Shown here: positions 1-64,000 of the stretch, piece by piece
Layout: every line of letters begins with the position of its first letter
How positions within the stretch are numbered: the first letter of the stretch is position 1
Assembly (NCBI GenBank): GCA_017520185.1
Contig: JAFXGO010000008.1
Location: 1 to 64,000, forward strand
DNA length: 64,000 bases
Reading direction: 5' to 3'
DNA from: Elusimicrobiaceae bacterium
Lineage (GTDB): Bacteria > Elusimicrobiota > Elusimicrobia > Elusimicrobiales > Elusimicrobiaceae
Notes under the pieces: model-generated
What the model saw: the letters and a program-made list of their open reading frames with translations, nothing else
What the model was told of the DNA's origin: nothing
The model's database searches: none
Translations under genes and position numbers: made by a program

Positions 1-494
1 ATATCAAAGGGTGAGGAGCGAAGGTCTTCAAGCAAATTGCTCGTTGTAATATAAGCGCGCTTCTGAGCATAATTGCGCACTGCTTCTTTAGGAGTTTTCG
101 AAAGTTCAATTTCAAAATGCAATTTTGCTAACCAAGAGTAGACAATTACATGATTCTCGGTAAAACGTTCTAAGGCCGTTTCTGTTTTATCATAAATAAA
201 CCTACCCAAAGTGCCTCTTGCAGGAACCGGAATATTTTGAATGGAAAAAGGAGGATTACTTCTTTCTTTCCATCTTAAACCTGCCTCACTAGATACTTTA
301 TTATAAGCTCGGCTAAACCTCTCGATCCCTTTCGCCCAATCTGAATCCAAAAATCTGTCAATTTTTTTCTGCACAGCCGTCTGCACAGCCGCCTCTATAT
401 TGTGCCACCAAGCGCTTAAATCATCAGCGGTCTGTGCATTCGCAAAAACAGGCAACAACAACAAAGATAATACTAACAAGAGTTGTTTTTTCAT
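1..494 (-). CDS. Secreted protein of unknown function (3' end beyond window)
   Basis: The frame is open from ATG at 494 to the window edge, so about 164 residues are visible and the C-terminus is missing. It starts with a clear Sec signal peptide (MKKQLL, Leu-rich core, cleavage after FANA). The same LLPVFANAQ ending occurs in the secreted protein at 38436, so the two may be distant relatives. The mature part is rich in charged and aromatic residues with no recognised domain. It is preceded by the shared GGNCC promoter element at 528-594. Function is unknown. Confidence 0.75.
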   Translation of the reverse strand, partial: MKKQLLLVLSLLLLPVFANAQTADDLSAWWHNIEAAVQTAVQKKIDRFLDSDWAKGIERFSRAYNKVSSEAGLRWKERSNPPFSIQNIPVPARGTLGRFIYDKTETALERFTENHVIVYSWLAKLHFEIELSKTPKEAVRNYAQKRAYITTSNLLEDLRSSPFD

Positions 495-527
495 ATTATT
501 CTCCATATTTTGTCACTTCTTAATTAT

Positions 528-594
528 ATTATTTCAAATGTTTTATTATATTTCAAGGGCATTTGGGCCTATATGCAGTAGGCCCAAAAGTCAT
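528..594 (-). promoter_or_regulatory. Tripartite GGNCC element and promoter, copy 1
   Basis: Read on the minus strand there is a distal GACTTTT, then 23 bp on TAGGCCCAAATGCCC (557-571), then immediately TTGAAA (-35, 551-556), a 17-bp spacer and AATAAT (-10, 528-533). The core lies 63 nt before the start at 494. Four other secreted-protein genes here have the same arrangement. Activator binding is inferred. Confidence 0.6.
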
Positions 595-608
595 ATATTT
601 TTACTACA

Positions 609-2819
609 TTATAGTTGTATTGCTCCGTCACTCACTTGCCTATTTTCTAAGTTTTTCACTCTCTCATTATAATTACTGACGGCAACATCCAAAAAACCTT
701 CAATTTCTTCTTGGGTTCTCTTCTGAATATCCTGATATTTTCGGTCCAATTCTTCAGGTGACAAGCCTTTTTCGCGAACAAGACTTAGCAAATCATTTTT
801 CATTAGATTAACTCTCTCTGATACAAATCTGGCTATTACATTCCTATAAGTCTTAGGAAATTGCGTTACTGCTCTTGAGTTAAGAATATCCCTCTTATAT
901 TGTCTCATTTGAGATTCGATGTTGCGTTGCATTTCTTGTTGACGCTTTCTTTCTTGTTCAGCCATATATGCTTCATAATTAGCAGCATTTTCTTGAGCAA
1001 TTCGGGCTACTTGGGCATCATATTGCTCCCGATCAATTAAACCTCTTTTTAACTGCAAAAAATAATTTCTTATCTCCGAATAAGCTTCTTCACCATACAT
1101 TTTTTTCATTTGGTTTAAGTAAGCCTCGTTCTGTTGTTCAATAGCCTCTTGCTCCCTTTTTTCTTCTTCAGTCAAGGTAAGAGCAATATTTTGCATGGCT
1201 TGGTTGGCATTGGAAATAATTTGCTCTTGAAGGGTATAGAACTGCTGGCTTTGATCTAACGGTGTATTTTTGCGCGCAGTCACTAAATCCTCTGTCATTT
1301 TGTTGTAAATTACCTGCGCTTTATTTTTCCATTCCTCTCTTTTTTCCGCGCTCAAGGCTGCCATTTCTTCAGAATTTAACACGTGGGCAATAAAATTTTG
1401 GTTATTGGTATTTAGTTCCAGTCGGAATTTTTCCAAATCTTCTTCTGACATAGAGCCAGCCATCGTAATATTATTGCCGTCCTTTTGCTGTTCGGCTAAC
1501 TGTCCGGAAAGATGCTCCAAATTACTCTGCACTACATTGCCTTGCACTTCCTGTAAAGCAACACTTACATTATCATCTTCCAAGTGATTCATTTGGACCA
1601 TATTCCCCAAACTTACTTGGAACTCACTTTCTATTTTTCTTAAATCGTCTACCGTAGCCTCCGGATTTTGAGCAACTGCCAAAATATCTTCCTTGTATTT
1701 GTTTAAAAGAGGCTCTGCTAAGGCGGCTGTCTCTTCCCCGAATTTATCGGTTAAACCTTCCATATATTTAGCCTTATGCTCATCAAGTGCTTGATTAAAC
1801 ATAGACTCAATTTGCGTAAGACGAACCTGTTGCTGAAAGGCAGCTTCGGCAGCGGCTAATGCTTGCTGGCGTTCTTCTTCAGACATACCCGAAGACATAA
1901 TTTGTCCAACAGAGGCTGCATAAGATTTTGTAGCCTGACGCACTTTATCACCGGCTTGTTTTCCGAAATTCTCCTCCATATTTTGGGCAATGGCATCACC
2001 GGCAGCATTAATAATATTCTGCGTGGCTCTGGATATAGGGCTTTCCCTTCTGTTTCCTCCTAATCTCCCCCCTGTACCGCCGGCACCGCCTTTGGCATAT
2101 TTGGAAATATTTTGCATACGCTTATTATTAGAAGCAGATGCAAGCGCTCTTTGTAAAGAATTAGATAAATTATTTAATAAACGGTCTGTTGTTTTGAGTT
2201 GTTGTTGATATTTGGGTTGATTTAAGGCGGGAATCATAGACATAAGTTCTCTATTAATCCCTTTTTGAGCGGGTGTTTGAGCCACTATAGCAGGCTTTTG
2301 GGCTTCTGTCGCGGCAGAAGTTGCCACTGGTGTTTGTGCTTTTTGTGAGACCACTGCATTTGCAGGTGCTTGGGCGGCTTGCTCCGCTGCCGGAGCACCC
2401 GTAGCAGCAGGAGCAACAGATGCTGCCGCCGCCGCAACATCCTCAGCCACAGGCACCGCACCTTCTACGGTGGCGGTAGAAGGCTTCACCGGTCCGGCTA
2501 CAGTGTTGGTGGACGGCCGTTTATGAGCGGAACGAGAAAAATCTTTCATACCATCGGAAAAATCAGCAAAACGGGATTTTCTACTGTTTTTATTAGAAAC
2601 ACGGGCTTTAGGACGGTAGGGATGCTCGTCTAACATGCTGGTAGCATCAATTTCCCCATTTTCTACAGTAGGCATATTGGCATAAGAACCAAACAAAGAA
2701 CGAACCTTTTTGTTAGGTTTTTTTGATTTTTCATTGGAAGAAGCATACCATACAGCTGAGGCAGTAATCAGCGTAAGTGGCAATAAAATCCCACAGATAA
2801 TTTTATTTTTTTTATTCAT
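609..2819 (-). CDS. Large membrane-anchored helical repeat protein, function unknown
   Basis: 736 residues. An N-terminal hydrophobic segment (about 8-26) acts as uncleaved anchor or signal. An Ala/Pro/Thr-rich linker (about 105-185) and a Gly-rich patch (243-255) follow. The rest is predicted helical with several degenerate units of about 50 residues built on a (Y/F)G-x-(E/Q) core, for example 281-332 and 353-404. The same unit occurs in the lipoprotein encoded just upstream (2834-3865). The two are 14 bp apart and probably one operon. No catalytic motif is visible. A periplasmic, envelope-spanning role is inferred only. Confidence 0.65.
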   Translation of the reverse strand: MNKKNKIICGILLPLTLITASAVWYASSNEKSKKPNKKVRSLFGSYANMPTVENGEIDATSMLDEHPYRPKARVSNKNSRKSRFADFSDGMKDFSRSAHKRPSTNTVAGPVKPSTATVEGAVPVAEDVAAAAASVAPAATGAPAAEQAAQAPANAVVSQKAQTPVATSAATEAQKPAIVAQTPAQKGINRELMSMIPALNQPKYQQQLKTTDRLLNNLSNSLQRALASASNNKRMQNISKYAKGGAGGTGGRLGGNRRESPISRATQNIINAAGDAIAQNMEENFGKQAGDKVRQATKSYAASVGQIMSSGMSEEERQQALAAAEAAFQQQVRLTQIESMFNQALDEHKAKYMEGLTDKFGEETAALAEPLLNKYKEDILAVAQNPEATVDDLRKIESEFQVSLGNMVQMNHLEDDNVSVALQEVQGNVVQSNLEHLSGQLAEQQKDGNNITMAGSMSEEDLEKFRLELNTNNQNFIAHVLNSEEMAALSAEKREEWKNKAQVIYNKMTEDLVTARKNTPLDQSQQFYTLQEQIISNANQAMQNIALTLTEEEKREQEAIEQQNEAYLNQMKKMYGEEAYSEIRNYFLQLKRGLIDREQYDAQVARIAQENAANYEAYMAEQERKRQQEMQRNIESQMRQYKRDILNSRAVTQFPKTYRNVIARFVSERVNLMKNDLLSLVREKGLSPEELDRKYQDIQKRTQEEIEGFLDVAVSNYNERVKNLENRQVSDGAIQL

Positions 2820-2833
2820 AATTTATTCCATGT

Positions 2834-3865
2834 TTAAATATTTTTTTTATCTTCAGAATCAATTGTTTCCAAATTCCATTTTTTCTGCAACTCCAATATT
2901 CTTTGACGATATGAAGTATTTAAATTTTCCAAAATTTGTTTCTTTTGACTCAACCGACTGTTTTGGCGCAAGGTATCTCCCGTTTCGTCTAAGATTTCGT
3001 TAAATATCTTGCGCGTTTGCAAAACGGCTTCTTTCCCGTACAAAGATTCAACATAACTTTCTAAATTTTGATGTATTGTAATCATTTCCGCACGCAAAGA
3101 AGTAATTTTTTCTTCTTCTATACTGGCCAAAGGATCGGCATGAGTGGCATTGATATCTTGCAGTTGTGTTTGGGCCTGCTGCACAATTTCGGTAATTTTT
3201 TGTTGTAAACTTTCCTGATTTGAGGCACTGGCCATCGCATAGACATAATCTTGCACTGCCTTTTCAAACACCGGTTTCATTAACTCTGCAGATTCGGCCC
3301 CATATTCCTGAGCAATTTGCGCCACATACTGCTCTGTTTGATAAGACAAATAAGCCTTAGCATTATCGAGCAATCCCTGATCAGGTGTTAAACGTTCCAC
3401 TGATTTTTGAAGTTCAATAAAATCTTTAAATTCTTTTTCTTGCGTCGCAAGCACTTGATTTAACTTTTCAGAAATCTCAGTCGTTGTAGAAGCATCGCTA
3501 ATAGCCTGTTGGGATTGCAATATATTCTTGGAGATTAATTCAGACAGTTGCTCTGAAATCTTTTGTTTATGCGTTTCTAACAGGCGTGTTTCCAAAGTCA
3601 ATTTATTCTTCTCAAAAAGATGGGTCAAAAAATCTAATTTGATTTCCTGTTTGGTATTACTCAATACTGAGATATCCACAATATTTTCTACAGGCAGTTC
3701 TTTTTTTCTATCTTCTGCTAAACGAGAAGCATCTTTGGCCTTTTGGACATATCTTTCAATATTGGCTTTACGAGGAAACTTGGCCTTACTTTCTTCGGCC
3801 GGTCGTTGACAAGAGACTAAAACAGCACAACAAACACCACACACAAGCAAAATACTTTTATGCAT
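2834..3865 (-). CDS. Putative lipoprotein with helical repeats
   Basis: 343 residues. The N-terminus has a type II signal peptide with lipobox LVSC (Cys near residue 19), so the mature protein should be lipid-anchored. The rest is charged, helical and coiled-coil-like. It contains at least two units of the YG-x-E type shared with the 736-residue protein downstream. First gene of a probable two-gene operon driven by the element at 3892-3960. No known domain was recognised. Confidence 0.65.
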   Translation of the reverse strand: MHKSILLVCGVCCAVLVSCQRPAEESKAKFPRKANIERYVQKAKDASRLAEDRKKELPVENIVDISVLSNTKQEIKLDFLTHLFEKNKLTLETRLLETHKQKISEQLSELISKNILQSQQAISDASTTTEISEKLNQVLATQEKEFKDFIELQKSVERLTPDQGLLDNAKAYLSYQTEQYVAQIAQEYGAESAELMKPVFEKAVQDYVYAMASASNQESLQQKITEIVQQAQTQLQDINATHADPLASIEEEKITSLRAEMITIHQNLESYVESLYGKEAVLQTRKIFNEILDETGDTLRQNSRLSQKKQILENLNTSYRQRILELQKKWNLETIDSEDKKNI

Positions 3866-3891
3866 AAAATTCTCCGGAAAGGGTTTTCTAT

Positions 3892-3960
3892 ATTATGGCT
3901 TAAATTTCCTTAACGTTCAAGAGGCATTTCGTCCTAGATACTATGGTATAAAAGACCTAG
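3892..3960 (-). promoter_or_regulatory. Tripartite GGNCC element and promoter, copy 2
   Basis: On the minus strand: GGTCTTTTA, 23 bp to TAGGACGAAATGCCT, then C, TTGAAC (-35, 3915-3920), a 17-bp spacer and CATAAT (-10, 3892-3897). The lipoprotein start at 3865 lies about 57 nt from the core. This copy has one extra base between core and -35. Confidence 0.6.
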
Positions 3961-3978
3961 AAAAATATAGGTCTTAAC

Positions 3979-4008
3979 AAAACCCCCGCTCCTAAGAACG
4001 GGGGTTTT
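3979..4008 (-). terminator. Terminator of hisS-aspS
   Basis: AAAACCCCCG and CGGGGGTTTT form a 10-bp stem with a short loop directly after the aspS stop. The A/T flanks make it usable on both strands. Confidence 0.85.
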
Positions 4009-4011
4009 AAA

Positions 4012-5760
4012 TTATTCTTTGCTAAGTTCAATAGCCAAGTCTTTGAGTTGTTGCTCATCAACCACATTGGGCGATTGCGTTAACGGGCAAAACGCTTGTG
4101 TGGTTTTGGGGAAGGCAATAACTTCACGAATGGAATCTTCCCCGCATAACAAGGCCGTCACGCGGTCCAATCCGATACCAATACCGCCATGCGGAGGCGC
4201 ACCGTATTGCAACGCATTTAAGAGCATGCCAAAGCGACGGGCTGCTTCTTCTTTGGGGTGTTTCATCAAAGCCAAGATACGTTCTTGCACGTCGCGACGG
4301 CAGTTGCGCACAGAGCCGGAGGCTAATTCATTTCCGTTAAGTACCATATCAAACTGATAGGACCGTACGGAAGCAGGATCCGTCTCCAATTTATCTAAGT
4401 CTTCTTCATGCGGAGCCGTAAATGGGTTGTGCGCGGCGTCCCAGCGGTCTTCTTCGGGAATATATTCCAAAAGTGGGAAATCGGTAATCCAAGCAAAAGC
4501 CCAATCTGTTTGCGGCTTTTCATTCTTGACCAATTCCTTACGCAAAGCACCCATAAAGTTTTGGCAAGTGCGCAGATTTGCATCACTACCGACAAAAATA
4601 ATATCTCCGTCTTGAGCCGCAACAGCCGTTTGCAAAGAGGCCAACTCCTGTTCGGTAAAAAACTTAGCCGTCGGACTTTCAATTTTTCCCTCTTTTACTT
4701 TCAGCCATACCAACCCTTTAGCACCGTTCTTTTTTACCAAATCGGTCAATTTATCAATTTGACCTCTAGAAAGCGTGGCACCGGCTTTTCCGAGTACGGC
4801 ATAAATAGCACCTTTGGCTGCCAAAACATCTGCAAATACCTTAAAACCCGTTTGGGCAAAGATATCCGATACATTTTTAATTTGCAGACTATAGCGCAAA
4901 TCCGGCTTATCAGAACCATACAAATCCATAGCGGTATGGAAAGGAATTTTCGGGAAAGGAACGGCTAATTCTTTACCGGCGGTTTTGAAAATTTCTTTCA
5001 TGAGTCCTTCCACAATTTCATGAATATCATCAATCGTCACGAAAGACATTTCCATATCAATTTGCGTATGTTCAGGTTGGCGGTCTGCACGCAAGTCTTC
5101 ATCGCGGAAACAACGCGCCAATTGGAAATAACGGTCCACACCGCTGGCCATCAAGGTTTGTTTGAACATTTGCGGGCTCTGCGGCAAGGCATAAAACTGA
5201 CCATGATGCACACGAGAAGGCACCAAATAATCGCGTGCTCCTTCCGGAGTAGAGCGCGTAAGCACCGGTGTTTCTACCTCCAAAAACCCTTGTCCGTCTA
5301 AATAACGGCGGGCGGCTTGAGAAATTTTATGACGCATCACCAAATTACGCACCATAACGGGATTTCTCAAATCCAAGTAGCGGTATTTCATACGGGTTTC
5401 TTCGCTGGCTTCGCGGGATTTTTCCACATCAAAAGGCAAAGGAACAGAGGTATTTAAAAGTTTTAAATTTTCTACGCTTACTTCCACTTCACCGGTGGGG
5501 ATATTTTTGTTTTCAGCGCCATCAATGCGGCGTTTGATTTCGCCTGTCACTTCCACCACATATTCATTACGCAGGGTAGAAGCCAATTCAAAAAACGGGC
5601 TTTCCGGGCCTACTACAATTTGCACTAAACCGCTACGGTCGCGCAAATCTAAAAACAAAACCCCTCCATGATTGCGGTAGCTGTTAATCCAACCGCAAAA
5701 AGTGTGCTTCGTACCGATATGAGCGGCATTCACTTCACCGCAATAAGTTGTTCTTTTCAT
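4012..5760 (-). CDS. aspS: Aspartyl-tRNA synthetase, bacterial type
   Basis: 582 residues, normal for the bacterial enzyme that charges tRNA-Asp. An N-terminal OB-fold anticodon-binding domain (about 1-110) precedes a class II catalytic core. The core has motif 2 around RCFRDEDLRADRQPEHTQID (about 216-235), a large bacterial GAD insert in the middle and motif 3 near GIGIGLDR. Its start overlaps the hisS stop as ATGA, so translation is probably coupled. A separate asnS at 40079 means no tRNA-Asn charging by this enzyme is needed. Confidence 0.95.
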   Translation of the reverse strand: MKRTTYCGEVNAAHIGTKHTFCGWINSYRNHGGVLFLDLRDRSGLVQIVVGPESPFFELASTLRNEYVVEVTGEIKRRIDGAENKNIPTGEVEVSVENLKLLNTSVPLPFDVEKSREASEETRMKYRYLDLRNPVMVRNLVMRHKISQAARRYLDGQGFLEVETPVLTRSTPEGARDYLVPSRVHHGQFYALPQSPQMFKQTLMASGVDRYFQLARCFRDEDLRADRQPEHTQIDMEMSFVTIDDIHEIVEGLMKEIFKTAGKELAVPFPKIPFHTAMDLYGSDKPDLRYSLQIKNVSDIFAQTGFKVFADVLAAKGAIYAVLGKAGATLSRGQIDKLTDLVKKNGAKGLVWLKVKEGKIESPTAKFFTEQELASLQTAVAAQDGDIIFVGSDANLRTCQNFMGALRKELVKNEKPQTDWAFAWITDFPLLEYIPEEDRWDAAHNPFTAPHEEDLDKLETDPASVRSYQFDMVLNGNELASGSVRNCRRDVQERILALMKHPKEEAARRFGMLLNALQYGAPPHGGIGIGLDRVTALLCGEDSIREVIAFPKTTQAFCPLTQSPNVVDEQQLKDLAIELSKE

Positions 5761-6986
5761 ATAAGTTTCTTAACCTCTTGCACAATGTCAGCTAAGGAGA
5801 TTTGTTTTTGCTCTCCTGAGTTTAAATCTTTAAAAGTCACTTCTTGTTTGGCCAACTCATCTTCGCCTAAAATCAGGGCATAGGCAGCACCGCAACGGTT
5901 GGCCTGTTTCATTTGACCTTTGGCATTTTTATCAAACAAACCGCCTTCCGTACGCACACCCGCTGCACGCAAATCTTGCATCAGATTAAAAGCGGTTTCA
6001 TTGCATTCTTTTCCCAAAGAAACCACATACACACTGCTTTCTTTGGCAGCGGGCACTTCTCCGCGTGAAGCAATCACGCGCTCCACACCCATAGCCCAAC
6101 CGACCGCCGGTGTGGCAGGGCCACCCATGCTTTTAACCAATCCGTCATAACGGCCGCCGGCAGCGATGGCGTTTTGGGAGGTATCCCCCGCTTGAAATTC
6201 AAATACGGTGCGGCTGTAATAGTCCAAACCGCGCACCAACATCGGGTCCACAATAAAATCTATTTTACCCTTCAAAAGACGTTGCACTTCGTCAAAATGT
6301 TGCTGACATTCATCACAAAGTTGCATCGTGGGCACTTTGCCCGCAAAGCGTTGTCCATCTACTTTGCAATCCAATACACGCAAAGGATTTTTTTCTAATC
6401 TGGTTTGACAATTTTGACACAGGGTGTCTTTTTCCTTAGATAAGAAATCAATTAAAGCCTGTCTATACAAAGGGCGGCATTTTTCGCAACCCAAACTGTT
6501 AATTTTAACGGAATAATTTTTTGCCCCGAAGGAAGAAACGATATCTTTGAGCATTAAAATCATTTCCGCATCGGCTGCAGGAGCGGAATTACCGATAGAC
6601 TCTGCCCCGATTTGCTCAAATTCGCGATATCTGCCCGCCTGAGGACGCTCCGCTCGGAACATATTACCGATATAATAAAACTTTTGGACAGGAGCCGCTT
6701 GCGTAAAATTATTCTCCAAATAAGCACGCACCACACCCGGTGTTCCTTCCGGACGAATGGCTATTTGACGGTGACCGGCATCTTCAAAAGCATACATTTC
6801 TTTTTGCACGATATCCGTCGTTTCACCGGTGGATTTAACGAATAATTCTTTTTGCTCCACGGTGGGAAGCCGAAGTTCGCCAAATCCATAACGGCGCAAA
6901 ACACCGCGTGCGCAATTCTCCAGCTCAGTAAATAAATTAGATTGGGGCTCAAAAATGTCCCGAAAACCTCTGATTAATTTGCTCAT
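5757..6986 (-). CDS. hisS: Histidyl-tRNA synthetase
   Basis: 409 residues, the usual bacterial length. It is class II with motif 2 around FRAERPQAGRYREFEQIGAE, the HisRS signature GLDYYSRTVFEF and a C-terminal anticodon-binding domain. A CxxC..CxxC-type set (CEKCRPLY, CQNC, CDEC) lies in the insertion. It heads the hisS-aspS operon and overlaps aspS by 4 nt. There is no ribosome binding site: a TGCTAAAAT extended -10 ends 8 nt before the ATG, so the message may be leaderless. Confidence 0.95.
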   Translation of the reverse strand: MSKLIRGFRDIFEPQSNLFTELENCARGVLRRYGFGELRLPTVEQKELFVKSTGETTDIVQKEMYAFEDAGHRQIAIRPEGTPGVVRAYLENNFTQAAPVQKFYYIGNMFRAERPQAGRYREFEQIGAESIGNSAPAADAEMILMLKDIVSSFGAKNYSVKINSLGCEKCRPLYRQALIDFLSKEKDTLCQNCQTRLEKNPLRVLDCKVDGQRFAGKVPTMQLCDECQQHFDEVQRLLKGKIDFIVDPMLVRGLDYYSRTVFEFQAGDTSQNAIAAGGRYDGLVKSMGGPATPAVGWAMGVERVIASRGEVPAAKESSVYVVSLGKECNETAFNLMQDLRAAGVRTEGGLFDKNAKGQMKQANRCGAAYALILGEDELAKQEVTFKDLNSGEQKQISLADIVQEVKKLI

Positions 6987-6994
6987 ACATAGTT

Positions 6995-7003
6995 ATTTTA
7001 GCA
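6995..7003 (-). promoter_or_regulatory. Probable leaderless promoter of hisS
   Basis: Extended -10 TGCTAAAAT on the minus strand leaves only 8 nt (AACTATGT) before the start codon at 6986. Transcription would start at or next to the ATG. No Shine-Dalgarno is present. Confidence 0.55.
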
Positions 7004-7081
7004 TTTTACGCAGGGATTGGCTAAATACAAAAACACAAGGAATATGTTATGATGTGAATATATTAATAATAAGGAACAAAA

Positions 7082-8044
7082 ATGAGCAATAAAATTTCTA
7101 TTTGTTTTGCCACCGATAACGGCTATGCTCCCTATATGGGAATGGCTATTTTATCCATCTTAACCAATGCCGGAAAAGAAGAAAACTTCCACTTCTACGT
7201 ATTAGATAATAAAATTTCAAATGAAAATAAGAAAAAAGTAGAATCTTTAAAGAAGATTCGTCCTTTTGAAATGACTTGGTTGCCACTTAATGAAGAACTG
7301 TTTAAAGATTGTGATGTAAAAAGGTCTAATTGGACTTTATCTATTTTCGGGCGTTATCTGATACCGCAACTCATTGCAGACGATAAGGTGCTTTATTTAG
7401 ATTGTGACATTTTGGTAAGAGGAAGTTTGCTTGCTTTGTGGCAAACAAACATTGAAGATTATTATTTAGCCGGCGTACCTGATTATAATGTCATGTACAG
7501 AGGAAAAATTGACACGCGCTTTGCGGGGCAATTAAATGCCAAAGAATATGTCAATTCAGGTGTATTGCTAATTAATAACAAAAAATGGCGCGAAGAAAAT
7601 TTGTTTAAAACATTGTTAGATTACTCTATTCAAAATGCTGCCTTGCTACAATGGCCGGATCAAGACGCTATCAACTATATTTGTCGCGGAAAAAAGAAAT
7701 TGGTTTCCCCCCGTTGGAATTGCATGGGATATTTTTATAAGCCGGATTTATTTTTGCAAGCACCGGATTTTGATTTTATTTTAAAAGAAAGAGATGCTGC
7801 CGTTATCCGTCATTTTCACCCGTGGGAAAAAAATATGTTTGTCCCGAATCGCAGTGAATATATAGAACTGATGAAAGGTAGTCCGTGGGCTGATTTGGTG
7901 CCGCAAGATGATTCAGAAACGATAGCCTTTTGGAAAAAATTCTTCATTTATATTTGGCGTCATCCTTTCTGTTTCTTTCTTCCCAAATTTTACCAACGTT
8001 GGTATTATAGAGGGACCAAATGTCTGTTTATGGATTGGGCTTAG
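7082..8044 (+). CDS. Family 8 glycosyltransferase
   Basis: 320 residues. The N-terminus (ISICFATDNGYAPYMGMAI) and the metal-binding DxD in VLYLDCDILVRG (about 100-111) are typical of GT8 retaining galactosyl/glucosyltransferases. WPDQDAINYI and the HFHPWEK-like C-terminal motif also fit. It probably adds a hexose to lipooligosaccharide or another surface glycan. An AAGGAA site precedes the ATG. It is followed 9 bp later by a family 4 glycosyltransferase and probably co-transcribed. Confidence 0.85.
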   Translation: MSNKISICFATDNGYAPYMGMAILSILTNAGKEENFHFYVLDNKISNENKKKVESLKKIRPFEMTWLPLNEELFKDCDVKRSNWTLSIFGRYLIPQLIADDKVLYLDCDILVRGSLLALWQTNIEDYYLAGVPDYNVMYRGKIDTRFAGQLNAKEYVNSGVLLINNKKWREENLFKTLLDYSIQNAALLQWPDQDAINYICRGKKKLVSPRWNCMGYFYKPDLFLQAPDFDFILKERDAAVIRHFHPWEKNMFVPNRSEYIELMKGSPWADLVPQDDSETIAFWKKFFIYIWRHPFCFFLPKFYQRWYYRGTKCLFMDWA

Positions 8045-8053
8045 TGACAAATC

Positions 8054-9127
8054 ATGAATTTATTACACTTTGTATATGCTAAAGTATGGGGCGGTGGTGA
8101 ACAATATGTTTATTCCCTCTGCAAAGAGGAAGTAAAACGCGGACATCAAAATTTTATCATCATTGACCCCAAACAAAAACAAATGATAGAGAAGTTTACC
8201 CAAGTAGCTACGGTGTTGCCCGTTTCACTGCAAAAACTCTATAAATTTATCTCTATCAAAAAGATTCTTGGTATTATTGATAAATACAATATAGACATTT
8301 TAAACTGCCATAGCGGTACGATGGCACCGATATCTGCCACCGTTAAGATGTTGCGCCCCTCTATAAAATTAGTCATTTACAAACATAATGCCTCTAAAAA
8401 TCACCGAGACCTTTATCATCGTTGGATACAAAAGAAAGCCGATGCTTTTGTATGCGTATCCAAATTGGTACAGCAATTGCAAACGCAAACAGCTTGTCCC
8501 AAATACGCGAATAAATTTCATTTAATTTACAACGGGATAGACACGCAGCGGTTTATCCAAAGGGCCAGAGTCTTACCCACCGGTACACTAAAAATCGGTT
8601 ATGCGGGAAGAATCGTAGAAAATAAAGGGCTATTGGTCTTGCTGGAGGCCGTTAAAATTCTGCGGGAGAAATATCAATTGCCTTGCAGTTTGTCGATAGC
8701 GGCCAGCTCACAGTCCGACTTTAAGGAGAAATGCCAAGAATTTGTAAATCAAAACAAACTAAATGATGTTTATCATTTTTTGCCAAATGTAAAGGATATG
8801 GGGCAGTTCTATGACAATATAGATGTTTTTGTTTTACCGTCTTTGATACCGGAAGCCTTTGGTTTAGTACTGTGCGAAGCCATGTACAGCGCTTTGCCGG
8901 TCGTCTCTAGCAATAACGGTGCGCAACGAGAAATTATAGAAAACGGTGTAAATGGTATTTTACTACCGCCTAATGATGCTGTTGCCATTGCCAAAAGTAT
9001 CAAAGAATTATCTCGCGATGCAGAAAAGTATCAACAAATTAGTTTAGCCGCCTGTAAACGAGTAGAGGAAAAGTTTACATTAAAAGTAATGGTTAATCAA
9101 TTAAATCAGTTATTTTCTTCTCTTTAA
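8054..9127 (+). CDS. Family 4 glycosyltransferase
   Basis: 357 residues with the GT-B fold. The N-terminal GGGEQYVYSLCKE motif is an acceptor-side signature of GT4. The C-terminal part has IGYAGRIVENKGL and the E-x7-E motif region EAFGLVLCEAMYSALPVVSS. It is likely a retaining sugar transferase in surface polysaccharide synthesis, paired with the upstream GT8. The sugar donor cannot be deduced. Confidence 0.85.
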   Translation: MNLLHFVYAKVWGGGEQYVYSLCKEEVKRGHQNFIIIDPKQKQMIEKFTQVATVLPVSLQKLYKFISIKKILGIIDKYNIDILNCHSGTMAPISATVKMLRPSIKLVIYKHNASKNHRDLYHRWIQKKADAFVCVSKLVQQLQTQTACPKYANKFHLIYNGIDTQRFIQRARVLPTGTLKIGYAGRIVENKGLLVLLEAVKILREKYQLPCSLSIAASSQSDFKEKCQEFVNQNKLNDVYHFLPNVKDMGQFYDNIDVFVLPSLIPEAFGLVLCEAMYSALPVVSSNNGAQREIIENGVNGILLPPNDAVAIAKSIKELSRDAEKYQQISLAACKRVEEKFTLKVMVNQLNQLFSSL

Positions 9128-9133
9128 AATCCA

Positions 9134-9164
9134 AAAATCCCTAGTCAGTTTGACTAGGGATTTT
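9134..9164. terminator. Bidirectional terminator
   Basis: A perfect 14-bp stem, AAAATCCCTAGTCA with TGACTAGGGATTTT, and a 3-nt loop lie between the convergent genes ending at 9127 and 9182. Confidence 0.9.
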
Positions 9165-9181
9165 AAATGTTAAATCAGTGG

Positions 9182-9772
9182 TTATTTCATTGCAGCCTTT
9201 ATAAGTTTTGTGGAAAAAAGTGAAATATCGCGCTTAGTGCAATTTACCGTCATAGCCAAGTAGTCATTTAAATAAATATAAAAGATAATCTCTCCAGCGA
9301 TGGGATATTCGTCCGCCTCACAGAGCATCGTTTCAGGGAAGATACCGTTTAATGCTCCTTTAAACACGTCCATATCCTCATCCGATAAGCGTGTTAAATC
9401 ATTCCCTGACGCTATAAAATAGTTAGCAAAAGGGGAATTTGCATTGATGGCATTGTCCAGCTCATTGTATTTAGCCAATAAGGCCTGCCGCTTTTTATAA
9501 GCCACCCCTAGTAGCTCCTCTCGATGTTTCGATTCTTTCAGCGATAAAATAAGATGCTCATATCCAAAAAATCGCAAAATATTTTCTCTGACCGCTCTTT
9601 TACAAAGGGTTAAGTAGTCTTGAATTGAGCCGGAAAATGGCACTTTATATTTTTTTTCTGCCGCCTTAATTTCAGGGATTAAACTTTTTTGAGCACCTGC
9701 GTGCAAAGACTCAGCCCCAAAAGCAAATACAGCCACACATACAAACAAAAAACTTAATAAAATTTTTTTCAT
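9182..9772 (-). CDS. Small secreted protein of unknown function
   Basis: 196 residues with an N-terminal signal peptide (MKKILLSF, cleavage probable near FAFGA). The mature part has scattered cysteines and a mixed helical pattern with no domain I can name. It is monocistronic, driven from a GGNCC-type element (9808-9872) and ends at the terminator at 9134. Confidence 0.65.
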   Translation of the reverse strand: MKKILLSFLFVCVAVFAFGAESLHAGAQKSLIPEIKAAEKKYKVPFSGSIQDYLTLCKRAVRENILRFFGYEHLILSLKESKHREELLGVAYKKRQALLAKYNELDNAINANSPFANYFIASGNDLTRLSDEDMDVFKGALNGIFPETMLCEADEYPIAGEIIFYIYLNDYLAMTVNCTKRDISLFSTKLIKAAMK

Positions 9773-9807
9773 AGATTCCTCTGTTTCTGTATATTAACCT
9801 CTGATAT

Positions 9808-9872
9808 ATTTTCGTAAAAAAAAAGAGATAAAAAAAGGGTCTTTAGACCTATTCATAAACAAAAAAAGACCC
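9808..9872 (-). promoter_or_regulatory. Tripartite GGNCC element, copy 3
   Basis: On the minus strand: GGGTCTTTTT, 22 bp to TAGGTCTAAAGACCC (9837-9851), then a T-run in place of a -35 and a weak AT-rich -10 17 bp on. Further GACC/GGTC half-sites continue upstream to about 9930. The core is 65 nt before the start at 9772. Confidence 0.5.
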
Positions 9873-10013
9873 ATATTTAAATAGGTCTCTAAAAACAGGA
9901 AGGTTTGGTCTTTCTTCTATAAAAAGGTCTTTTGCCTGGATTTCTATCTTATATTCGGTACGGAAGCGACATAAAAAGGCAGTAAATTTGCCCGTAATCA
10001 GACGGTAAGAACA

Positions 10014-10085
10014 TGCGCTCGGCGGGAGTCGAACCCACATTTCCAGCTTCGGAGGCTGACGCTCTATCCATTGAACTACGAGCGC
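10014..10085 (-). tRNA. tRNA-Arg (CCG)
   Basis: Complete cloverleaf: acceptor GCGCTCG/CGAGCGC, anticodon stem TCAGC/GCTGG, loop CTCCGAA giving anticodon CCG, and T-loop TTCGACT. Discriminator is A. CCA is not encoded. Confidence 0.9.
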
Positions 10086-10220
10086 GCTACGACGAAAATC
10101 AATAATATTATTATATCAAACTATCCGCATACTGACAAAATTTACCTTTTTAATTTAATTTACTCCTTGAAACTATATAGAATAAAAGTTATACTTAAAA
10201 GTGACGTAAGGAGGATAATT

Positions 10221-10685
10221 ATGAATAAAAAAGGTTTCACCTTAATTGAGTTGTTAGTAGTTGTGTTAATTATCGGCATTTTGTCTGCTGTAGCGTTGCC
10301 GCAGTATCAAAAAACGGTACTTAAAAGTCGTACGGCGGAGGCCTGGACTAACTTAAGTGCTTTAAACAAGGCTGTACAAGCTTATTGTTTAGAAAATCCA
10401 TCTGAAAGTGGAACATATTCTTCTTATAAAGATAGTTTTCCTATTCAGGTTGATAACACCGGCAATTTTTCTTATGGAGGAGATTTTGTCTGCTCTTACA
10501 GCGATCCGGTAATAGGGATCACCGCCAGCTACGCAAGATCTGGTAGTGATTTCGTTTTAGGAATCAGTGATAGCGGTAAACGTTTATGCAGCGGTTCCGG
10601 TTGTGCAGATATCGGCTTTGTCAAAACGGGTGGAGTTTCTTGTCACTGTGGCATGAGTTGCGGTGCCTGCTACTACATGGATTAA
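10221..10685 (+). CDS. Type IV pilin-like protein (prepilin-type N-terminus)
   Basis: 154 residues. The start at 10221 is set by AAGGAGG 7 nt upstream. MNKKGFTLIELLVVV is a class III leader with Gly at -1, Phe at +1 and Glu at +5, cut by prepilin peptidase PilD. The N-terminal helix ends in VALPQYQKTV. The mature domain carries six or more cysteines near its C-terminus. The first 30 residues nearly match those of the pilin at 50520, but the C-terminal domains differ. It could be a major pilin, minor pilin or competence/secretion pseudopilin. Confidence 0.85.
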   Translation: MNKKGFTLIELLVVVLIIGILSAVALPQYQKTVLKSRTAEAWTNLSALNKAVQAYCLENPSESGTYSSYKDSFPIQVDNTGNFSYGGDFVCSYSDPVIGITASYARSGSDFVLGISDSGKRLCSGSGCADIGFVKTGGVSCHCGMSCGACYYMD

Positions 10686-10703
10686 TAATCAGTTAAATCC
10701 CTT

Positions 10704-10733
10704 AAAACCCCAACATAATGTTGGGGTTTTTTA
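10704..10733 (+). terminator. Terminator after pilin-like gene
   Basis: Perfect 12-bp stem AAAACCCCAACA/TGTTGGGGTTTT followed by a T-run. Confidence 0.9.
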
Positions 10734-10812
10734 TGTAAAAATTTTTCCGAAAATCAAAATCTAATTTGTTATACTAAAGCCAGCAGGATATTTGTTGGAA
10801 AAAGGAGCCTAT

Positions 10813-11562
10813 ATGAAAAAGATTATTTTTTCCTTAGTTTTAGCCGCGTTATTGCCAAACGTAGCTTCTGCTCATCTTCAAAGATTTTATGTACCCGGTT
10901 TGGCCCCCAGCCAAAATGTCACCTCTTTGGAATTAACCCCCGCCACCACCGTCATAGATGAAAGTGCTAATCTATCGGTGGATTTTATTACCGCCAAAGC
11001 CTACTACGCGTTTAACCCCAATTATAATATGGGGATAGAAGTGCCATTGTCCAGGTGGGTATCAGCCGAAGATTCTGTCAAAGGATTAGGAGATATTTTA
11101 TTATCTGCGCAGGCTGTGCAAACGGGCAATAAAATTGATTTTGGATTTAAAATGGAAACCATACTTCCCACCGCAACAGACAAAGTGTTAGGCAGCGGAA
11201 AATGGCAGATTTCCCCCTCCGTCTTTGCCGTTTATCCTGTAAAGCAAAGTTTCTTTGCCGCCTTAGGATACAAACACTATTATTCTTTAATTGGAGAACA
11301 CAACCGCGCCGATATCAATTACGGCCGTTTGCGTCTTTTACTAACTTATATGAACCCTGATTTATGGTGGATTACCTTTGACCCGCAATATTATATCGAT
11401 TATGAAAACAAAGGCAAAGCAGAACTTTTCTTGGAAAGTGAATTTGGTATAATGATTAATCAGGGCACGTCCCTTTATATTAAACCCGGCTTTCACGTGG
11501 GCGGAAATTGGCAAAGTAAAGACTGGAGTTTAAACATCGGCTTTAAAATATTATATTTATAA
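10813..11562 (+). CDS. Outer-membrane beta-barrel-like protein
   Basis: 249 residues from the ATG at 10813 (AAAGGAG 6 nt upstream). A signal peptide ends near ASA. Alternating hydrophobic strands follow and the protein ends in an aromatic/hydrophobic FKILYL pattern, as barrel proteins do. It is clearly paralogous to the protein at 30550-31308, sharing ENVTSLE/QNVTSLE, GLGDI, PTATD, HRADI and DPQYYIDYENK-type blocks. A channel or scaffold role is inferred and no substrate is evident. Confidence 0.7.
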   Translation: MKKIIFSLVLAALLPNVASAHLQRFYVPGLAPSQNVTSLELTPATTVIDESANLSVDFITAKAYYAFNPNYNMGIEVPLSRWVSAEDSVKGLGDILLSAQAVQTGNKIDFGFKMETILPTATDKVLGSGKWQISPSVFAVYPVKQSFFAALGYKHYYSLIGEHNRADINYGRLRLLLTYMNPDLWWITFDPQYYIDYENKGKAELFLESEFGIMINQGTSLYIKPGFHVGGNWQSKDWSLNIGFKILYL

Positions 11563-11667
11563 AAATTTATTTTATCGTCGTAAAAAATAATTTTTTTGTA
11601 AAACTTATTTAAAAATGATACAATAATTGAGTAGTAAGAAATCAGGTTGTTAAAAACTCCGATTTAA

Positions 11668-11742
11668 GCGCCCATAGCTCAATGGATAGAGTGTCAGCCT
11701 GCGGAGCTGAAGATACAAGTTCGATTCCTGTTGGGCGCACCA
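11668..11742 (+). tRNA. tRNA-Arg (GCG), island integration site
   Basis: Acceptor GCGCCCA/TGGGCGC, anticodon stem TCAGC/GCTGA, loop CTGCGGA giving anticodon GCG, T-loop TTCGATT and encoded CCA. The 3' part from 11693 is duplicated exactly at 29061-29111, marking this gene as the attachment site. GCG is an uncommon bacterial Arg anticodon, where ACG is usual. Confidence 0.92.
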
Positions 11743-11743
11743 T
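11693..11743 (+). repeat. attL (tRNA-Arg 3' end)
   Basis: 51 bp from GTCAGCCTGC to GCGCACCAT, identical to 29061-29111. It lies within the functional tRNA gene, which stays intact on this side. Confidence 0.9.
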
Positions 11744-11802
11744 TTAAATAGTCTTAAATAGAGTTTAATAAACTTTAATTTACGACGATAAAAATTGGAA
11801 GA

Positions 11803-11832
11803 GACCTCCCAAACAAGCGGAGGTCTTTTTTT
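11803..11832 (+). terminator. Island-borne terminator after tRNA-Arg
   Basis: AGACCTCC...GGAGGTCT with a T-run, inside the island. It replaces the tRNA's original terminator, which now lies beyond attR at 29114-29140. Confidence 0.8.
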
Positions 11833-11867
11833 AATGCAGTTTAATGAAATTTAACCAAAATGAATAC

Positions 11868-11887
11868 AAAATGGACACTTTTTGGAC
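11868..11887 (+). repeat. Terminal 20-bp direct repeat, left copy
   Basis: The 20 bases starting AAAATGGACAC recur exactly at 28971-28990. Both copies lie 90-125 bp inside the att sites in the same orientation. Possible integrase or Xis arm sites. Confidence 0.6.
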
Positions 11888-11962
11888 ACTTTAGTTTTAA
11901 TTAGTAAAATATCATTAATATCCTGCATATATTTTTATGATTTGACAGAATTTATATCCTTT

Positions 11963-13846
11963 ATGACGAGTCCATTGATTGGTATTACGTATGAAATCTG
12001 GCATTCTATGTGTCAGATGTATTCAAAAATTGAGAAAAAATACTATAAAGCCTACATACAATGGTTTCCTTTCAGTCTTCTTAATGACGATGACTGGCTA
12101 TTTTTATCTAGTCCACAGTTTTTCAAAACTTATATTCAAAATGGTGCTTTTGTTTTCTTTCCTCAATTAATGTACCAATCGGAAAACTATCTCTCCAAAT
12201 CAGATGGAAGTTTTCGGGATGCTTCATTAATATCGCCCATACTTTATTTAATATTACAGTCTATGGGGAAAGTAATTGCTAATAATTATATTCCTCAACG
12301 CCCATCAGAAATTTCAGTATACTACGCGGGAAATTATCAATTCAATAGAGCATACTATAAAAAAGATTATGATGATTTTTACAAAGAAATTAACGCGGCT
12401 AGTCTGGATTATCAATATTTCATTAAAACAGATATTTCAAATTTCTTTGCCACTATAGATTTAGATTTGTTGATAAGGAGAATTAATGATAGATGTAATG
12501 GCAAAAATGTAATTTTTTCCCAAACGCAACTTCTTATATACAAAGAATTTCTAAACTATTGTGGTAACGGTAGATTCCCCCTAATAGAAAATAGTGCGGC
12601 CTCTTCTTATTTATCTACCATCATTTATTTAGACCTTGTAGACTATAAGATATACAAATATATCTCTGAGAAGATTAATTGCTTTTCTCATTTTAGGATG
12701 TTTCGTTATGTTGACGATTTATACATATTATTTTCTAGCAATAGCACCCAACAGCAAATTCTCTCCGCAGTAAACGAAATTCGAAATGAGTACTCTTCTA
12801 TTTTAAAAGAATTTAGACTTACTCTAAACACAAAAAAATTTTGCTTCAAACCAACTAGTAATATAAATGAAGAAATAAAAAAGTCGTTGTATGACGAATA
12901 TATTAATGGAGTAGATTTTCCCATTGAAGAAATACTGCAACCATCTCTAGAAAATTTTTTAGACCGCTTGCTGCCTCTTATAACTGCTGGGAATTTAGAT
13001 GTAGAAAAATATAATCAATGTATTTTGGATTCTTTTTCTGAACCTGAACTAGAATATGCGCCTAACGAAATATTCAACTATTGTATTTATAGGCTCAATT
13101 CATCTCTACAAAATCAAGTTGTTATACAAAAAATTAGAAATATCTTATCCTATGACATTTCATTCATTACATTAGACCCCAAACGTCTATCAGTAATGAT
13201 TATGAAAACAAAAGATGAAGCAGCAATTAAGGCTCTTTTAAATCACTTATTTACCAAAAATAAGGATGATACTTGGAATAGGTATCATACAATCATTGCT
13301 GTTGTATATTTTATTCAAAGTTTTTTTCGACATATCGACTTATTAAAAATAATACATATTCGATGTCCAGAATTATATGCCTTTTATGAAGCAAATTGCA
13401 GACAAAATTTTTTTAAAATATTAGAAAATAAACCAAATTTATATTATGCGTTGCTTTTTAATGATTTCAAATCTTGCCTGTTTTACTTTATGTATTTAGC
13501 AGAACTCAAAAGACATAATATAATCATAGCATTTGCTTATTTTAAAAATTTTTTTGACAGAATAACTGCCATTTTAGCCTTTAAAAGTGGCAAAGACAAG
13601 AGAAAAGGTAAACGCCCTCATTTCAAGACATATTATCAAGAAGATGCTACCAAATCTGTCTATAATGAGATAGACGGAAGTCAGGATGTCATTGAAAAGG
13701 CTTGGAAGTTGAGACACTCAAATCCGTTGTCTCACTCCTCAGCAGAGTTATGGGATAATGATTCCAATCAGATGGGAATATTAACAATTATTAGAGCACT
13801 AAAACAATTAATTAATACATTCATACAAAAAACTCCAATTAAATAA
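11963..13846 (+). CDS. AbiA-like abortive-infection reverse transcriptase with C-terminal HEPN-type motif
   Basis: About 627 residues from ATG 11963; an upstream TTG at 11882 is less likely. RT motif A is KTDISNFFATI (Asp157), the motif B region is LIENSAASSYLSTI (207-220) and motif C is YVDD (249-252). A long helical region follows. Near the C-terminus RHSNPLSH (584-591) fits the R-polar-x(4-6)-H pattern of HEPN ribonucleases. This order and length match the Abi/UG reverse transcriptase group, closest to lactococcal AbiA, whose relatives make untemplated DNA and block phage. No ribosome binding site is obvious, so the start is uncertain. Function is inferred by family. Confidence 0.75.
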   Translation: MTSPLIGITYEIWHSMCQMYSKIEKKYYKAYIQWFPFSLLNDDDWLFLSSPQFFKTYIQNGAFVFFPQLMYQSENYLSKSDGSFRDASLISPILYLILQSMGKVIANNYIPQRPSEISVYYAGNYQFNRAYYKKDYDDFYKEINAASLDYQYFIKTDISNFFATIDLDLLIRRINDRCNGKNVIFSQTQLLIYKEFLNYCGNGRFPLIENSAASSYLSTIIYLDLVDYKIYKYISEKINCFSHFRMFRYVDDLYILFSSNSTQQQILSAVNEIRNEYSSILKEFRLTLNTKKFCFKPTSNINEEIKKSLYDEYINGVDFPIEEILQPSLENFLDRLLPLITAGNLDVEKYNQCILDSFSEPELEYAPNEIFNYCIYRLNSSLQNQVVIQKIRNILSYDISFITLDPKRLSVMIMKTKDEAAIKALLNHLFTKNKDDTWNRYHTIIAVVYFIQSFFRHIDLLKIIHIRCPELYAFYEANCRQNFFKILENKPNLYYALLFNDFKSCLFYFMYLAELKRHNIIIAFAYFKNFFDRITAILAFKSGKDKRKGKRPHFKTYYQEDATKSVYNEIDGSQDVIEKAWKLRHSNPLSHSSAELWDNDSNQMGILTIIRALKQLINTFIQKTPIK

Positions 13847-13980
13847 TCTGCCATCTAAAATATCGTTAAGTAGTAGCGACTACTAGTGGCTATGTTCCAC
13901 TTGCCAAAAAGACGGAAAATAGGCGAAAGTATGCCGAAGGAGATTATCAGATAAGAAAAATAAAAATCTAACTTTAAGAA

Positions 13981-14067
13981 AAAAGCCCTAGTTGGAAAAA
14001 TTTTTCAGAAATTTTACTCAAAAAGCCCCTATTAAAATTTTTTTCAGATTTTTAGGGGCTTTTTTTA
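13981..14067 (+). terminator. Tandem 40-bp repeat forming a terminator after the abiA-like gene
   Basis: Two imperfect 40-bp direct repeats (13981-14020, 14021-14060) each start AAAAGCCC. The second contains AAAAGCCCCTA paired with TAGGGGCTTTT and a long T-run, a good terminator. The stretch 13847-13980 has no gene; a small TAGTAG-CGA-CTACTA hairpin lies near 13869. Confidence 0.7.
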
Positions 14068-14108
14068 TATATGTATATGATTTGCTTTGCGAATGGGGAA
14101 AATACTTT

Positions 14109-14130
14109 CCCCGACACGTTTTTGTCGGGG
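14109..14130 (-). terminator. Possible terminator of the restriction operon
   Basis: CCCCGACA and TGTCGGGG form an 8-bp stem just after the res stop. No T-run follows on the minus strand, so it may be a processing or stabilising hairpin. Confidence 0.5.
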
Positions 14131-14145
14131 AATTGAGTAATTTAT

Positions 14146-17100
14146 TTATTTCATCACTTTTTGTAGTAGATTTTCATAAGTATCTACCACATCGTATTGT
14201 ACTGCCTGGGTACTGATGGCCCTAAAGTGTTCTCTAGCACAGGCAATTTTGGCCGATTCTGCTTCACGTAGTTCTAAAGAATCCATCGTTCCCTTCGTTT
14301 CAGCTACAAAGAAAATATGTTTTACTTGGCCTTCGTGGAAAGCAATAGCCCAATCAGGGTTATAATCACCCACAGGCGTGGAGATTTTAAATCCGCTAGG
14401 TAATTTAACATAAACGGCTACTTCCTCGCTGTTATCCAGTTTTTCGGCGAAGTTCTTTTCTTTGTCTGAATCATAGCGCAAATAGTTATATAAATGATTT
14501 TTTACCTCTACAGCATTTACGCCTAATTGTCCTTTAATTGTATTTTCGGTAAAAATACTGGTATTATAGGAATCCTCTAATTTATTGTAGGCTATATGTT
14601 CTATAATAGCGGTAGCCTTCTCATCGTTAATAAGTTTGACTGTTTTAAGAATAAAATCTTCAGGATTGAATTTAAACTGGTCAAATTGTGTTTTATCTAT
14701 TCCTTTAAGGATTTCCACCACTGCAGAACGGGTTAAACCTGTTCCTTCCACTATTTTGCCCACTAAATCATACTTGATATTTTTATTAACGGTGACTTCG
14801 GCAGACAATGTGCGTCCGCCTTCATTGCGCGTAAATGCCTCTCCTTTTTCTAATTGTTCTTTAGACTCAATACTATCCATCTTCCCTTTTTCTATTTGAA
14901 AGACGATTTTATTAATTTGTAGTTTTGTATTGATGGCATTGATGGCTTTTTTAATTAGTTCATCCGTTTTAAAATCCACTATATAGATAGATTTTGCATT
15001 AATTTTTTGCCATAACATTTGAAATTCTTTACTGGCTAATTTATCTTGATTAACAGAGAGTTCCACATTGTTAGCACGGGCATTATCAATTTTTAGTTTG
15101 CCAGTGGTTAAGCGGTCCAGTAAAGCCACTAAATCTGTTTGATACGGCATAATTTCATCAGGAAGGGTTAAGGTTCCTGTTTGTTTGTCTTGATAAAATT
15201 CAGGAGTTAATGCGCCTTTTTTAAGGTATCCTTCCCCAATCAATCCTTCTACTATATCATCTGCCAGATTTTCGTCAATTTTGCGTTCTTCTCCTTGAGT
15301 ATTTCTTAAGATAAGCCCAATGAAAGATTCTGCCTTCAGTTTAGTGATGCGATGCTTAGAGTCTTCTGCTAATTCCTGCTGTAACCCTTGAGCAAAGGAT
15401 TCATAACTTTCGTTTGCAATAACAGTTAGCACATTGATATTGTGCACTTCTGCTCCAATAGCATTTTCATCCTGTCTTTCTCCGTTCTTGTTAACGGACA
15501 AACGTAACCCACGGCCTACTTCTTGACGTTTACGTATTTCAGCACTACTTTCTTTAAGCGTACAGATTTGGAATACGTTCGGGTTGTCCCACCCTTCACG
15601 TAGAGCGGAGTGACTAAAGATAAACCGCACCTTAGATTTAGCATCTTTGGTAGATAGAGAAAGTAAGGATTCTTTGTCCTTCATAATCAGGTCATACGCA
15701 TCCACGTCATCGGAGGTTCCTTCTTTTTTATTAGCAATCTTACTCGCTACCATACGTCCCTTTTTATCAATAGAAAAATATCCCGCGTGCGTGGCCTGTG
15801 AAGTAATGCTCTCTAAATACGCTTTGTAAGATTCATTTAGGAATAAATCCGCCTTAATTTGGTTTAAAACGTTGTTATATTCCTCTTCAAAAATTTGGGC
15901 ATATTCTCCGTTGGCTTGATTGCCGTTCTCATCATACTGGCGGTATTTGGCCACTTCGTCAATAAAGAACAAAGACAACACTTTTATTCCTTTCTCATAG
16001 AGTTCTTTTTCTTTATTTAGGTGGGCCAAAATAGTTTCGCGTATTTGAATACGGCGTAGTTGCCCTTCGGCTACTTTACCCATTACATCCCCTACGTATA
16101 ACCGTTTGCCGTTTGTAAATTCCAAAGAGTTATCCCGTGCATCTATACTGGCCACTACATAACCCGTTTTGTATTCAGGCAATTCATTGGATAAATCATA
16201 CAGGTTATCCCCTTGTTTGACGGCACGAATCACAGGACGAATAGAAGTTTTACCTTTTACTTCAAATTCTAACGTAGCCGTGGGGTATTTATCTTTAAAA
16301 ATATTGATGGCCGATAAATATAAATAACCATCTGTACCCGTACTGCCACTCGCAGTAACCCCTACTACTTCAATCTTTTTGACTAATTTTTTGTTATAAG
16401 CATCAATAGCATCTAACCGATAGACCACGTTGTATTCTTTTTTAGGAGTGGCCGAGTAGCGAAGGGTTAGTAACGGCTTAAACTTTTTCAAATTTTCACT
16501 TGTTGCTTCACCTTCTACTGATTGCGGTTCGTCAATAATTAAAACAGGGTTTGTGGCAGCAATCACTTCTATAGGACGGCGGTATTTGAACTCTTCTAAT
16601 TCCATTGTAATACGGCGGGCATCTTTTCCACGTGCATTAAACGCTTGGGAGTTGATAATCATTACGTTAATACCACTATCCATAGCAAATTGTTCCAGGT
16701 CGGTTAGACGGGCGGAATTGTAGATGAAAAACTTAATTTTCTTGCCGTATTCTTCAGCAAAATGGTCTTGGGTAATTTGGAATGACTTATATACCCCTTC
16801 ACGGATAGCCACAGAAGGGACAACTACAATAAATTTGCTCCATCCATAACGTTTATTTAACTCGTAAATGGTTTTGATATACGTGTAGGTCTTACCTGTC
16901 CCCGTTTCCATTTCTACGGTTAAATTATACTTCCCTTCCAGGGAGTCTGATAAGCGGATTTGGTTGCGTTTTTGAACTTCGTGCAAGTTTTTAAGCACGT
17001 CTTGCTCTACGGCAGGTAATAAACGTTGATTATTAAAGCCCGTTTGTTCAATATCAAACTGTCCTGCGGCTACGCGCCCCATATCTACCAAGTAGGAAGA

Positions 17101-17187
17101 TTGCAAATAGGGTTGCCCTGCAAATACATCACAGACGGCAAGGGAGGCATCTTCTTGAAATTTTTGATGTTTAAATTGCAATTTCAT
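14146..17187 (-). CDS. res: Type III restriction endonuclease subunit (Res)
   Basis: 1013 residues. An SF2 translocase has Walker A TGTGKT (95-100), DEPQ in place of DEAD (219-222), a SAT motif and motif VI in RKRQEVGRGLRL. The C-terminal PD-(D/E)xK nuclease is visible as NPDWAI with D945, then VAETKGT with E963 and K965. With Mod it forms the type III complex that translocates or slides on DNA and cuts near unmethylated sites. It starts 10 bp after mod with AGGGG upstream. Last gene of a four-gene minus-strand operon. Confidence 0.92.
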   Translation of the reverse strand: MKLQFKHQKFQEDASLAVCDVFAGQPYLQSSYLVDMGRVAAGQFDIEQTGFNNQRLLPAVEQDVLKNLHEVQKRNQIRLSDSLEGKYNLTVEMETGTGKTYTYIKTIYELNKRYGWSKFIVVVPSVAIREGVYKSFQITQDHFAEEYGKKIKFFIYNSARLTDLEQFAMDSGINVMIINSQAFNARGKDARRITMELEEFKYRRPIEVIAATNPVLIIDEPQSVEGEATSENLKKFKPLLTLRYSATPKKEYNVVYRLDAIDAYNKKLVKKIEVVGVTASGSTGTDGYLYLSAINIFKDKYPTATLEFEVKGKTSIRPVIRAVKQGDNLYDLSNELPEYKTGYVVASIDARDNSLEFTNGKRLYVGDVMGKVAEGQLRRIQIRETILAHLNKEKELYEKGIKVLSLFFIDEVAKYRQYDENGNQANGEYAQIFEEEYNNVLNQIKADLFLNESYKAYLESITSQATHAGYFSIDKKGRMVASKIANKKEGTSDDVDAYDLIMKDKESLLSLSTKDAKSKVRFIFSHSALREGWDNPNVFQICTLKESSAEIRKRQEVGRGLRLSVNKNGERQDENAIGAEVHNINVLTVIANESYESFAQGLQQELAEDSKHRITKLKAESFIGLILRNTQGEERKIDENLADDIVEGLIGEGYLKKGALTPEFYQDKQTGTLTLPDEIMPYQTDLVALLDRLTTGKLKIDNARANNVELSVNQDKLASKEFQMLWQKINAKSIYIVDFKTDELIKKAINAINTKLQINKIVFQIEKGKMDSIESKEQLEKGEAFTRNEGGRTLSAEVTVNKNIKYDLVGKIVEGTGLTRSAVVEILKGIDKTQFDQFKFNPEDFILKTVKLINDEKATAIIEHIAYNKLEDSYNTSIFTENTIKGQLGVNAVEVKNHLYNYLRYDSDKEKNFAEKLDNSEEVAVYVKLPSGFKISTPVGDYNPDWAIAFHEGQVKHIFFVAETKGTMDSLELREAESAKIACAREHFRAISTQAVQYDVVDTYENLLQKVMK

Positions 17188-17196
17188 AGAAAACCC

Positions 17197-19167
17197 CTAA
17201 ATTACTTTAACTTTGGTATCAGGAGAAAGCAATTTGAAGAGTTCCCCTACGTTAATCTTGGCAGGGCTGTCCGTAAATCCTGCATCACGGAATACCACCC
17301 GCAACGGCTTTTTGGCGGCAATGTGGCGGATAATATCTTCGGTGACATTTTCATCAAAACAAGCCACTAAATCCCCATTATTAACCGTATGGATAGTATA
17401 AGAACCCACTTTTTCAGAAGTGTGCGGGTAAGATAACGGCAAGCCCCACTCTAACATACAACCATAAAGCAAGTCCATATCGTTGCGGTCTTCTTTGATG
17501 TTACTGGTCATTTGAGACAGTAAATCTTGTGTGTAGTCGGCAGGGTTATAATAAACATCTTTCATATTGCTGCCTGCCAGTTTAAACACACGGAAACCAC
17601 CGTCAAAATTGGATTCTGGATGTTCCTCTTTAATTTGTTTAGCGGCCCGTCGGATACGTTCTTTACCGATTTCACAAATATTCTTATATCCTGCTTTGTA
17701 TGCTTCGCTTGTTTTATCACACTCTTCGGGCAGTTGTACCATAATAAATTTACGATTACCACCATCTTCTGCGTTGAGTCTCATAACAGCGTGGGCAGTT
17801 GTGGCAGAACCAGAGAAGAAGTCCAAAAATATTCCTTTGGAATCGTTTAACATTTTGGTTAATTGTTTAATAAGGCGAACTGGTTTTTTACCATTTTTGT
17901 ATGCAATGCCTCCTTCTTTGGAAACATTACCCATATCAATATAAAACCCGCTCCACCAATCTCCACGAATTTTACGAAGACCATCTTCTTGATAATAGCC
18001 GTCAGTTATACCCCACGAATCTTTCAAGCGTAGCAACTGCCGCATATTCCCTTTGGAGTCTAAGGTTAGGAGATACTTTTTCCCTTTTCTATCTATTTCT
18101 TTCCAATATCCCTGTCTTAATTCTGTTATATCTTCACAATCAGGAGATTTATCAGAGCGGACAATTTCGGCGAGATGAGAGCGGACAATTTCGGCGAACT
18201 CTTCACTTTTTTTGTATGCTTCTGCTAATTTTAGAGGTTTTTTATTATTACAATCTTTTGGAAACCGATAATCATACAACTCACTTAATTGCCCAATTTC
18301 TCCATTTGATTTTAAGAATAAACTATAGTGTTCATCATATTCTGGTCTTAAGTCATAAAGTGGGCACTTTGCAATATCTTGGTGGCCATCTTTAGAATAA
18401 CATAAGATATACTCTGCATTTTTGACAATATTTCCATCCTGGGCGGCTTTCACTTTCATCCCTTGTGTTGTACTCATTTGACAATGAATTGTTGTAACAA
18501 AATTCTCTTCTCCAAACACTTCATCACATATTTTTCTTAAATTTTCAACTTCATTATCGTCAATAGAAATAAAAATCACGCCATCGTCAGTTAACAAGTT
18601 GCGAGCAAGTTTTAAGCGCGGATACATCATAGAACACCAATCACTATGAAAACGCCCATTAGAATCGGTATTTTTGACGAGTCTATTTCCTTCTTCATCT
18701 ATTCGTTCGCCCGATTCTTCATACTCTTCCTGGGACATTGCAAAATCATCTCTGTAAATAAAATCATTCCCCGTGTTATAGGGCGGGTCAATGTAAATCA
18801 TTTTTACTTTGCCTAAATAACTTTCTTGTAAGAGTTTAAGCACATCTAAATTGTCGCCTTCAATATAAAGGTTTTGGGTAGTATCCCAATTTACACTGTC
18901 TTCTTTGCAAGGGCGGAGCGTTTTGCGAATTGGTGTGGCGGCTTCCAAGATGGCCTGTTTTTTACCTACCCACGTAAAATCGTAGGTTTCACGGTTATCT
19001 ATGGCAGAATCAGATAAAATTTGCCTAAGTTTATCAAAATCTATGGCTTTTTTAAGTGTGCCATTATCATCTTTGGCTTCGGTTAGCACTTCAGGGAATA
19101 GTTGCCCAATTTTAGCAATGTTTTCCTGTGTTAAATCTTTGGTTTCAAATTTCATCTTCTCCGTCAT
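17197..19167 (-). CDS. mod: Type III adenine-N6 DNA methyltransferase (Mod)
   Basis: 656 residues. The motif order is beta class: catalytic DPPY (127-130) precedes the AdoMet-binding FSGSAT (451-456), with the target-recognition region between. It methylates one strand of an asymmetric site and guides Res. In the target-recognition region EIVRS occurs twice (about 326-338) from a 24-bp in-frame tandem repeat. GGGAGG precedes the ATG. Lies between the DUF4391-like gene and res. Confidence 0.92.
   Translation of the reverse strand: MTEKMKFETKDLTQENIAKIGQLFPEVLTEAKDDNGTLKKAIDFDKLRQILSDSAIDNRETYDFTWVGKKQAILEAATPIRKTLRPCKEDSVNWDTTQNLYIEGDNLDVLKLLQESYLGKVKMIYIDPPYNTGNDFIYRDDFAMSQEEYEESGERIDEEGNRLVKNTDSNGRFHSDWCSMMYPRLKLARNLLTDDGVIFISIDDNEVENLRKICDEVFGEENFVTTIHCQMSTTQGMKVKAAQDGNIVKNAEYILCYSKDGHQDIAKCPLYDLRPEYDEHYSLFLKSNGEIGQLSELYDYRFPKDCNNKKPLKLAEAYKKSEEFAEIVRSHLAEIVRSDKSPDCEDITELRQGYWKEIDRKGKKYLLTLDSKGNMRQLLRLKDSWGITDGYYQEDGLRKIRGDWWSGFYIDMGNVSKEGGIAYKNGKKPVRLIKQLTKMLNDSKGIFLDFFSGSATTAHAVMRLNAEDGGNRKFIMVQLPEECDKTSEAYKAGYKNICEIGKERIRRAAKQIKEEHPESNFDGGFRVFKLAGSNMKDVYYNPADYTQDLLSQMTSNIKEDRNDMDLLYGCMLEWGLPLSYPHTSEKVGSYTIHTVNNGDLVACFDENVTEDIIRHIAAKKPLRVVFRDAGFTDSPAKINVGELFKLLSPDTKVKVI
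18155..18202 (-). repeat. 24-bp tandem repeat in mod
   Basis: GAGCGGACAATTTCGGCGA starts at 18155 and again at 18179, a period of 24 bp. Copy-number change would add or remove 8 residues in frame within the target-recognition region. Confidence 0.8.
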
Positions 19168-19176
19168 AAATCCTCC

Positions 19177-19827
19177 CTAAATCTCCCTTAAAATCTGTTC
19201 TAATTCGCGCACTTTGCTTTTAAGTTCCACTTGGCGATTGTATTGTTTCTCTCTACGGATTTGGGCTTCCAACTTATCAATCTTGACTTGTATTTCCCGT
19301 TGCAGGATTGTTTTTTCCACCCGCTCAGCCATTTTTTTGCCATCTTCTAGGGTTAAATTTTCGCCTGCTACTGCCTGCACTAAGTTTTCATACACGTTAT
19401 CAAGTGTAATTCCCGCAATGGTAAAATTGAGGTCTTCTTTTGTCATCCAAGGTGTATAAAAATAGCGTTTAATGGAGTAATATGCCTTGTTAGAGCCGTC
19501 TTTTAACTTGAAGGCTATACCTGCCTTAACTTCGTTATTATGCTCTAAAATAAACAGAATATGATAGGGTAGTTCCTTATCCCATTGCAGTAAAACACGC
19601 TCATCTAATTCAGGTTGATTAAGTAGCAAGTGAAAAACTTCTATTTCCGTTACGTATTTTCCTTTGCTAATGTTGAGTGTGTCTTCCGCCAATTTATAAG
19701 CCCAATGCACAGATTTTACTTGCTGATTAAATGCTTTGCGGACACTTGGCGTAAAATGTAGTTGTGTGGCTAATTTTTCTTTAGCCACACGCCGATTAAA
19801 AAATGTCTGCGAGGGAAAATTAAACAT
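19177..19827 (-). CDS. DUF4391-like protein of the restriction operon
   Basis: 216 residues from ATG 19827, which gives the family-like MFNFPSQTFFNRRVAKEKL start; an upstream ATG at 19854 would overlap the helicase. The C-terminal third (QVKIDKLEAQIRRE onward) is a coiled coil. Genes of this type sit beside type III mod/res genes in many bacteria, and the biochemical role is unknown to me. A bridging subunit between helicase and Mod is a guess. Confidence 0.65.
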   Translation of the reverse strand: MFNFPSQTFFNRRVAKEKLATQLHFTPSVRKAFNQQVKSVHWAYKLAEDTLNISKGKYVTEIEVFHLLLNQPELDERVLLQWDKELPYHILFILEHNNEVKAGIAFKLKDGSNKAYYSIKRYFYTPWMTKEDLNFTIAGITLDNVYENLVQAVAGENLTLEDGKKMAERVEKTILQREIQVKIDKLEAQIRREKQYNRQVELKSKVRELEQILREI

Positions 19828-19832
19828 ACGCC

Positions 19833-22800
19833 CTATTTGATGACAAAGAAACAAATAAGTTCAAAGTCATCTAACCCTTTGATGTTTCCTGTAAGGGCCG
19901 TTGTCCCGCCAGGAGTAAATAAACTATCAATATCGGACTCTTCTTTTACGTTGATAATGCTTTTAATGGCATCCGATAGAAGTTCCGAATATACCTGCAT
20001 ATTTTTGCCGTCTTGTGTTTCTGTATTGAAGGCTTTACAAAGTTCTTGGTTGGGAAGTGTTTTCCCTTTGCATAAAAGACGCATTTTGTCCAAAATGGAT
20101 TTGGGGGCTAAGTAATCATAAACTACTTGCCCATTCATATCTACATACACCATATAGAACGGATGTAGGCCGTTCTTTTTATCTATATTGATAGTAGAAC
20201 TCACATTGCGTAATACATAGACCACGCCAGGAGGACAATCAGCCGTGCTTTGCAAAACAGCGTGTAAGCCGTGTGGGGCAAGTTCAGCATTAGGGTTTTG
20301 CTTCATATATTCCAGTAAGTCCAAGCGAAACTCATTTAACCCTAAATCCATAATAGATACGCTTTCGTTTACATCTTCCAAGTCCACTACTTCAGATTGC
20401 AAGCGTTCCAGTTGTTTTTTGCGGTATTCCAAATCGCCCTTTTCTTCGGCGTTGATAAGGTCATCGTCCCCCGTTGATGTCATAACAGATATTTTCATAC
20501 GGGTTTCTACACGACTTTTTAACTGGATATAGTCATCTAATGTTAAATCAGGCCAGAAGTTGACCATCTGGATACGTTCGTTTTTGCTACCAATACGGTC
20601 TATACGACCAAAACGCTGAATAATGCGTACAGGGTTCCAGTGAATATCGTAGTTGATCAGGTAGTCGCAATCCTGTAAGTTTTGCCCTTCTGAAATACAG
20701 TCCGTAGCAATTAAAATATCAATGTTATTTTCGGTATCTTTGGGGAAAAGTATGTCTCTTTCTTTTGAAATAGGCGAAAATAAAGTCAAAATATGGTTCA
20801 AATCACTGCTGACCGCATATTTAGGCAAAGTGGTTTTTGCATTGCCTGTACCCGTTACAAGGGCTGTGTGAATCCCGTATTTTGCTTTTATGCGATGAGC
20901 AAGGCTGTTGTATAGGTATTGTGCCGTATCTGCAAAAGCCGTAAAAATGATGATTTTTTTGTTATTGGCATTGATAGGATTATCTATTTTTTCTCTTATT
21001 TTCGTAATTAAATCTTGCAGTTTAGAATCGTGCTCTGGGGTGATAGGTTCTAATAATGCGGAAATACGCTTAAGAATTTCCGAGTCGGCTATCAATTCTT
21101 TACGCCAGGATTGATAATCCATATCGGCCAAATCTACTTTTACTTTTGAAGCAGAGGCGAATAAATCTTCATTTTGGTCATCAAAATCTAAATCTTCAAG
21201 GTCATCAAACTCATCAACCGTATGTTGGGCGCCTTTGGAGTGTTCAAATTGATTTATCGTTTCTATATTATCTTCAATAAAGTTCTGAATACGTCCAACG
21301 GTCAGGCGGAAAGATTCTACACTGCTTTCCAAACGTTTAAGCAAATTAATGCTCATTAAGCGTCTTAAGCCTTCCTCCCGTCCTACACGGGTTAGATTCT
21401 TGTTAGATTCTATGTATTTATCCATCCGACTGGGATGAATGAATTTGGAAGGGATATAGACCGCCAAAGTAAGAAGGCCTAGCAAGGAGTAAATATTGTT
21501 AAAAGATAAGTCTTCACTTTGTAAATCTGTCAGTGTGGAGCGAATAGATAGTGGTTTGTTACGCGTAGGAAATTGCCCTACTTCTGCCATATTGTAATAC
21601 TTTTGTATATGCTTACGAGAACGAGCGATAGTAACGCTATCTAATACTTCAAAGAAGTCAAAATCTAACATTTTGAGAAGTCTTTCTGTTTTGCGTTCTT
21701 CAGCAGGCAATAAGCTCCATTCGTTAAATTTGCTTTGAGCACGAGAAAAAATTGTTTCAATAGAGTGTTCAGTTTTTAACTTTTCGTTGATAATAGCAGG
21801 AGTGCCTTCATAGGCTAAGGCTAACTGATTTTTAAGGTCCACAAAGCGATTATTTACAGGGGTAGCGGACAACATTAATACCTTGGTTTTAACTCCAGGG
21901 CGTATAACTTGATTGAGTAAACGAGAATATCTGTTTTCTTTGCCATCTTTGCTAATTTGGCCACCATTACGGAAATTGTGGCTTTCATCTATTACAATTA
22001 GGTCATAGTTTTCCCAGTAAATGCGAGATAAATCTATGCCATTAGAATGTCCTACAGTACGAGATAAATCCGTGTGATACAATACATCATAATGAAGACG
22101 GTCATTGGCGATGGGGTTATTCTTATAATTGGCTTCAAAAGTTGTCCAGTTATTAGATAGTTTTTTAGGACATAAAACTAGGATATTTTTGTTTCTATCG
22201 TTATAGTATTTCATTACCGCTAAGGCAGTGAATGTTTTTCCAAGACCCACGCTATCGGCTAAAATACATCCATTGTATGTTTCTAACTTGTTAATAATGG
22301 CCAAGGCCGCATCTTTTTGGAAATCATATAGTTTATTCCAAATTTGACTATCTTTAAATTTAATGGCTTCATTGGGGAGAACATCCTCGGAAATATCGTT
22401 TAAGAACTCGCGAAAGATATTATATAAAGCAATAAAATACACGTACTGGGCGGGATTCTCTTTATAAGCCGCTGTTATGCTATCTATTACTTGTGCCGTA
22501 ACATCTTGGAAATGCTCTTCGTCTGCCCAAAGTTGATTGAAATTATCCAAATAACGTTTGCTTGCAGGGTTGTCTATTTTTGTTACTAAATTGGGGAGAT
22601 TATTTCCCTTTGCTTCTCCTAAGTCTACCGTAGTGAATCCGTGAATTGGAAGGTAGGTTACAGAGTCAGAAGTTGATATATTAATGAAGCCGTTCATAGG
22701 TTCATTGCTGTTATTTGACTTGAAAACTACTTTATCTCTTATCCAATTAACACATTCTTGTGCAATGGCTTTTTGGGTCAGCTCATTGCGAAGTTTAATT

Positions 22801-23063
22801 TCAAATTCAGTGCCGTAAATACTACGTTCGCGAGACAATTGCGGAATATAGAATTCCCTTTGTTCTTTGGGGGCTTTTTCTGTAGAAAATGTGGGTGAGG
22901 TGAAAATAAAACGTAGTTCAGAGATATTTTCTAATTTTTGTTTTAAGGTGCGATAAGCATAAATGGAAAAATAAGCCGCGGCAATACTCAGTTTGCTGTC
23001 TTTTTTTATCTCTTGTTCTAAATCATCTTTTAACCGTTCATTAACATTATCAATTACTTTCAT
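19833..23063 (-). CDS. SNF2-type helicase with N-terminal PLD-like region, defence associated
   Basis: 1076 residues from ATG 23063 (AGGTGG upstream); a longer reading to 23198 would cover the palindromic block. The N-terminal 150 residues resemble the phospholipase-D-like module of defence helicases, but no clear HxK pair is visible. Helicase motifs are SVGLGKT (271-277), DESH (359-362), LSATPVNNR, ATDCISEGQNLQ and QRFGRIDRIGS. It is the promoter-proximal gene of the helicase-DUF4391-mod-res operon and may be needed for restriction or act as a separate effector. Confidence 0.85.
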   Translation of the reverse strand: MKVIDNVNERLKDDLEQEIKKDSKLSIAAAYFSIYAYRTLKQKLENISELRFIFTSPTFSTEKAPKEQREFYIPQLSRERSIYGTEFEIKLRNELTQKAIAQECVNWIRDKVVFKSNNSNEPMNGFINISTSDSVTYLPIHGFTTVDLGEAKGNNLPNLVTKIDNPASKRYLDNFNQLWADEEHFQDVTAQVIDSITAAYKENPAQYVYFIALYNIFREFLNDISEDVLPNEAIKFKDSQIWNKLYDFQKDAALAIINKLETYNGCILADSVGLGKTFTALAVMKYYNDRNKNILVLCPKKLSNNWTTFEANYKNNPIANDRLHYDVLYHTDLSRTVGHSNGIDLSRIYWENYDLIVIDESHNFRNGGQISKDGKENRYSRLLNQVIRPGVKTKVLMLSATPVNNRFVDLKNQLALAYEGTPAIINEKLKTEHSIETIFSRAQSKFNEWSLLPAEERKTERLLKMLDFDFFEVLDSVTIARSRKHIQKYYNMAEVGQFPTRNKPLSIRSTLTDLQSEDLSFNNIYSLLGLLTLAVYIPSKFIHPSRMDKYIESNKNLTRVGREEGLRRLMSINLLKRLESSVESFRLTVGRIQNFIEDNIETINQFEHSKGAQHTVDEFDDLEDLDFDDQNEDLFASASKVKVDLADMDYQSWRKELIADSEILKRISALLEPITPEHDSKLQDLITKIREKIDNPINANNKKIIIFTAFADTAQYLYNSLAHRIKAKYGIHTALVTGTGNAKTTLPKYAVSSDLNHILTLFSPISKERDILFPKDTENNIDILIATDCISEGQNLQDCDYLINYDIHWNPVRIIQRFGRIDRIGSKNERIQMVNFWPDLTLDDYIQLKSRVETRMKISVMTSTGDDDLINAEEKGDLEYRKKQLERLQSEVVDLEDVNESVSIMDLGLNEFRLDLLEYMKQNPNAELAPHGLHAVLQSTADCPPGVVYVLRNVSSTINIDKKNGLHPFYMVYVDMNGQVVYDYLAPKSILDKMRLLCKGKTLPNQELCKAFNTETQDGKNMQVYSELLSDAIKSIINVKEESDIDSLFTPGGTTALTGNIKGLDDFELICFFVIK

Positions 23064-23105
23064 TATTACCCACCTAATCCTATTATCAGGTGGGAATAAA
23101 AACGG

Positions 23106-23350
23106 CCATTTAAGACGCGTCTCTGATAGTGCCGCAGTCATAAATAGCCGTAGTTCGCATATAAAAATATATGCGAACATTCGGCACCATATACCCAAGG
23201 GATCAGCTCGAGTATATGGCGCCTAAACCAGCTATTTTTGGACTATCAGAGAACTTCGTTTGATTGAAGCCCACCCTATTTCTTCAATAGGATTCCAAAA
23301 ACAGTATTAATTGTATAAGCAGGTTCTATCTCTTAAAACCTGCTGAAAAT
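23106..23350. other. Nested palindrome block; candidate replication origin or structured leader
   Basis: Outer stem TCTCTGATAGT (23120-23130) pairs with 23242-23252. Inside it AAATAGC (23142-23148) pairs with 23231-23237. It encloses a 26-bp hairpin, GTTCGCATATA and its complement (23153-23178), and a CCATATAC/GTATATGG hairpin (23187-23219), giving a branched cloverleaf-like fold. GTGCCG (23129) and CGGCAC (23182) could form a pseudoknot. Two more hairpins follow: ATTGAAG/CTTCAAT (23263-23288) and AGCAGGTT/AACCTGCT (23318-23344). It lies between the helicase and rep starts and does not code. Confidence 0.7.
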
Positions 23351-23521
23351 CGTTATATTCACCTCAAATATAGGGTATATCTTATCATAATACCATATTT
23401 GTTCTCCCTTTTGATATGTAGCATTTATTTTTATATTTCCCTTAAATTTTCATCATTTTTTCTCTTTTTTTAGGAAAAATTCTCCTCTGGAAAACAACTT
23501 AATAAGACTTTTTCTCTCTCG

Positions 23522-23763
23522 GTAAACAAATAAGGTTTACATTTATATATTAAGTAGAAAGGAAGAATATGTTTAGACGGTAAAATTGAAATTGGTTTAC
23601 ACTTATACATTAAGTAGAAGGACAAGATAGAAGAATGTAATAAATTTTGTGGAAACTAAAATCATTTCATAATGCCAAACAGAGAGCAAATAACGTTTAA
23701 AATTATCTATCTTTCTAAAGAAAAATTAAAAAAGGTTTACACTTGTATATTTGTTGAACACTA
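23522..23763 (+). repeat. Iteron-like direct repeats upstream of rep
   Basis: Three GGTTTACA(C/T)TT(A/G)TA-type repeats start at 23534, 23594 and 23734. The first two also share ATTAAGTAGAA. An inverted GTAAAC/GTTTAC pair lies at 23523-23540. Repeat spacing is 60 and 140 bp. They may bind Rep or a repressor. The rest of 23350-23815 holds no gene. Confidence 0.6.
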
Positions 23764-23815
23764 AAAGGTTCCCAGAGCAAAAGTCTGGATTTTAACTGAA
23801 GAGGTGTCAACAAAT

Positions 23816-24892
23816 ATGATTGACCGAATGAAAGGTGGAATTGAACCACAAGATGTAAAAGAAATATGGACAGGAAGTATAGAGTTATTGAAAGAAGACC
23901 AAATTATGAATCCGAAAAATAAACCCGTTGTGTATTATCATCGCCAAAAACATCAGTTTGTTTTTGATGTAGCCGTACCTAGATGCTTATTTGGAAATAA
24001 TCTAGCAGAAGCAACAGATGTAGACTTAGATAAAATTGTGTTGGAAATTCAAAAGGCATTCAGATATAAGGGGTTAGACGTGTCGAAAGAAGCCATCTAT
24101 AATGCAGGGATTTATTACTTAGAGTACGGCAAGAACATTATTTTACCTATCAATGTGTGCTTGCTTGCCTTGTTTAAGCGGCTAGGGAAATGTTTAACCA
24201 AAGGATATAACGAACCCTCTTTTCATCACTATAGAAAAGGCAGAAGGGAAGGGTATAAGGTAGGTATAAGTCTTGAGAGCAAGGATGTGGGATTCTATGA
24301 CAAAACAACAAAAGAATTGGTAAGCAAAAGTAAGCACAATAATTCGAATAAAGAAGTTTATTGTAATTTGCTACAGAAGCAAAAACAAGTGCTGAGATAT
24401 GAAGCATCTTTCTATGGGAGTACTTCCGTAAAGAGTAATTTGTCCAAGTTTAAAAAATGCGATGGAAAATTTACTTTACGGGATGTATGGGATAGTAAAT
24501 TAGCACAGGCCATTCTTGTAAGTGCCTTAAATGAAGTGGTAGATAACCTTCCCCCTGCAGGTCATTCTAAGGAGATGGAACTCAGAGAGATAGCACAGGC
24601 AATAGAGCAAGGCGTGTCTGTAAGTGATATTGCCCACTATAAAGGGATGGAAGCATTGGAAAGAAGGCACGGAGCAACCACCATTAAAGAACTGTTTAAC
24701 CCTATAGCAAAGCGATATGGCGGACAAAGAGCACAGTATGGGCAGTACACCACAGCCAAAGGGAAGCAAGCAGAACTAAGTAAATATTTTAAACCTAGGC
24801 GAGAATATTTAATCAAAAAAATCATACGGACGGTTAATAATTTTAAGCCTATTCGGGTAAATGGCAAAACCAATGAACTAATTGAAGGATAA
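23816..24892 (+). CDS. Phage gene II/X-like replication initiator
   Basis: 358 residues from ATG 23816; GAAGAGG lies 11 nt upstream, and GTG at 23804 is less likely. The start MIDRMK, the FYDKTTKEL block (160-168), the LRYE block (193-196) and a basic C-terminus fit the filamentous-phage gpII/plasmid Rep family that nicks one strand to start rolling-circle replication. The nicking tyrosine cannot be assigned by eye. It lies downstream of iterons and palindromes, as expected for rep next to its origin. Could instead be a relaxase-like protein. Confidence 0.55.
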   Translation: MIDRMKGGIEPQDVKEIWTGSIELLKEDQIMNPKNKPVVYYHRQKHQFVFDVAVPRCLFGNNLAEATDVDLDKIVLEIQKAFRYKGLDVSKEAIYNAGIYYLEYGKNIILPINVCLLALFKRLGKCLTKGYNEPSFHHYRKGRREGYKVGISLESKDVGFYDKTTKELVSKSKHNNSNKEVYCNLLQKQKQVLRYEASFYGSTSVKSNLSKFKKCDGKFTLRDVWDSKLAQAILVSALNEVVDNLPPAGHSKEMELREIAQAIEQGVSVSDIAHYKGMEALERRHGATTIKELFNPIAKRYGGQRAQYGQYTTAKGKQAELSKYFKPRREYLIKKIIRTVNNFKPIRVNGKTNELIEG

Positions 24893-24915
24893 TAGAAATA
24901 TTTAAAGGAGCAACT

Positions 24916-25107
24916 ATGAAAAACTTAATTAAACAACTAGAAGAATACAGACTTAAAAATAGACTTACACAAGAAGAACTAGCCAAATTGTTAGGCGTGT
25001 CTTGCGTATCGGTCAATAAATGGCTTAATGAGCATACGAAACCCCAAAAGTTGCAAGTTTACCAAATTGAACAACTGCTAAAGAAACAGGAAGGGAAAGA
25101 CGAGTAA
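24916..25107 (+). CDS. Small Cro/CI-type HTH regulator
   Basis: 63 residues, almost entirely an XRE helix-turn-helix (RLTQEELAKLLGVSCVSVNKW). AAAGGAG lies just upstream. 23 bp after rep and probably co-transcribed. Likely represses rep or excision genes. Confidence 0.8.
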   Translation: MKNLIKQLEEYRLKNRLTQEELAKLLGVSCVSVNKWLNEHTKPQKLQVYQIEQLLKKQEGKDE

Positions 25108-25227
25108 GGATGTATATTATGTGAGAATAAGTAAGGAAAAATAACAGTAAAGAAAATAGATAGATAGATAAAGTCTTAAGAATACAAGGCAATCTTAACA
25201 AAATTACAGGATGTAGGAGAACTGAAA

Positions 25228-25308
25228 ATGAAAAGAAATGAAATTATGTTAAAGAAACTGAAATCTAATAAAAATAGATTATTAGCATTCGAAGGAGATA
25301 TGAAATGA
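25228..25308 (+). CDS. 26-residue leader peptide coupled to the excisionase-like gene
   Basis: ATG 25228 is preceded by AGGAG at 25214-25218. The Lys-rich peptide ends in an ATGA overlap with the next gene, which suggests translational coupling. The upstream stretch 25108-25227 has no gene and contains a short GATA repeat near 25158. Confidence 0.45.
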   Translation: MKRNEIMLKKLKSNKNRLLAFEGDMK

Positions 25309-25517
25309 AAAGAAGGTTAGTAAATGCTAAAGGATTAGCAGAATACATTGGCAGTACAGAAGGAAGTATTAACACGTACAAATGCCAAGGCAAAATTCCA
25401 AAACGATGGATAGTGCCTCTAGGAACAAGAGGAGTTCGTTATGATTTGGAAGAAGTCGACAAAAGCATTGAAGATAGCAAATTGTCTTTAGAAAGTATTT
25501 TTAAGGTTCAAGCCTAG
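25305..25517 (+). CDS. Excisionase-like winged-HTH protein
   Basis: 70 residues. NAKGLAEYIGSTEGSINTYKCQGKIP resembles the MerR/excisionase helix-turn-helix (HTH_17 type) and a short wing follows. Likely the recombination directionality factor for the integrase at 26086, or a repressor. It starts within the stop of the 26-residue leader. Confidence 0.65.
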   Translation: MKRRLVNAKGLAEYIGSTEGSINTYKCQGKIPKRWIVPLGTRGVRYDLEEVDKSIEDSKLSLESIFKVQA

Positions 25518-25633
25518 TGAGATTTATTAAGTGAACGGACAGAGGTGCTTTATCCCTCGTTTTAACATATACAATGAAGTATCCACTCTACACCCGATTT
25601 ACTTGATAAAGTGGACAAAGTACCTCTAACCAA

Positions 25634-25813
25634 TCATTTAGTAGATTTTTTAGACGGAATATTTAAATACTGTTCTAATGCTTTGCGGATTATCCAAGAA
25701 ATACTTCGTTCTTGCTCTTCAGAATATTTTGTCAGAGCATCCTGTATTTCCTTGGTAGCCACAAAGGCAATAGTAGGTTTAGATGAATCAGAATTTGATG
25801 TTTTATTTATCAT
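25634..25813 (-). CDS. Ribbon-helix-helix (Arc/CopG-like) repressor, 59 residues
   Basis: ATG at 25813 (minus), TGA at 25634. Residues PTIAFVATKEIQDALTKY form a beta strand plus helix, followed by EERSISWIIRKALEQYL as the second helix. This is the CopG/Arc pattern with the conserved S-x-S/I and helix-2 hydrophobics. It opposes the int operon and faces an AT-rich region with repeated ATTGA/TCAAT sites, so autorepression is likely. Confidence 0.65.
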   Translation of the reverse strand: MINKTSNSDSSKPTIAFVATKEIQDALTKYSEEQERSISWIIRKALEQYLNIPSKKSTK

Positions 25814-25837
25814 ATTTGTATTGTACCAAATTTAACT

Positions 25838-25910
25838 ATTGAAAGCTATTGAATATTTAAAGTCAATATGATATATTTAATTATATTGATACATATTGAA
25901 TAACAATATA
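25838..25910. promoter_or_regulatory. Probable operator between RHH repressor and integrase operon
   Basis: At least five ATTGA-type sites in both orientations lie in 73 bp, including CAATAT...ATATTG. They sit between divergent starts at 25813 and 25941, as arrays of RHH dimer sites do. Confidence 0.45.
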
Positions 25911-25940
25911 AAATCAAACTAATTTGAAAGGTAAATTGAG

Positions 25941-26099
25941 ATGAAAAACCGTAAAATAGTCAAATTAAATCAAAATGAAACGGTATTTATTGATTACCAT
26001 ACCCCTAGTGGAATAAAACGTAGGACATTATTATTGATGGGGTCCCAATTAATATCGTGGGAAATAACATTAAGGAAATTTGAAAATGAGCAAGCATAA
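25941..26099 (+). CDS. Small protein overlapping the integrase start
   Basis: 52 residues starting MKNRKIVKLNQNETVFIDYH. GAAAGG lies upstream. It overlaps the integrase by 14 nt in another frame, so it may couple int translation or act as a second directionality factor. No known domain. Confidence 0.45.
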   Translation: MKNRKIVKLNQNETVFIDYHTPSGIKRRTLLLMGSQLISWEITLRKFENEQA

Positions 26100-27096
26100 A
26101 GGTATTAGAATAAATAAAGAAAAAGGAACGATAACCCTGGATTATCGTGATAAACAAAAGAAGAGACATCGTGAGACAATTACAGGAAGTCTTACTTTTG
26201 CAAAAGAATTATTAGCAAAGCGTCGAGCGGAAATTGCGGAAGATAAATTTTTTCCAGACCGCCAAAAACAGAAACTGACATTTATGGAAGCGGCAGATAA
26301 GTATTGGGCTCTGCATCTATCAAAAAAGAAAAGTGCACTTAAAATGAAATATACGCTTGAATATTTGAAGAAGCAGTTTGGGAATATTCCGTTGGCTAGT
26401 ATAACGGCAGAAGAAGTTCAGAAATTTTATAACGAACGAATGGCTGAAACAACATCATCCACCGCTAACAGACATTTAACGTTGATGAATGCGATTATCA
26501 ATAAAATGATAAAACTTAAAATCTACAAAGGTGAAAATCCTTGTGTAGGCGTGGTTAAGGAAAAAGAACAGCCCGCACGTGAAAGATACCTAACCAAAGA
26601 GGAAATTAGGGATGTGCTAACTTATGTGCCTGAGCGTTCACAAAATCTGATAGCATTGGCCATATCTACGGGTATGAGACAAGGCGAAATTATGAACCTG
26701 GATTGGAAAGATATTGATTTTACAAGTAACATTATCAACGTAGATAAAACAAAATCAGGTAAGAAACGAAGGGTTCCAATGATGGCTTCTTTGAAGAATT
26801 TGTTAATGAATATGAATCCTCAAAGAAATGGCAAAATATTTACCCTATCTGTTAAACAAGTGAATTACGACTTTAAGCACGCGTTAGAACAGGCCAAAAT
26901 TGAAAATTTCCGTTTTCACGATTTAAGACACACATTCGCTAGCCATTTTATGATGAATGGAGGAAATCTTTATACATTGAAAGAGATTTTAGGCCATTCA
27001 GACATTCGGATGACTCAGCGGTATGCCCAATTAAGTCCTGATTTTGCAAACGAATCTATAAAACTTCTGAATGATTTAGTTCCAGTTTTAGTGTAA
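26086..27096 (+). CDS. int: Tyrosine recombinase (phage-type integrase)
   Basis: 336 residues from ATG 26086 (AAGGA 9 nt upstream). An arm-binding domain (about 1-60), core-binding SAM-like domain (about 62-160) and catalytic domain with R198 (STGMRQGE), a Lys in the VDKTKSG hairpin, H278-x-x-R281 (HDLRHT), H304 (LGHS) and Y313 (RYAQ). All catalytic residues are present. It should catalyse integration at the tRNA-Arg(GCG) 3' end. It lies 2 kb from attR. Confidence 0.92.
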   Translation: MSKHKGIRINKEKGTITLDYRDKQKKRHRETITGSLTFAKELLAKRRAEIAEDKFFPDRQKQKLTFMEAADKYWALHLSKKKSALKMKYTLEYLKKQFGNIPLASITAEEVQKFYNERMAETTSSTANRHLTLMNAIINKMIKLKIYKGENPCVGVVKEKEQPARERYLTKEEIRDVLTYVPERSQNLIALAISTGMRQGEIMNLDWKDIDFTSNIINVDKTKSGKKRRVPMMASLKNLLMNMNPQRNGKIFTLSVKQVNYDFKHALEQAKIENFRFHDLRHTFASHFMMNGGNLYTLKEILGHSDIRMTQRYAQLSPDFANESIKLLNDLVPVLV

Positions 27097-27108
27097 GAGG
27101 TTATTACA

Positions 27109-27405
27109 ATGGAAAATCAAACTAATCAAAATACAATTAATGAAAACAATCAAAAAGCAACAAAACAAGAAATAAGGGTTAAACAAATGGAAATGACAAT
27201 CTACAGTTTCCCTAAAAATACATCCGAGGAAATACAATGTAAAATTGCTGATTATTCGGGCAAGTTATGTTTAGGATTGTATACCTATAAAAAACAACCT
27301 AATGGAACTCTAGAACCTACTAATAAAGGTATTTGTATGAAAGTAGAAACTTGGCAGGAATATTTACCTAAAGTATTAAAAGCGGCTCAAAATGCTCTAG
27401 AATAG
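27109..27405 (+). CDS. PC4/YdbC-like ssDNA-binding candidate
   Basis: 98 residues. A polar N-terminus is followed by a core (about 43-96). SGKLCLGLYTYKK, the turn NGTLEPTNKGICMKVETW and a final helix resemble the PC4 coactivator fold, where a GISL-x-VEQW element precedes the helix. It follows int by 12 bp. A role in binding single-stranded DNA during transfer or replication is inferred from the fold only. Confidence 0.45.
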   Translation: MENQTNQNTINENNQKATKQEIRVKQMEMTIYSFPKNTSEEIQCKIADYSGKLCLGLYTYKKQPNGTLEPTNKGICMKVETWQEYLPKVLKAAQNALE

Positions 27406-27432
27406 CCTTGCTTAACCCGATTATTGGAAATC

Positions 27433-27475
27433 CTACACATAGTCTGCTAAAAGTTATGTGTAGGCATTTTTTTTG
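27433..27475 (+). terminator. Terminator of the integrase operon, sharing AbiEi-type half-sites
   Basis: CCTACACATA (27433-27442) and TATGTGTAGG (27456-27465) form a stem followed by eight T. The same CTACACA half-site recurs just downstream. Confidence 0.8.
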
Positions 27476-27478
27476 CTA

Positions 27479-27514
27479 ATCTACACAAAAAAGTATTAGA
27501 ATATGTGTAGATTT
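27479..27514 (+). promoter_or_regulatory. Candidate AbiEi operator over the abiE promoter
   Basis: AATCTACACA (27479-27488) and TGTGTAGATT (27505-27514) are perfect inverted repeats flanking a TAGAAT-like -10 (27498). AbiEi-type antitoxins are known to repress by binding inverted repeats at their own promoter. Confidence 0.55.
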
Positions 27515-27533
27515 GAAAATAGGTGTTTGGGAA

Positions 27534-28100
27534 ATGGAACAACTAATTGGATATTTTACGACTAAACAACTTATACAGAAAGGACTTACTACATACAAGA
27601 TTCGCTCTTTGTGTGCACAGGAGATATTGCTTAAAATCAAAAAAGGTCTTTACCGAAATACAGAAATGTTCTACCAAGACCAAAGTTTTCTGGACGTATG
27701 TCAGGCAATTCCAACGGCTGTTGTTACCAGTTATTCCGCCTTGTCCTATTACGGACTTACTACCTTTATACCACAAGAAGTTTTTATTTGTATTCCCCAG
27801 AACCGAAAAATTACGAAAATAGATTATCCGCCTACTGTTCAGTACCGCAGGGATGTTGCTCTATTTAAAGAGCATATTGTTACAGAGAGACGAGATAAAT
27901 ATTCTTTTCGCATTTATGATATGGAAAAAGTAGTTTGCGATACCATCAAAAATCGCAAAACTATGGGAATGGACACGGTAAAAGAGGTTTTGCGAGAATA
28001 CCTAAAACACAAAGATAATAATTTACTGAAACTCTATGAAACCGCTAAAAAATGTAAAGTATTTGATGTCCTAGATGAATTCCTAACGGTAATGAGGTAA
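27534..28100 (+). CDS. abiEi: AbiEi-family antitoxin
   Basis: 188 residues from ATG 27534. The N-terminal winged helix (FTTKQLIQKGLTTYKIRSL, about 10-60) includes the LLKIKKGLYRN wing typical of AbiEi. A C-terminal antitoxin domain has YDMEKVVCDTIKNRK. It is a type IV antitoxin that represses its operon and counters AbiEii. It ends 3 nt before abiEii. Confidence 0.85.
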   Translation: MEQLIGYFTTKQLIQKGLTTYKIRSLCAQEILLKIKKGLYRNTEMFYQDQSFLDVCQAIPTAVVTSYSALSYYGLTTFIPQEVFICIPQNRKITKIDYPPTVQYRRDVALFKEHIVTERRDKYSFRIYDMEKVVCDTIKNRKTMGMDTVKEVLREYLKHKDNNLLKLYETAKKCKVFDVLDEFLTVMR

Positions 28101-28103
28101 ATT

Positions 28104-28958
28104 ATGCGACAAATTACAAATTTTGGGGCTTCAAACTTTAGAAAACTGTTACACCAGGCCAAAATCAATAAATTGGATTTTAATACATTACTAAAACGTT
28201 ATCTGCAGGAACGTTTCTTGTATCGATTATCCAAAAGTGCTTACAAAGATAATTTCATCTTGAAAGGCGGATTGTTGCTTGTTACTATTGATGTGCCTGC
28301 TTCCCGCCCAACAATGGATATTGATTTATTGACCCAGAAACTAAGTAGTAGCAAGATAAAAGAGGTCTTTAAAGAGATTTTGGCTATACAGTACCAAGAT
28401 GGTGTAACCTTTGATGGGGATTCTTTGCAAAGTGAACTTATCACCAAAGATGGGGCTTATCACGGTACGCGTCTTAAATTTAAAGCATATTTCAATGGAA
28501 GCAAGAATGATATGAGTATTGATTTGGGCTTGGGTGATGTGGTAGTCAATCCGCGTACTATTACTTTTCCTACTATTTTGAATGAAGATGCCCCTATTTT
28601 GACGGCGTATTCGCTAGAAACAATTATAGCGGAGAAAATGGAAGCGATGGCAAAATTATTACACGCCAACAGTCGTATGAAGGATTTTTATGATGTGTAT
28701 ACAATTCTTCATACCTATTCTTTGTCAGAAGAGTCCTTAATACAGGCTATTAACATCACTTTTAAAAACCGCCAAACTTCTTTAGAGAAATTACGAGCGG
28801 TATTAACACCTAATTTCTATAATTTAGATATAAAACAACCTCAATGGGAGGGATTTTTAAAAAAGAATAAAATTACTCAAGTTCCTGCAGAATTTAGTCA
28901 GGTTATAGCAGATATTGCCTTAAATCTGCCTAAAACTTTTATTAAAGAGGAAAAATAG
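28104..28958 (+). CDS. abiEii: AbiEii-family nucleotidyltransferase toxin
   Basis: 284 residues. DNA-polymerase-beta-type nucleotidyltransferase motifs are KGGLLL (54-59) and RPTMDIDLLT with D72 and D74. Later come MSIDLGLGD and the helical EKMEAMAKL...RMKDFYD block. Relatives transfer nucleotides to tRNA or other targets and arrest growth on phage infection. No broken motif is visible, so the toxin looks intact. Confidence 0.88.
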   Translation: MRQITNFGASNFRKLLHQAKINKLDFNTLLKRYLQERFLYRLSKSAYKDNFILKGGLLLVTIDVPASRPTMDIDLLTQKLSSSKIKEVFKEILAIQYQDGVTFDGDSLQSELITKDGAYHGTRLKFKAYFNGSKNDMSIDLGLGDVVVNPRTITFPTILNEDAPILTAYSLETIIAEKMEAMAKLLHANSRMKDFYDVYTILHTYSLSEESLIQAINITFKNRQTSLEKLRAVLTPNFYNLDIKQPQWEGFLKKNKITQVPAEFSQVIADIALNLPKTFIKEEK

Positions 28959-28970
28959 CCCATTTTAGAA

Positions 28971-28990
28971 AAAATGGACACTTTTTGGAC
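28971..28990 (+). repeat. Terminal 20-bp direct repeat, right copy
   Basis: Identical to 11868-11887. Between it and attR lies a 15-bp palindrome TTGTATC-C-GATACAA (about 29013) and a TTTCCC...GGGAAA pair. No gene lies in 28959-29060. Confidence 0.6.
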
Positions 28991-29060
28991 GCTTGGAAGT
29001 TTGAATTTTGTATCCGATACAATTTCCCGACGAGAAATTAAGTAAAAAGGGAAACGTGTC

Positions 29061-29111
29061 GTCAGCCTGCGGAGCTGAAGATACAAGTTCGATTCCTGTT
29101 GGGCGCACCAT
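29061..29111 (+). repeat. attR (partial tRNA-Arg copy)
   Basis: Perfect 51-bp copy of the tRNA-Arg(GCG) 3' half including CCA. It lacks the acceptor 5' half and D arm, so it is not a functional tRNA. Confidence 0.92.
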
Positions 29112-29113
29112 AT

Positions 29114-29140
29114 AAACCCCTCTAAAAAGAGGGGTTTTTT
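29114..29140 (+). terminator. Original tRNA-Arg terminator
   Basis: AAACCCCTC/GAGGGGTTTTTT stem directly after attR. It was presumably separated from its tRNA by island insertion. Confidence 0.85.
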
Positions 29141-29178
29141 TAAATTATCTGCCACGCAGAATTTAGTAGAGGAAAGTT

Positions 29179-30519
29179 ATGGATCCACTCAGCACCTTAC
29201 CAATAAAACACACCAAACCTAATGCCTGGGCACTTTTGCCTTTGTGGGTATTTTTAATTTCTTATGTGGTCGTTTCTGTTATAGCTGGTGACTTTTACAA
29301 AATGCCCATTACGGTGGCTTTTGTCATCGCCTCTGTAGTTGCTGTCGTCACGTCCAAAGGCAAAGATCTGACCACTAAAATTGAATCCTTTTGTAAAGGG
29401 GCGGCCGATGCCAACATTATGCTCATGGTTCTCATTTTTATTTTGGCCGGAGCCTTTGCCCAAACGACCAAAGCAATGGGAGCAGTGGAAAGTACGGTAA
29501 ATTTAACTTTGTGGATTCTTCCACAATCATTGTTGCTTCCCGGCTTATTTTTAGCTGCCTGTTTCGTGTCTATATCCGTAGGGACCTCTGTAGGAACAAT
29601 CGTGGCCTTGACCCCTGTAGCGGCCGGTATTGCCGCCAAAACGGGTATGCCTCCTGCTCTTATGACAGCGGCCGTAGTCAGCGGTGCTATGTTTGGAGAC
29701 AACCTCTCTTTCATTTCCGACACTACTATCGTTGCCACTCGCACACAAGGTTGCCGCATGAAAGATAAGTTTCGCACTAACTTTCGCATTGTTCTTCCTT
29801 TTGCCATTCTGACGGTTGTTTTGTACTTTTTGATCGGGCAAACGGATGGGGTTCCCTATCAAGTAGGAAAAGTAAATTGGATACATGTTTTGCCCTATTT
29901 AGCCGTCTTAGGGGCCGCCGTAGCCGGTGTTCACGTAATGACCGTACTGCTGGGCGGAACTATTTTGGCAGGTATTATCGGCTTATTAACAGGTGACTTT
30001 ACGATGTGGGGTTGGACCGGATCTATGGGGACAGGCATTACGGGCATGGGTGAGTTGATTGTCGTCACCATTTTAGCAGGCGGTATGTTGGAGATGATTC
30101 GCTTAAACGGTGGTTTTGACTGGATTATCCAAAAAATGACCGCACACACTAATTCTGTCAGAGGGGCAGAACTTTCTATTGCCGGTCTTGTCAGCTTTGC
30201 TAATCTCTGCACTGCCAACAACACTATTGCTCTTATCATGGCAGGCCCGATTGCCAAAGAAATAGCCACCCGCTTTAAAATTCCGGCTAACAGAAGTGCT
30301 AGTATTTTGGATATTTTCTCCTGTTTTGTACAAGGGGCCATTCCGTATGGAGCGCAACTTTTAATGGCAGCAGGACTGTCCAAACTTTCCCCCATCGATA
30401 TTATGCAATACCTTTATTACCCGTATTTGTTGGGAATAGGCGCTCTGTTGGCCATTTGGTTTGGATATCCTCGTAAAAAGAATAAAAAATCCGATAAGAA
30501 AAAAGAATCTGTCGCTTAA
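29179..30519 (+). CDS. nhaC: NhaC-family Na+/H+ antiporter
   Basis: 446 residues with about eleven hydrophobic segments. SVGTSVGTIVALTPVAAGIA and GAMFGDNLSFISDTTI are signatures of the NhaC family, and the C-terminal tail is Lys-rich. It exchanges Na+ for H+ across the inner membrane for pH and sodium homeostasis, which fits a sodium-coupled physiology with the SSS symporter at 59652. GAGGAAAG precedes the ATG. Confidence 0.85.
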   Translation: MDPLSTLPIKHTKPNAWALLPLWVFLISYVVVSVIAGDFYKMPITVAFVIASVVAVVTSKGKDLTTKIESFCKGAADANIMLMVLIFILAGAFAQTTKAMGAVESTVNLTLWILPQSLLLPGLFLAACFVSISVGTSVGTIVALTPVAAGIAAKTGMPPALMTAAVVSGAMFGDNLSFISDTTIVATRTQGCRMKDKFRTNFRIVLPFAILTVVLYFLIGQTDGVPYQVGKVNWIHVLPYLAVLGAAVAGVHVMTVLLGGTILAGIIGLLTGDFTMWGWTGSMGTGITGMGELIVVTILAGGMLEMIRLNGGFDWIIQKMTAHTNSVRGAELSIAGLVSFANLCTANNTIALIMAGPIAKEIATRFKIPANRSASILDIFSCFVQGAIPYGAQLLMAAGLSKLSPIDIMQYLYYPYLLGIGALLAIWFGYPRKKNKKSDKKKESVA

Positions 30520-30550
30520 AAAAATCCCCCGAATTTCGGGGGATTTTTTT
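30520..30550. terminator. Bidirectional terminator
   Basis: AATCCCCCGAA/TTCGGGGGATT stem with A and T runs between the convergent genes. Confidence 0.9.
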
Positions 30551-31308
30551 TACAAATGAAGCACTTTAAATCCAATACTTACCGTCCAATCCGAAGCCGG
30601 TAAATTTCCCCCCACTTTTCCTCCGCCACGCAAATAAACAGAGGCACCGGGATTAATCATAGTACCTATTTCTGCTTCAGGAGTAAAATTGGCTCGTGCG
30701 GAATTTTCATAATCGATGGTATAACGAGGGTCTATCATAACCCACCATTGATTATCCGACAAATAGCCCACAATGGCTCTAAAACGGCCCTTATCAATAT
30801 CTGCTCTATGTCCGTCCCCAATTGTAGACCAATATTGCTTATAGCCCGCTGCAAAAAAGAAATTGCTTTGCGGCATATATACGGTATAGATGGACGGACT
30901 AAACTGCAGTTTGCCCGTTCCGAGCAAATCATCGGTAGCCGTTGGGAAAACGAACTCAAAGGTTGTTCCAAAAGACCATGCCCCATATACATATTGGGTA
31001 GCCGTCAAAGCCAGAGAAACATCCCCCAAACCATTTTTACTTTTATCGGCAGATTCATAACGAGCCAAAGGTACTTCCAGACCAATATTTAAATGTTTAT
31101 TTAAAACAAAGCCCGTTTTAAATGTCATTTTGCTAACAGATGTACCGCCTGAATTTTCCAGCACTTCCAAAGATGGGTTAAACTCCAAAGACGTGACGTT
31201 TTCGGTTGGTACTACATCATGAATGATATAGTTTTTCTGCAGTTGGGCAAAACTGACTTGCGTCATACAAATCAGCATTGCTGCCGTTATTATTGTTTTC
31301 TTAAACAT
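30550..31308 (-). CDS. Outer-membrane beta-barrel-like protein, paralogue of 10813
   Basis: 252 residues with a signal peptide ending near SFAQ. Same block order as the protein at 10813: ENVTSLEFNPS, GLEVPLARY, GLGDVSL, FPTATDDLLGTGKLQFSPS, HRADI, DPRYTIDYEN and C-terminal FKVLHL. A GGGGGGAG site precedes the ATG. Role unknown; an outer-membrane channel or structural barrel is inferred. Confidence 0.72.
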   Translation of the reverse strand: MFKKTIITAAMLICMTQVSFAQLQKNYIIHDVVPTENVTSLEFNPSLEVLENSGGTSVSKMTFKTGFVLNKHLNIGLEVPLARYESADKSKNGLGDVSLALTATQYVYGAWSFGTTFEFVFPTATDDLLGTGKLQFSPSIYTVYMPQSNFFFAAGYKQYWSTIGDGHRADIDKGRFRAIVGYLSDNQWWVMIDPRYTIDYENSARANFTPEAEIGTMINPGASVYLRGGGKVGGNLPASDWTVSIGFKVLHL

Positions 31309-31388
31309 AACTCCCCCCTTTTTTATTACTGAATTATCTTTACGATACTAGATTAAATAAAATTAGGGAAGTCTAAAAAAAGATTAGA

Positions 31389-31832
31389 TTAACCACGAAT
31401 TTCTTTGCGCAGAAGAATGATTTGTTTTTCTAAATAATTATGAGCCTCTTGGCTTAAGTCCGTATTTTTACCAGACATAATATCGGCAGACAGAGCCTGT
31501 TCATAACAGTCCAAAGCGCGCTTCACATCGCGCACTGTTCCGGCGGCAAAGTTATACATATCTCCCATCAATAGCCAGACGGCAGGGTCTTTTTTATGAG
31601 CTGCCAAAATACACACCCATTTAAAAATAACAGGATAATATTTTTTATCATGATCTTTGTAATACAAATCTGCCAAACGGTACATCGCGCCTAAATCTCC
31701 TGTTTTGGCACGAGATTCTAATTCTTTATATTTTTGTCTTTTAGCTTGTGGAGAGATCGGATGTCTAAGCCACAACCCCCACCCCAAACAACAAACAAAA
31801 ATGAAGAAAAAGATAAAAAATATACTGGACAT
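31389..31832 (-). CDS. Membrane-anchored TPR/Sel1-like protein
   Basis: 147 residues from ATG 31832. An N-terminal membrane helix (SSIFFIFFFIFVCCLGW) is followed by Sel1-type helical repeats (GDLGAMYRLADLYY, AVWLLMGDMYNFAAG, ALDCYEQAL). A TATACT -10 lies 6 nt before this ATG, supporting it over a TTG at 31877 and suggesting a leaderless mRNA. Probably protein-protein interaction; partner unknown. Confidence 0.65.
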   Translation of the reverse strand: MSSIFFIFFFIFVCCLGWGLWLRHPISPQAKRQKYKELESRAKTGDLGAMYRLADLYYKDHDKKYYPVIFKWVCILAAHKKDPAVWLLMGDMYNFAAGTVRDVKRALDCYEQALSADIMSGKNTDLSQEAHNYLEKQIILLRKEIRG

Positions 31833-31838
31833 AAAATC

Positions 31839-31844
31839 AGTATA
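31839..31844 (-). promoter_or_regulatory. Probable leaderless promoter (TPR protein)
   Basis: -10 TATACT ends 6 nt (GATTTT) before the ATG at 31832, with no Shine-Dalgarno. Confidence 0.55.
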
Positions 31845-31920
31845 GATTATTTTGAGAAGAAAATAAAATAATTTCAAGATTCTTTTTTATTACTTTTAAA
31901 AATCAATTCTCTTAAACAAA

Positions 31921-31945
31921 AAACCCGCCTTTGACAGGCGGGTTT
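31921..31945 (-). terminator. Terminator of SWIB gene
   Basis: AAACCCGCC/GGCGGGTTT with a T-rich continuation on the minus strand. Confidence 0.85.
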
Positions 31946-31964
31946 CTATTTCACAAAAGCAAAA

Positions 31965-32219
31965 CTATTTTACGTTTTTGGAAATATATTTGCTCATGTC
32001 AAACATGCTGATTTGTTTTTCGCCTTCAAAAATAGCGGCTAATTTGTCATCAGAGTTGATCATGCGTTTATTTTTTTGATCTTGCAAACCATTCTTTTTA
32101 ATGTATTCCCACATTTTTTTCACGATTTCAGTTCTCGGAAGCGGGGTAGCACCTACCACAGCAGCGAGTTCGGCACTGGGGGTTAACGGGGCCATAAATT
32201 TTGCATTAGCTTTAGCCAT
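31965..32219 (-). CDS. SWIB/MDM2-domain protein
   Basis: 84 residues, nearly all SWIB fold: FMAPLTPSAELAAVVG, PRTEIVKKMWEYIKKNGLQD, KRMINSDDKLAAIF and MFDMSKYI. Bacterial copies occur alone or fused to topoisomerase in Chlamydiae and related groups; the role is undefined but chromatin/DNA-topology links are suspected. AGGAGAA precedes the ATG. Monocistronic. Confidence 0.88.
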   Translation of the reverse strand: MAKANAKFMAPLTPSAELAAVVGATPLPRTEIVKKMWEYIKKNGLQDQKNKRMINSDDKLAAIFEGEKQISMFDMSKYISKNVK

Positions 32220-32274
32220 ATGTAAATTCTCCTGTAATAAAGGTATATATTATTCTAGTAAATTATGCATGTAA

Positions 32275-32302
32275 TTGTAAGAGGGATTTCTCCCTCTTAC
32301 AA
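32275..32302 (-). terminator. Terminator of pckA
   Basis: Perfect 12-bp stem TTGTAAGAGGGA/TCCCTCTTACAA with a 4-nt loop, just after pckA. Confidence 0.75.
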
Positions 32303-32311
32303 TCAAAACAT

Positions 32312-33955
32312 TTATTTACCGCAGCCGCAGCAGCATTCTTCAGCTACTTTCGGAGCGGCGGCCAATACTTCTTTGGATACGCCGTCGGCATATTTTTTGA
32401 AGTTTTCCACGAAAGATTTAGCCAATTCTTGGTATTTCTTCATGTAGGCTTCTTTATCAGACCACAAGTTCATCGGGTTCAAAATTTCGGCCGGTACGCC
32501 TTCGCATTCCGTCGGGATTTGGAAACCGAACACAGGGTCGGTAATGAAGTTCACTTTGGCCAATTTGCCGTCTAAAGCAGCATTGAGCAAGGTGCGGGTA
32601 TATTTGATGCTGATGCGGTTGCCTACGCCATAAGGACCACCGATCCAACCGGTGTTTACGAGCCAGCAATCCACATTATGTTCTTGAATTTTCTTTTTCA
32701 AGAGTTGAGCATAGGTATCCGGATGCAAGGGCATGAACGGACCGCCGAAGCAGGTGCTGAAGGTGCTTTGGGGTTCTTTAATACCTTTTTCAGTACCGGC
32801 TACTTTGGCGGTATAACCGCTGATGAAGTGGTACAAGGCTTGATCGGCGCTGAGTTTGGAAATCGGCGGCATAACACCGAAAGCATCACAGGTCAAGAAG
32901 ATGATGTTTTTCGGGTGGTCGGCACGTTCGCTTTCTACAGCATTGCTGATGAAGTTAAGCGGATAGCAAGCGCGGGTATTTTCGGTTAAAGAACCGTCAT
33001 CTAAATCCAATTTACCGGTTTCGGCATCAAATACTACGTTTTCAAGTACCGTACCAAAGCGGTGAGTGGTGGAGTAGATTTGCGGTTCGGCTTCGGCATT
33101 GAGTTTGATTACTTTAGCATAGCAGCCGCCTTCAAAGTTGAAGATACCGGTTTCGTCCCAACCGTGTTCATCGTCACCGATAAGTCCGCGGGACACATCA
33201 GCAGACAGGGTGGTTTTACCCGTACCGGACAAACCGAAGAATACGGCACTGTCTCCTTTCGGGCCGACGTTGGCAGAGCAGTGCATGGTCATAATGCCTT
33301 TTTGAGGCAAGAGATAGTTCATAACGGTGAACAAAGCTTTTTTGTTTTCACCACCGTATTCGCTGCCGATTACCAAAACCATTTTCTTTTCAAAGTTGAT
33401 TAAAATGGCGGTTTCGGAGTTGGTACCGTCGGTAGCCGGATCAGCTTTCATTTTGGGCAAGCAGATCAAGGTAAATTCCGGCACAAAGTCTTTGAGTTCT
33501 TCTTTTTTCGGCTCAATGAACATGTTTTTAACAAACAAGTTCGTCCATGCACATTCGGTGATGGCGCGTACTTTCAAGCGAGAAGCTTCGCTGGAGCCTA
33601 CATAAGCGTCACGAGCAAACAAATCTTTATCTTCTACGTATTTTTGAGCTTTGGCGAACAAAATGTCCCAATATTTCGGCTCAATACCTACGTTGCCTTT
33701 GCTGAACCAAAGTTTTCCTTCTACGTCAGCGGTTTTGACAAAGAAACGATCGTTGGGGCTGCGACCGGTGTGTTTGCCGGTGCTTACGCACAAAGGACCG
33801 CCGTAAACGACGTTGCCTTCTTCACGTTTGATGGCTTCTTCGTACAAGGCCGGAGTGGAATAGTTCCAATACACGGTCTTGCTGGTTTTCAGGCCGGCAT
33901 TTTCCAGCCCATATTCCGGTTTAAAAAAATCCGGTTTAGCATTTTTTGTATTCAT
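32312..33955 (-). CDS. pckA: Phosphoenolpyruvate carboxykinase (ATP)
   Basis: 547 residues. The substrate loop KHTGRSPNDRF (61-71), the kinase P-loop GLSGTGKTTL (241-250) and the metal site GDDEHGWDETGIFNFEGGC are all intact. In fermenters it often runs in the PEP-to-oxaloacetate direction, making ATP on the way to succinate; direction here is inferred. Odd: the C-terminus ends in a short Cys cluster (CCCGCGK) absent from standard enzymes. Strong AAGGAAAA site. Confidence 0.95.
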   Translation of the reverse strand: MNTKNAKPDFFKPEYGLENAGLKTSKTVYWNYSTPALYEEAIKREEGNVVYGGPLCVSTGKHTGRSPNDRFFVKTADVEGKLWFSKGNVGIEPKYWDILFAKAQKYVEDKDLFARDAYVGSSEASRLKVRAITECAWTNLFVKNMFIEPKKEELKDFVPEFTLICLPKMKADPATDGTNSETAILINFEKKMVLVIGSEYGGENKKALFTVMNYLLPQKGIMTMHCSANVGPKGDSAVFFGLSGTGKTTLSADVSRGLIGDDEHGWDETGIFNFEGGCYAKVIKLNAEAEPQIYSTTHRFGTVLENVVFDAETGKLDLDDGSLTENTRACYPLNFISNAVESERADHPKNIIFLTCDAFGVMPPISKLSADQALYHFISGYTAKVAGTEKGIKEPQSTFSTCFGGPFMPLHPDTYAQLLKKKIQEHNVDCWLVNTGWIGGPYGVGNRISIKYTRTLLNAALDGKLAKVNFITDPVFGFQIPTECEGVPAEILNPMNLWSDKEAYMKKYQELAKSFVENFKKYADGVSKEVLAAAPKVAEECCCGCGK

Positions 33956-33960
33956 AGTGT

Positions 33961-35145
33961 TTAGTTTTCCTTGAACGACAGATTTTCAAGTGCCTTTTTG
34001 ATCCTTCTGACCCCCTCCACAATACTGTCTTGGGAGGCGCAAAAACTAATGCGCAAATGTCCATCTACACCGAAGGCAGCTCCGGGCACTACAGCTACCA
34101 AAGCCTTCTCCAACAGATACTGAGCCAGTGCCTGAGAATCCGGATTATAATAGCTAAAATCGGCAAACGAATAGAATGTACCCTGCGGTTGGTAAATGTG
34201 CAAATGCGGGATTTGCGCCAATTCAGCCAACAATACATCTCTATTACGTTGCAATAAAGAACACAACTCTTTAATGCAACCTTGATCTCCCAACAAAGCA
34301 GCCGTTGCGGCTACTTCAGACAAATCACTGTTGCAAGAGGTGCTTTGAGCCTGCATACGGCCCATCGCACTAATTAAAGATTTATTTTCCGACACTGCCC
34401 ACCCAATACGCAGCCCCGTCAAGCCATATAATTTGGACACGCCGTTGGCAATTACCAAATTTTGGCCGTTGGTGCTGTATTTATAAGGATTCGGGCAGGT
34501 TTTTCCATCGAAAACGAGTTTATGATAAATATCGTCCATCAACAGGAAGATATTTCTTTGCTCCGCCAACTCTATCACAGCCTTTACGAAAGACTCGTCA
34601 AAAATCAAGCCGGAGGGATTATTGGGACTGTTAAGCAAAATGGCTTTTGTTTTGTCGGTAATGGCTGCTTGGATTTGTTCAAAACAAACTTGCAAAGAAC
34701 CTTGCGCCGGACGAACGATGACCGGTGTTGCTCCGGCCATTTTGACCATTTCCGGATAACTTACCCAATACGGAGCAGGGAAAAGCACTTCATCCCCCTC
34801 CTTTACGGCGGCTAAGAGGAAATTAAAAAGGGCTTGCTTGGCACCGGCCGAAATAATAATATTTTCGGCGGAGACCTTTTTTCCGTAGTTTTCCAACGTA
34901 TATTTAATCACCGCTTCTTTCAGTTCGGGTGTACCGGAAGACGGCGTATATTTAATCCGACGAGACTTCGCCTTTTCTATCAGCGCATCTACCGCTGCTT
35001 GCGGAGCAGGAAATACAGGCTCTCCACCGCCTAAGTGAATGAGCGGTTTGCCTTCTTTTTTCAAAGCCCTTGCCAAAGCATTAATCTTTAGTGTGGGTGA
35101 ATCTCCTATATTTTGCGCTCTTTTACTAAGTGTTAGATCTGACAT
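33961..35145 (-). CDS. Class I aminotransferase (aspartate aminotransferase-like)
   Basis: 394 residues, PLP fold type I. LNSPNNPSG and the Schiff-base Lys in SKLYGLTGLRIGW are present. An Arg near RISFC would bind the substrate carboxylate. Resembles the AspAT Ib group, though some members act on aromatic or branched substrates. It lies 5 bp upstream of pckA, so aspartate/oxaloacetate/PEP conversion may be coupled. Confidence 0.85.
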   Translation of the reverse strand: MSDLTLSKRAQNIGDSPTLKINALARALKKEGKPLIHLGGGEPVFPAPQAAVDALIEKAKSRRIKYTPSSGTPELKEAVIKYTLENYGKKVSAENIIISAGAKQALFNFLLAAVKEGDEVLFPAPYWVSYPEMVKMAGATPVIVRPAQGSLQVCFEQIQAAITDKTKAILLNSPNNPSGLIFDESFVKAVIELAEQRNIFLLMDDIYHKLVFDGKTCPNPYKYSTNGQNLVIANGVSKLYGLTGLRIGWAVSENKSLISAMGRMQAQSTSCNSDLSEVAATAALLGDQGCIKELCSLLQRNRDVLLAELAQIPHLHIYQPQGTFYSFADFSYYNPDSQALAQYLLEKALVAVVPGAAFGVDGHLRISFCASQDSIVEGVRRIKKALENLSFKEN

Positions 35146-35198
35146 ACGAAAAAACTCCTTATAGATATTCTAACATTTAATTTCACTCAAGACTACCC

Positions 35199-36029
35199 TT
35201 ACTTTTGAATTTTTTCCAATACAACCAACAATTCGTTTAGCTGTGGCAAACTAAGCCCTTCTATTCCGCCGCGATCGGCCGCTGCTGCAATATCCGGACT
35301 TAAGGGCAAACGAGCCGTAGCCGGTATAGCATATTTTTCGGCCGTTTCTTTTACACGACTTTGACCAAAAATCTCATGTTCCTTGCCACAGTCGGGACAA
35401 GTGAAATAACTCATATTTTCTACTAAACCGGAAATGGAAAGATTCATCATTTTGGCCATTTTAACCGCTTTTTCCACAATCATTCCCACCAATTCTTGCG
35501 GAGAAGTCACAAAAACAATTCCGTCTACAGGTAAACTTTGGAAAACCGTTAAGGTCACATCACCCGTACCCGGCGGCATATCCACAAATAAAACATCTAC
35601 ATTGTCCCAAATTACTTCCGTCCAAAATTGTTTCACTGTACCGGTGATAAGAGGCCCTCTCCAAATGACAGGGTCTGTTTCATTATCCAACAATAAGTTC
35701 AAAGACATCAGTTGTACACCTGATTTGCTAAGCACCGGATAGACACCGCTTTGATCACCTTGAGCACGCTCAGTGACACCAAACATTTTGGGGATAGACG
35801 GACCGGTAATATCGGCATCCAAAACACCTACATTTAATCCTTTTTTCTGAGCCGCAGATGCTAAAAGAGCCGTCACCATAGATTTACCCACCCCGCCTTT
35901 ACCGCTGCAGACGGCAATCACTTTTTTCACGCGGGCATGCGGATTTAATTTTTCCAACAAACTTTGAGGTTCTTTTCTCTCTCCACAATTTTGACTGCAA
36001 GAAGCACAATCATGAGTACATTCAGCCAT
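35199..36029 (-). CDS. mrp: Mrp/NBP35-type Fe-S cluster carrier ATPase
   Basis: 276 residues. An N-terminal Cys cluster (CTHDCASCSQNC) is followed by the deviant Walker A CSGKGGVGKS (41-50), then VDMPPGTGD and a CPDC pair (YFTCPDCGKEH). The CxxC is the bridging site of the Fe-S carrier dimer. ApbC/Mrp members deliver [4Fe-4S] clusters. It may work with the Fe-S scaffold at 55058. Confidence 0.88.
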   Translation of the reverse strand: MAECTHDCASCSQNCGERKEPQSLLEKLNPHARVKKVIAVCSGKGGVGKSMVTALLASAAQKKGLNVGVLDADITGPSIPKMFGVTERAQGDQSGVYPVLSKSGVQLMSLNLLLDNETDPVIWRGPLITGTVKQFWTEVIWDNVDVLFVDMPPGTGDVTLTVFQSLPVDGIVFVTSPQELVGMIVEKAVKMAKMMNLSISGLVENMSYFTCPDCGKEHEIFGQSRVKETAEKYAIPATARLPLSPDIAAAADRGGIEGLSLPQLNELLVVLEKIQK

Positions 36030-36038
36030 TGTTCTCTC

Positions 36039-36476
36039 CTATAATAAATTGAAATTTTCGTCCGTCAGCCCTGTTAGCAAAATATTACCGTTGGGTAGTA
36101 CTGCCGCTTGAGCATAGACGGCCAATTCATATTTTTTTCCGGTTCCTTCCTGGAAATAAAATTGATGAGGCAGACGATAATGTGAACCAAAGGCTTTAAT
36201 CGACAAAACCTTTTCAGCGTTTGCAGACTGTTTCAATGTTGCCACATTCTGTTCGTTCACAAACAGGGTAATATCTTTTTTGTTTCCCCAAGTATTACCC
36301 TCAAAATCATACCGCAATGTCATATAATCTCCGCTGAGCAAAGCACGCGGATCCACAGGAGCTATTTTAAAATATACGGTTTGGGCTTCTTTTAAAGCGC
36401 GTTGAGTATTGCACACATAACCGCCCAAGATACCGGAAATCAAACAAGCACACAGAAAAAACAATTTAGCACGCAT
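36039..36476 (-). CDS. GDYXXLXY-domain protein
   Basis: 145 residues. An N-terminal membrane helix precedes a family signature LLSGDYMTLRYDF (about 45-57). It is typically encoded after DUF2157 and DUF4401 genes, as here, overlapping the latter by 11 nt. Function unknown; a periplasmic partner of the membrane proteins is likely. Confidence 0.8.
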   Translation of the reverse strand: MRAKLFFLCACLISGILGGYVCNTQRALKEAQTVYFKIAPVDPRALLSGDYMTLRYDFEGNTWGNKKDITLFVNEQNVATLKQSANAEKVLSIKAFGSHYRLPHQFYFQEGTGKKYELAVYAQAAVLPNGNILLTGLTDENFNLL

Positions 36477-37389
36477 TTTCCCCCCTTCTCAGCCAAGCAT
36501 ATACGCCCAACAACAAAAGGCCTACACCCATTAAATAATATGACTTTATTAGCAAAGTGGTTTGCATATTATAATATAGCCAAACAAACCCTGCGGCAAA
36601 GATAAAAACTCCCCACACTTTTTGATATAGATTTTTTTGAATAAATCCCAAACTTACCAAAGCCAATCCTGCCGTACTCCCTGTATTGGTTAAATAACAT
36701 AAAAATAGCATTAAGCCAATCATCACCAAGCTCGAACGATGGCGTACCTGCCAAATGTATATAAGTGCAAATCCTCCGCCCAGCAACAGATGAGAAAAAC
36801 CGCTAAAAACAGTATTTTTTCCATCATAAAAAAACATCATGAGCGGTCCACTCGACACCAACATCAGCCCCCAAGCCAACGGGCGTAAATTTTCTTTTTT
36901 CAGCAAAAACAAAACGTAAGCTAAGAGAAATAAAACCACCGACACCCATTCCATCGCAAAGGCGGACTTAGTGTACTCTGCCAAGTAAGCCATGCCCGTA
37001 AATCCGGCAGCGGCCACAGTTAGAATGCGGTCCATTTTTTGGCTAAATATGCGGTAGCTGGCTACGGCCAACAAAGAGGTTAACAAAAAAATACCGCCGA
37101 TTTGGAAATTAAAAATTTCGGTTAGTCCCATTACCAATAAGGTTTTCCCCACCAATGAAAAAGCTAAAGAAAGTTGCACCATAAAAGCCTTCCCCACCGC
37201 TTGTATGTTTTGTGCTTTCTCTGATGAATGCGCCAACAAAGCGGCAAATAATGTGTAAATAACACCAGGTATCAAACTTTGCTGGAAAGCCGAAAAACCA
37301 AAACAGAGGATTATCATCAAGCAGGACATCCACGCTCCAAAAGCCAATAATACTGACACCATAATAGGAACTTGATTTTTATTAGTCAT
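36466..37389 (-). CDS. DUF4401-like polytopic membrane protein
   Basis: 307 residues with about ten membrane segments and few charged residues outside the loops. Position between DUF2157 and GDYXXLXY genes supports the DUF4401 call. Overlaps the upstream gene by 8 nt, so translation is coupled. Function unknown. Confidence 0.7.
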   Translation of the reverse strand: MTNKNQVPIMVSVLLAFGAWMSCLMIILCFGFSAFQQSLIPGVIYTLFAALLAHSSEKAQNIQAVGKAFMVQLSLAFSLVGKTLLVMGLTEIFNFQIGGIFLLTSLLAVASYRIFSQKMDRILTVAAAGFTGMAYLAEYTKSAFAMEWVSVVLFLLAYVLFLLKKENLRPLAWGLMLVSSGPLMMFFYDGKNTVFSGFSHLLLGGGFALIYIWQVRHRSSLVMIGLMLFLCYLTNTGSTAGLALVSLGFIQKNLYQKVWGVFIFAAGFVWLYYNMQTTLLIKSYYLMGVGLLLLGVYAWLRRGENAC

Positions 37390-38206
37390 GTGCTTGCCCC
37401 CGTTCAGATTGCCCAGAAGTCAACATATATACGGCCCAAGCCGAACCGCCAAAAATAAGCAGGTAAAAGTTAATCCACATCTCTGAGAAGAAATGAAAGT
37501 ACGAGGATAAAATGTCTATCAACAAACAATCCACGACAAAAGCACATAAGCCCAACTGCGTAGAACCGCGTTTTTTGGCATAAGCATAAATAGCCAAAAG
37601 GAAAACCAGACAAAAAGAAACCCAAAAACCATCATTTTCCATTCCGTTAATTAAGCAAGCCCACAAAGCCGGAATTAAAAAGAAAAGTGAAAACAAAGGC
37701 CCTTGCTTTTTTTGAAAATAGGCTTTTTCGGAAAAAGCGAAACAAAGGGTATTGAACAGAAAAATCTGCCAAAACCAATATTCTGATGATAAATAGCAAC
37801 AATAGCCGTTCAAAAGACCGGCCCATAAAAGCCATATCCAACGATTTCCCGCCAACAAAGCCAACGGTAATAAACACAATGCCCATACGCCTAAAAATTC
37901 ATACACAAAAGAACCCGTTTGATATACTTGCCCATATACAGCCCAAAAAATACCTATAAATATACCGCAAGAAAAAGAAAGCACCTTTCCGGTATTGCTA
38001 GAAAGGCCTTTAAAATAAGCTGATACGGCACATCCCAGCAACCCCAACAAAGGCAAAGAAAATTTTAACACAAGGCCTATTTTTTCCCAATTATAGGCAA
38101 AAAAACAGACAATTCCGCTCAAAAGCAAAGCAACACCCGTTAAACCCAGCAAAGAAATGCTCCAACAAGGTAAAGAAAGACGAAAAAGAGAAGTATTTTT
38201 GTTCAT
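37382..38206 (-). CDS. DUF2157-like membrane protein
   Basis: 274 residues with multiple hydrophobic helices. First gene of the three-gene membrane operon. No ribosome binding site: TGCTACAAT ends 6 nt before the ATG, suggesting a leaderless message. Function unknown; the trio occurs together in diverse bacteria. Confidence 0.72.
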   Translation of the reverse strand: MNKNTSLFRLSLPCWSISLLGLTGVALLLSGIVCFFAYNWEKIGLVLKFSLPLLGLLGCAVSAYFKGLSSNTGKVLSFSCGIFIGIFWAVYGQVYQTGSFVYEFLGVWALCLLPLALLAGNRWIWLLWAGLLNGYCCYLSSEYWFWQIFLFNTLCFAFSEKAYFQKKQGPLFSLFFLIPALWACLINGMENDGFWVSFCLVFLLAIYAYAKKRGSTQLGLCAFVVDCLLIDILSSYFHFFSEMWINFYLLIFGGSAWAVYMLTSGQSERGQAHD

Positions 38207-38212
38207 AGTTTT

Positions 38213-38221
38213 ATTGTAGCA
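38213..38221 (-). promoter_or_regulatory. Probable leaderless promoter of the DUF2157 operon
   Basis: Extended -10 TGCTACAAT, then AAAACT, then the ATG at 38206. Confidence 0.6.
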
Positions 38222-38315
38222 ATTAAATCCTTTAAAATACCAGATAAATGCTATGCTCAGGTTTTTATCCTCTCAAAAGGCTCTTTTTTTAAACAGTTTT
38301 TAACTCTTTCAAAAA

Positions 38316-38396
38316 GGACCTATAAAATGATAGGTCTTTTGTTGTTTTTTTTTAGGTCCTTTGGCCCTTGTTGACAAATGTTTAAACTAATAAAAT
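38316..38396 (+). promoter_or_regulatory. Tripartite GGNCC element and promoter, copy 4
   Basis: A GGACCTAT/ATAGGTCT hairpin with T-run (38316-38350) ends in GGTCTTTT (38333). 22 bp on comes TAGGTCCTTTGGCCC (38353-38367), then TTGTTG (-35), a 17-bp spacer and TAAAAT (-10, 38391-38396). TTGACA at 38371 is an alternative -35. The start codon is at 38436. Confidence 0.6.
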
Positions 38397-38435
38397 AAAT
38401 TTGTAGTAATACTTTAAAACAAGGAGTTATCCTAT

Positions 38436-39122
38436 ATGAAAAAAGCAGTTTTGTTGTTAGCTGGTTTGGTCTTATTGCCTGTTTTTGCGAATGCACAGGG
38501 CTTCGTTCCTATGGGTTGGTCCCCTGACCCTAGACAAACGGATGAAAATTTTAAAAATAATGCTTTTTTTAAAGCAGGACAAGCAATGAGAGAAGCAATA
38601 AGAAAAGCTAATGAAAAACAAGAAATGTTATCTTATTTAAAAGAAGCCATTGTGTATACAGGAAGCGGTGGTGCTAGCGGTACGGGTGGCGGTGGTTGGC
38701 ATTCTGCCCCGCATCACTGGGATACGGATAAATTAGCAGAACTCCTCAAAAACGACGAAAATTTTTGGTCGTGGTTTGACTCTAACAGAGATATTGTTTT
38801 TAATTTCATTAAAGAACAGAACTTGGAAAATACTTATGAAGCTTTTCTTGTCTTTGGCAAAGATCCTATTTTGACAGAACAAGAAATATTATGTCATGAC
38901 TCTACATCATGTCATGACTCTGTATCTCGTATTGACTCTGTAAAAACAACTACTAAAGGCTTACGTGCTGTGGTTAACTGTAGAACTTACGAACCTGTTG
39001 TAATACGTTTCAATAGTGGTTATACTTCTTATGGCTTCAAAGAAAAAATTGTTAAAAAGGACTTCCCCATTTCAGAGGAAGGATTAGAAAAATGGCGTCA
39101 AATGCGCGGATATACTAACTAA
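38436..39122 (+). CDS. Secreted protein of unknown function
   Basis: 228 residues. A signal peptide ends in FANAQ. A Gly/Ser-rich loop (about 77-87) is followed by HSAPHHW and a helical part. CHDSTSCHDS is a short Cys repeat near residue 155. No domain recognised. AAGGAG precedes the ATG. Shares its signal-peptide style and promoter element with the gene at 1-494. Confidence 0.68.
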   Translation: MKKAVLLLAGLVLLPVFANAQGFVPMGWSPDPRQTDENFKNNAFFKAGQAMREAIRKANEKQEMLSYLKEAIVYTGSGGASGTGGGGWHSAPHHWDTDKLAELLKNDENFWSWFDSNRDIVFNFIKEQNLENTYEAFLVFGKDPILTEQEILCHDSTSCHDSVSRIDSVKTTTKGLRAVVNCRTYEPVVIRFNSGYTSYGFKEKIVKKDFPISEEGLEKWRQMRGYTN

Positions 39123-39125
39123 ATG

Positions 39126-39159
39126 AAAAACTCCGCTTATAAAAAGCGGAGTTTTTTTT
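39126..39159 (+). terminator. Terminator
   Basis: AAAAACTCCGCTT/AAGCGGAGTTTTT stem and T-run after the secreted-protein gene. Confidence 0.88.
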
Positions 39160-39199
39160 CTATTCTCCAAGTTTTGTATAATAATTAAAATAAGTTTTT

Positions 39200-39284
39200 G
39201 GAGAGGTGTGTGAGTGGTTGAAACAGCAGGTCTCGAAAACCTGTAAGCCGCAAGGCTTCGAGGGTTCAAATCCCTCCCTCTCCG
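39200..39284 (+). tRNA. tRNA-Ser (CGA)
   Basis: Acceptor GGAGAGG/CCTCTCC, anticodon stem CAGGT/ACCTG, loop CTCGAAA giving CGA, long variable arm (AAGCCGCAAGGCTT) and T-loop TTCAAAT. CCA is not encoded. A terminator (39290-39319) follows. Confidence 0.92.
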
Positions 39285-39289
39285 TATGA

Positions 39290-39319
39290 TTAAAAAACAC
39301 CCGCAAGGGTGTTTTTTAA
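39290..39319 (+). terminator. Terminator after tRNA-Ser
   Basis: TTAAAAAACACCC/GGGTGTTTTTTAA with a 4-nt loop. The following 39320-39660 holds no gene I can support. Confidence 0.85.
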
Positions 39320-39673
39320 TTTACAATCAGACAAGATTGGTATAAGCTGTATTATTCCGCACAGTAATTGTAAATCCGCAGGGACTTTATAACCCCCTCT
39401 TATCGCGCCAATTGATTAGAGCCATTTTTTTTGCTTTGCAACTGCAAGATCAGATTTATTTTTTTCATGGGTAAAAATACTCTAATAGATGTCTCCCTGC
39501 CAAACGTAAACACATTATCAACAACCAAAGATTCTCTTTTTTGTTTTACGGGCAAATTTTCAATCCGTAAACAATTTTGAAATAATATTCGGCCTTGTCG
39601 GAACTTCAATCGATCAAGATGAATTCTTTGATAAATCTTTTAAAAATGCTATAATAACTGTGTTGAATTTATC

Positions 39674-39746
39674 GGGCGTGTAGCTCAGTTGGGAGAGCGC
39701 CTCGTTCGCAACGAGGAGGTCGTCGGTTCGATCCCGATCACGTCCA
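39674..39746 (+). tRNA. tRNA-Ala (CGC)
   Basis: Acceptor GGGCGTG/CACGTCC with the alanine identity pair G3:U70, anticodon stem CCTCG/CGAGG, loop TTCGCAA giving CGC. Discriminator A. CCA is not encoded. Confidence 0.92.
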
Positions 39747-40004
39747 CTTTTTAGATTAAAACCTCGCACAAGCGGGGTTTTTTTATTTTAAAAAGAGGCG
39801 GTCTTCGCTCCGAATAAAGCAAAGGAGGTCGTCGGTTCGTCTCGGGTCACGTCCACTTTTTAGATTAAAACCTCGCACAAGCGGGGTTTTTTTTATTTTA
39901 AAAAGAGGCGGTCTTCGCTCCGAATAAAGCAAAAGAGGTCGTCGGTTCGTCTCGGGTCACGTCCACTTTTTAGATTAAAACCTCGCACAAGCGGGGTTTT
40001 TTCA
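39716..40004 (+). repeat. Tandem array of decayed tRNA-Ala 3' ends with terminators
   Basis: Three units of about 110 bp start at 39716 (inside the real tRNA), 39825 and 39935. Each has a T-arm/acceptor segment, then ACTTTTTAGATT and an AAAACCTCGC/GCGGGGTTTT terminator. Units two and three carry the same substitutions in the T arm (TCGTCTCGGG in place of TCGATCCCGA), so they were copied from one another after decay. Confidence 0.8.
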
Positions 40005-40078
40005 TTTTTTATTGCCGTTGTTCTTTGATAAAATATAAAATATATATAGATTTTATTTTAATAAGGAGTTCGCTTGAT

Positions 40079-41377
40079 ATGTCCAGCAAAATCAGAGTCG
40101 CAGACGTCGGTCAATACGTCGGACAAGAAATTACACTAAAAGGTTGGCTTTATAACAAACGTTCCAGCGGAAAATTGCATTTCTTACAATTACGTGACGG
40201 CAGCGGTATCATTCAGTGTGTCATTTTTAAAGGCGAAGTTTCTTCTGAACTTTTTGATTTAGCCGATAAACTAACTCAAGAATCTTCCATCATTGTCACC
40301 GGTACCATCCGCGAAGACAAACGCTCTCCTCTCGGTTTTGAAATGGGCGTAAAAGATTTGCAAGTATTACAACTTGCCAAAGACTATCCCATCTCTCCGA
40401 AAGAGCATGGACCCGATTTTTTAATGCAAAACCGCCATTTATGGTTGCGTTCTGCCAAACAAAATGCCATTTTAAAAATTCGCGATGAAATTATTTTTGC
40501 CATTCGCGAATATTTCCACAACAATGGATTTATTTTGTCGGATTCCCCCATTTTGACACCGGCCGCCTGCGAGGGTACCAGCACCTTATTTGAAACGGAT
40601 TACTTCGGAGAAAAGGCTTTCTTAACCCAGAGCGGTCAATTATATGGTGAAGCCTCTGCTATGGCCTTAGGAAAAACTTACTGTTTTGGTCCTACATTCC
40701 GCGCCGAAAAAAGCAAAACCCGCCGCCACCTGACCGAATTTTGGATGGTTGAGCCGGAAGTAGCCTATAACGATTTAGATGATAATATGGACTTGGCCGA
40801 AGACTTTATTAAATATATTGTGGCCAAAGTGCTTAAAAACCGCGCAGCAGAATTGAAAGTATTGGAAAGAGACACCACCAAACTTCAAGCAACCGTAGAA
40901 AAGAAATTTCCGCGTATCGATTATACCGATGCCATTGAAATTTTGCATAAAAAAGGCAATGACACTCCTTGGGGCGGAGATATCGGCGGCGATGAAGAAA
41001 CCTTGCTGGGTGAAGATTATGACACGCCTATCATGATTCACCGTTATCCCACTGCTATTAAAGCCTTCTACATGAAACAAGACCCCAAAAATCTGGACGT
41101 AGTGCTGGCTGTGGACGTAATCGGGCCTGAAGGAGCCGGTGAAATCATCGGTGGAAGCCAAAGAGAAGAAGATTATGATACTTTGGTCCGCCGTATGAAA
41201 GAAAGCGGCTTAGATCCTGCCGGCTATGACTGGTACTTAGATTTGCGCAAATACGGCAGTGTGCCTCACTCCGGTTTTGGTATGGGCATTGAACGTATGG
41301 TGCGCTGGATTTGTGGCCTTCAACACGTACGCGAAACTATTCCGTTCCCGCGCATGATGGATAAAATCCGCCCGTAA
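40079..41377 (+). CDS. asnS: Asparaginyl-tRNA synthetase
   Basis: 432 residues from ATG 40079; AAGGAG lies 10 nt upstream. OB-fold anticodon domain (about 1-115) followed by a class II core: motif 2 [21 protein letters not shown] and motif 3 [12 protein letters not shown]. Directly charges tRNA-Asn, so the GatCAB route is not needed for Asn. Confidence 0.95.
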
Positions 41378-41397
41378 ATAAAATTCTTTCCTTACAC

Positions 41398-41427
41398 AAA
41401 AAACCCTAGTGAAAACTAGGGTTTTTT
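41398..41427. terminator. Bidirectional terminator
   Basis: AAAAAACCCTAGT/ACTAGGGTTTTTT between asnS and the convergent ankyrin gene. Confidence 0.9.
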
Positions 41428-41437
41428 ATTAAAAATT

Positions 41438-42616
41438 TTAATTTGCTTGAGCCGCTTTTTGTTCTTCTTGCTTTGCAGCCAATTCTTTACTAAACATCTC
41501 TTTGACATCATTAATTGGCATTTGCAACAGCTCAATCACTTTTTCTCGCTTATATTTTTTAGCCACATCTAAGGCCGTTTTCCCGGAAGTAGTTTTTAAA
41601 GAGGGATCTGCATCATATGACAACAAAATCTTTACTACCGGAGCATACCCCTTCATGGCGGCCCAGTATAAAGCGGTTTCTCCTCTCTTATTTTGTATAT
41701 TTAAATCTGCTTTATATTGCATGGTTAAAGGCGCGGTAAGGGCCATAATTGTATCCGGGCGATTATAACGTGCCGCATAGATTAAAGCGGTATTTCCCTC
41801 ATTATTGGTGGCATTTACATCTGCTCTGTAGGCCAATAAAGTCTCCACCGTCATTGTATCACCCAAAGAAGCAGAAATTATCAGCGGCGTATTTCCGGCA
41901 GCATTTTTAACATTGGGGTCCACATTTCCTTTAAGCATAGCTATTACCCCCACATAATTTTTTTGGGCAGCCGCACGGAATAAAGTATCGGAATCCAATC
42001 CAGCCGTCACACCCTTTGTTAAAAATAAATCCACCAATTTTCCTTTTTGCTTTTCAACCGCCAATCCCATTGGCGTTTGGTGGTAATTGTTGGGTAAATT
42101 TAAATCGGCATTTTCATATACGAGCATTTGGGTAATTTCATCGTGATTGGCATATATGCTGCGTAATACGGCCGTATCGCGGCTAAAAGCATTTTGCCTA
42201 TTAACATCGGCTCCCATTGACAAAAGACGTTGCACCGCCTCTACATTGCCCAATGTAGCGGCCGCTAACAATAACGTATCTCCTTGACTGTTTACAATAT
42301 TGGGGTCTTTTATCTTGGTATCTAAGATGTCCAAAAAGGCCATTGTGTCGCCTTTGCGCAAGGCTAAGGTAGCTTCTTCGGCAAGTTCCTGAGGGGTCTG
42401 GCTGGATACGATGACATTAACTTTAGCCGCCTGACGCGATTGAACGTGAGAAGGACGACCTTTAAGCGTAAAAATCAACATGGCAACAAGCGGGATTAGA
42501 GCCAAAACCGCGATAGCCACTTTTGGTTTATTTTTCGCTTTTTCTATTGCCTGTTTTACCTGCTTAGGGGGATTTACAGCAACTCGATTTGTTGTCTTCT
42601 TAAGAGGCACAGCCAT
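41438..42616 (-). CDS. Membrane-anchored ankyrin-repeat protein
   Basis: 392 residues. A basic cytoplasmic N-terminus and one membrane helix (about 33-50) are followed by at least six ankyrin repeats (for example DTLLLAAATLGNVEAVQRLL, NTPLIISASLGDTMTVETLL, ETALYWAAMKGYAPVVKILL). The C-terminal tail is charged. The repeats should face the periplasm and bind proteins. GGAGGGG precedes the ATG. Last gene after rnc, 12 bp away. Confidence 0.82.
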   Translation of the reverse strand: MAVPLKKTTNRVAVNPPKQVKQAIEKAKNKPKVAIAVLALIPLVAMLIFTLKGRPSHVQSRQAAKVNVIVSSQTPQELAEEATLALRKGDTMAFLDILDTKIKDPNIVNSQGDTLLLAAATLGNVEAVQRLLSMGADVNRQNAFSRDTAVLRSIYANHDEITQMLVYENADLNLPNNYHQTPMGLAVEKQKGKLVDLFLTKGVTAGLDSDTLFRAAAQKNYVGVIAMLKGNVDPNVKNAAGNTPLIISASLGDTMTVETLLAYRADVNATNNEGNTALIYAARYNRPDTIMALTAPLTMQYKADLNIQNKRGETALYWAAMKGYAPVVKILLSYDADPSLKTTSGKTALDVAKKYKREKVIELLQMPINDVKEMFSKELAAKQEEQKAAQAN

Positions 42617-42628
42617 TCCCCTCCGGAA

Positions 42629-43294
42629 TTATTTTTTCAAATGACGGTAAGCGTCTCTGGCAGCGTCCTGCTCAGCAAGTTTTTTATTTCTTCCTTTGCC
42701 TACGCCGAGGCGTTTGCCGTCAAGGGACACTTCCACGGTAAATATTTTATCGTGTTCCGGTCCTACGGTTTGCAACACTTCATAATCTGGGGTACTTCTG
42801 CTACGCTTTTGAATATACTCTTGCAAACGGCTCTTATAATCGCCGCTGTCTTGCTTAAGTTCTTGCGTACGCACCCAAGGCAGCACTACTTGCTCAGCTG
42901 CAGGATAACCGCCGTCTAAATATACAGCCCCGACTACGGCTTCCATCGCATTAGAGAGAATGCTGTCACGTTGGCGGCCTCCGGTAGCCAACTCGCCGTG
43001 CCCCAAACGCATAAATCGTCCAAGGTCCAGCTTTTTAGCCCAAAGATACAAATTATGTCTGGAGACCAAGTTAGACTTGATTTTAGAAAGCACCCCCTCT
43101 TCACTGTGAGGACACTGCCCATAAATATAGTTGGCTACAATGGCTCCCAGAATACTATCTCCTAGGAACTCAAGCCGTTCATTATGACGAACGGCTTTAT
43201 GTTCTCCGGAGTAAGATTTATGAGTGAGTGCTTCTCTTAAAATCGTCGTATCTTCAAAGCTATAGTGAATTAGTTTCTCTAGCTCTGTTAACAC
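42629..43294 (-). CDS. rnc: Ribonuclease III
   Basis: 221 residues. The catalytic signature [13 protein letters not shown] (about 37-50) and later Asp/Glu pair in [15 protein letters not shown] form the two-metal site. The C-terminal part is a dsRNA-binding domain ([13 protein letters not shown] onward). Processes rRNA and structured mRNAs. Overlaps acpP by 7 nt. Confidence 0.93.
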
Positions 43295-43527
43295 TTTTCT
43301 TCAATGTAGCTGATAGCTTCGCCTACGGTTTTGATTTTTTCAGCTTTATCGTCAGGAATTTCGATATCAAATTCTTCTTCCAAAGCCATGATAAATTCCA
43401 CCGTATCCAAAGAATCGGCACCCAAATCGTTTACGAATTGAGCTTCCGGTTTTACTTGATCAGGTTCAACACCCAAGTGTTCTACGATAAGGTTTTTTAC
43501 TCTTTCTTGCACGTTTTCTACAGACAT
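43288..43527 (-). CDS. acpP: Acyl carrier protein
   Basis: 79 acidic residues with the phosphopantetheine site Ser in [19 protein letters not shown]. Carries acyl chains for FabG and PlsX of the same operon. Confidence 0.96.
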
Positions 43528-43549
43528 TTTGTCCTCCGAATCTTACTTT

Positions 43550-44293
43550 TTAAATATAAAGTCCGCCATTGACGGCCAACACGTGCCCTGTAATATAGGC
43601 AGCATCTTGGCTGGCCAAAAACATCACTGCTTTGGCGATGTCCTGCGGTTCTGCAAATCTTTTTAAAGGAATAGCTTCAAACGCTTTTTCCTTCATTTCG
43701 TCGCTTAATGCGTCTGTCATGGCTGTACGGACAAAACCCGGAGCCACCGCATTGACGCGCACGCCGCGAGAACCAAATTCTTTTGCTAAAGATTTCGTCA
43801 GCCCAATCATTCCTGCTTTGCTGGCAGCATAATTGGATTGACCGGCATTTCCCATTTCTCCGATGACGGAAGAAATATTTACCACGTTTCCGCTTCTTTG
43901 TTTGAACATTACTTTCAAAGCGGCCTTAGACATCAAAAATGTACCGGTGAGGTTAACATTGATAACAACATTCCAATCTTCTGGACTCATGCGAACCATT
44001 AATCCGTCTTTGGTAATACCGGCATTATTGACTAACACGTCCACCCCACCTAATTCTTTTACCGTACCGGCTACAAAATTATCACAATCTTCTACATTAG
44101 AAATATCGGCTTTAGCCGCATATACTTTGCCACCAAAAGAAAGCAAATGTTCTTTGGCTTTTTGTAAAAGTTCTTCATTGATGCCGCAAATAGCCACATC
44201 GGCACCAGCTTGAGCAAAAGATTCTGCCAAAGCCAAACCAATGCCACGCGTGGCACCGGTGATGATTACTTTTTGTCCTTTAAAATCAGCCAC
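43550..44293 (-). CDS. fabG: 3-oxoacyl-ACP reductase
   Basis: 247 residues, classical SDR: NADPH loop TGATRGIG (about 13-20), NNAG, catalytic Ser in NISSVIG and YAASK. The C-terminus ends GHVLAVNGGLYI as usual for FabG. Reduces beta-ketoacyl-ACP in fatty-acid elongation. Abuts plsX with no fabD or fabH between. Confidence 0.94.
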   Translation of the reverse strand: MADFKGQKVIITGATRGIGLALAESFAQAGADVAICGINEELLQKAKEHLLSFGGKVYAAKADISNVEDCDNFVAGTVKELGGVDVLVNNAGITKDGLMVRMSPEDWNVVINVNLTGTFLMSKAALKVMFKQRSGNVVNISSVIGEMGNAGQSNYAASKAGMIGLTKSLAKEFGSRGVRVNAVAPGFVRTAMTDALSDEMKEKAFEAIPLKRFAEPQDIAKAVMFLASQDAAYITGHVLAVNGGLYI

Positions 44294-45343
44294 TTATTCC
44301 CCCTCTTTTGCAGATTGATTCTCAATTTTAGCAAAAGTTTCTTTTAATTCTTCCATTTTCTTGGCAACATCGCCAATAAAATCTTTTTCTACCAATTTTT
44401 TAGCTGTTTTTAAAGCATTGAAAATAGCTACTTGATTTGATTTGCCATGAGCAATCAAAGCCACACCATTCACCCCTACCAACGGCGCTCCGCCGTAATT
44501 ATCGGGGTTAGTATGGTCTTTTACCGCCTTAAAAGCGGATTTAGACAACAAGGCACCCAAAATAGCCAACGGACGTTTTTTCACTTCCCGTTTAATCATC
44601 TTCATCATGGTTTTAGCCAAACCTTCCGCCATTTTGAGTACAATGTTTCCTACAAAACCGTCACACACAATCACATCTACTTCACCGACGTTTACATCAC
44701 GTCCTTCCAATGTACCGGTGAAATTTACACCGATACTGCGCATATGAGGAACGGTGTTTTTAACCAATTGATTTCCCTTTTTCTCCTCTTCACCGATAGA
44801 AAGCACGCCTACTTTGGGGCTTTGCACATCAAATACTTTCTGCATATAGGTAGAGCCCATCACGGCAAATTGTAGCAAGTGAATGGGTTTACAATCGGCA
44901 TTAGCACCGCCATCTAACAACAGGCTGACCCCTTGATAAGTGGGCATCGGCGTTGCAATAGCAGGGCGCAAGACACCTTTCAAGCGACCCATACCAAACA
45001 AAGAGGCCACCATAGCAGCACCGCTATGACCGGCAGACACAAAAGCATCTGCTTCTGCTTTGCGTACCAATGAAGCGCACACTACAATACTAGCATTCTT
45101 TTTTGCACGTACTTCACGTGCAGGATCGGCCTCCATGTCAATGACATCGGGGGCGTGAACGATGGAGATATTTTCGGGCAATTTGTCAGAATAGCCCTTC
45201 GCCGCTAATTCACGGCGCAGGACTACTTCGTCACCCACCAGAATGACTTGTACATCTAAGCGTTTGGCTGCTTCCAAAGCGCCAAGCACATTGGGTTCGG
45301 CTCCGAAATCCCCGCCTAAGGCGTCGAGGGCTATTCTAATCAT
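44294..45343 (-). CDS. plsX: Phosphate acyltransferase PlsX
   Basis: 349 residues from ATG 45343, giving the family start MIRIALDALGGDFGAEP. An upstream ATG at 45397 would only translate the rpmF end in another frame. Makes acyl-phosphate from acyl-ACP for phospholipid synthesis. No clear Shine-Dalgarno; it starts 14 nt after the rpmF stop, so coupling is likely. Confidence 0.92.
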   Translation of the reverse strand: MIRIALDALGGDFGAEPNVLGALEAAKRLDVQVILVGDEVVLRRELAAKGYSDKLPENISIVHAPDVIDMEADPAREVRAKKNASIVVCASLVRKAEADAFVSAGHSGAAMVASLFGMGRLKGVLRPAIATPMPTYQGVSLLLDGGANADCKPIHLLQFAVMGSTYMQKVFDVQSPKVGVLSIGEEEKKGNQLVKNTVPHMRSIGVNFTGTLEGRDVNVGEVDVIVCDGFVGNIVLKMAEGLAKTMMKMIKREVKKRPLAILGALLSKSAFKAVKDHTNPDNYGGAPLVGVNGVALIAHGKSNQVAIFNALKTAKKLVEKDFIGDVAKKMEELKETFAKIENQSAKEGE

Positions 45344-45356
45344 AATTGAGGAAGAT

Positions 45357-45560
45357 TTATTTGGTTTCTTCTTTTTGGGCCGCTTTTTGAGCGACAACTA
45401 CATGGTCTTTATAAAACCCGCAAGAGGGGCAGACGTTGTGCGGCAAGCGCATGGATTTGCAGTTCGGGCATTCCACGAGTTGGGGCACTTCGATCACAGA
45501 ATTGTGAGAACGTCTAAGATCTCTTCTGGAACGGGTATGTTTTTTCTTCGGATTAGGCAT
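45357..45560 (-). CDS. rpmF: Ribosomal protein bL32
   Basis: 67 residues with MPNPKKKHTRSRRDLRRS and a four-Cys zinc ribbon (CPNC...CPSC), so it is the zinc-binding (C+) form. Usual neighbour of plsX and DUF177. Confidence 0.95.
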   Translation of the reverse strand: MPNPKKKHTRSRRDLRRSHNSVIEVPQLVECPNCKSMRLPHNVCPSCGFYKDHVVVAQKAAQKEETK

Positions 45561-45597
45561 TGTTATAACTCCTGTACATTTGACACGTCAAATGATA

Positions 45598-46092
45598 TTA
45601 TTTAAATTTTCCTTTCAACGCCGCAAACGGCGAAAGAATTTCCGGCTGACACTGACATGAACCTTCATTCAAATCTTTTCCGCACAAAGGGCAAAGTCCT
45701 TTACACTCTGCACTACATAAAAATTGAATATCCTCAGTCAAGGCAAGCGTCTGCCGCACCAACAACATTATATCAATTATTTCACTTTGTGTGCCATAGC
45801 TTTCCATAAAAGTTTCATCAAACGTCTGAGAAACTTCTTTTAAACAGCGGTCACACCGAACATCACGTTTTCCCCAAACGCGTCCGCGTACCGTAATTTC
45901 TTTACCGGCCAGCCAAAACTCCAGCTCTACGCGCACTTCCGTTATTTTATTGGGCGGAGTAAAAATATTGTCAAAATATTTTGGTGAAAGTTTGGCAGAA
46001 CAATTCAGTCCCCCCATCAGCACAATGTCTGACACGCGGAACTTCAAATCTTCCGGCACTTCAAAATTTTTATAAAACTCATTTTCCGTCAT
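45598..46092 (-). CDS. DUF177/YceD-family protein
   Basis: 164 residues from ATG 46092. The core has VRVELEFWLAGKEITVRGRVWGKRDVRCDRCL, and a four-Cys cluster (CDRC, CSAEC..CPLCG..C) resembles YceD, linked to 23S rRNA/L32 biogenesis. A TACAAT -10 ends 7 nt before the ATG with no Shine-Dalgarno, so the operon message is probably leaderless. Confidence 0.82.
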   Translation of the reverse strand: MTENEFYKNFEVPEDLKFRVSDIVLMGGLNCSAKLSPKYFDNIFTPPNKITEVRVELEFWLAGKEITVRGRVWGKRDVRCDRCLKEVSQTFDETFMESYGTQSEIIDIMLLVRQTLALTEDIQFLCSAECKGLCPLCGKDLNEGSCQCQPEILSPFAALKGKFK

Positions 46093-46099
46093 ATATATT

Positions 46100-46108
46100 A
46101 TTGTAGCA
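46100..46108 (-). promoter_or_regulatory. Probable leaderless promoter of the DUF177-rpmF-plsX operon
   Basis: TGCTACAAT, then 7 nt (AATATAT), then the ATG at 46092. Confidence 0.55.
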
Positions 46109-46231
46109 AATTGCAAACAAAAAGATAATTCCCCATTTCTCACGAAATAACCCTTTTTTCAGCTTGTCAGTACTATTAGATTTTTTTTACAAAGAAATGG
46201 AAGTTAAAATTAATTGGGGGAGGACTTACAC

Positions 46232-46744
46232 ATGAAAAAAATAGTCCTGTTGTTGTGCTTAGTAGCATTATCTGCTCCCGCTTTTGCCGGAGTAGGAGCC
46301 TTAAAACTTTCTCTATGGGATAAGGCGGCCATTGCCATACCTAACCATATAGATCATGTACGCGGGGTAGATTTGGGTATCGGATCCACTGCGCATAGTA
46401 TGTATGGTGTACAGTTTGATATTTTGTACGCCAACACAAAAGGCAAAATGATCGGTCTGAGTCATGCCTTGATTGATTTAGCCTCAGATGTAGCAGGGGT
46501 TCAAGGCGGTTTATATGCAAAGGCCAACAATGTAAAAGGGGTACAGTGGGGTACGATTAACGTCACCGCAGAAGAAATGGCTGGTTTACAATGGGGTATT
46601 TATAACCAAGCCGATACGGTAAAAGGGGTTCAATTGGGCCTGATCAATTACGCCAAAAATATTCACGGCATTCAAGTAGGGTTGGTCAACATCGCAGATA
46701 ACGGCGTGTTTCCTGCGATGATTTTACTTAACGGCCGTTTCTAG
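46232..46744 (+). CDS. Secreted protein with LA_2272-type surface repeats
   Basis: 170 residues from ATG 46232 (GGGGGAGG 9 nt upstream). A signal peptide ends APAFA. The rest is an array of about 20-residue units of the form G-(V/L)-Q-x-G-(L/I)-x-N: GVQWGTINVT, GLQWGIYNQA, GVQLGLINYA, GIQVGLVNIA. This matches LA_2272-type surface repeat proteins first noted in Leptospira, predicted beta-solenoid or barrel. Role unknown. Confidence 0.7.
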   Translation: MKKIVLLLCLVALSAPAFAGVGALKLSLWDKAAIAIPNHIDHVRGVDLGIGSTAHSMYGVQFDILYANTKGKMIGLSHALIDLASDVAGVQGGLYAKANNVKGVQWGTINVTAEEMAGLQWGIYNQADTVKGVQLGLINYAKNIHGIQVGLVNIADNGVFPAMILLNGRF

Positions 46745-46764
46745 TTTGTAATACAGACATCAAT

Positions 46765-46791
46765 CCGCGCCCCCAAAGGCGCGGTTTTTTT
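46765..46791 (+). terminator. Terminator
   Basis: CCGCGCC/GGCGCGG with seven T after the surface-repeat gene. The leader 46792-46932 of rpsB holds a TGTGA-AGCC-TCACA hairpin (46909-46922) just before its AAGGAG, a possible S2 control element. Confidence 0.85.
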
Positions 46792-46932
46792 GTATAATAA
46801 TCATAAGGTTTATATTAGCAGGGCGAAAAAATGTAGAAAATTAAAGCCCTTGTTTCTATAAATCCTAGGCATTCCACCGCCGGAGAATCCTCTTCTCTAA
46901 TTTTGGTGTGAAGCCTCACAAGGAGATTATAA

Positions 46933-48000
46933 ATGAGCAACGTATCCATGAAGTCCATGTTGGAAGCGGGTGTACACTTTGGTCACCAAACCTCCCGCTG
47001 GAACCCCAAAATGAGCCGCTATATTTTCGGCGAACGCAATGGGGTACATATCTTAGACTTACAAAAAACCGCCAAAGAACTGAAAAAGGCTTGCGCTTTT
47101 GTAAAAGAAGAATCCAAAAAAGGCGCCAAGTTCTTGTTCGTAGGTACCAAAAAACAAGCCCAAGAAGCCATTTCCACCGAAGCTGCTCGCTGTGGCGCTT
47201 ACTGCATTTGTGAAAAATGGTTGGGTGGCACTTTGACCAACTTCCAAACGGTCAAAAAGTCCATCGAACGCATGAATGAATTGGAAAAATGGGAAGCTTC
47301 CGGCGTGTTCAAAGCCATTTCCAAAAAAGAAGCCAGCCGTTTAACCAAAGAATTAAACCGCTTGCAAAAACTTTTGGGTGGTATCCGCGATATGAAAGTT
47401 TTGCCGGACGTAGTTTTTGTAATTGACCCGGTTGACACCGCCGGTGCCGTACGTGAATCTCACGTGCTCGGTTTGCCTGTGGTCGCTGTGTGTGACACCA
47501 ACTCTGATCCGGACTTGATCGACGTACCCGTACCGGGCAACGACGATGCCGCCCGCTCCATTAAGCTTTTCTGCGGTGCTATTGCCGATGCCGTCTTGGA
47601 AGGCCGCGCTGAAGCTGAAGCTGCCAAACAGCCTGCCCAAGCTGCCGCTACCGAAGATGGTGAAGCTGCCCCTGCCAATCCGGCTATGGCTCAAGCTTTC
47701 GAAAGCGTCATGTTAGCTGCTGAAAAAGCCGAACAAGAAGCTGAAGCTGCCAAAGTGGAAGAAGTAGAAGTAGTGGAAGTAAAAGAAGAAGTGGTAGTAG
47801 AAGCCCCTGTGGCCGAAGAAGCTGCCGAAGAAGTAAAAGCGGAAAAAGTAGAAGAAAAGAAACCCGCCAAAAAAGCAGCCACCAAAAAAACCACTGCCAA
47901 AAAGACCACTACGGCCAAAAAAACGACCGCTAAAAAAACCACTAAAAAAGCGGCCAAAACCGAAGAAAAAGCTGAAGAAGCTGCTGAAGAAGCCAAATAG
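46933..48000 (+). CDS. rpsB: Ribosomal protein uS2 with long charged C-terminal tail
   Basis: 355 residues; ordinary S2 has about 230-260. The conserved part ([22 protein letters not shown] to [22 protein letters not shown]) ends near residue 230. The tail is Ala/Glu-rich, then Glu/Val-rich, then a run of KKTTAKK-type repeats like histone H1 tails, then acidic again. Tail repeats are low complexity and could bind RNA or DNA. Translation-cluster neighbour of tsf. Confidence 0.95.
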
Positions 48001-48011
48001 TCTTTTTACCT

Positions 48012-48038
48012 CTGAGGGCTGCCTTGTGCAGCTCTCAG
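48012..48038 (+). promoter_or_regulatory. Hairpin between rpsB and tsf
   Basis: CTGAGGGCTGC and GCAGCTCTCAG form an 11-bp stem with loop CTTGT. No T-run follows, so it is more likely a processing or attenuating structure than a terminator. Confidence 0.6.
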
Positions 48039-48065
48039 AAAGCGATTGAATTTTAGGAGAAAAAA

Positions 48066-48887
48066 ATGTCTTTAGCTGAAGATATTAAAGTATTAAGAGA
48101 AAAAACCGGCGCCGGTCTTATGGACTGCAAAAAAGCCTTAGAACAAAACAACAATGACATGGAACAAGCCATTGTTTTCTTGCGCAAAAAAGGCTTGGCT
48201 GATATGGCCAAACGTGCCGACAGAGCCACCAAAGAAGGCCGCGTATCCATCAAAACCGACGGTAAACATTTTGCTATGGCTTACTTAGGTTGCGAAACCG
48301 ACTTTGTGGCCAAAACTCCGGATTTTATCGGTTTAGCCGACGCTATTGCCGAATATGTATTGCAACACCCTGAAGTGGCTGACTACACGGCTGATGAAAC
48401 CATCAAGGCCATGATCGTAGAAAAAGCCCCGAAATTCGGTGAAAACACCACCTTTAAAGGCGCTTACAATTGGACTGCTGCCGAAGGCAACGTAATTGCT
48501 ACTTACGTTCACTCCGACAACAAAAAAGCCTCTTTATTGGAAATGTCCGGCAACGGCGTAGATGCTGAAAAATTGCACGAAATTGCTCGCGGTTTGGCTA
48601 TGCACACCGTCGGTATGCAAAGCATGTGGGTAGAAGCCAAAGATATCCCTCAAGCCGATATCGATAAAGAATTAGACATCTACCGCACCCAAGCCAAAAA
48701 CGAAGGCAAAGCTGACGATATGATTGAGAAAATGCTTCCGGGCAAAATCAAGAAATTCGCCAAAGAAACCTGTTTATTGGAACAACCGACCATTAAAGAC
48801 AACAAAAAAACTGTTGCCGCTTACTTGGAAGAAGAATCCAAAAACTTGGGTGGCGAACTCAAAGTTGTGCGCTTTGTTCGCTTCTAG
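48066..48887 (+). CDS. tsf: Elongation factor Ts
   Basis: 273 residues. N-terminal UBA-like domain with LREKTGAGLMDCKKAL, then the TDFVA-type core motif (CETDFVAKT). Recharges EF-Tu with GTP. GGAGAAAAA precedes the ATG. Confidence 0.96.
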   Translation: MSLAEDIKVLREKTGAGLMDCKKALEQNNNDMEQAIVFLRKKGLADMAKRADRATKEGRVSIKTDGKHFAMAYLGCETDFVAKTPDFIGLADAIAEYVLQHPEVADYTADETIKAMIVEKAPKFGENTTFKGAYNWTAAEGNVIATYVHSDNKKASLLEMSGNGVDAEKLHEIARGLAMHTVGMQSMWVEAKDIPQADIDKELDIYRTQAKNEGKADDMIEKMLPGKIKKFAKETCLLEQPTIKDNKKTVAAYLEEESKNLGGELKVVRFVRF

Positions 48888-48891
48888 TTTT

Positions 48892-48918
48892 AAGCCCCTC
48901 GCAAGAGGGGCTTTTTTT
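48892..48918 (+). terminator. Terminator after tsf
   Basis: AAGCCCCTC-GCAA-GAGGGGCTT followed by T-run. Confidence 0.9.
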
Positions 48919-49014
48919 GTGTTTATACCTGATAAGTGTGAACAGAAGAAAAAGAGATGTAAATTGTGCTAGAATAATTGAAAGATATTTTTGAGTAAGA
49001 AGGAGATTTCCCTT

Positions 49015-49743
49015 ATGTCCGCTACCTGCCAAAATACAAAGAAAAAAAGAGTTTTATTAAAACTTTCCGGTGAGGCCCTGATTACGGAAGGAAATCGCGG
49101 CATCAATCCGCAAGCATTAAAAGAAATTGCCATTGAACTGGCAGAGGCCTATAAAAAAAGTAATTGTGAACTTTCTATCGTCATCGGCGGCGGAAATGTG
49201 TGGCGCGGCGTTCGTGACGGAGGCGGAGTAATTGACCGCGTAAACTCTGACAGTATGGGTATGTTGGCCACCGTTATTAATGCCATTGCGTTGCAGTCTG
49301 CCATTGAAGAAGCCGGTGTTCCTACACGCGTACTTACATCTATCAATATTTATCAATTAGCCGAGCCTTTTGTACGCCGCAAAGCATTACGCCACTTGGA
49401 AAAAGGACGCATTGTTATTTTCGCCGGTGGGACGGGAAACCCTTTCTTTACCACTGATAGTGCAGCAGCTCTGCGTGCCTCTGAAATTAATGCCGATGTG
49501 TTGCTCAAAGCTACGCAAGTAGACGGCGTCTACGACAGTGATCCGCGCAAAAACCCTGATGCAAAACTCATTCAACGCATCACCTATGCAGAAGCCATTT
49601 CCAAACAATTGCAATTTATGGATACGGCCGCTTTGGCCCTGTGTTTAGAAAATAAGGTACCCGTACAGGTATTTAATTTGCACAAAAAAGGCAATATTGA
49701 AAAAGCCTTGTGCGGAGAAGAAATAGGGACATTCATTTATTAA
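49015..49743 (+). CDS. pyrH: UMP kinase
   Basis: 242 residues from ATG 49015, set by AAGGAGA 8 nt upstream. VLLKLSGEAL, IVIGGGNVWRG, FAGGTGNPFFTTDSAAALRA and TQVDGVYDSDP are intact amino-acid-kinase fold motifs. Phosphorylates UMP to UDP. Lies between tsf and frr as in many bacteria. Confidence 0.95.
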   Translation: MSATCQNTKKKRVLLKLSGEALITEGNRGINPQALKEIAIELAEAYKKSNCELSIVIGGGNVWRGVRDGGGVIDRVNSDSMGMLATVINAIALQSAIEEAGVPTRVLTSINIYQLAEPFVRRKALRHLEKGRIVIFAGGTGNPFFTTDSAAALRASEINADVLLKATQVDGVYDSDPRKNPDAKLIQRITYAEAISKQLQFMDTAALALCLENKVPVQVFNLHKKGNIEKALCGEEIGTFIY

Positions 49744-49768
49744 TTAAAATCCCCCTCCTTGCCTGATA

Positions 49769-49843
49769 TGGAGCCGAGCAATTTGCCATCTTTGTTTTAG
49801 GCTTTACGGTAGGATTTTCAAGGTAAGGCGTTGGGAGTCTGCG
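49769..49843 (+). repeat. Degenerate intergenic repeat, copy A
   Basis: TGGAGCCGAGCAATTTGCC at the start and AAGGTAAGGCG..GGGAGTC at the end resemble copy B at 51167-51224. Non-coding, between pyrH and frr. Confidence 0.4.
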
Positions 49844-49899
49844 TCTTTAAAGGCGTAAAATGCTATAATTTAAAAAACTATCTTAATAAAGAGGAAATT

Positions 49900-50463
49900 A
49901 TGGAAGGTATTACCAATCTGCTCAACAACAGTAAAAACAGCATGGGCGAACATGTAGCCCGCTTAGAACGTGATTTAGCCACCATTCGCACCGGACGTGC
50001 CAGCGCGGCCCTTTTGGAGAATATCCGCGTAGACTATTACGGCACTCCAACCCCGATTAAACAAATGGCCTTAATCAATGTTTTAGATGCCAAAACCTTA
50101 GAAGTGCAACCCTGGGACGTAAGTGCTTTAAACGATATTGATAAAGCCTTACAAAAAGCCGATTTGGGTGCCAGCCCCGTCAACGATGGAAAAGTCATTC
50201 GCATCAGTTTGCCTTCCATGACCGAAGACCGCCGCAAACAATTGGCTAAAAACATTTCTAAAATGAGCGAAGACTTCAAAGTAGCGGTGCGCAACGAACG
50301 CCGCGACGTTTTGGAAAAATGTAAAAAAGCCCAAAAAGCAGGTGAAATTACCGAAGACGATTTGAAACGCTATGAAGCAGATGTGCAAAAAGCCACCGAT
50401 GCTCACATTGCCCAAATTGACAAAGTAATCAAAGCCAAAGAAGAAGAAATCATGAAAATCTAA
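49900..50463 (+). CDS. frr: Ribosome recycling factor
   Basis: 187 residues from ATG 49900 (GAGGAAA upstream). DLATIRTGRASAALLENIRVDYYG and RKQLAKNISKMSEDFKVAVRNERRD are the family blocks. Splits post-termination ribosomes with EF-G. Confidence 0.96.
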   Translation: MEGITNLLNNSKNSMGEHVARLERDLATIRTGRASAALLENIRVDYYGTPTPIKQMALINVLDAKTLEVQPWDVSALNDIDKALQKADLGASPVNDGKVIRISLPSMTEDRRKQLAKNISKMSEDFKVAVRNERRDVLEKCKKAQKAGEITEDDLKRYEADVQKATDAHIAQIDKVIKAKEEEIMKI

Positions 50464-50489
50464 TTTTTTGACTCTTGGATTTAACACTA

Positions 50490-50519
50490 AAAAACCCCCG
50501 AGAAATCGGGGGTTTTTAT
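50490..50519. terminator. Bidirectional terminator
   Basis: AAAAACCCCCGA/TCGGGGGTTTTT between convergent frr and pilin genes. Confidence 0.9.
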
Positions 50520-51017
50520 TTAACAACAACCGCAATTAGCAGAATCTTCTACTACGTTTAAGATCTTTAAAATATCATAAGAAGGTGTTTCCCCATGACA
50601 TCCCCCCCCGACATATCCAGAAAAATGTCCGTCCTCATGAATACATAAACAAACGTCTAATTTTTTATTAGAGGCAACCGCTTTTATCTGATGACTTAAA
50701 TCAGCTGTTCCGGCACCAGCACTATAGTAAAATTCCTTTGTTTCACTAGCAGTTCCATCCTCAGCGGTGGTACCAATAGAAACAGACAAATCATTAAAAT
50801 TTGCACAAGTATCGTCCGAGGGATTATTTCCTGCCTTTACGCCATTTTCCAATTCACAAACTTTTACCGCGTCGGCAATGGTTTTTAAATTGGTAAAAGC
50901 TTCGGCAAAGCGGGCCTTTGTGACCGCTTTTTGATACTGTGGCAAAGCCACGGCGGACAATATGCCGATAATAAGTACAACGACTAATAGTTCAATGAGT
51001 GTAAAACCTTTCTTCAT
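50520..51017 (-). CDS. Type IV pilin-like protein
   Basis: 165 residues. Leader MKKG then FTLIELLVVVLIIG, same N-terminal helix as at 10221. The mature domain is acidic and ends in a Cys-containing segment (CLCIHEDG..CHGE..CGCC). Likely exported and processed by prepilin peptidase. Major/minor pilin status unknown. Confidence 0.85.
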   Translation of the reverse strand: MKKGFTLIELLVVVLIIGILSAVALPQYQKAVTKARFAEAFTNLKTIADAVKVCELENGVKAGNNPSDDTCANFNDLSVSIGTTAEDGTASETKEFYYSAGAGTADLSHQIKAVASNKKLDVCLCIHEDGHFSGYVGGGCHGETPSYDILKILNVVEDSANCGCC

Positions 51018-51166
51018 TTTTTCTCCTTTTTTGCTTCAATTTTTCCATCCGAAAAAATTGTATCAAAAAAAAAAAACGGTCAAGAGTTGGCGCACTTTCC
51101 CGACGGAGAAAACAACAACTGGAAAACAACTTGTTTGTAGCATGATTTTTCAGATTTATCATTTAT

Positions 51167-51224
51167 TGGCTCCGCTAGTTGCCAAAGCAAGTACTGATAG
51201 GTACGGCGAAGGCAAGGCGGAGTC
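51167..51224 (+). repeat. Degenerate intergenic repeat, copy B
   Basis: GGCTCCGC at its left and GCGGAGTC at its right are near-perfect inverted ends. The interior resembles copy A at 49769-49843. The gap 51018-51324 has no supportable gene. Confidence 0.4.
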
Positions 51225-51263
51225 AAGAAACTTAAATATGGAAAATTGTTTGCTCATCAAACA

Positions 51264-51296
51264 ACAAGACACAAGAGGCAGACTCTTGTGTCTTGT
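51264..51296. other. Perfect 14-bp hairpin downstream of typA
   Basis: ACAAGACACAAGAG and CTCTTGTGTCTTGT with loop GCAGA. It follows the typA stop on the minus strand but lacks a T-run; it may protect the mRNA 3' end or work with Rho. Confidence 0.7.
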
Positions 51297-51324
51297 GCGT
51301 AAATCTTAATACCTGAAAAAGCCT

Positions 51325-53175
51325 TTATGCCATTTCTGCTTCCATCGCTTTTTCTTCAGCAATGGCGGCACGTTTACGCAAATGGTGCACCAAAATCTTC
51401 TTACGCAAGCGCAAAGAAGTGGGTGTGATTTCTACCAATTCATCAGGAGCAATATACTCCACCGCTTGTTCCAAACTCATTTGGCGCGGCGGTGTAAGCG
51501 TGTAGGATTCATCGCTAGACGAGCTACGCATATTGCTTAAATGTTTGGCCTTACAGGGATTGACCACAAGGTCATTATCGCGGGAGTTTTCCCCCACGAT
51601 TTGCCCCGCATATACTTTTTCTCCGGGATTTAAGAACAGCTCCCCTCCGTTTTCCAACGCAAACAACGCATAGGCCGTTGTCACGCCGTCTTCCTTAGCC
51701 ACTAACACGCCATTGTGACGCAAGGGCGGCAAATTGGCCTTAGGATAAAACCCATGAAAACTGTGGTGCATAATACCCGTACCACGAGTACCGGTTAAAA
51801 ATTCATTTTTAAAACCAATCAAGGCACGAGAAGGAATTAAATATTCCAAACGCAGGCGGTCTTCCCCTTCGGCCACCATATTTTCCAAACGGGCCGCACG
51901 TGTGCCGACTAAAGTAAATACAGCGCCTTGATGTTCGGATTTAATATCCAAGACTAAATATTCCATCGGCTCTAAAATTTGACCGTTTTCTTCTTTATAA
52001 ATTACTTCAGGAGAGGATACGGCAAGTTCAAACCCTTCGCGGCGCATACTTTCAATCAATACGGTCAAATGCAATTCCCCGCGTCCGTACACTTTAAATT
52101 TACCTTCTCCTTCTAAAGCCTCTACTTTTAACCCCACATTGGTTTGGGCTTCTTTTTCCAAACGATTTTTGAGGTGACGGCTGGTGACAAATTTACCTTC
52201 TTGACCGGAGAAAGGGCTATCATTGACCATAAAATCCATAGACATTGTCGGTTCGTCAATAGCCAAAGGAGGCAACGGTTTGGGAAATTCTGGCTGGCAC
52301 ATCGTGTCTCCTACATCTACGCCTTCTAAACCGGCGACAGACACGATATCACCCGCTTGGGCACTTTCCACTTCTTTCTTCCCCAGACCTTCAAACATTT
52401 CGATTTTAGCGGCTTTAGCAGTGCTCTGCGTGCCGTTTTGGTGCATCAAGAGTACGTTCTGCCCACGCGTAATTTTACCGGCCAAAATACGGCCGATACC
52501 CACATGGCCCAAGAAATTATTGTAATCCAACATGGTCACTTGCATTTGCAAGGGTTCATCGGGCATGGCCACCGGTGCCGGCACATGCGATAAAATAGTA
52601 TCAAACAAGGGAGCAATATCTTTGCCTTTTTCTTCCATGACAAGGCTGGCCCAACCTTCACGACCGGAGGCATAAAGTATCGGGAAATCAAGTTGTTCAT
52701 CGGTAGCACCCAATTCCATAAAAAGGTTAAATACTTCGTCCACCACTTCGCTGGGGCGGATATGCTCACGGTCCATTTTATTAATCACTACAATCGGGCG
52801 CAAACCTAAGGCTAAGGCTTTACGCAAGACAAAACGAGTTTGCGGCATGGGGCCTTCTACCGCGTCTACCATCAAAATAGCCCCGTCTACCATTCTGAGT
52901 ACGCGCTCTACTTCGCTGCCAAAATCTGCGTGTCCCGGAGTGTCAACAATGTTCACCGTATGATCTTTGTATTTTACAGAAGTACACTTAGCCAAAATGG
53001 TAATACCGCGTTCACGTTCCAACGGGTTAGAGTCCAGCACCGTTTCTTGCGCTTGGTCTTCTTTTACTGTAAACTGACCTGCTAATTTAAGCAAAGCATC
53101 TACCACAGTGGTTTTACCGTGATCTACGTGAGCGATAATGGCTACGTTGCGTACGTCTTGACGAACATTGTTCAT
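51325..53175 (-). CDS. typA: Ribosome-associated GTPase TypA/BipA
   Basis: 616 residues from ATG 53175. G1 [10 protein letters not shown]2 RERGITI, G3 DTPGHADF and G4 NKMDR are intact. EF-G-like domains III and V and the BipA C-terminal domain follow. Helps 50S assembly and stress/low-temperature growth. Confidence 0.95.
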
Positions 53176-53343
53176 AAAAATTACTTTCTTCCGTATTAAA
53201 ATTTCTACAAAAAACAACCTCACCGCTTTGCAGGAGGTTTATCATAGCGGCCCTGTGCCGCGCAGCAGCTTTGTAGATGTATATATTTTATCATTTTTCG
53301 CTCGCGTACGAAAAGAGTACATTTGTGCCGAGAAAAAATTTAT

Positions 53344-53349
53344 TATAAT
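53344..53349 (+). promoter_or_regulatory. Probable leaderless promoter
   Basis: TATAAT ends 6 nt (AGCCGT) before the ATG at 53356; no Shine-Dalgarno. Confidence 0.55.
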
Positions 53350-53355
53350 AGCCGT

Positions 53356-53988
53356 ATGGAAAAGTTAATCAAAATTTTAATTGGTTTTGCTTTATTATAC
53401 GGCACGTATGCCCTGTTTCTAAAACGGTGGGATTACACTTCTAAAGAAAAAGAAAAAGAACTGCGCCAAGAATTAAAAAAAGCGGGTTTGTCTTCTTGTT
53501 ATTTTTTTATATTACCCAATCGTTTATTATTGTTTAATGTGCTAAGCGCAGGTGTGTTCTATTTTTATTGGATTTATAAACAATGGCAAGCCGTCCTCAG
53601 CGGATACAAAAACCTGAAAGGCACCAGCCTGAAATTCGGTCCTTTTGTGCGTGCCGTTTTCGGCTTGTTTTCTTTTTATCAATTAATGGCCATTGTAAAT
53701 CGCACCTGCGTTTATATGCATAAACCGCAGGCACTTTCTCATCTGTTTTGGGGAAGCATGTTATGGATAGGCGCAGGGGTAGCGCTGTCTTTTAATTTGC
53801 CGATTTGGGCGCGCATATTGGGAGCCTTTTTCTTCTTTTCTTCTTCTTATATTGCCCAAAAACAAATCAATCTCTTACCCAAACAAATCCCCCCGTCTAA
53901 ACTAAGATGGATAGAAATCTTGGTGATTTTCTGCGGTTGGATCTGGTGGGGCGGTGTAATATTTCTTTTTTTAAAACTGCGTTCTTAA
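53356..53988 (+). CDS. Polytopic membrane protein, possibly DUF4234-like
   Basis: 210 residues from ATG 53356, chosen because a TATAAT lies 6 nt upstream. About six membrane segments. LPNRLLLFNVLSAGVFYFYWIYK looks like the DUF4234 pattern, but this is a by-eye match. Function unknown. Confidence 0.6.
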   Translation: MEKLIKILIGFALLYGTYALFLKRWDYTSKEKEKELRQELKKAGLSSCYFFILPNRLLLFNVLSAGVFYFYWIYKQWQAVLSGYKNLKGTSLKFGPFVRAVFGLFSFYQLMAIVNRTCVYMHKPQALSHLFWGSMLWIGAGVALSFNLPIWARILGAFFFFSSSYIAQKQINLLPKQIPPSKLRWIEILVIFCGWIWWGGVIFLFLKLRS

Positions 53989-53995
53989 CTCACTA

Positions 53996-54024
53996 AAAAG
54001 GCCGCCCGTTTGGGCGGCCTTTTC
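53996..54024. terminator. Bidirectional terminator
   Basis: AAAAAGGCCGCCC/GGGCGGCCTTTT with a 3-nt loop between convergent genes. Confidence 0.9.
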
Positions 54025-54041
54025 ATACATCTTTTACAAAC

Positions 54042-55040
54042 TTATTGGGCTTGGCTGATGGCTACGGCTACGGCTACGGTAGCACCTACCATCGGGTTAT
54101 TACCCATACCGATAAGACCCATCATTTCCACGTGGGCAGGCACGGAGGAAGAACCCGCAAATTGGGCATCACCATGCATACGACCCATCGTATCAGTCAT
54201 ACCATAAGAGGCAGGACCGGCGGCCATATTGTCCGGATGCAAGGTGCGGCCTGTACCGCCACCGGAAGCAACGGAGAAATATTTTTTGCCGTTTTCAATG
54301 GCCCATTTCTTGTACGTACCGGCTACCGGATGTTGGAAACGGGTCGGGTTGGTAGAGTTTCCGGTGATGGATACATCCACCCCTTCGTGACGCATAATGG
54401 CTACGCCTTCGTTTACATCATCGGCACCATAGCATTTCACTTTGGCTTTGTCACCATCGGAGAAAGCTTTTTCGCTTACGATTTTGAGTTCACCGGTGTG
54501 ATAGTCATATTCAGTTTCCACAGAGGTAAAACCGTTGATGCGGGAAATGATGTAAGCAGCATCTTTACCCAAACCGTTCAAGATAACGCGCAAGGGTTCT
54601 TTGCGCACTTTGTTGGCAGTGCGAGCAATACCGATAGCACCTTCGGCAGCGGCGAAACTTTCATGGCCGGCCAAGAAGCAGAAACATTTGGTTTCTTCTC
54701 TTAAAAGCATAGCACCCAAATTACCGTGACCCAAGCCTACGGCACGTTGATCAGCCACAGAACCGGGAATGCAGAAACTTTGCAAACCTAAACCGATTTT
54801 TTCAGCGGCTTCGGCAGCGGTTTTGACACCGGATTTAAAAGCAATGGCAGCACCTACGGTGTAGGCCCAGACAGCGTTTTCAAAAGCGATCGGCTGAATG
54901 CCTTTAACGATTTTTTCTACATCTACGCCTTTGTCCAAACAAATTTGGCGTGCTTCTTCAAGGTCTTTGATACCGGCTTGTTGCAAAGCGGCATTAATTT
55001 TGTCAATTCTTCTTTCGTATCCTTCAAACGTAATGCTCAT
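54042..55040 (-). CDS. GGGtGRT protein
   Basis: 332 residues. SVASGGGTGRTLHPDNMAAG (about 255-275) holds the family's namesake motif and the Gly-rich C-terminus (MGLIGMGNNPMVGATV) is conserved. Family function is undefined; it is typically encoded next to a NifU-like scaffold, as here (17 bp downstream of it), suggesting an Fe-S role. Confidence 0.85.
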   Translation of the reverse strand: MSITFEGYERRIDKINAALQQAGIKDLEEARQICLDKGVDVEKIVKGIQPIAFENAVWAYTVGAAIAFKSGVKTAAEAAEKIGLGLQSFCIPGSVADQRAVGLGHGNLGAMLLREETKCFCFLAGHESFAAAEGAIGIARTANKVRKEPLRVILNGLGKDAAYIISRINGFTSVETEYDYHTGELKIVSEKAFSDGDKAKVKCYGADDVNEGVAIMRHEGVDVSITGNSTNPTRFQHPVAGTYKKWAIENGKKYFSVASGGGTGRTLHPDNMAAGPASYGMTDTMGRMHGDAQFAGSSSVPAHVEMMGLIGMGNNPMVGATVAVAVAISQAQ

Positions 55041-55057
55041 ATTGTTATCTCCTAGGC

Positions 55058-55759
55058 TTACTCTTTGCGGGGGTCAATTTTCTTGACGGCATCTTCAAAG
55101 CGGCCATAGGTTTTGACATTGTCTTCAAAAGCCTTTTTGGCGTCGGTGCCTTTCTTAATGGCGTCCATCATTTTGCCCAAGTGGACAAATTTATAACCGA
55201 TGATTTCGTTGTTGGCATCTAAACCGATTTCAAGCACATAACCTTCGGCCATTTCCAAATAGCGGGGGCCTTTGGCTTGAGTACCGTACATGGTGCCTAC
55301 TTGGCTGCGGTGACCTTTACCCAAGTCTTCCATACCGGCGCCGATGGGCAAACCGTCTTCAGAAAAAGCACTTTGTGTGCGGCCATAAACGATTTGCAAG
55401 AAAAGTTCGCGCATGGCGGTGTTGATAGCGTCACAAACGAGGTCAGAGTTTAAAGCTTCCAAAATCGTTTTTCCCGGTAAAATTTCTGCAGCCATAGCAG
55501 CAGAGTGAGTCATACCGGAGCAGCCTAAGGTTTCCACTAAGGCTTCTTTAATCACGCCGCCTTTGACGTTCAACGTCAATTTGCAGGCGCCTTGTTGCGG
55601 GGCACACCAACCCACACCGTGGGTCAGACCGCTGATATCGCTGATTTGTTTGGCTTTTACCCATTTTCCTTCTTCAGGAATCGGGGCCGGATCGTGCTTA
55701 GCGCCTTTGCAAACGCAGCACATTTCCTTTACTTCAGGGGTGCATTTTTCGCAGCTCAT
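55058..55759 (-). CDS. NifU-like Fe-S cluster assembly scaffold
   Basis: 233 residues. An N-terminal Cys cluster (CEKC, CCVCKGAKH) precedes an IscU/NifU-type core with GVGWCAPQQGAC and VETLGCSGMTHSAAMAAE. This is the divergent form found next to GGGtGRT genes. Likely a scaffold for Fe-S clusters; probably co-transcribed with 54042-55040. Confidence 0.8.
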   Translation of the reverse strand: MSCEKCTPEVKEMCCVCKGAKHDPAPIPEEGKWVKAKQISDISGLTHGVGWCAPQQGACKLTLNVKGGVIKEALVETLGCSGMTHSAAMAAEILPGKTILEALNSDLVCDAINTAMRELFLQIVYGRTQSAFSEDGLPIGAGMEDLGKGHRSQVGTMYGTQAKGPRYLEMAEGYVLEIGLDANNEIIGYKFVHLGKMMDAIKKGTDAKKAFEDNVKTYGRFEDAVKKIDPRKE

Positions 55760-55908
55760 TTAGATCTCCTATAAAGAATATAAATCTTACCTATATATTT
55801 TACAAAAAAATATATGCATATAGTACGTTTGATTATGATAAATCTATTGCTTTTTTTTTATAACATTTTTACAATGGGAATAAGATGCCCGAAAACAGGA
55901 GTCATATC

Positions 55909-57084
55909 ATGAGCCTTAAAATCCAATTAACCGATCTTCCCACCGTCACTTTTGCTTGTGGGCCCAGCCAAGCGCACCCCGTTTTTAGACAAACTCCTCT
56001 TTGCCAAACTTTTTTTGAACGTAATCACCGCGCCTTAGATATTTCTACGGAAGGGTTATACAAACAAGCCACAGACTATTTAAGAAAATTATTAGATTTG
56101 CCAAAAGATTATACCGTTATTTTCTTTATGGGAGGGGCCACCCCTGCCTTAGATGCGGTGGTATGGAGTTTAACCAAAAAGTCCATTTCCGGCTTAAGTT
56201 TCGGCTCTTTTGCCAAACGATGGTGTGAAAATTTGGCCGGACGCTTAGAAGATAGTGTCTTAAAAGATTTTAAAAAACCGAACGGAGGAGCCCTTTTCCC
56301 TACAGAAAAACCCGATTATCAGGCAAGTTTGGTTCTATTAACACCCAACGAAACATCTACCGGAGTACAAATTCCAAATGAATATTTGGAAGATGCCTGG
56401 AAAAGAAAATCGGAAGACACATTAATCGCGTGGGACTGCACCTCTTGCGCCGGTGGCAGAGTGTTGCCGAAAGATAAGTTTGATGTAATGGTTTTTTCTA
56501 TGCAAAAATGCTTTGGCGCAGGTGGCGGCAGCAGCGTAATTATTTTAAGCCCAAAAGCCATTGAGCGTTTACAGGAAGTAAAAAAATTACGTTCTATACC
56601 TTATTGCTTAGACCTCTCTTATGCGGTAGAAAAAGCACAACACAAAATACAAACGGTTAATACTCCTAACACAACCAATATATGGCTTTTAAATCAGGCC
56701 TGCAAATGGATGAATGACAACGGCGGACTCCCGGCAATGGACCGCTTGTGCCGTCAACACGCCAAGTACTTATTAGATTGGGCTGCCCAAACAGACTGGC
56801 TGGAACCATTGGTCAAACAAGAGGATTACCGCTCTTACACTACTTTAACCTTTGAAGTGACGGACCCTTCTATAAATGCCGACGACATCAGCAAAATTCT
56901 TCAACAAACAGGCGCACCTAATTTGCAAGACGGCCTCAAAAAATATAGTGAAGTAAAACAAAATTCCTTTCGTGTTGCCTGCTTTCCGTTTGTAGATATT
57001 GACGGCACTGCTCAATACGAAAAATTAACACGCACCTTAGATACAATCGCACACTTCTTGCGTACCCACAGCGCAAAAAAGTAG
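55909..57084 (+). CDS. serC: Phosphoserine aminotransferase
   Basis: 391 residues from ATG 55909 (AGGAG 7 nt upstream). Class V aminotransferase resembling the archaeal/alphaproteobacterial SerC type: WDCTSCAGG, PKDKFDVMVFSMQK with the PLP lysine, then CFGAGGGSS. Converts phosphohydroxypyruvate to phosphoserine. SerA or SerB are not in the window. Confidence 0.85.
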   Translation: MSLKIQLTDLPTVTFACGPSQAHPVFRQTPLCQTFFERNHRALDISTEGLYKQATDYLRKLLDLPKDYTVIFFMGGATPALDAVVWSLTKKSISGLSFGSFAKRWCENLAGRLEDSVLKDFKKPNGGALFPTEKPDYQASLVLLTPNETSTGVQIPNEYLEDAWKRKSEDTLIAWDCTSCAGGRVLPKDKFDVMVFSMQKCFGAGGGSSVIILSPKAIERLQEVKKLRSIPYCLDLSYAVEKAQHKIQTVNTPNTTNIWLLNQACKWMNDNGGLPAMDRLCRQHAKYLLDWAAQTDWLEPLVKQEDYRSYTTLTFEVTDPSINADDISKILQQTGAPNLQDGLKKYSEVKQNSFRVACFPFVDIDGTAQYEKLTRTLDTIAHFLRTHSAKK

Positions 57085-57199
57085 GGCTAGGAATAAATTT
57101 TAAAAAGCCCTTGCATTGGGCGTACGGATTTGCTAGATTAGACAAACAGCGTGTTATTAAACGCTGAAACAGATTTGAAAATATAAAGGGGTGTTGTAT

Positions 57200-57577
57200 A
57201 TGGTTATCAAAAAAAATACCAAAGAAACCTTGACCGCTGCCGAAATCAAGGAAATTAAAAAACAATTGGAAGAATTAAAGGCTGATGCCGAAAAACGTTT
57301 AAAAGAAAAAAAAGATATGGATATGCCCGAAGCCGAAGTGGGTGACCCGATTGATGCTGCCAGCCAAAGTTTGGATAAAGAAATTTTATTTGAACTTTCC
57401 GGTAATTCTCATAACACCATCGGACAAATAGAAGCGGCCTTGCGCAAAATTGAAAAAGGCATCTATGGCCGTTGCGAACTTTGCCGCCAACCCATTCCCA
57501 AAAAACGCATTAAGGCACTTCCTTTTGCGCGCTACTGCATTCATTGTCAGACCTCGTCTGAAAATAATCGCGGTTAA
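57200..57577 (+). CDS. DksA/TraR-type zinc-finger protein
   Basis: 125 residues from ATG 57200 (AAGGGGTG 7 nt upstream). Coiled-coil N-terminal half (EIKEIKKQLEELKADAEK) and a C4 zinc finger CELC-x17-CIHC. The tip DPIDAASQS resembles DksA's DxxDxA motif, so binding to RNA polymerase's secondary channel is plausible. Confidence 0.85.
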   Translation: MVIKKNTKETLTAAEIKEIKKQLEELKADAEKRLKEKKDMDMPEAEVGDPIDAASQSLDKEILFELSGNSHNTIGQIEAALRKIEKGIYGRCELCRQPIPKKRIKALPFARYCIHCQTSSENNRG

Positions 57578-57620
57578 TTTGTACCCAAAAGCCCATATCA
57601 CAATTGCTTTTTTAAGAAGA

Positions 57621-57648
57621 AAAAACCCCTTGCAACGCAAGGGGTTTT
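57621..57648 (+). terminator. Terminator
   Basis: AAAACCCCTTGC/GCAAGGGGTTTT stem after the DksA-like gene. Confidence 0.9.
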
Positions 57649-57667
57649 AAATTGTTTTAATTACTTT

Positions 57668-58546
57668 TTACCACAAGTTTTTTAAGAAATGATAAATATC
57701 TTTCATCAAACTGGAGATACCATGTTCTCCCTGCATTTGATAACTTCTGGCCACATTATTATAACCTTCCCTATAAGTTTCTTTCACATCAGAGGCCAAC
57801 TCTCCAGCAGCTTTGCAAGCATCATTAATGGTTTGGCACATGGCGTCTCCCTGCATTTGGTAGCTTCTGGCCACATTATTATAACCTTCCCTATAATTTC
57901 TTCCTATCCAGAGGCAAGTACCATTGATCAGTTGGCACATGGCATCTCCCTGCATTTGGTAGCTTCTGGCCACATTATTATAACCTTCCTTATAATTTCT
58001 TCCTATCCAGAGGCAAGTACCATTGATCATTCGGCACATAGCTTGACCTTGTAAAGAGTAGCTAATTGCTACATTGTTATAACCTGCTTCATAATTTTTT
58101 TCTACCCAAGAAAGTATATCTTTGATGGTTTGAGAGGTGGCTTGACCTTGCAAATCATAACTTTTGGCTACATTGTTATAGGCAACCGCGTAGGCTTTCC
58201 ACCAATTTGAAGCCGCTTCTTTAGAAGCTTGAACAGTTTGAGGATTTAAGGCATATTGAGGATTAGCAAAACTGTTCATAATGTCCACACAAAAATTCAA
58301 AGCTTTTTGGCCTTTTTCTGTCAATACGATGACTTTCGGTTGAACATTATGATTTTCCGTAATTCCCAAACAAAAACCATATACTGCTGAAACATCAAGA
58401 GCGTTATCCCATTCTCCTCTAACAGCACTAGTGTTAGCCGCTTCTATAGCCGTAGCAAAAGAATCATTCATCTCTTGCTGAGTTTTTGCAGAAGCGATAA
58501 CAGGAAACAAACTTACTACTAAAACAGCCATGAACAGTTTTTTCAT
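57668..58546 (-). CDS. Secreted protein with tandem 33-residue repeats
   Basis: 292 residues with a signal peptide ending VIASA. The C-terminal 165 residues are five units beginning YNNVA-x-SY-x(2)-QG, most 33 residues long, some containing MC..I(N/K)GTCLWIGRNY(K/R)EG. The DNA of the middle units is nearly identical (57830-58040), a sign of recent expansion. No named domain. Promoter element copy 5 precedes it. Confidence 0.7.
   Translation of the reverse strand: MKKLFMAVLVVSLFPVIASAKTQQEMNDSFATAIEAANTSAVRGEWDNALDVSAVYGFCLGITENHNVQPKVIVLTEKGQKALNFCVDIMNSFANPQYALNPQTVQASKEAASNWWKAYAVAYNNVAKSYDLQGQATSQTIKDILSWVEKNYEAGYNNVAISYSLQGQAMCRMINGTCLWIGRNYKEGYNNVARSYQMQGDAMCQLINGTCLWIGRNYREGYNNVARSYQMQGDAMCQTINDACKAAGELASDVKETYREGYNNVARSYQMQGEHGISSLMKDIYHFLKNLW
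57716..58180 (-). repeat. 99-bp coding tandem repeats
   Basis: Repeats of TGGCCACATTATTATAACC-type DNA recur roughly every 99-120 bp (57750, 57870, 57970, then diverged 58069 and 58168). They encode the 33-residue units. Confidence 0.8.
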
Positions 58547-58581
58547 TTTTTTCTCCTCTTTTTTACTGATCTTATATTGAT

Positions 58582-58646
58582 AGTATAACAGTATTACTAT
58601 TTTAATAATAGGGCCTTTGGTCCTATAAATTGGTGGATTTTGGTCC
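58582..58646 (-). promoter_or_regulatory. Tripartite GGNCC element and promoter, copy 5
   Basis: On the minus strand: ATAGGACCAAAA, 23 bp to TAGGACCAAAGGCCC (58611-58625), then TATTAT (-35), a 17-bp spacer and TATACT (-10, 58582-58587). The start at 58546 is 65 nt from the core. Confidence 0.65.
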
Positions 58647-58669
58647 TATATTTTTTCTAGGACGCCACA

Positions 58670-58696
58670 AAAAACCTTCCCGAAGGAAGGTTTTTA
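58670..58696 (-). terminator. Terminator of RDD gene
   Basis: AAAAACCTTCC-CGA-GGAAGGTTTTT stem just after the stop at 58699. Confidence 0.85.
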
Positions 58697-58698
58697 TT

Positions 58699-59547
58699 TT
58701 AAAATTCCGGATAAGTGACAAGGGTTTTTTTAACGTCTTTGGCTCTGGCAGTAATTTTATATTTTTTATCCGTCACGCCAATGCGGAAGCCTTTATTATC
58801 CAATACTTTATGAGTATCACGCTGAAATTGCACCGGATCTCCCGACAAAATAGACAAACGCAACAAATCATTGGTGTAATAACCATAATTAATGCGGTGT
58901 ACTTCTTCCAGATAACCGATTTTTTCCAAATGATTTTTTGCTTTTAAAATCAAACGTTTCTGCGCAAAAGAACCATCTCCGAAAATTTGGGAATAAAACA
59001 CGAAGGAAAACAAAGCAAGCCATATAATACCTGTCACAGTAAGGATTGCATTTTCGGCAAAACTTTTTTCCCGCGATTGCAACACCACACTACCGGCCAG
59101 ATAATCCTGCAAAGCGCGATGTTTATCATCAATAAAAGCCAACAAAAAACCACACATCAACAGCAAGGCACTGATTACATAACCCACCGCCCGAATAAAA
59201 GAGTGCAGCAAACTCAGCGGCTCTGCCGTATGCTGGTCTATCACCACAATTCCTACTAATTTTTTACCCAATGTACTGCGACCGCCACAGGTAAACAAAG
59301 TTTCGTACACTACAAAAGCCGGCACAATACCTGCCAAAGCCCAATAAATCTGCTCTAAATCAAGCTGACAAAGTTTAAATAAAATGGCTAAGAAAATTTG
59401 ATAAACAAACAACACTACTCCGGCATCAATTAACAATGCTACAAAGCGCTCTATAACACCGGCCAATACAGGACCTTGCGCTTCTTGTTGCGGTTGCTGA
59501 ACTTGAGGGGCATCTTCCATAATATTAATACGATATTCTTCGCTCAT
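58699..59547 (-). CDS. RDD-family membrane protein
   Basis: 282 residues. RDD domain (about 28-150) with RFVALLIDAGVVL, GKKLVGIVV and DDKHRALQDYLAGSVV, three to four membrane helices. A further helix and soluble C-terminal domain (about 165-282) are present. Substrate unknown. AGGAGAAA precedes the ATG. Confidence 0.8.
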   Translation of the reverse strand: MSEEYRINIMEDAPQVQQPQQEAQGPVLAGVIERFVALLIDAGVVLFVYQIFLAILFKLCQLDLEQIYWALAGIVPAFVVYETLFTCGGRSTLGKKLVGIVVIDQHTAEPLSLLHSFIRAVGYVISALLLMCGFLLAFIDDKHRALQDYLAGSVVLQSREKSFAENAILTVTGIIWLALFSFVFYSQIFGDGSFAQKRLILKAKNHLEKIGYLEEVHRINYGYYTNDLLRLSILSGDPVQFQRDTHKVLDNKGFRIGVTDKKYKITARAKDVKKTLVTYPEF

Positions 59548-59604
59548 ATTTTCTCCTAAAAAACCTTACTTGTATTATAACAAGTTTTTCCCCTTTTTGA
59601 ATAA

Positions 59605-59639
59605 AAAAAACCCCGCCTCATCAAGAGACAGGGTTTTTT
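59605..59639 (-). terminator. Terminator of the SSS gene
   Basis: AAAACCC-CGC-CTC...GAG-ACA-GGGTTTT imperfect stem with T-run on the minus strand. Confidence 0.75.
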
Positions 59640-59651
59640 AAGACTTAATGT

Positions 59652-61280
59652 TTAAGCAGCTATACCGAATTTAGAGAAAATTACGTATACTGCAAATACG
59701 GACAATACAATTACAACACTCATCACGGTGCCCGCACTCCAAGGAGTCGTATCCACGACGTGCAAGTCTTTTGCATCGTCATATTTGTTGGTAGCCGGCG
59801 CAAATTTGCCCGTTAAGTACATAAAGACAATGGCAATGACAAACAAGATAGCCATTACGTGCAAGAAGTGCAACGAAGACAACCACCCAAGTACAGGGAT
59901 TACTTCTTTACCGCCAAACGGAATCTGTGTCAAACCGTAAGCAATGATGAAGAAAACCAACGTCACTTTAGCAGCCCAAGCCGGAGCGGTTTTATTGAGC
60001 ATACCAAAGATAATCAAAGTGAAAATAGGTACGTTGTAAAAACCGTTCACCATTTGCAGGTAGTTAAACAAGCCAGACGGTGCTTTGGCAATTAGCGGGG
60101 CCACACACATAGAGAACACCGCCAAAATAACCGCCACCACTTTACCGGCCACTACCACTTGTCTATCCGTAGCATCAGGCTTGATATAAGGTTTGTAGAT
60201 GTTTAACATAAACAAAGTGGACGTAGAGTTCAAAGCGGCATTAAAGGAACTTAAAATAGCACCGAATAAGACCGCCGCAAAGAAACCCGTCAAGTAAAAA
60301 GGAAGCACTTTATTTACCAACATCGGATACGCCATATCACCAATTTGCAACGGATTATCTTGGAAGATATGAAATGCCACGATTCCGGGAATAATTAAGT
60401 ACAAGGGACCAAACAACTTAAACGTTGCCGCTAACAACAAGCCTTTTTGACCTTCTTTGAGGTTCTTGGCAGCCAAAGCACGTTGAATAATAGTTTGGTT
60501 GCAACCCCAATAGAAAAGGTTCACCAAGAACATACCGGTAAACATGGTCAAGAAAGGAACAGGATCTTTCGGACCGCCGATGGCGTTGAATTTTTCCGGA
60601 TGGGCTTCAATAACGGTTTTCAAACCGCCGATCATATCCCCACCACCCACGTACATCAAGGCAAAAATAGGAATCATCAAACCGCCGATAATCAAACCGA
60701 TACCGTTTAACGTATCGGCAATAGCCATAATACGCAAACCGCCGGCTAAACAGTAAATAACACCTAAAATACCAATAGCCACTACCACAATAACAATAGC
60801 GGTCATGTAGTCCACGTTAAACGTACCCATGATGTCAAAAATACCGCCCATACCGATAGCACCGGAATAAAGCACCGTAGGCAGCAAAATCAACACATAA
60901 CCGGCTAAGAACAGGAAGTTAACAATCTGCTTAGTCGTCGCATCGTAGCGTTCGCCAATAAATTCAGGAATGGTGGCATAACCTTTTTTCAGATAACGGG
61001 GCAAAAAGAAAAAAGCCACGATAATCAGCGCTAAAGAAGCACCCACTTCGTAGCCCATGCCGGACATATTAAACATATATCCCTGACCGTTCAAGCCCAC
61101 CATTTGTTCCGTTGACAGGTTTGTCAATAGCAAAGAAGCAGCAATTACCCAGCCTGTCAGTCCACGCCCAGCCAAGAAGTATCCTTCTTGAGATGAGGTA
61201 TCGTTCTTGCGTGTGAGGTAATAAGAAAGCCCCAACACAAGAGCAGTAAAACCTACAAACGACACGATTGTAAGTAGCAT
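59652..61280 (-). CDS. Sodium:solute symporter (SSS/SLC5 family)
   Basis: 542 residues with about 14 membrane segments. GYFLAGRGLTGWVIAASLLLTNLSTEQMVGLNG and YATIPEFIGERY are SSS signatures; the form resembles SGLT-type sugar symporters. Couples Na+ entry to uptake of a sugar or similar solute. Substrate cannot be set by sequence alone. Confidence 0.88.
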   Translation of the reverse strand: MLLTIVSFVGFTALVLGLSYYLTRKNDTSSQEGYFLAGRGLTGWVIAASLLLTNLSTEQMVGLNGQGYMFNMSGMGYEVGASLALIIVAFFFLPRYLKKGYATIPEFIGERYDATTKQIVNFLFLAGYVLILLPTVLYSGAIGMGGIFDIMGTFNVDYMTAIVIVVVAIGILGVIYCLAGGLRIMAIADTLNGIGLIIGGLMIPIFALMYVGGGDMIGGLKTVIEAHPEKFNAIGGPKDPVPFLTMFTGMFLVNLFYWGCNQTIIQRALAAKNLKEGQKGLLLAATFKLFGPLYLIIPGIVAFHIFQDNPLQIGDMAYPMLVNKVLPFYLTGFFAAVLFGAILSSFNAALNSTSTLFMLNIYKPYIKPDATDRQVVVAGKVVAVILAVFSMCVAPLIAKAPSGLFNYLQMVNGFYNVPIFTLIIFGMLNKTAPAWAAKVTLVFFIIAYGLTQIPFGGKEVIPVLGWLSSLHFLHVMAILFVIAIVFMYLTGKFAPATNKYDDAKDLHVVDTTPWSAGTVMSVVIVLSVFAVYVIFSKFGIAA

Positions 61281-61448
61281 CCATCCTCCGTAAGAGATAA
61301 TTTAACGACTTTTTGTACTACACGGCACAAGCACCGCTTCCTACAAAATCGGCTTTTAAAAAACACTTGCGAAACACAAATTTAATGGCTATACTTTCAT
61401 TGTAATTATAAAAACTCATTAAGTCAATTGTTTCTGCAAGGAGGTATT

Positions 61449-61973
61449 ATGATTATTTGGTTTATCTTCGGATTTATGTGTGCATTTGTTATATTATGCG
61501 TGTTGGCATACTTTAAATTTTTGTCCTTACATAAAACCATCAAGCGAACGTGGCTGCGTTTGGACGTCAGTTTAAAAAATCGTCGGGACATGCTGCCCAA
61601 TTTATCCTTAATTGCCGCCGCTTTTGACCAAGAAGACCGCTCTTTTTCAACGGAGCTGAACCATCTTAAAGAAAAAATTCTTTTTTGCAATGATATAGAA
61701 AAACGTATCCGTTGCGAGGAAGAAATTTCAAAACATTTGCGTCAATTATTTACCTTAGCCTGCAAATCACCTGACTTTAAACAAGACGAGCATTTCCAAC
61801 ACATACGCAAAAAATTATCCTCCTTAGAAGGGCGTGTGCAAAGTTGCAAAAAACGCTACAACAGCGCCGTAAGAGATTTTAATACGTTGGCAGATATTTT
61901 TCCGTTGAACATCATTGTCAATGTATTAGAATTTAAAAGATTTAGTTATTTTGATTTCGAAAACAGCCTATAA
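61449..61973 (+). CDS. Divergent LemA-like membrane protein
   Basis: 174 residues from ATG 61449 (AAGGAGG upstream). One N-terminal membrane helix, then a helical domain with RLDVSLKNRRDMLPNLSLIAAAF and RVQSCKKRYNSAVRDFNTLADIFPLNII, which parallel the LemA blocks at 63044-63607 (RYDLIPNLVETVKGY; AARRFYNGNVLAYNTKTELFPSNMV). Probably a diverged duplicate. Confidence 0.7.
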   Translation: MIIWFIFGFMCAFVILCVLAYFKFLSLHKTIKRTWLRLDVSLKNRRDMLPNLSLIAAAFDQEDRSFSTELNHLKEKILFCNDIEKRIRCEEEISKHLRQLFTLACKSPDFKQDEHFQHIRKKLSSLEGRVQSCKKRYNSAVRDFNTLADIFPLNIIVNVLEFKRFSYFDFENSL

Positions 61974-62000
61974 AAAAATCCCGCTTTAAGCGGGATTTTT
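61974..62000. terminator. Bidirectional terminator
   Basis: AAAAATCCCGCTT/AAGCGGGATTTTT between convergent genes. Confidence 0.9.
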
Positions 62001-62003
62001 ATT

Positions 62004-63044
62004 TTAAGCAATCCTTCTACCATCCATTTCTTGCAAGGCTTTGACACGTTTGGAAATTGGCGGGTGGGTGGCCGTTAAACCGGAAAGAACACTAAAAAGG
62101 CCCATTTTCTCAAGCGGATTGGCAATACACATCGCCGCCATACTGGCACGGCGGTCTAAGGCTTCTACCCGCGGGTCCCCACTGATTTTTTGTAAAGCGC
62201 GTGCCAATGCGGCAGGGTTGCGCGTCATGTAGGCCGCTGTAGCATCGGCCTGATATTCCCTTGTGCGGGAAATAGCCAAACGAATCAGGGGAGCAATTAA
62301 ATATCCGTATATGGCAAAAAATATACCTAATATTAAAAAGAATAAGGCCGTCGATCCTTTGTTTTTGCTGTTGGAACGGAGGGAACTTCTTAAACCCATA
62401 CGAAAACAAATCTCCGCCAAAAACGTAAAGAACGATATCCCTGCTACGGTAATGAGCATCAGGCGGATATCGCGGTTTTGGATATGGGACAACTCATGGG
62501 CGATTACTCCCTCCAGTTCGGCGCGCTCTAATTTTTGCACAATTCCCTTGGTAAGCGCGATGGAAGCATGATATGGGTCTCTGCCGGTAGCAAAGGCATT
62601 GAGAGAGGAGTCATTAATAATGTAGACACGTGGCATCGGCATACCGCTGGCAATACACAGATTTTCTACCAAGCAATATATTTCAGGTTGGTCCTTGCGC
62701 GTAATTTCCAGACCGCCGATACTCTTGATAATCATCATATCGCCCATAAAATAGGAAATCACTAACCACAGCACGGCCCCCAGCCAAAGCAAGGGCAATA
62801 TATGCTCTGCTGCTTTATTGGTACGCTCTACAAGGATTTGAAAAGTACTGGGGTATTCTTCCACAGATTCATAATAGGCTGCCTCTTGCTCCGAAAGATA
62901 ATTCGGGTCAGGCTGCAAACTAAAAATACCGAATAAAAAAAGATAAGATAATAAAGCAAAAGTCAGCGGAAAAAGCAAAACAAGCAGCCATGTGCGCCGC
63001 TTGTTTTGCGCTATAAAATCATAGGTAGTTAAAATTTTATTCAT
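62004..63044 (-). CDS. HtpX-like M48 metalloprotease
   Basis: 346 residues. Two N-terminal membrane segments, a zinc site HELSH (HExxH) in GVIAHELSHIQNRD, two more hydrophobic segments and a downstream Glu in SRTREYQADA as third ligand. Membrane quality-control protease. Overlaps lemA by one base (TAATG), the typical lemA-htpX pair. Confidence 0.9.
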   Translation of the reverse strand: MNKILTTYDFIAQNKRRTWLLVLLFPLTFALLSYLFLFGIFSLQPDPNYLSEQEAAYYESVEEYPSTFQILVERTNKAAEHILPLLWLGAVLWLVISYFMGDMMIIKSIGGLEITRKDQPEIYCLVENLCIASGMPMPRVYIINDSSLNAFATGRDPYHASIALTKGIVQKLERAELEGVIAHELSHIQNRDIRLMLITVAGISFFTFLAEICFRMGLRSSLRSNSKNKGSTALFFLILGIFFAIYGYLIAPLIRLAISRTREYQADATAAYMTRNPAALARALQKISGDPRVEALDRRASMAAMCIANPLEKMGLFSVLSGLTATHPPISKRVKALQEMDGRRIA

Positions 63045-63607
63045 TAAAATTTAACATCCACAGCCTTACGGGCGGCTTGTTCGTCTTCGGAAAGTTCAAA
63101 AAATTCATATTTTTCGAAGTGAAACCACGTAGCTACCATATTGCTGGGGAACAGTTCCGTCTTGGTATTATAAGCAAGCACATTACCGTTGTAGAAGCGA
63201 CGGGCGGCTTGGATTTTGTCTTCCGTATCGCGCAATTCGCGTTGCAATTCCATGAAGTTTTGGTTGGCTTTTAAATCGGGATAATTTTCCGTCAAAGCAA
63301 AGACTGATTTCAAAGCACCCGTTAACACATTTTCATTTTTGGATACTTCGGCCATGCTGTTATGCGGGGCCATAGCGGCATTACGGGCCTGGATTACTTT
63401 TTCCAAAGTACCGCTTTCATGCGCGGCATATCCTTTCACCGTTTCTACCAAATTGGGAATCAAATCATAACGGCGCTTCATTTGTACTTCAATATCACTC
63501 CATGCCTCTTTTACGCGGTTTCTCAACGTCACAAAACCGTTATATGTCACCACAAAATAAATACCGATCACTACAATAATAATTACAGCTATTCCAATCC
63601 CTGTCAT
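63044..63607 (-). CDS. lemA: LemA family protein
   Basis: 187 residues. One N-terminal membrane helix then the LemA helical domain with NRVKEAWSDIEVQMKRRYDLIPNLVETVKGYAAHE. Translationally coupled to the M48 protease gene. Function not well defined. Confidence 0.92.
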   Translation of the reverse strand: MTGIGIAVIIIVVIGIYFVVTYNGFVTLRNRVKEAWSDIEVQMKRRYDLIPNLVETVKGYAAHESGTLEKVIQARNAAMAPHNSMAEVSKNENVLTGALKSVFALTENYPDLKANQNFMELQRELRDTEDKIQAARRFYNGNVLAYNTKTELFPSNMVATWFHFEKYEFFELSEDEQAARKAVDVKF

Positions 63608-63628
63608 TTGTTTTTTTCTCCTTACTTA

Positions 63629-64000
63629 CTATTTTAAAATTGGACTATCTTTTTTACAGCATTGAACATCTCTTCCTACTTTCCTTATGGTGTGTTTATA
63701 AAAATTAGCATGACATGTGACTCCAAGAAGATATTTTCCATTATCCTTAATTCTATTACAAAAACCCTCAGCCGCAGTAGATGTCCATACTATCCAAAAA
63801 TTCATAGTACAATTTGACGCACTTGATGGTTTTTTCAGATACTTTTCACAAAATTTTTTAGCGCCAAGACTTTTAAGATCATCAAACATGTCATCTTCAT
63901 TATATGTTAACTCCTTAGTCATGCAAAGTGTATTCGATGGTACGGATTCAGGATCACAATTTGTACTTTCATGTTTATTTCCTTCCCATTCAAAATAGTA
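63629..64000 (-). CDS. Cys-rich protein of unknown function (5' end beyond window)
   Basis: The frame stays open to the window edge and ends at TAA 63629, so only the C-terminal 123 residues are visible. Cysteines recur (NTLC, KFCEKY, NCTM, FCNRI, VTCHANF, QCC), suggesting a disulfide-bonded exported protein. It could be the C-terminal domain of another pilin-like protein, but the N-terminus is needed. Confidence 0.55.
   Translation of the reverse strand, partial: YYFEWEGNKHESTNCDPESVPSNTLCMTKELTYNEDDMFDDLKSLGAKKFCEKYLKKPSSASNCTMNFWIVWTSTAAEGFCNRIKDNGKYLLGVTCHANFYKHTIRKVGRDVQCCKKDSPILK

Follow-up and report, generated by a model that had tools for sequence, protein, structure and literature searches.

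Lactococcal AbiA, of which a structure has been solved (8oz7; Gapinska et al. 2024, PMC11077055), is the closest described system to the gene analysed here. In the sections of that paper drawn on here, the protein dimerises through its HEPN domain, and one subunit, with Tyr298 (or Tyr303) as its primer, synthesises untemplated single-stranded DNA. Polymerase activity and defence were both lost in a D240N mutant, polymerase activity and protection were abolished by Y298F/Y303F, and deletion of HEPN cost the protein its dimers and its polymerase activity (PMC11077055, same sections). The window, by which we mean the whole 64,000-nucleotide stretch of DNA that was analysed, carries a gene that is an intact, well-preserved member of this known anti-phage family and no new kind of system. 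We are confident that it is defence cargo of an integrative element in a tRNA-Arg gene, and that it most likely works as lactococcal AbiA does.

Family, fold and conserved residues of the window AbiA

The ORF begins with an ATG at 11963, ends with a stop codon at 13846 on the forward strand, and is open over its full length (Table 1). A start at the in-frame TTG upstream, at 11882, would add 27 residues; several relatives begin, in the alignment, at a TTG at 11975 (Leu5), so that the true start may be there instead of at 11963. TIGR04499 matched the protein with 639 bits (cut-off, 250) over residues 7-617 and model positions 2-615 of 615, the PADLOC AbiA model matched with 702 bits, and PF18732, the C-terminal HEPN of AbiA, with 131 bits (cut-off, 27). 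In a phmmer search, residues 5-617 aligned to Lactococcus AbiA (PDB 8oz7_A; E of 6e-71), the single strong sequence match among solved structures, and a profile of eight AbiA proteins scored 805 bits against 8oz7 and 32 bits against the next RT. Because the RT and HEPN assignments come from family models and the alignment to 8oz7, they are independent of motifs. The motifs agree with them: TDISNFF (RT motif A, residues 156-162) and YVDD (RT motif C, residues 249-252) are intact. The original prediction of an AbiA-like RT with both motifs in place, made from the letters of the sequence, is borne out by AbiA models at 639-702 bits.

Residues were compared across eight full-length AbiA proteins, an alignment that excluded the broken copies in genomes G1197 and G1049 and the distant G620 proteins; the window protein is 29-44% identical to the other seven and 29% identical to lactococcal AbiA. 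RYVDD (R248-D252, with the catalytic pair) is invariant in all eight, as are the residues corresponding to lactococcal Asp240, Asp241, Tyr298, Arg581, and His588 and to lactococcal Tyr27, Tyr130, and Tyr134 (Y31, Y132, and Y136 in the window), which include DNA-contact tyrosines. Y376 (lactococcal Tyr363) is Tyr in seven of the eight and Phe in one. The second tyrosine, Tyr303, is Tyr in only three and is Asn315 in the window, the one exception among the residues tested in lactococcal AbiA, all others being kept; we infer that the priming loop of the window protein would work with one tyrosine only, Y310 being the sole conserved priming tyrosine.

The full-length AlphaFold model was poor (pLDDT of 64.6, with long low stretches) and was therefore used only for its best matches, alongside a separate model of the HEPN domain. 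In Foldseek, its best matches were four 8oz7 chains (E of about 1e-24), ahead of Abi-P2 (1e-7); comparison with AbiA and AbiK structures, which the original prediction had proposed as a check, favours AbiA. Modelled alone, the C-terminal 139 residues reached a pLDDT of 82.5 and lay nearest to the HEPN part of 8oz7 (Z of 15.9 and rmsd of 2.7 over 129 residues), giving the C-terminal HEPN fold for which that prediction had also called. 8oz7 ranked first again in a Foldseek search with the HEPN model alone, at an E of 1.5e-3 only. Archaeal HEPN, Csm6, sacsin, and HEPN-MNT toxins gave Z scores of 7.0-9.1, values which, by the warning of the tool, helical bundles can reach by common arrangement.

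The HEPN-type motif expected at the C terminus is present as well: residues 584-591 are RHSNPLSH, which places R584-X6-H591, the motif used as a criterion for catalytic HEPN RNases, inside the HEPN fold. By itself this motif proves little, since 782 of 2000 shuffled versions of the C-terminal domain contained R-X4-6-H by chance, and we rejected RHSNPLSH alone as proof of HEPN. Judged from the aligned proteins, what goes beyond chance is its position inside the PF18732 domain together with the invariance of Arg, Asn, Pro, and His. Only the window protein has His directly behind the HEPN Arg; the other seven have Asn.

Table 1. Features of the AbiA gene and of the element that carries it (window coordinates)
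Feature	Coordinates	Strand	Evidence
tRNA-Arg (gcg), intact integration target	11668..11742	+	ARAGORN, Rfam
attL, 50-bp repeat in tRNA 3' part (last 50 bases)	11693..11742	+	100% identical to 29061-29110
Integrated element, 17,368 bp, lower G+C at AbiA end (0.30-0.33)	11743..29110	.	att repeats, empty sites
Subterminal repeat, left, TGGACACTT twice	11868..11891	+	96% identical to 28971-28994
AbiA, 627 aa: RT-like polymerase, helical domain, C-terminal HEPN	11963..13846	+	TIGR04499, PADLOC AbiA, 8oz7
Catalytic Asp251-Asp252 of RYVDD (lactococcal Asp240-Asp241)	12713..12718	+	invariant 8/8
Tyr310, predicted priming tyrosine (lactococcal Tyr298)	12890..12892	+	alignment, 8/8; role from PMC11077055 (sections drawn on here)
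HEPN_AbiA_CTD (PF18732), residues 496-623	13448..13831	+	131 bits; model pLDDT 82.5; Z 15.9 to 8oz7 HEPN
RHSNPLSH, Arg584 and His591, R-X6-H	13712..13735	+	R584, N587, P588, H591 invariant 8/8
Type III restriction subunit (Res)	14146..17187	-	PADLOC REase_III 1007 bits
Type III methyltransferase (Mod)	17197..19167	-	PADLOC MTase_III 715 bits
DUF4391 protein	19177..19854	-	PF14335 158 bits
HKD/Snf2-type helicase	19833..23198	-	PADLOC C3a139 402 bits; weaker DrmD matches
Putative replication protein	23804..24892	+	weak match to G2P-like Rep of sister element
Small excisionase-like protein, named by position beside integrase	25305..25517	+	64-66% identical in 3 sister elements; no Pfam match
Tyrosine integrase	26080..27096	+	PF00589 112 bits, phrog_1 266 bits; 63-64% identical in 3 sister elements
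AbiEi antitoxin	27513..28100	+	PADLOC AbiEi 149 bits
AbiEii nucleotidyltransferase toxin	28104..28958	+	PADLOC AbiEii 275 bits, PF08843 139 bits
Subterminal repeat, right	28971..28994	+	motif recurs in 4 sister elements, about 80 bp before attR
attR, 50-bp repeat	29061..29110	+	downstream sequence directly follows tRNA in two empty-site genomes

The integrative element in tRNA-Arg

AbiA is the first gene of an element that shows the marks of a tRNA-targeted integrative element, namely an integrase, att repeats in a tRNA gene, and an empty site in relatives; a PC4 protein and small HTH proteins are also aboard. Of 30 tRNA loci examined, 2 show the empty site (L019 in G043 and L020 in G032): the tRNA there directly adjoins both its left neighbour gene (81% identical) and its right one (86-91%). 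In the genus, 5 of 66 genomes, counting the window's own, have a full tRNA and an exact 50-bp second copy on one contig. The core pattern of the subterminal repeats gave two matches against 0.02 expected, and the left repeat is a likely integrase arm site. Compared with the G2P-like Rep of a sister element, the ORF at 23804-24892 showed 26% identity over 57 aa (E of 5e-5 for a single comparison); it had no family match, and no PF05144 match was found in G000. Upstream of it, at 23534-23760, stand three GGTTTACA...TATATT-like units that resemble origin iterons.

Of the four sister genomes with such a second copy, three (G042, G046, and G007) carry an integrase 63-64% identical to that of the window, accompanied by PC4 and excisionase-like genes; G034 retains an integrase remnant only. 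The element in G046 has an RT that is best classed as a retron RT (PADLOC RT_VI, 228 bits), as well as HipA and a G2P-type Rep; by eye, the RT in G007 has the same start, and the RT in G042 is split. Across loci L047-L054 (G042, G046, G034, and G007), tRNA-Arg appears as an integration hotspot, with elements of about 18-22 kb and related integrases. The cargo of the sister elements comprises retron-type RT, HipBA, SIR2-like, OLD-like, and type III R-M-like genes and helicases, and three of the elements carry a G2P-type (PF05144) rolling-circle Rep. The vehicle of this AbiA is a tRNA-Arg element; its sister copies bring further defence genes, among them a retron-type RT, so that the same chromosomal site takes up varying defence cargo.

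The stretches before and after AbiA folded better than shuffles (z of -3.6 and -3.5, respectively), a signal much of which is probably explained by terminator-like stems. Stem-loops followed by T runs lie at 11798-11835, just inside attL, and at 14016-14070, behind AbiA; the former could end transcription of tRNA-Arg after integration. An Rfam search for an associated non-coding RNA gave no match in the stretches flanking AbiA, and the count of promoter-like sites barely exceeded that in shuffles (16 versus 14.4).

Proposed mechanism and the role of the HEPN domain

That the window protein polymerises DNA, primes on itself, dimerises, and defends against phage is predicted from a homologue at 29% identity. 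A dimer would be held together by the HEPN domains; the protein would attach the first nucleotide to its own Tyr310, the YVDD active site would extend it, template-free, into single-stranded DNA, and this DNA synthesis would stop the phage. That the gene is instead a decayed passenger without function in the island is improbable: related copies are indeed broken, by an insertion in G1197 and by internal stops in G1049, but the window copy is open throughout and keeps the residues tested. Misreading of a group II intron, retron, or other RT as AbiA is a negligible prospect. The RT core is common to all of these, and there are weak matches to group II RTs (34 bits), Drt3a, and other UG RTs, against which stand AbiA models at 640-700 bits and the HEPN domain itself. 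A tree of 23 rows was built from the RT part only (the first 335 residues of AbiA-like rows), taking in the N-terminal half of the broken G1197 copy and leaving out the broken G1049 copy and L007-L013. In it, a single branch (support, 90/99; recovered in 100% of 200 bootstrap trees) separates the nine AbiA rows from the rest, with five group II RTs lying elsewhere, and the row nearest to the window protein is L064. We therefore reject a group II intron origin (TIGR04416, 34 bits with a cut-off of 300), and the phylogenetic check that the original prediction had set itself comes out on the side of AbiA.

The harder question concerns the HEPN domain. An RNase role for it was proposed already in a HEPN survey of 2013 (PMC3710099), and the original prediction likewise suggested that the polymerase could make DNA and the HEPN part cleave RNA; in such a two-headed protein, cleavage would follow upon sensing of the phage. 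In the sections of PMC11077055 drawn on here, several ssRNAs given to lactococcal AbiA in vitro were not degraded, and the R581A, H588A, and double mutants kept their anti-phage activity unaffected. These two results point to the HEPN of AbiA as most likely the dimerisation part; the Arg and His of the window protein most likely do not cut RNA in ordinary defence, and the claim of RNA cleavage is left unsupported. The assays used a few short RNAs, and, as the authors themselves state, the protein had not been triggered by infection (PMC11077055, same sections). The HEPN fold is borne out by the model, and R584, N587, P588, and H591 are invariant in all eight proteins, of which the other seven are 29-44% identical to the window protein; R-X6-H is found also in the C-terminal half of G1197, in the broken G1049 copy, and in the distant AbiA-like protein of G620. 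These residues could serve folding or dimer contacts; invariance of the Arg and His fits badly with a purely structural role. We consider a two-headed protein unlikely. The same holds for a HEPN that is a conditional RNase, silent in the published tests for want of a trigger, which is suggested by the invariance of Arg, Asn, Pro, and His even though the lactococcal Arg/His mutants cost nothing against the phages tried, and to which we give perhaps one chance in several. If it were true, AbiA would hold two weapons, each against different phages. The comparison sharpens the question why AbiA retains a seemingly dispensable Arg/His pair in its HEPN domain.

Distribution and comparison with known systems

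TIGR04499 scored above its cut-off in 1 of 340 genomes of the window's phylum (the window's own), in 1 of 393 genomes of the order of the Bacteroidales MAG and 1 of 257 of its phylum (in both cases that MAG), in 6 of 345 genomes of the order of Lactococcus piscium (itself included, one broken), and in 2 of 338 of its phylum (itself included, the other broken). One of 72,556 plasmid records, a Lactococcus plasmid, carries AbiA. No homologue was found in phage records queried with the window and lactococcal proteins, in viral contigs with four queries, or in genome contigs in a first scan (query A1); a scan of genome contigs with the HEPN part returned two loci. In L. piscium and on the Lactococcus plasmid, too, AbiA has an integrase as its neighbour. 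Because its nearest relatives are in other phyla and its vehicle is mobile, horizontal gain is the simplest history for the window AbiA. The original prediction had expected this copy to widen the range of AbiA. What stands is its rarity: the copy is complete, and in its phylum 339 of 340 genomes lack an AbiA that exceeds the cut-off; AbiA outside lactococci was already known, both from the 29 AbiA RTs in complete genomes given in the part of PMC8934634 used here and from the Bacteroidales MAG. Where PMC3710099 mentions Elusimicrobi, in the passage concerned, it refers to AbiJ.

At L082 (G1197, 9297-14917), the N-terminal half of AbiA is 51% identical to that of the window, and an insert of about 3.7 kb with ORFs of 444 and 469 aa splits the gene just before the priming-tyrosine region; judged by eye, the 444-aa ORF resembles an IS110-type transposase. 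L062 and L061 (G620, of the order of the Bacteroidales MAG) encode distant AbiA-like RTs that score below the TIGR04499 cut-off, at 135 and 239 bits, and the 648-aa G620 protein has RNNNTISH, an R-X6-H, at its end. At L078 (G900, 2599-3990), a 463-aa ORF directly follows the AbiA stop and was unmatched by the window proteins used as queries.

The sister tRNA-Arg elements (G042, G046, and G007) share with the window element the att site, integrase, excisionase-like and PC4 genes, and subterminal repeat, but differ in having other cargo, a G2P-type Rep, and no AbiA. The nearest full-length relatives of the protein, in the Bacteroidales MAG Cd354_bin6 (L045/L059; 41%) and G900 (L064; 44%), have other neighbours, and the type III R-M of the window is unmatched in the stretches examined. 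AbiK and Abi-P2 (7r07 and 7r08) resemble AbiA in their RT-like core and helical domain and, according to the sections of PMC11077055 drawn on here, share with lactococcal AbiA a protein-primed, untemplated DNA synthesis; unlike the window protein, they have no HEPN, form other oligomers, and match it less well in structure (E of 1e-5 to 1e-7). Lactococcal AbiA (8oz7; Gapinska et al. 2024, PMC11077055, as far as drawn on here) has the same three-domain order as the window protein and aligns with it over the full length, with YVDD, the priming tyrosine (Tyr298, Y310), the DNA-contact tyrosines, and the HEPN R-X6-H in common; it differs at 29% identity, with Asn315 in the window for its Tyr303 and His for Asn after the HEPN Arg.

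What the first reader, a model, noticed from the sequence alone, without database searches (positions are those of the whole stretch)
23106..23350. Branched nest of palindromes between defence operon and rep
An 11-bp outer stem, a 7-bp inner stem, two strong hairpins and a possible pseudoknot fit one compact fold of about 130 nt, followed by two further hairpins. Filamentous phage and rolling-circle plasmid origins have such hairpin clusters and a gene II/X-like Rep lies 470 bp away. It also lies 40-190 nt before the helicase start, so it could be a structured leader RNA of the defence operon. No standard feature type explains it.
Basis: seen in the sequence. Interest (0 to 1): 0.7.

Follow-up and report, generated by a model that had tools for sequence, protein, structure and literature searches.

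The report
New multi-copy bistable leader RNA family
The nest of palindromes is not a replication origin but the 5' leader RNA of the defence operon, one copy of an apparently undescribed RNA switch family that gut Elusimicrobiota place, up to at least 129 times per genome, in front of pilin, surface-sugar and restriction genes, and it looks built to choose between stopping and continuing transcription.

Summary
The palindromes are real and far beyond chance on either strand (z -6.5 plus, -8.3 minus). They are one ~220-nt structured RNA on the minus strand (23315 to 23096), ending 33 nt before the ATG of the HKD/Snf2 helicase of a type III R-M operon. A covariance model finds relatives in 61 of 66 genomes of the genus and 92 of 341 of the phylum (two families, plus one divergent copy in a third), 0 to at least 129 per genome. 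Almost all sit just upstream of a same-strand gene: type IV pilin-like genes (38 of 67 sampled), glycosyltransferases, envelope proteins, and R-M/Snf2 genes. Covariation is overwhelming (52 of 63 pairs change on both sides). There are two exclusive folds: P1 plus a terminator with U-tract, or an antiterminator whose outer 9-11-bp helix has a sequence private to each copy. The two are nearly isoenergetic in 157 copies (median 1.0 kcal/mol). A ~15-bp arm carries discrete, mostly self-complementary loops. No Rfam match or description was found. Best reading: a bistable transcription-attenuation leader. The signal is unknown, and homotypic loop kissing is an untested possibility. The rep-origin idea is not supported: some close rep relatives lack the element.

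The parts
23096..23315 (-). Core leader RNA (222-position model R1), read 23315 to 23096
   Evidence: 196.3 bits, E 1.3e-54 (it is in the training set); relatives found independently by blastn
23232..23304 (-). Domain closed by P1: CUGUUUUUGGA (23304-23294) with UCCAAAAAUAG (23242-23232); nearly invariant 11-bp stem
   Evidence: 98.8% of cells paired
23273..23293 (-). P2 hairpin, GNRA-like loop in most copies (GAAGA, GCAGA, GAAA)
   Evidence: 100% paired, 6 of 6 pairs with double changes; loop tally
23251..23272 (-). P3 hairpin, variable
   Evidence: fold only
23242..23252 (-). 5' strand of the private helix (UCUCUGAUAGU)
   Evidence: 9 of 9 pairs double changes, 92.4% paired; 9.3 against 5.2 with shuffled partners; 21 distinct in 21 copies of one genome
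23120..23130 (-). 3' strand of the private helix (ACUAUCAGAGA), in the apical loop of the terminator hairpin
23183..23223 (-). P4, 17-bp arm with apical loop CUGAUCC (GAUC palindrome, 23206-23200)
   Evidence: 13 of 13 pairs double changes
23153..23178 (-). P5 hairpin
   Evidence: 11 of 11 pairs double changes
23098..23151 (-). Terminator: ACGGCUAUUUA (23151-23141) with UAAAUGGCCGU (23112-23102), then U-tract
   Evidence: 9 of 13 pairs double changes, 89.1% paired; U-tract in most of 161 copies
23229..23237 (-). Antiterminator 5' strand AAAUAGCUG, 9 bp with terminator strand CGGCUAUUU (23150-23142)
   Evidence: forms in 154 of 157 copies when the private helix is enforced; 69.6% of copies score at least 7 against 1.7% of shuffles
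23069..23094 (-). Hairpin burying the probable ribosome-binding site (AGGUGG); loop AAUAGGAUU complementary over 9 nt to AAUCCUAUU at 23294-23286
   Evidence: (I22, I23)
23318..23344 (-). Upstream hairpin of variable sequence outside the core model
   Evidence: (I17)
19833..23063 (-). Downstream gene: HKD+Snf2 helicase (PADLOC C3a139, 1.9e-120)
14146..19854 (-). Rest of the operon: DUF4391 protein, type III methyltransferase, type III restriction enzyme

Best explanation
The element is the 5' leader RNA of the defence operon and a member of an apparently undescribed family of bistable transcription attenuators in host-associated Elusimicrobiota. In the OFF fold, P1 (CUGUUUUUGGA:UCCAAAAAUAG) holds and the terminator ACGGCUAUUUA:UAAAUGGCCGU plus U-tract stops RNA polymerase before the gene. 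In the ON fold, P1 opens; its 3' strand (AAAUAGCUG) pairs with the 5' strand of the terminator (CGGCUAUUU), and a copy-specific 9-11-bp helix locks this antiterminator around arms P4 and P5. In part of the copies the freed 5' strand of P1/P2 could also pair with the hairpin that buries the ribosome-binding site. Shown by computation: conservation, covariation, strand, gene position, two exclusive folds of near-equal energy, one distinct private helix per copy in the genome tested, mostly palindromic P4 loops. Inferred: that termination really is regulated, which fold is the default, and the signal, which is unknown (a ligand or protein on the P1-P2 domain, or pairing of P4 loops between transcripts).
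For: Relatives in 61 of 66 genus genomes and 92 of 341 phylum genomes. 94.9% of cells paired against 75.5% in shuffles and 37-48% when slid; 52 of 63 pairs double-changed; the private helix, absent from the search model, has 9 of 9. Minus-strand sense: G-U 332, A-C 44. Of 161 copies, 148 have a same-strand ORF within 300 nt, 117 within 100 nt. U-tract in most; promoter-like TGnTAnnMT upstream in 78 of 160 against 12.3 in shuffles. Antiterminator minus terminator fold: median +1.0 kcal/mol, quartiles -1.8 and +3.9, against +13.6 without the private helix; the antiterminator appears in 154 of 157 when that helix is enforced. One double change, C-G to U-A, between P1-3' and the terminator strand is in the window copy itself.
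Against: No transcript or termination was measured. The strands of the antiterminator inner helix are nearly invariant, so covariation for it is weak (4 pairs, 7 cells). Energies are ViennaRNA estimates without pseudoknots; in the OFF fold the private strands could also pair as a pseudoknot and shift the balance. The orthologous helicase gene of G074 has no leader, so the operon can do without it. Copies within a genome are related, so counts of sequences are not counts of events.
Confidence: 0.8

Rival explanations
1. Rolling-circle or filamentous-phage origin (or single-strand origin) recognised by the adjacent rep protein.
For: Hairpin cluster 470 bp from a gene with three upstream iterons; the leader lies divergent to rep in five islands.
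Against: Tens of copies per genome away from rep; rep relatives of 64-83% identity without it; the gene has no Pfam, PHROG or NCBIfam match; G-U asymmetry and fixed position before genes indicate an RNA.
Confidence: 0.03
2. Non-autonomous mobile element (MITE, PATE or attC-like) that merely accumulates in genomes.
For: Very variable copy number, 0 to at least 129; occurs on islands.
Against: Copies are ~30% divergent yet keep the fold; fixed orientation before a gene and its ribosome-binding site; little sequence similarity beyond the core at most copies; strong RNA covariation.
Confidence: 0.05
3. Ordinary metabolite riboswitch of an unknown class: the P1-P2-P3 domain binds a small molecule and the rest is expression platform. 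(This is a version of the best explanation that names the signal.)
For: P1 5' strand nearly invariant and P2 has a GNRA-like loop; a large regulon, as for c-di-GMP switches in front of surface genes (general knowledge).
Against: Few invariant unpaired residues that could form a pocket; private helix and palindromic loop types are not explained by one ligand.
Confidence: 0.35
4. Protein-controlled antitermination leader (NusG-paralogue/LoaP-like or N-boxB-like). (Also a version of the best explanation that names the signal.)
For: Targets are the accessory surface and cargo genes typical of RfaH/LoaP-type control (general knowledge); the P2 GNRA-like pentaloop GAAGA resembles the loop of lambda boxB (recalled, not tested).
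Against: No candidate protein was sought or found linked to the leaders.
Confidence: 0.25

Closest known systems
Intrinsic-terminator attenuators and riboswitch expression platforms (e.g. T-box leaders)
   Same: Leader with exclusive terminator and antiterminator folds before the gene
   Different: No T-box or other Rfam match; antiterminator locked by a helix of private sequence in each copy; up to at least 129 copies in one 1.7-Mb genome
Termite-flg and Termite-leu motifs (RF01729, RF01730; PMC2864571)
   Same: Candidate structured RNAs reported only from termite hindgut sequences
   Different: No match of the leaders to either Rfam model
HIV-1 dimerisation initiation site and other palindromic kissing loops (PMC7357161)
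   Same: Self-complementary loop of up to six nucleotides on a stable stem
   Different: Here on mRNA leaders of bacterial chromosomes, with several loop types in one genome; dimerisation untested
C3a139 (HKD+Snf2) and type III R-M
   Same: Proteins encoded downstream in the window
   Different: Known protein families; the helicase ortholog in G074 lacks the leader

Membership tests
Transcription attenuator (terminator/antiterminator leader) | Intrinsic terminator with U-tract before the gene | tested here: met
Transcription attenuator (terminator/antiterminator leader) | Mutually exclusive antiterminator of comparable stability | tested here: met
Transcription attenuator (terminator/antiterminator leader) | Regulated readthrough in vivo or in vitro | not testable with these tools
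   needs a transcription assay or RNA-seq
Any Rfam family, including T-box and known riboswitches | Covariance-model match | tested here: not met
   (seven loci, E up to 5: no match on the element)
Filamentous phage / rolling-circle origin | Conserved together with its Rep gene | tested here: not met
   rep relatives without the element; element without rep
Filamentous phage / rolling-circle origin | Adjacent protein belongs to a gene II/X Rep family | tested here: inconclusive
   no family or convincing PDB match
Mobile MITE-like element | Terminal inverted repeats, target duplications, random orientation to genes | tested here: inconclusive
   orientation is fixed; target duplications not examined
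Kissing-loop homodimer RNA | Self-complementary apical loop | tested here: met
   14 of 32 distinct loops hold a 6-nt palindrome, shuffles mean 1.9, max 7; 24 of 32 hold at least 4 nt (the window's own loop holds 4, GAUC); P5 and P1-domain loops 0 of 83 with 6 nt
Kissing-loop homodimer RNA | Dimer formation | not testable with these tools
   needs native gel or similar

The most novel reading that the evidence does not exclude
The leaders sense their own transcripts: self-complementary P4 loops let two leaders kiss, and the private helix, distinct in every copy of the genome tested, lets only leaders of the same gene exchange strands. Pairing between two molecules would then set termination, giving each pilin, sugar or restriction gene its own RNA-only feedback or on/off memory without cross-talk.
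Probability: 0.15. Interest if true: 0.95.

Novelty: new variant of a known kind. Interest (0 to 1): 0.83.

Why it matters
One RNA family appears to control a large part of the cell surface and some phage defence in uncultured gut bacteria. At least 129 leaders in a 1.7-Mb genome is very high for a cis-regulatory RNA. The switch is balanced to within a few kcal/mol in most copies by a helix whose sequence differs from copy to copy, and its arm ends in self-complementary loops; both features are directly testable and, as far as searched, undescribed. It also offers a way to ask how bacteria with over a hundred pilin genes decide which to express.

Tried and rejected
Rep origin (rejected, see rivals). 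Phage and plasmid collections: no match at the element; the only matches were to the helicase gene. Viral contigs: one exact pattern match in 2.9 million contigs, no element there. TACAAT at the 5' edge as a -10 box: dropped because TGnTATAMT boxes lie 15-65 nt further upstream in many copies. A leader peptide in the long-form copies (AGGAG upstream of the hairpin): no consistent start codon (by eye). Anticodon-like reading of the CUNAU loops: dropped when UUGCAA, UUCGAA and UAGCUA loops showed palindromy as the better rule. Loop type predicting gene class: no clean split. Literature: no description found in seven full-text searches of a partial library.

Full report
WHAT IS THERE. The reported palindromes exist at the stated coordinates and fold far better than shuffled sequence on both strands, better on the minus strand. 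The window is contig G000:C8 of a 1.4-Mb genome; its relatives in named records include Elusimicrobiales MAGs. The element lies 33 nt upstream of the ATG (23063) of an operon of an HKD+Snf2 helicase (PADLOC C3a139), a DUF4391 protein and a type III methyltransferase and restriction enzyme.

A DISPERSED FAMILY. A blastn search with 23095-23360 found matches in 58 of 66 genomes of the genus, usually several (E up to 1, so the weakest are uncertain). The 27 aligned copies share about 220 nt and little beyond it. A covariance model, R1, finds copies in 61 of 66 genus genomes at E 0.01, in 92 of 341 phylum genomes, mainly two genera of the same family and a second family elsewhere in the phylum, and one divergent copy in a third family that lacks the P4 arm. 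Copy numbers with up to 150 candidates scored per genome are at least 129 (G070), 46 (G071), 18 (G084), 3 (own genome) and 0 (G028); the count for G070 is a lower bound. No Rfam family matches.

STRAND AND POSITION. Helix cells hold 332 G-U against 44 A-C in the minus-strand sense, so the minus strand is the RNA. Of 161 distinct copies, 148 have a same-strand ORF of at least 60 codons within 300 nt of the 3' end and 117 within 100 nt, median start 57 nt; many have a Shine-Dalgarno sequence shortly after the element and a start codon 30-45 nt after it. Extended -10-like motifs lie upstream in 78 of 160 against 12.3 in shuffles.

WHAT THE LEADERS PRECEDE. Of 67 downstream proteins, 38 match type IV pilin-type models; others are glycosyltransferases of families 2, 8 and 9, polysaccharide pyruvyl transferase, sulfatases and outer-membrane proteins, three Snf2-type helicases and an EcoRI-type methyltransferase. 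In the second family again: glycosyltransferase 8, EcoRI-type and N6/N4 methyltransferases, an Snf2/ResIII protein and pilins. The sample is not random, since it favours copy-rich genomes. Pilin genes are very many anyway (59 in the own genome, 112 in G071, at least 150 in G070) and G028 has 57 with no leader, so the leader is not obligatory for them; nor for the window's operon, whose helicase ortholog in G074 (60% identity) lacks it.

STRUCTURE. On 72 distinct sequences, 94.9% of cells of a 63-pair structure are paired (shuffles 75.5%, slid versions 37-48%) and 52 pairs have changes on both sides. The alignment was fitted to a model containing most of these helices, but not the private helix, where 9 of 9 pairs co-vary and 92.4% of cells pair. 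Separately, the best pairing of its two strands scores 9.3 on average against 5.2 with partners dealt among copies.

TWO FOLDS. In one fold P1 and the terminator form. Forcing the private helix makes the inner helix appear in 154 of 157 copies, and the two folds differ by a median of 1.0 kcal/mol (quartiles -1.8 and +3.9) in totals of about -57 to -102 for the copies printed. Without the private helix the antiterminator is 13.6 kcal/mol worse than the terminator fold. In the window the values are -86.7 (terminator) and -82.7 (antiterminator). Complementarity of P1-3' to the terminator strand exceeds shuffles but shows little covariation because both are nearly invariant. The 5' strand of P1 is complementary to the region after the terminator in 38% of copies against 4% of shuffles; in the window it is mainly P2's 5' strand that matches the ribosome-site hairpin.

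PRIVATE HELIX AND SHARED LOOPS. In G071, 21 copies have 21 different private helices, the most variable helix of the RNA (1.57 bits per column against 0.7-0.8 in P4 and P5 and 0 in P1); cis helices are 7-9 bp, while only 4 of 420 trans combinations reach 7 bp. The P4 arm, by contrast, ends in a few recurring loops: UCAUGA, UAAUUA, UUAUAA, UUGCAA, UUCGAA, UAGCUA, and tetramers GAUC and AGCU. Of 32 distinct loops 14 contain a 6-nt palindrome (shuffles 1.9, maximum 7 in 2000) and 24 one of at least 4 nt (shuffles 11.0, maximum 20); P5 and P1-domain loops have no 6-nt ones. Related loop variants are not independent, but six different hexamers occur. The window's own loop has only the 4-nt palindrome GAUC. 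This pattern suggests loop-loop kissing between molecules; it was not tested.

WHAT IS INFERRED. That the leader attenuates transcription follows from anatomy and energetics, not from data on transcripts. The signal is unknown. The most economical mechanism is that stabilising or opening the P1-P2-P3 domain, by ligand, protein or RNA, decides between the folds while the polymerase passes.

REP. The neighbouring gene 23804-24892 has three upstream iterons conserved in its relatives, but no family or PDB match identifies it. A leader with a different cargo gene lies divergent to rep in five islands (window, L018, L019, L021, L022), of which L018 and L019 are close relatives, so such islands may be one route by which leader-gene pairs travel.

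Noticed in passing
window 23534-23551, 23594-23611, 23734-23751: Three iterons GGTTTACAYTTRTAYATT before rep, conserved in rep relatives (L004, L005, L015-L019), where they read much like GGTATACACTTATACATT.
   Followed up: partly
window 23804-24892; L018, L019, L021, L022: Unclassified rep-like gene; in five islands a leader plus a cargo gene (R-M in the window, glycosyltransferase and others elsewhere) lies divergent to it.
   Followed up: partly
window 27513-28958: AbiEi-like and AbiEii (type IV toxin-antitoxin) genes next to the integrase.
   Followed up: no
G070 (L109-L113): A 1.7-Mb genome with at least 150 pilin-like genes and at least 129 leaders.
   Followed up: partly
L126 1529-1742 and 4120-4336; L141 1268-1459 and 1501-1698: Two leaders close together; in L141 both lie in tandem before an EcoRI-type methyltransferase gene.
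   Followed up: no
P2 loops, all copies: Mostly GAAGA, GCAGA, GUAGA or GAAA, GNRA-like loops; possible tertiary contact or peptide site.
   Followed up: no
L030, L036-L038, L040, L041, L048, L051, L075, L129 upstream of the core: A conserved extra hairpin close to AAGCCTTAAACGTGGCTT and often an AGGAG motif before the core, in copies with a distant promoter.
   Followed up: no
L142 1501-1678: Divergent copy from a third family without the P4 arm but with the private helix in place, suggesting P4 is an added domain.
   Followed up: partly
L007 1-126 and L012 1501-1626 (G034:C5): The start of a rep-like gene is present in opposite orientation at both ends of a 105.8-kb contig.
   Followed up: no
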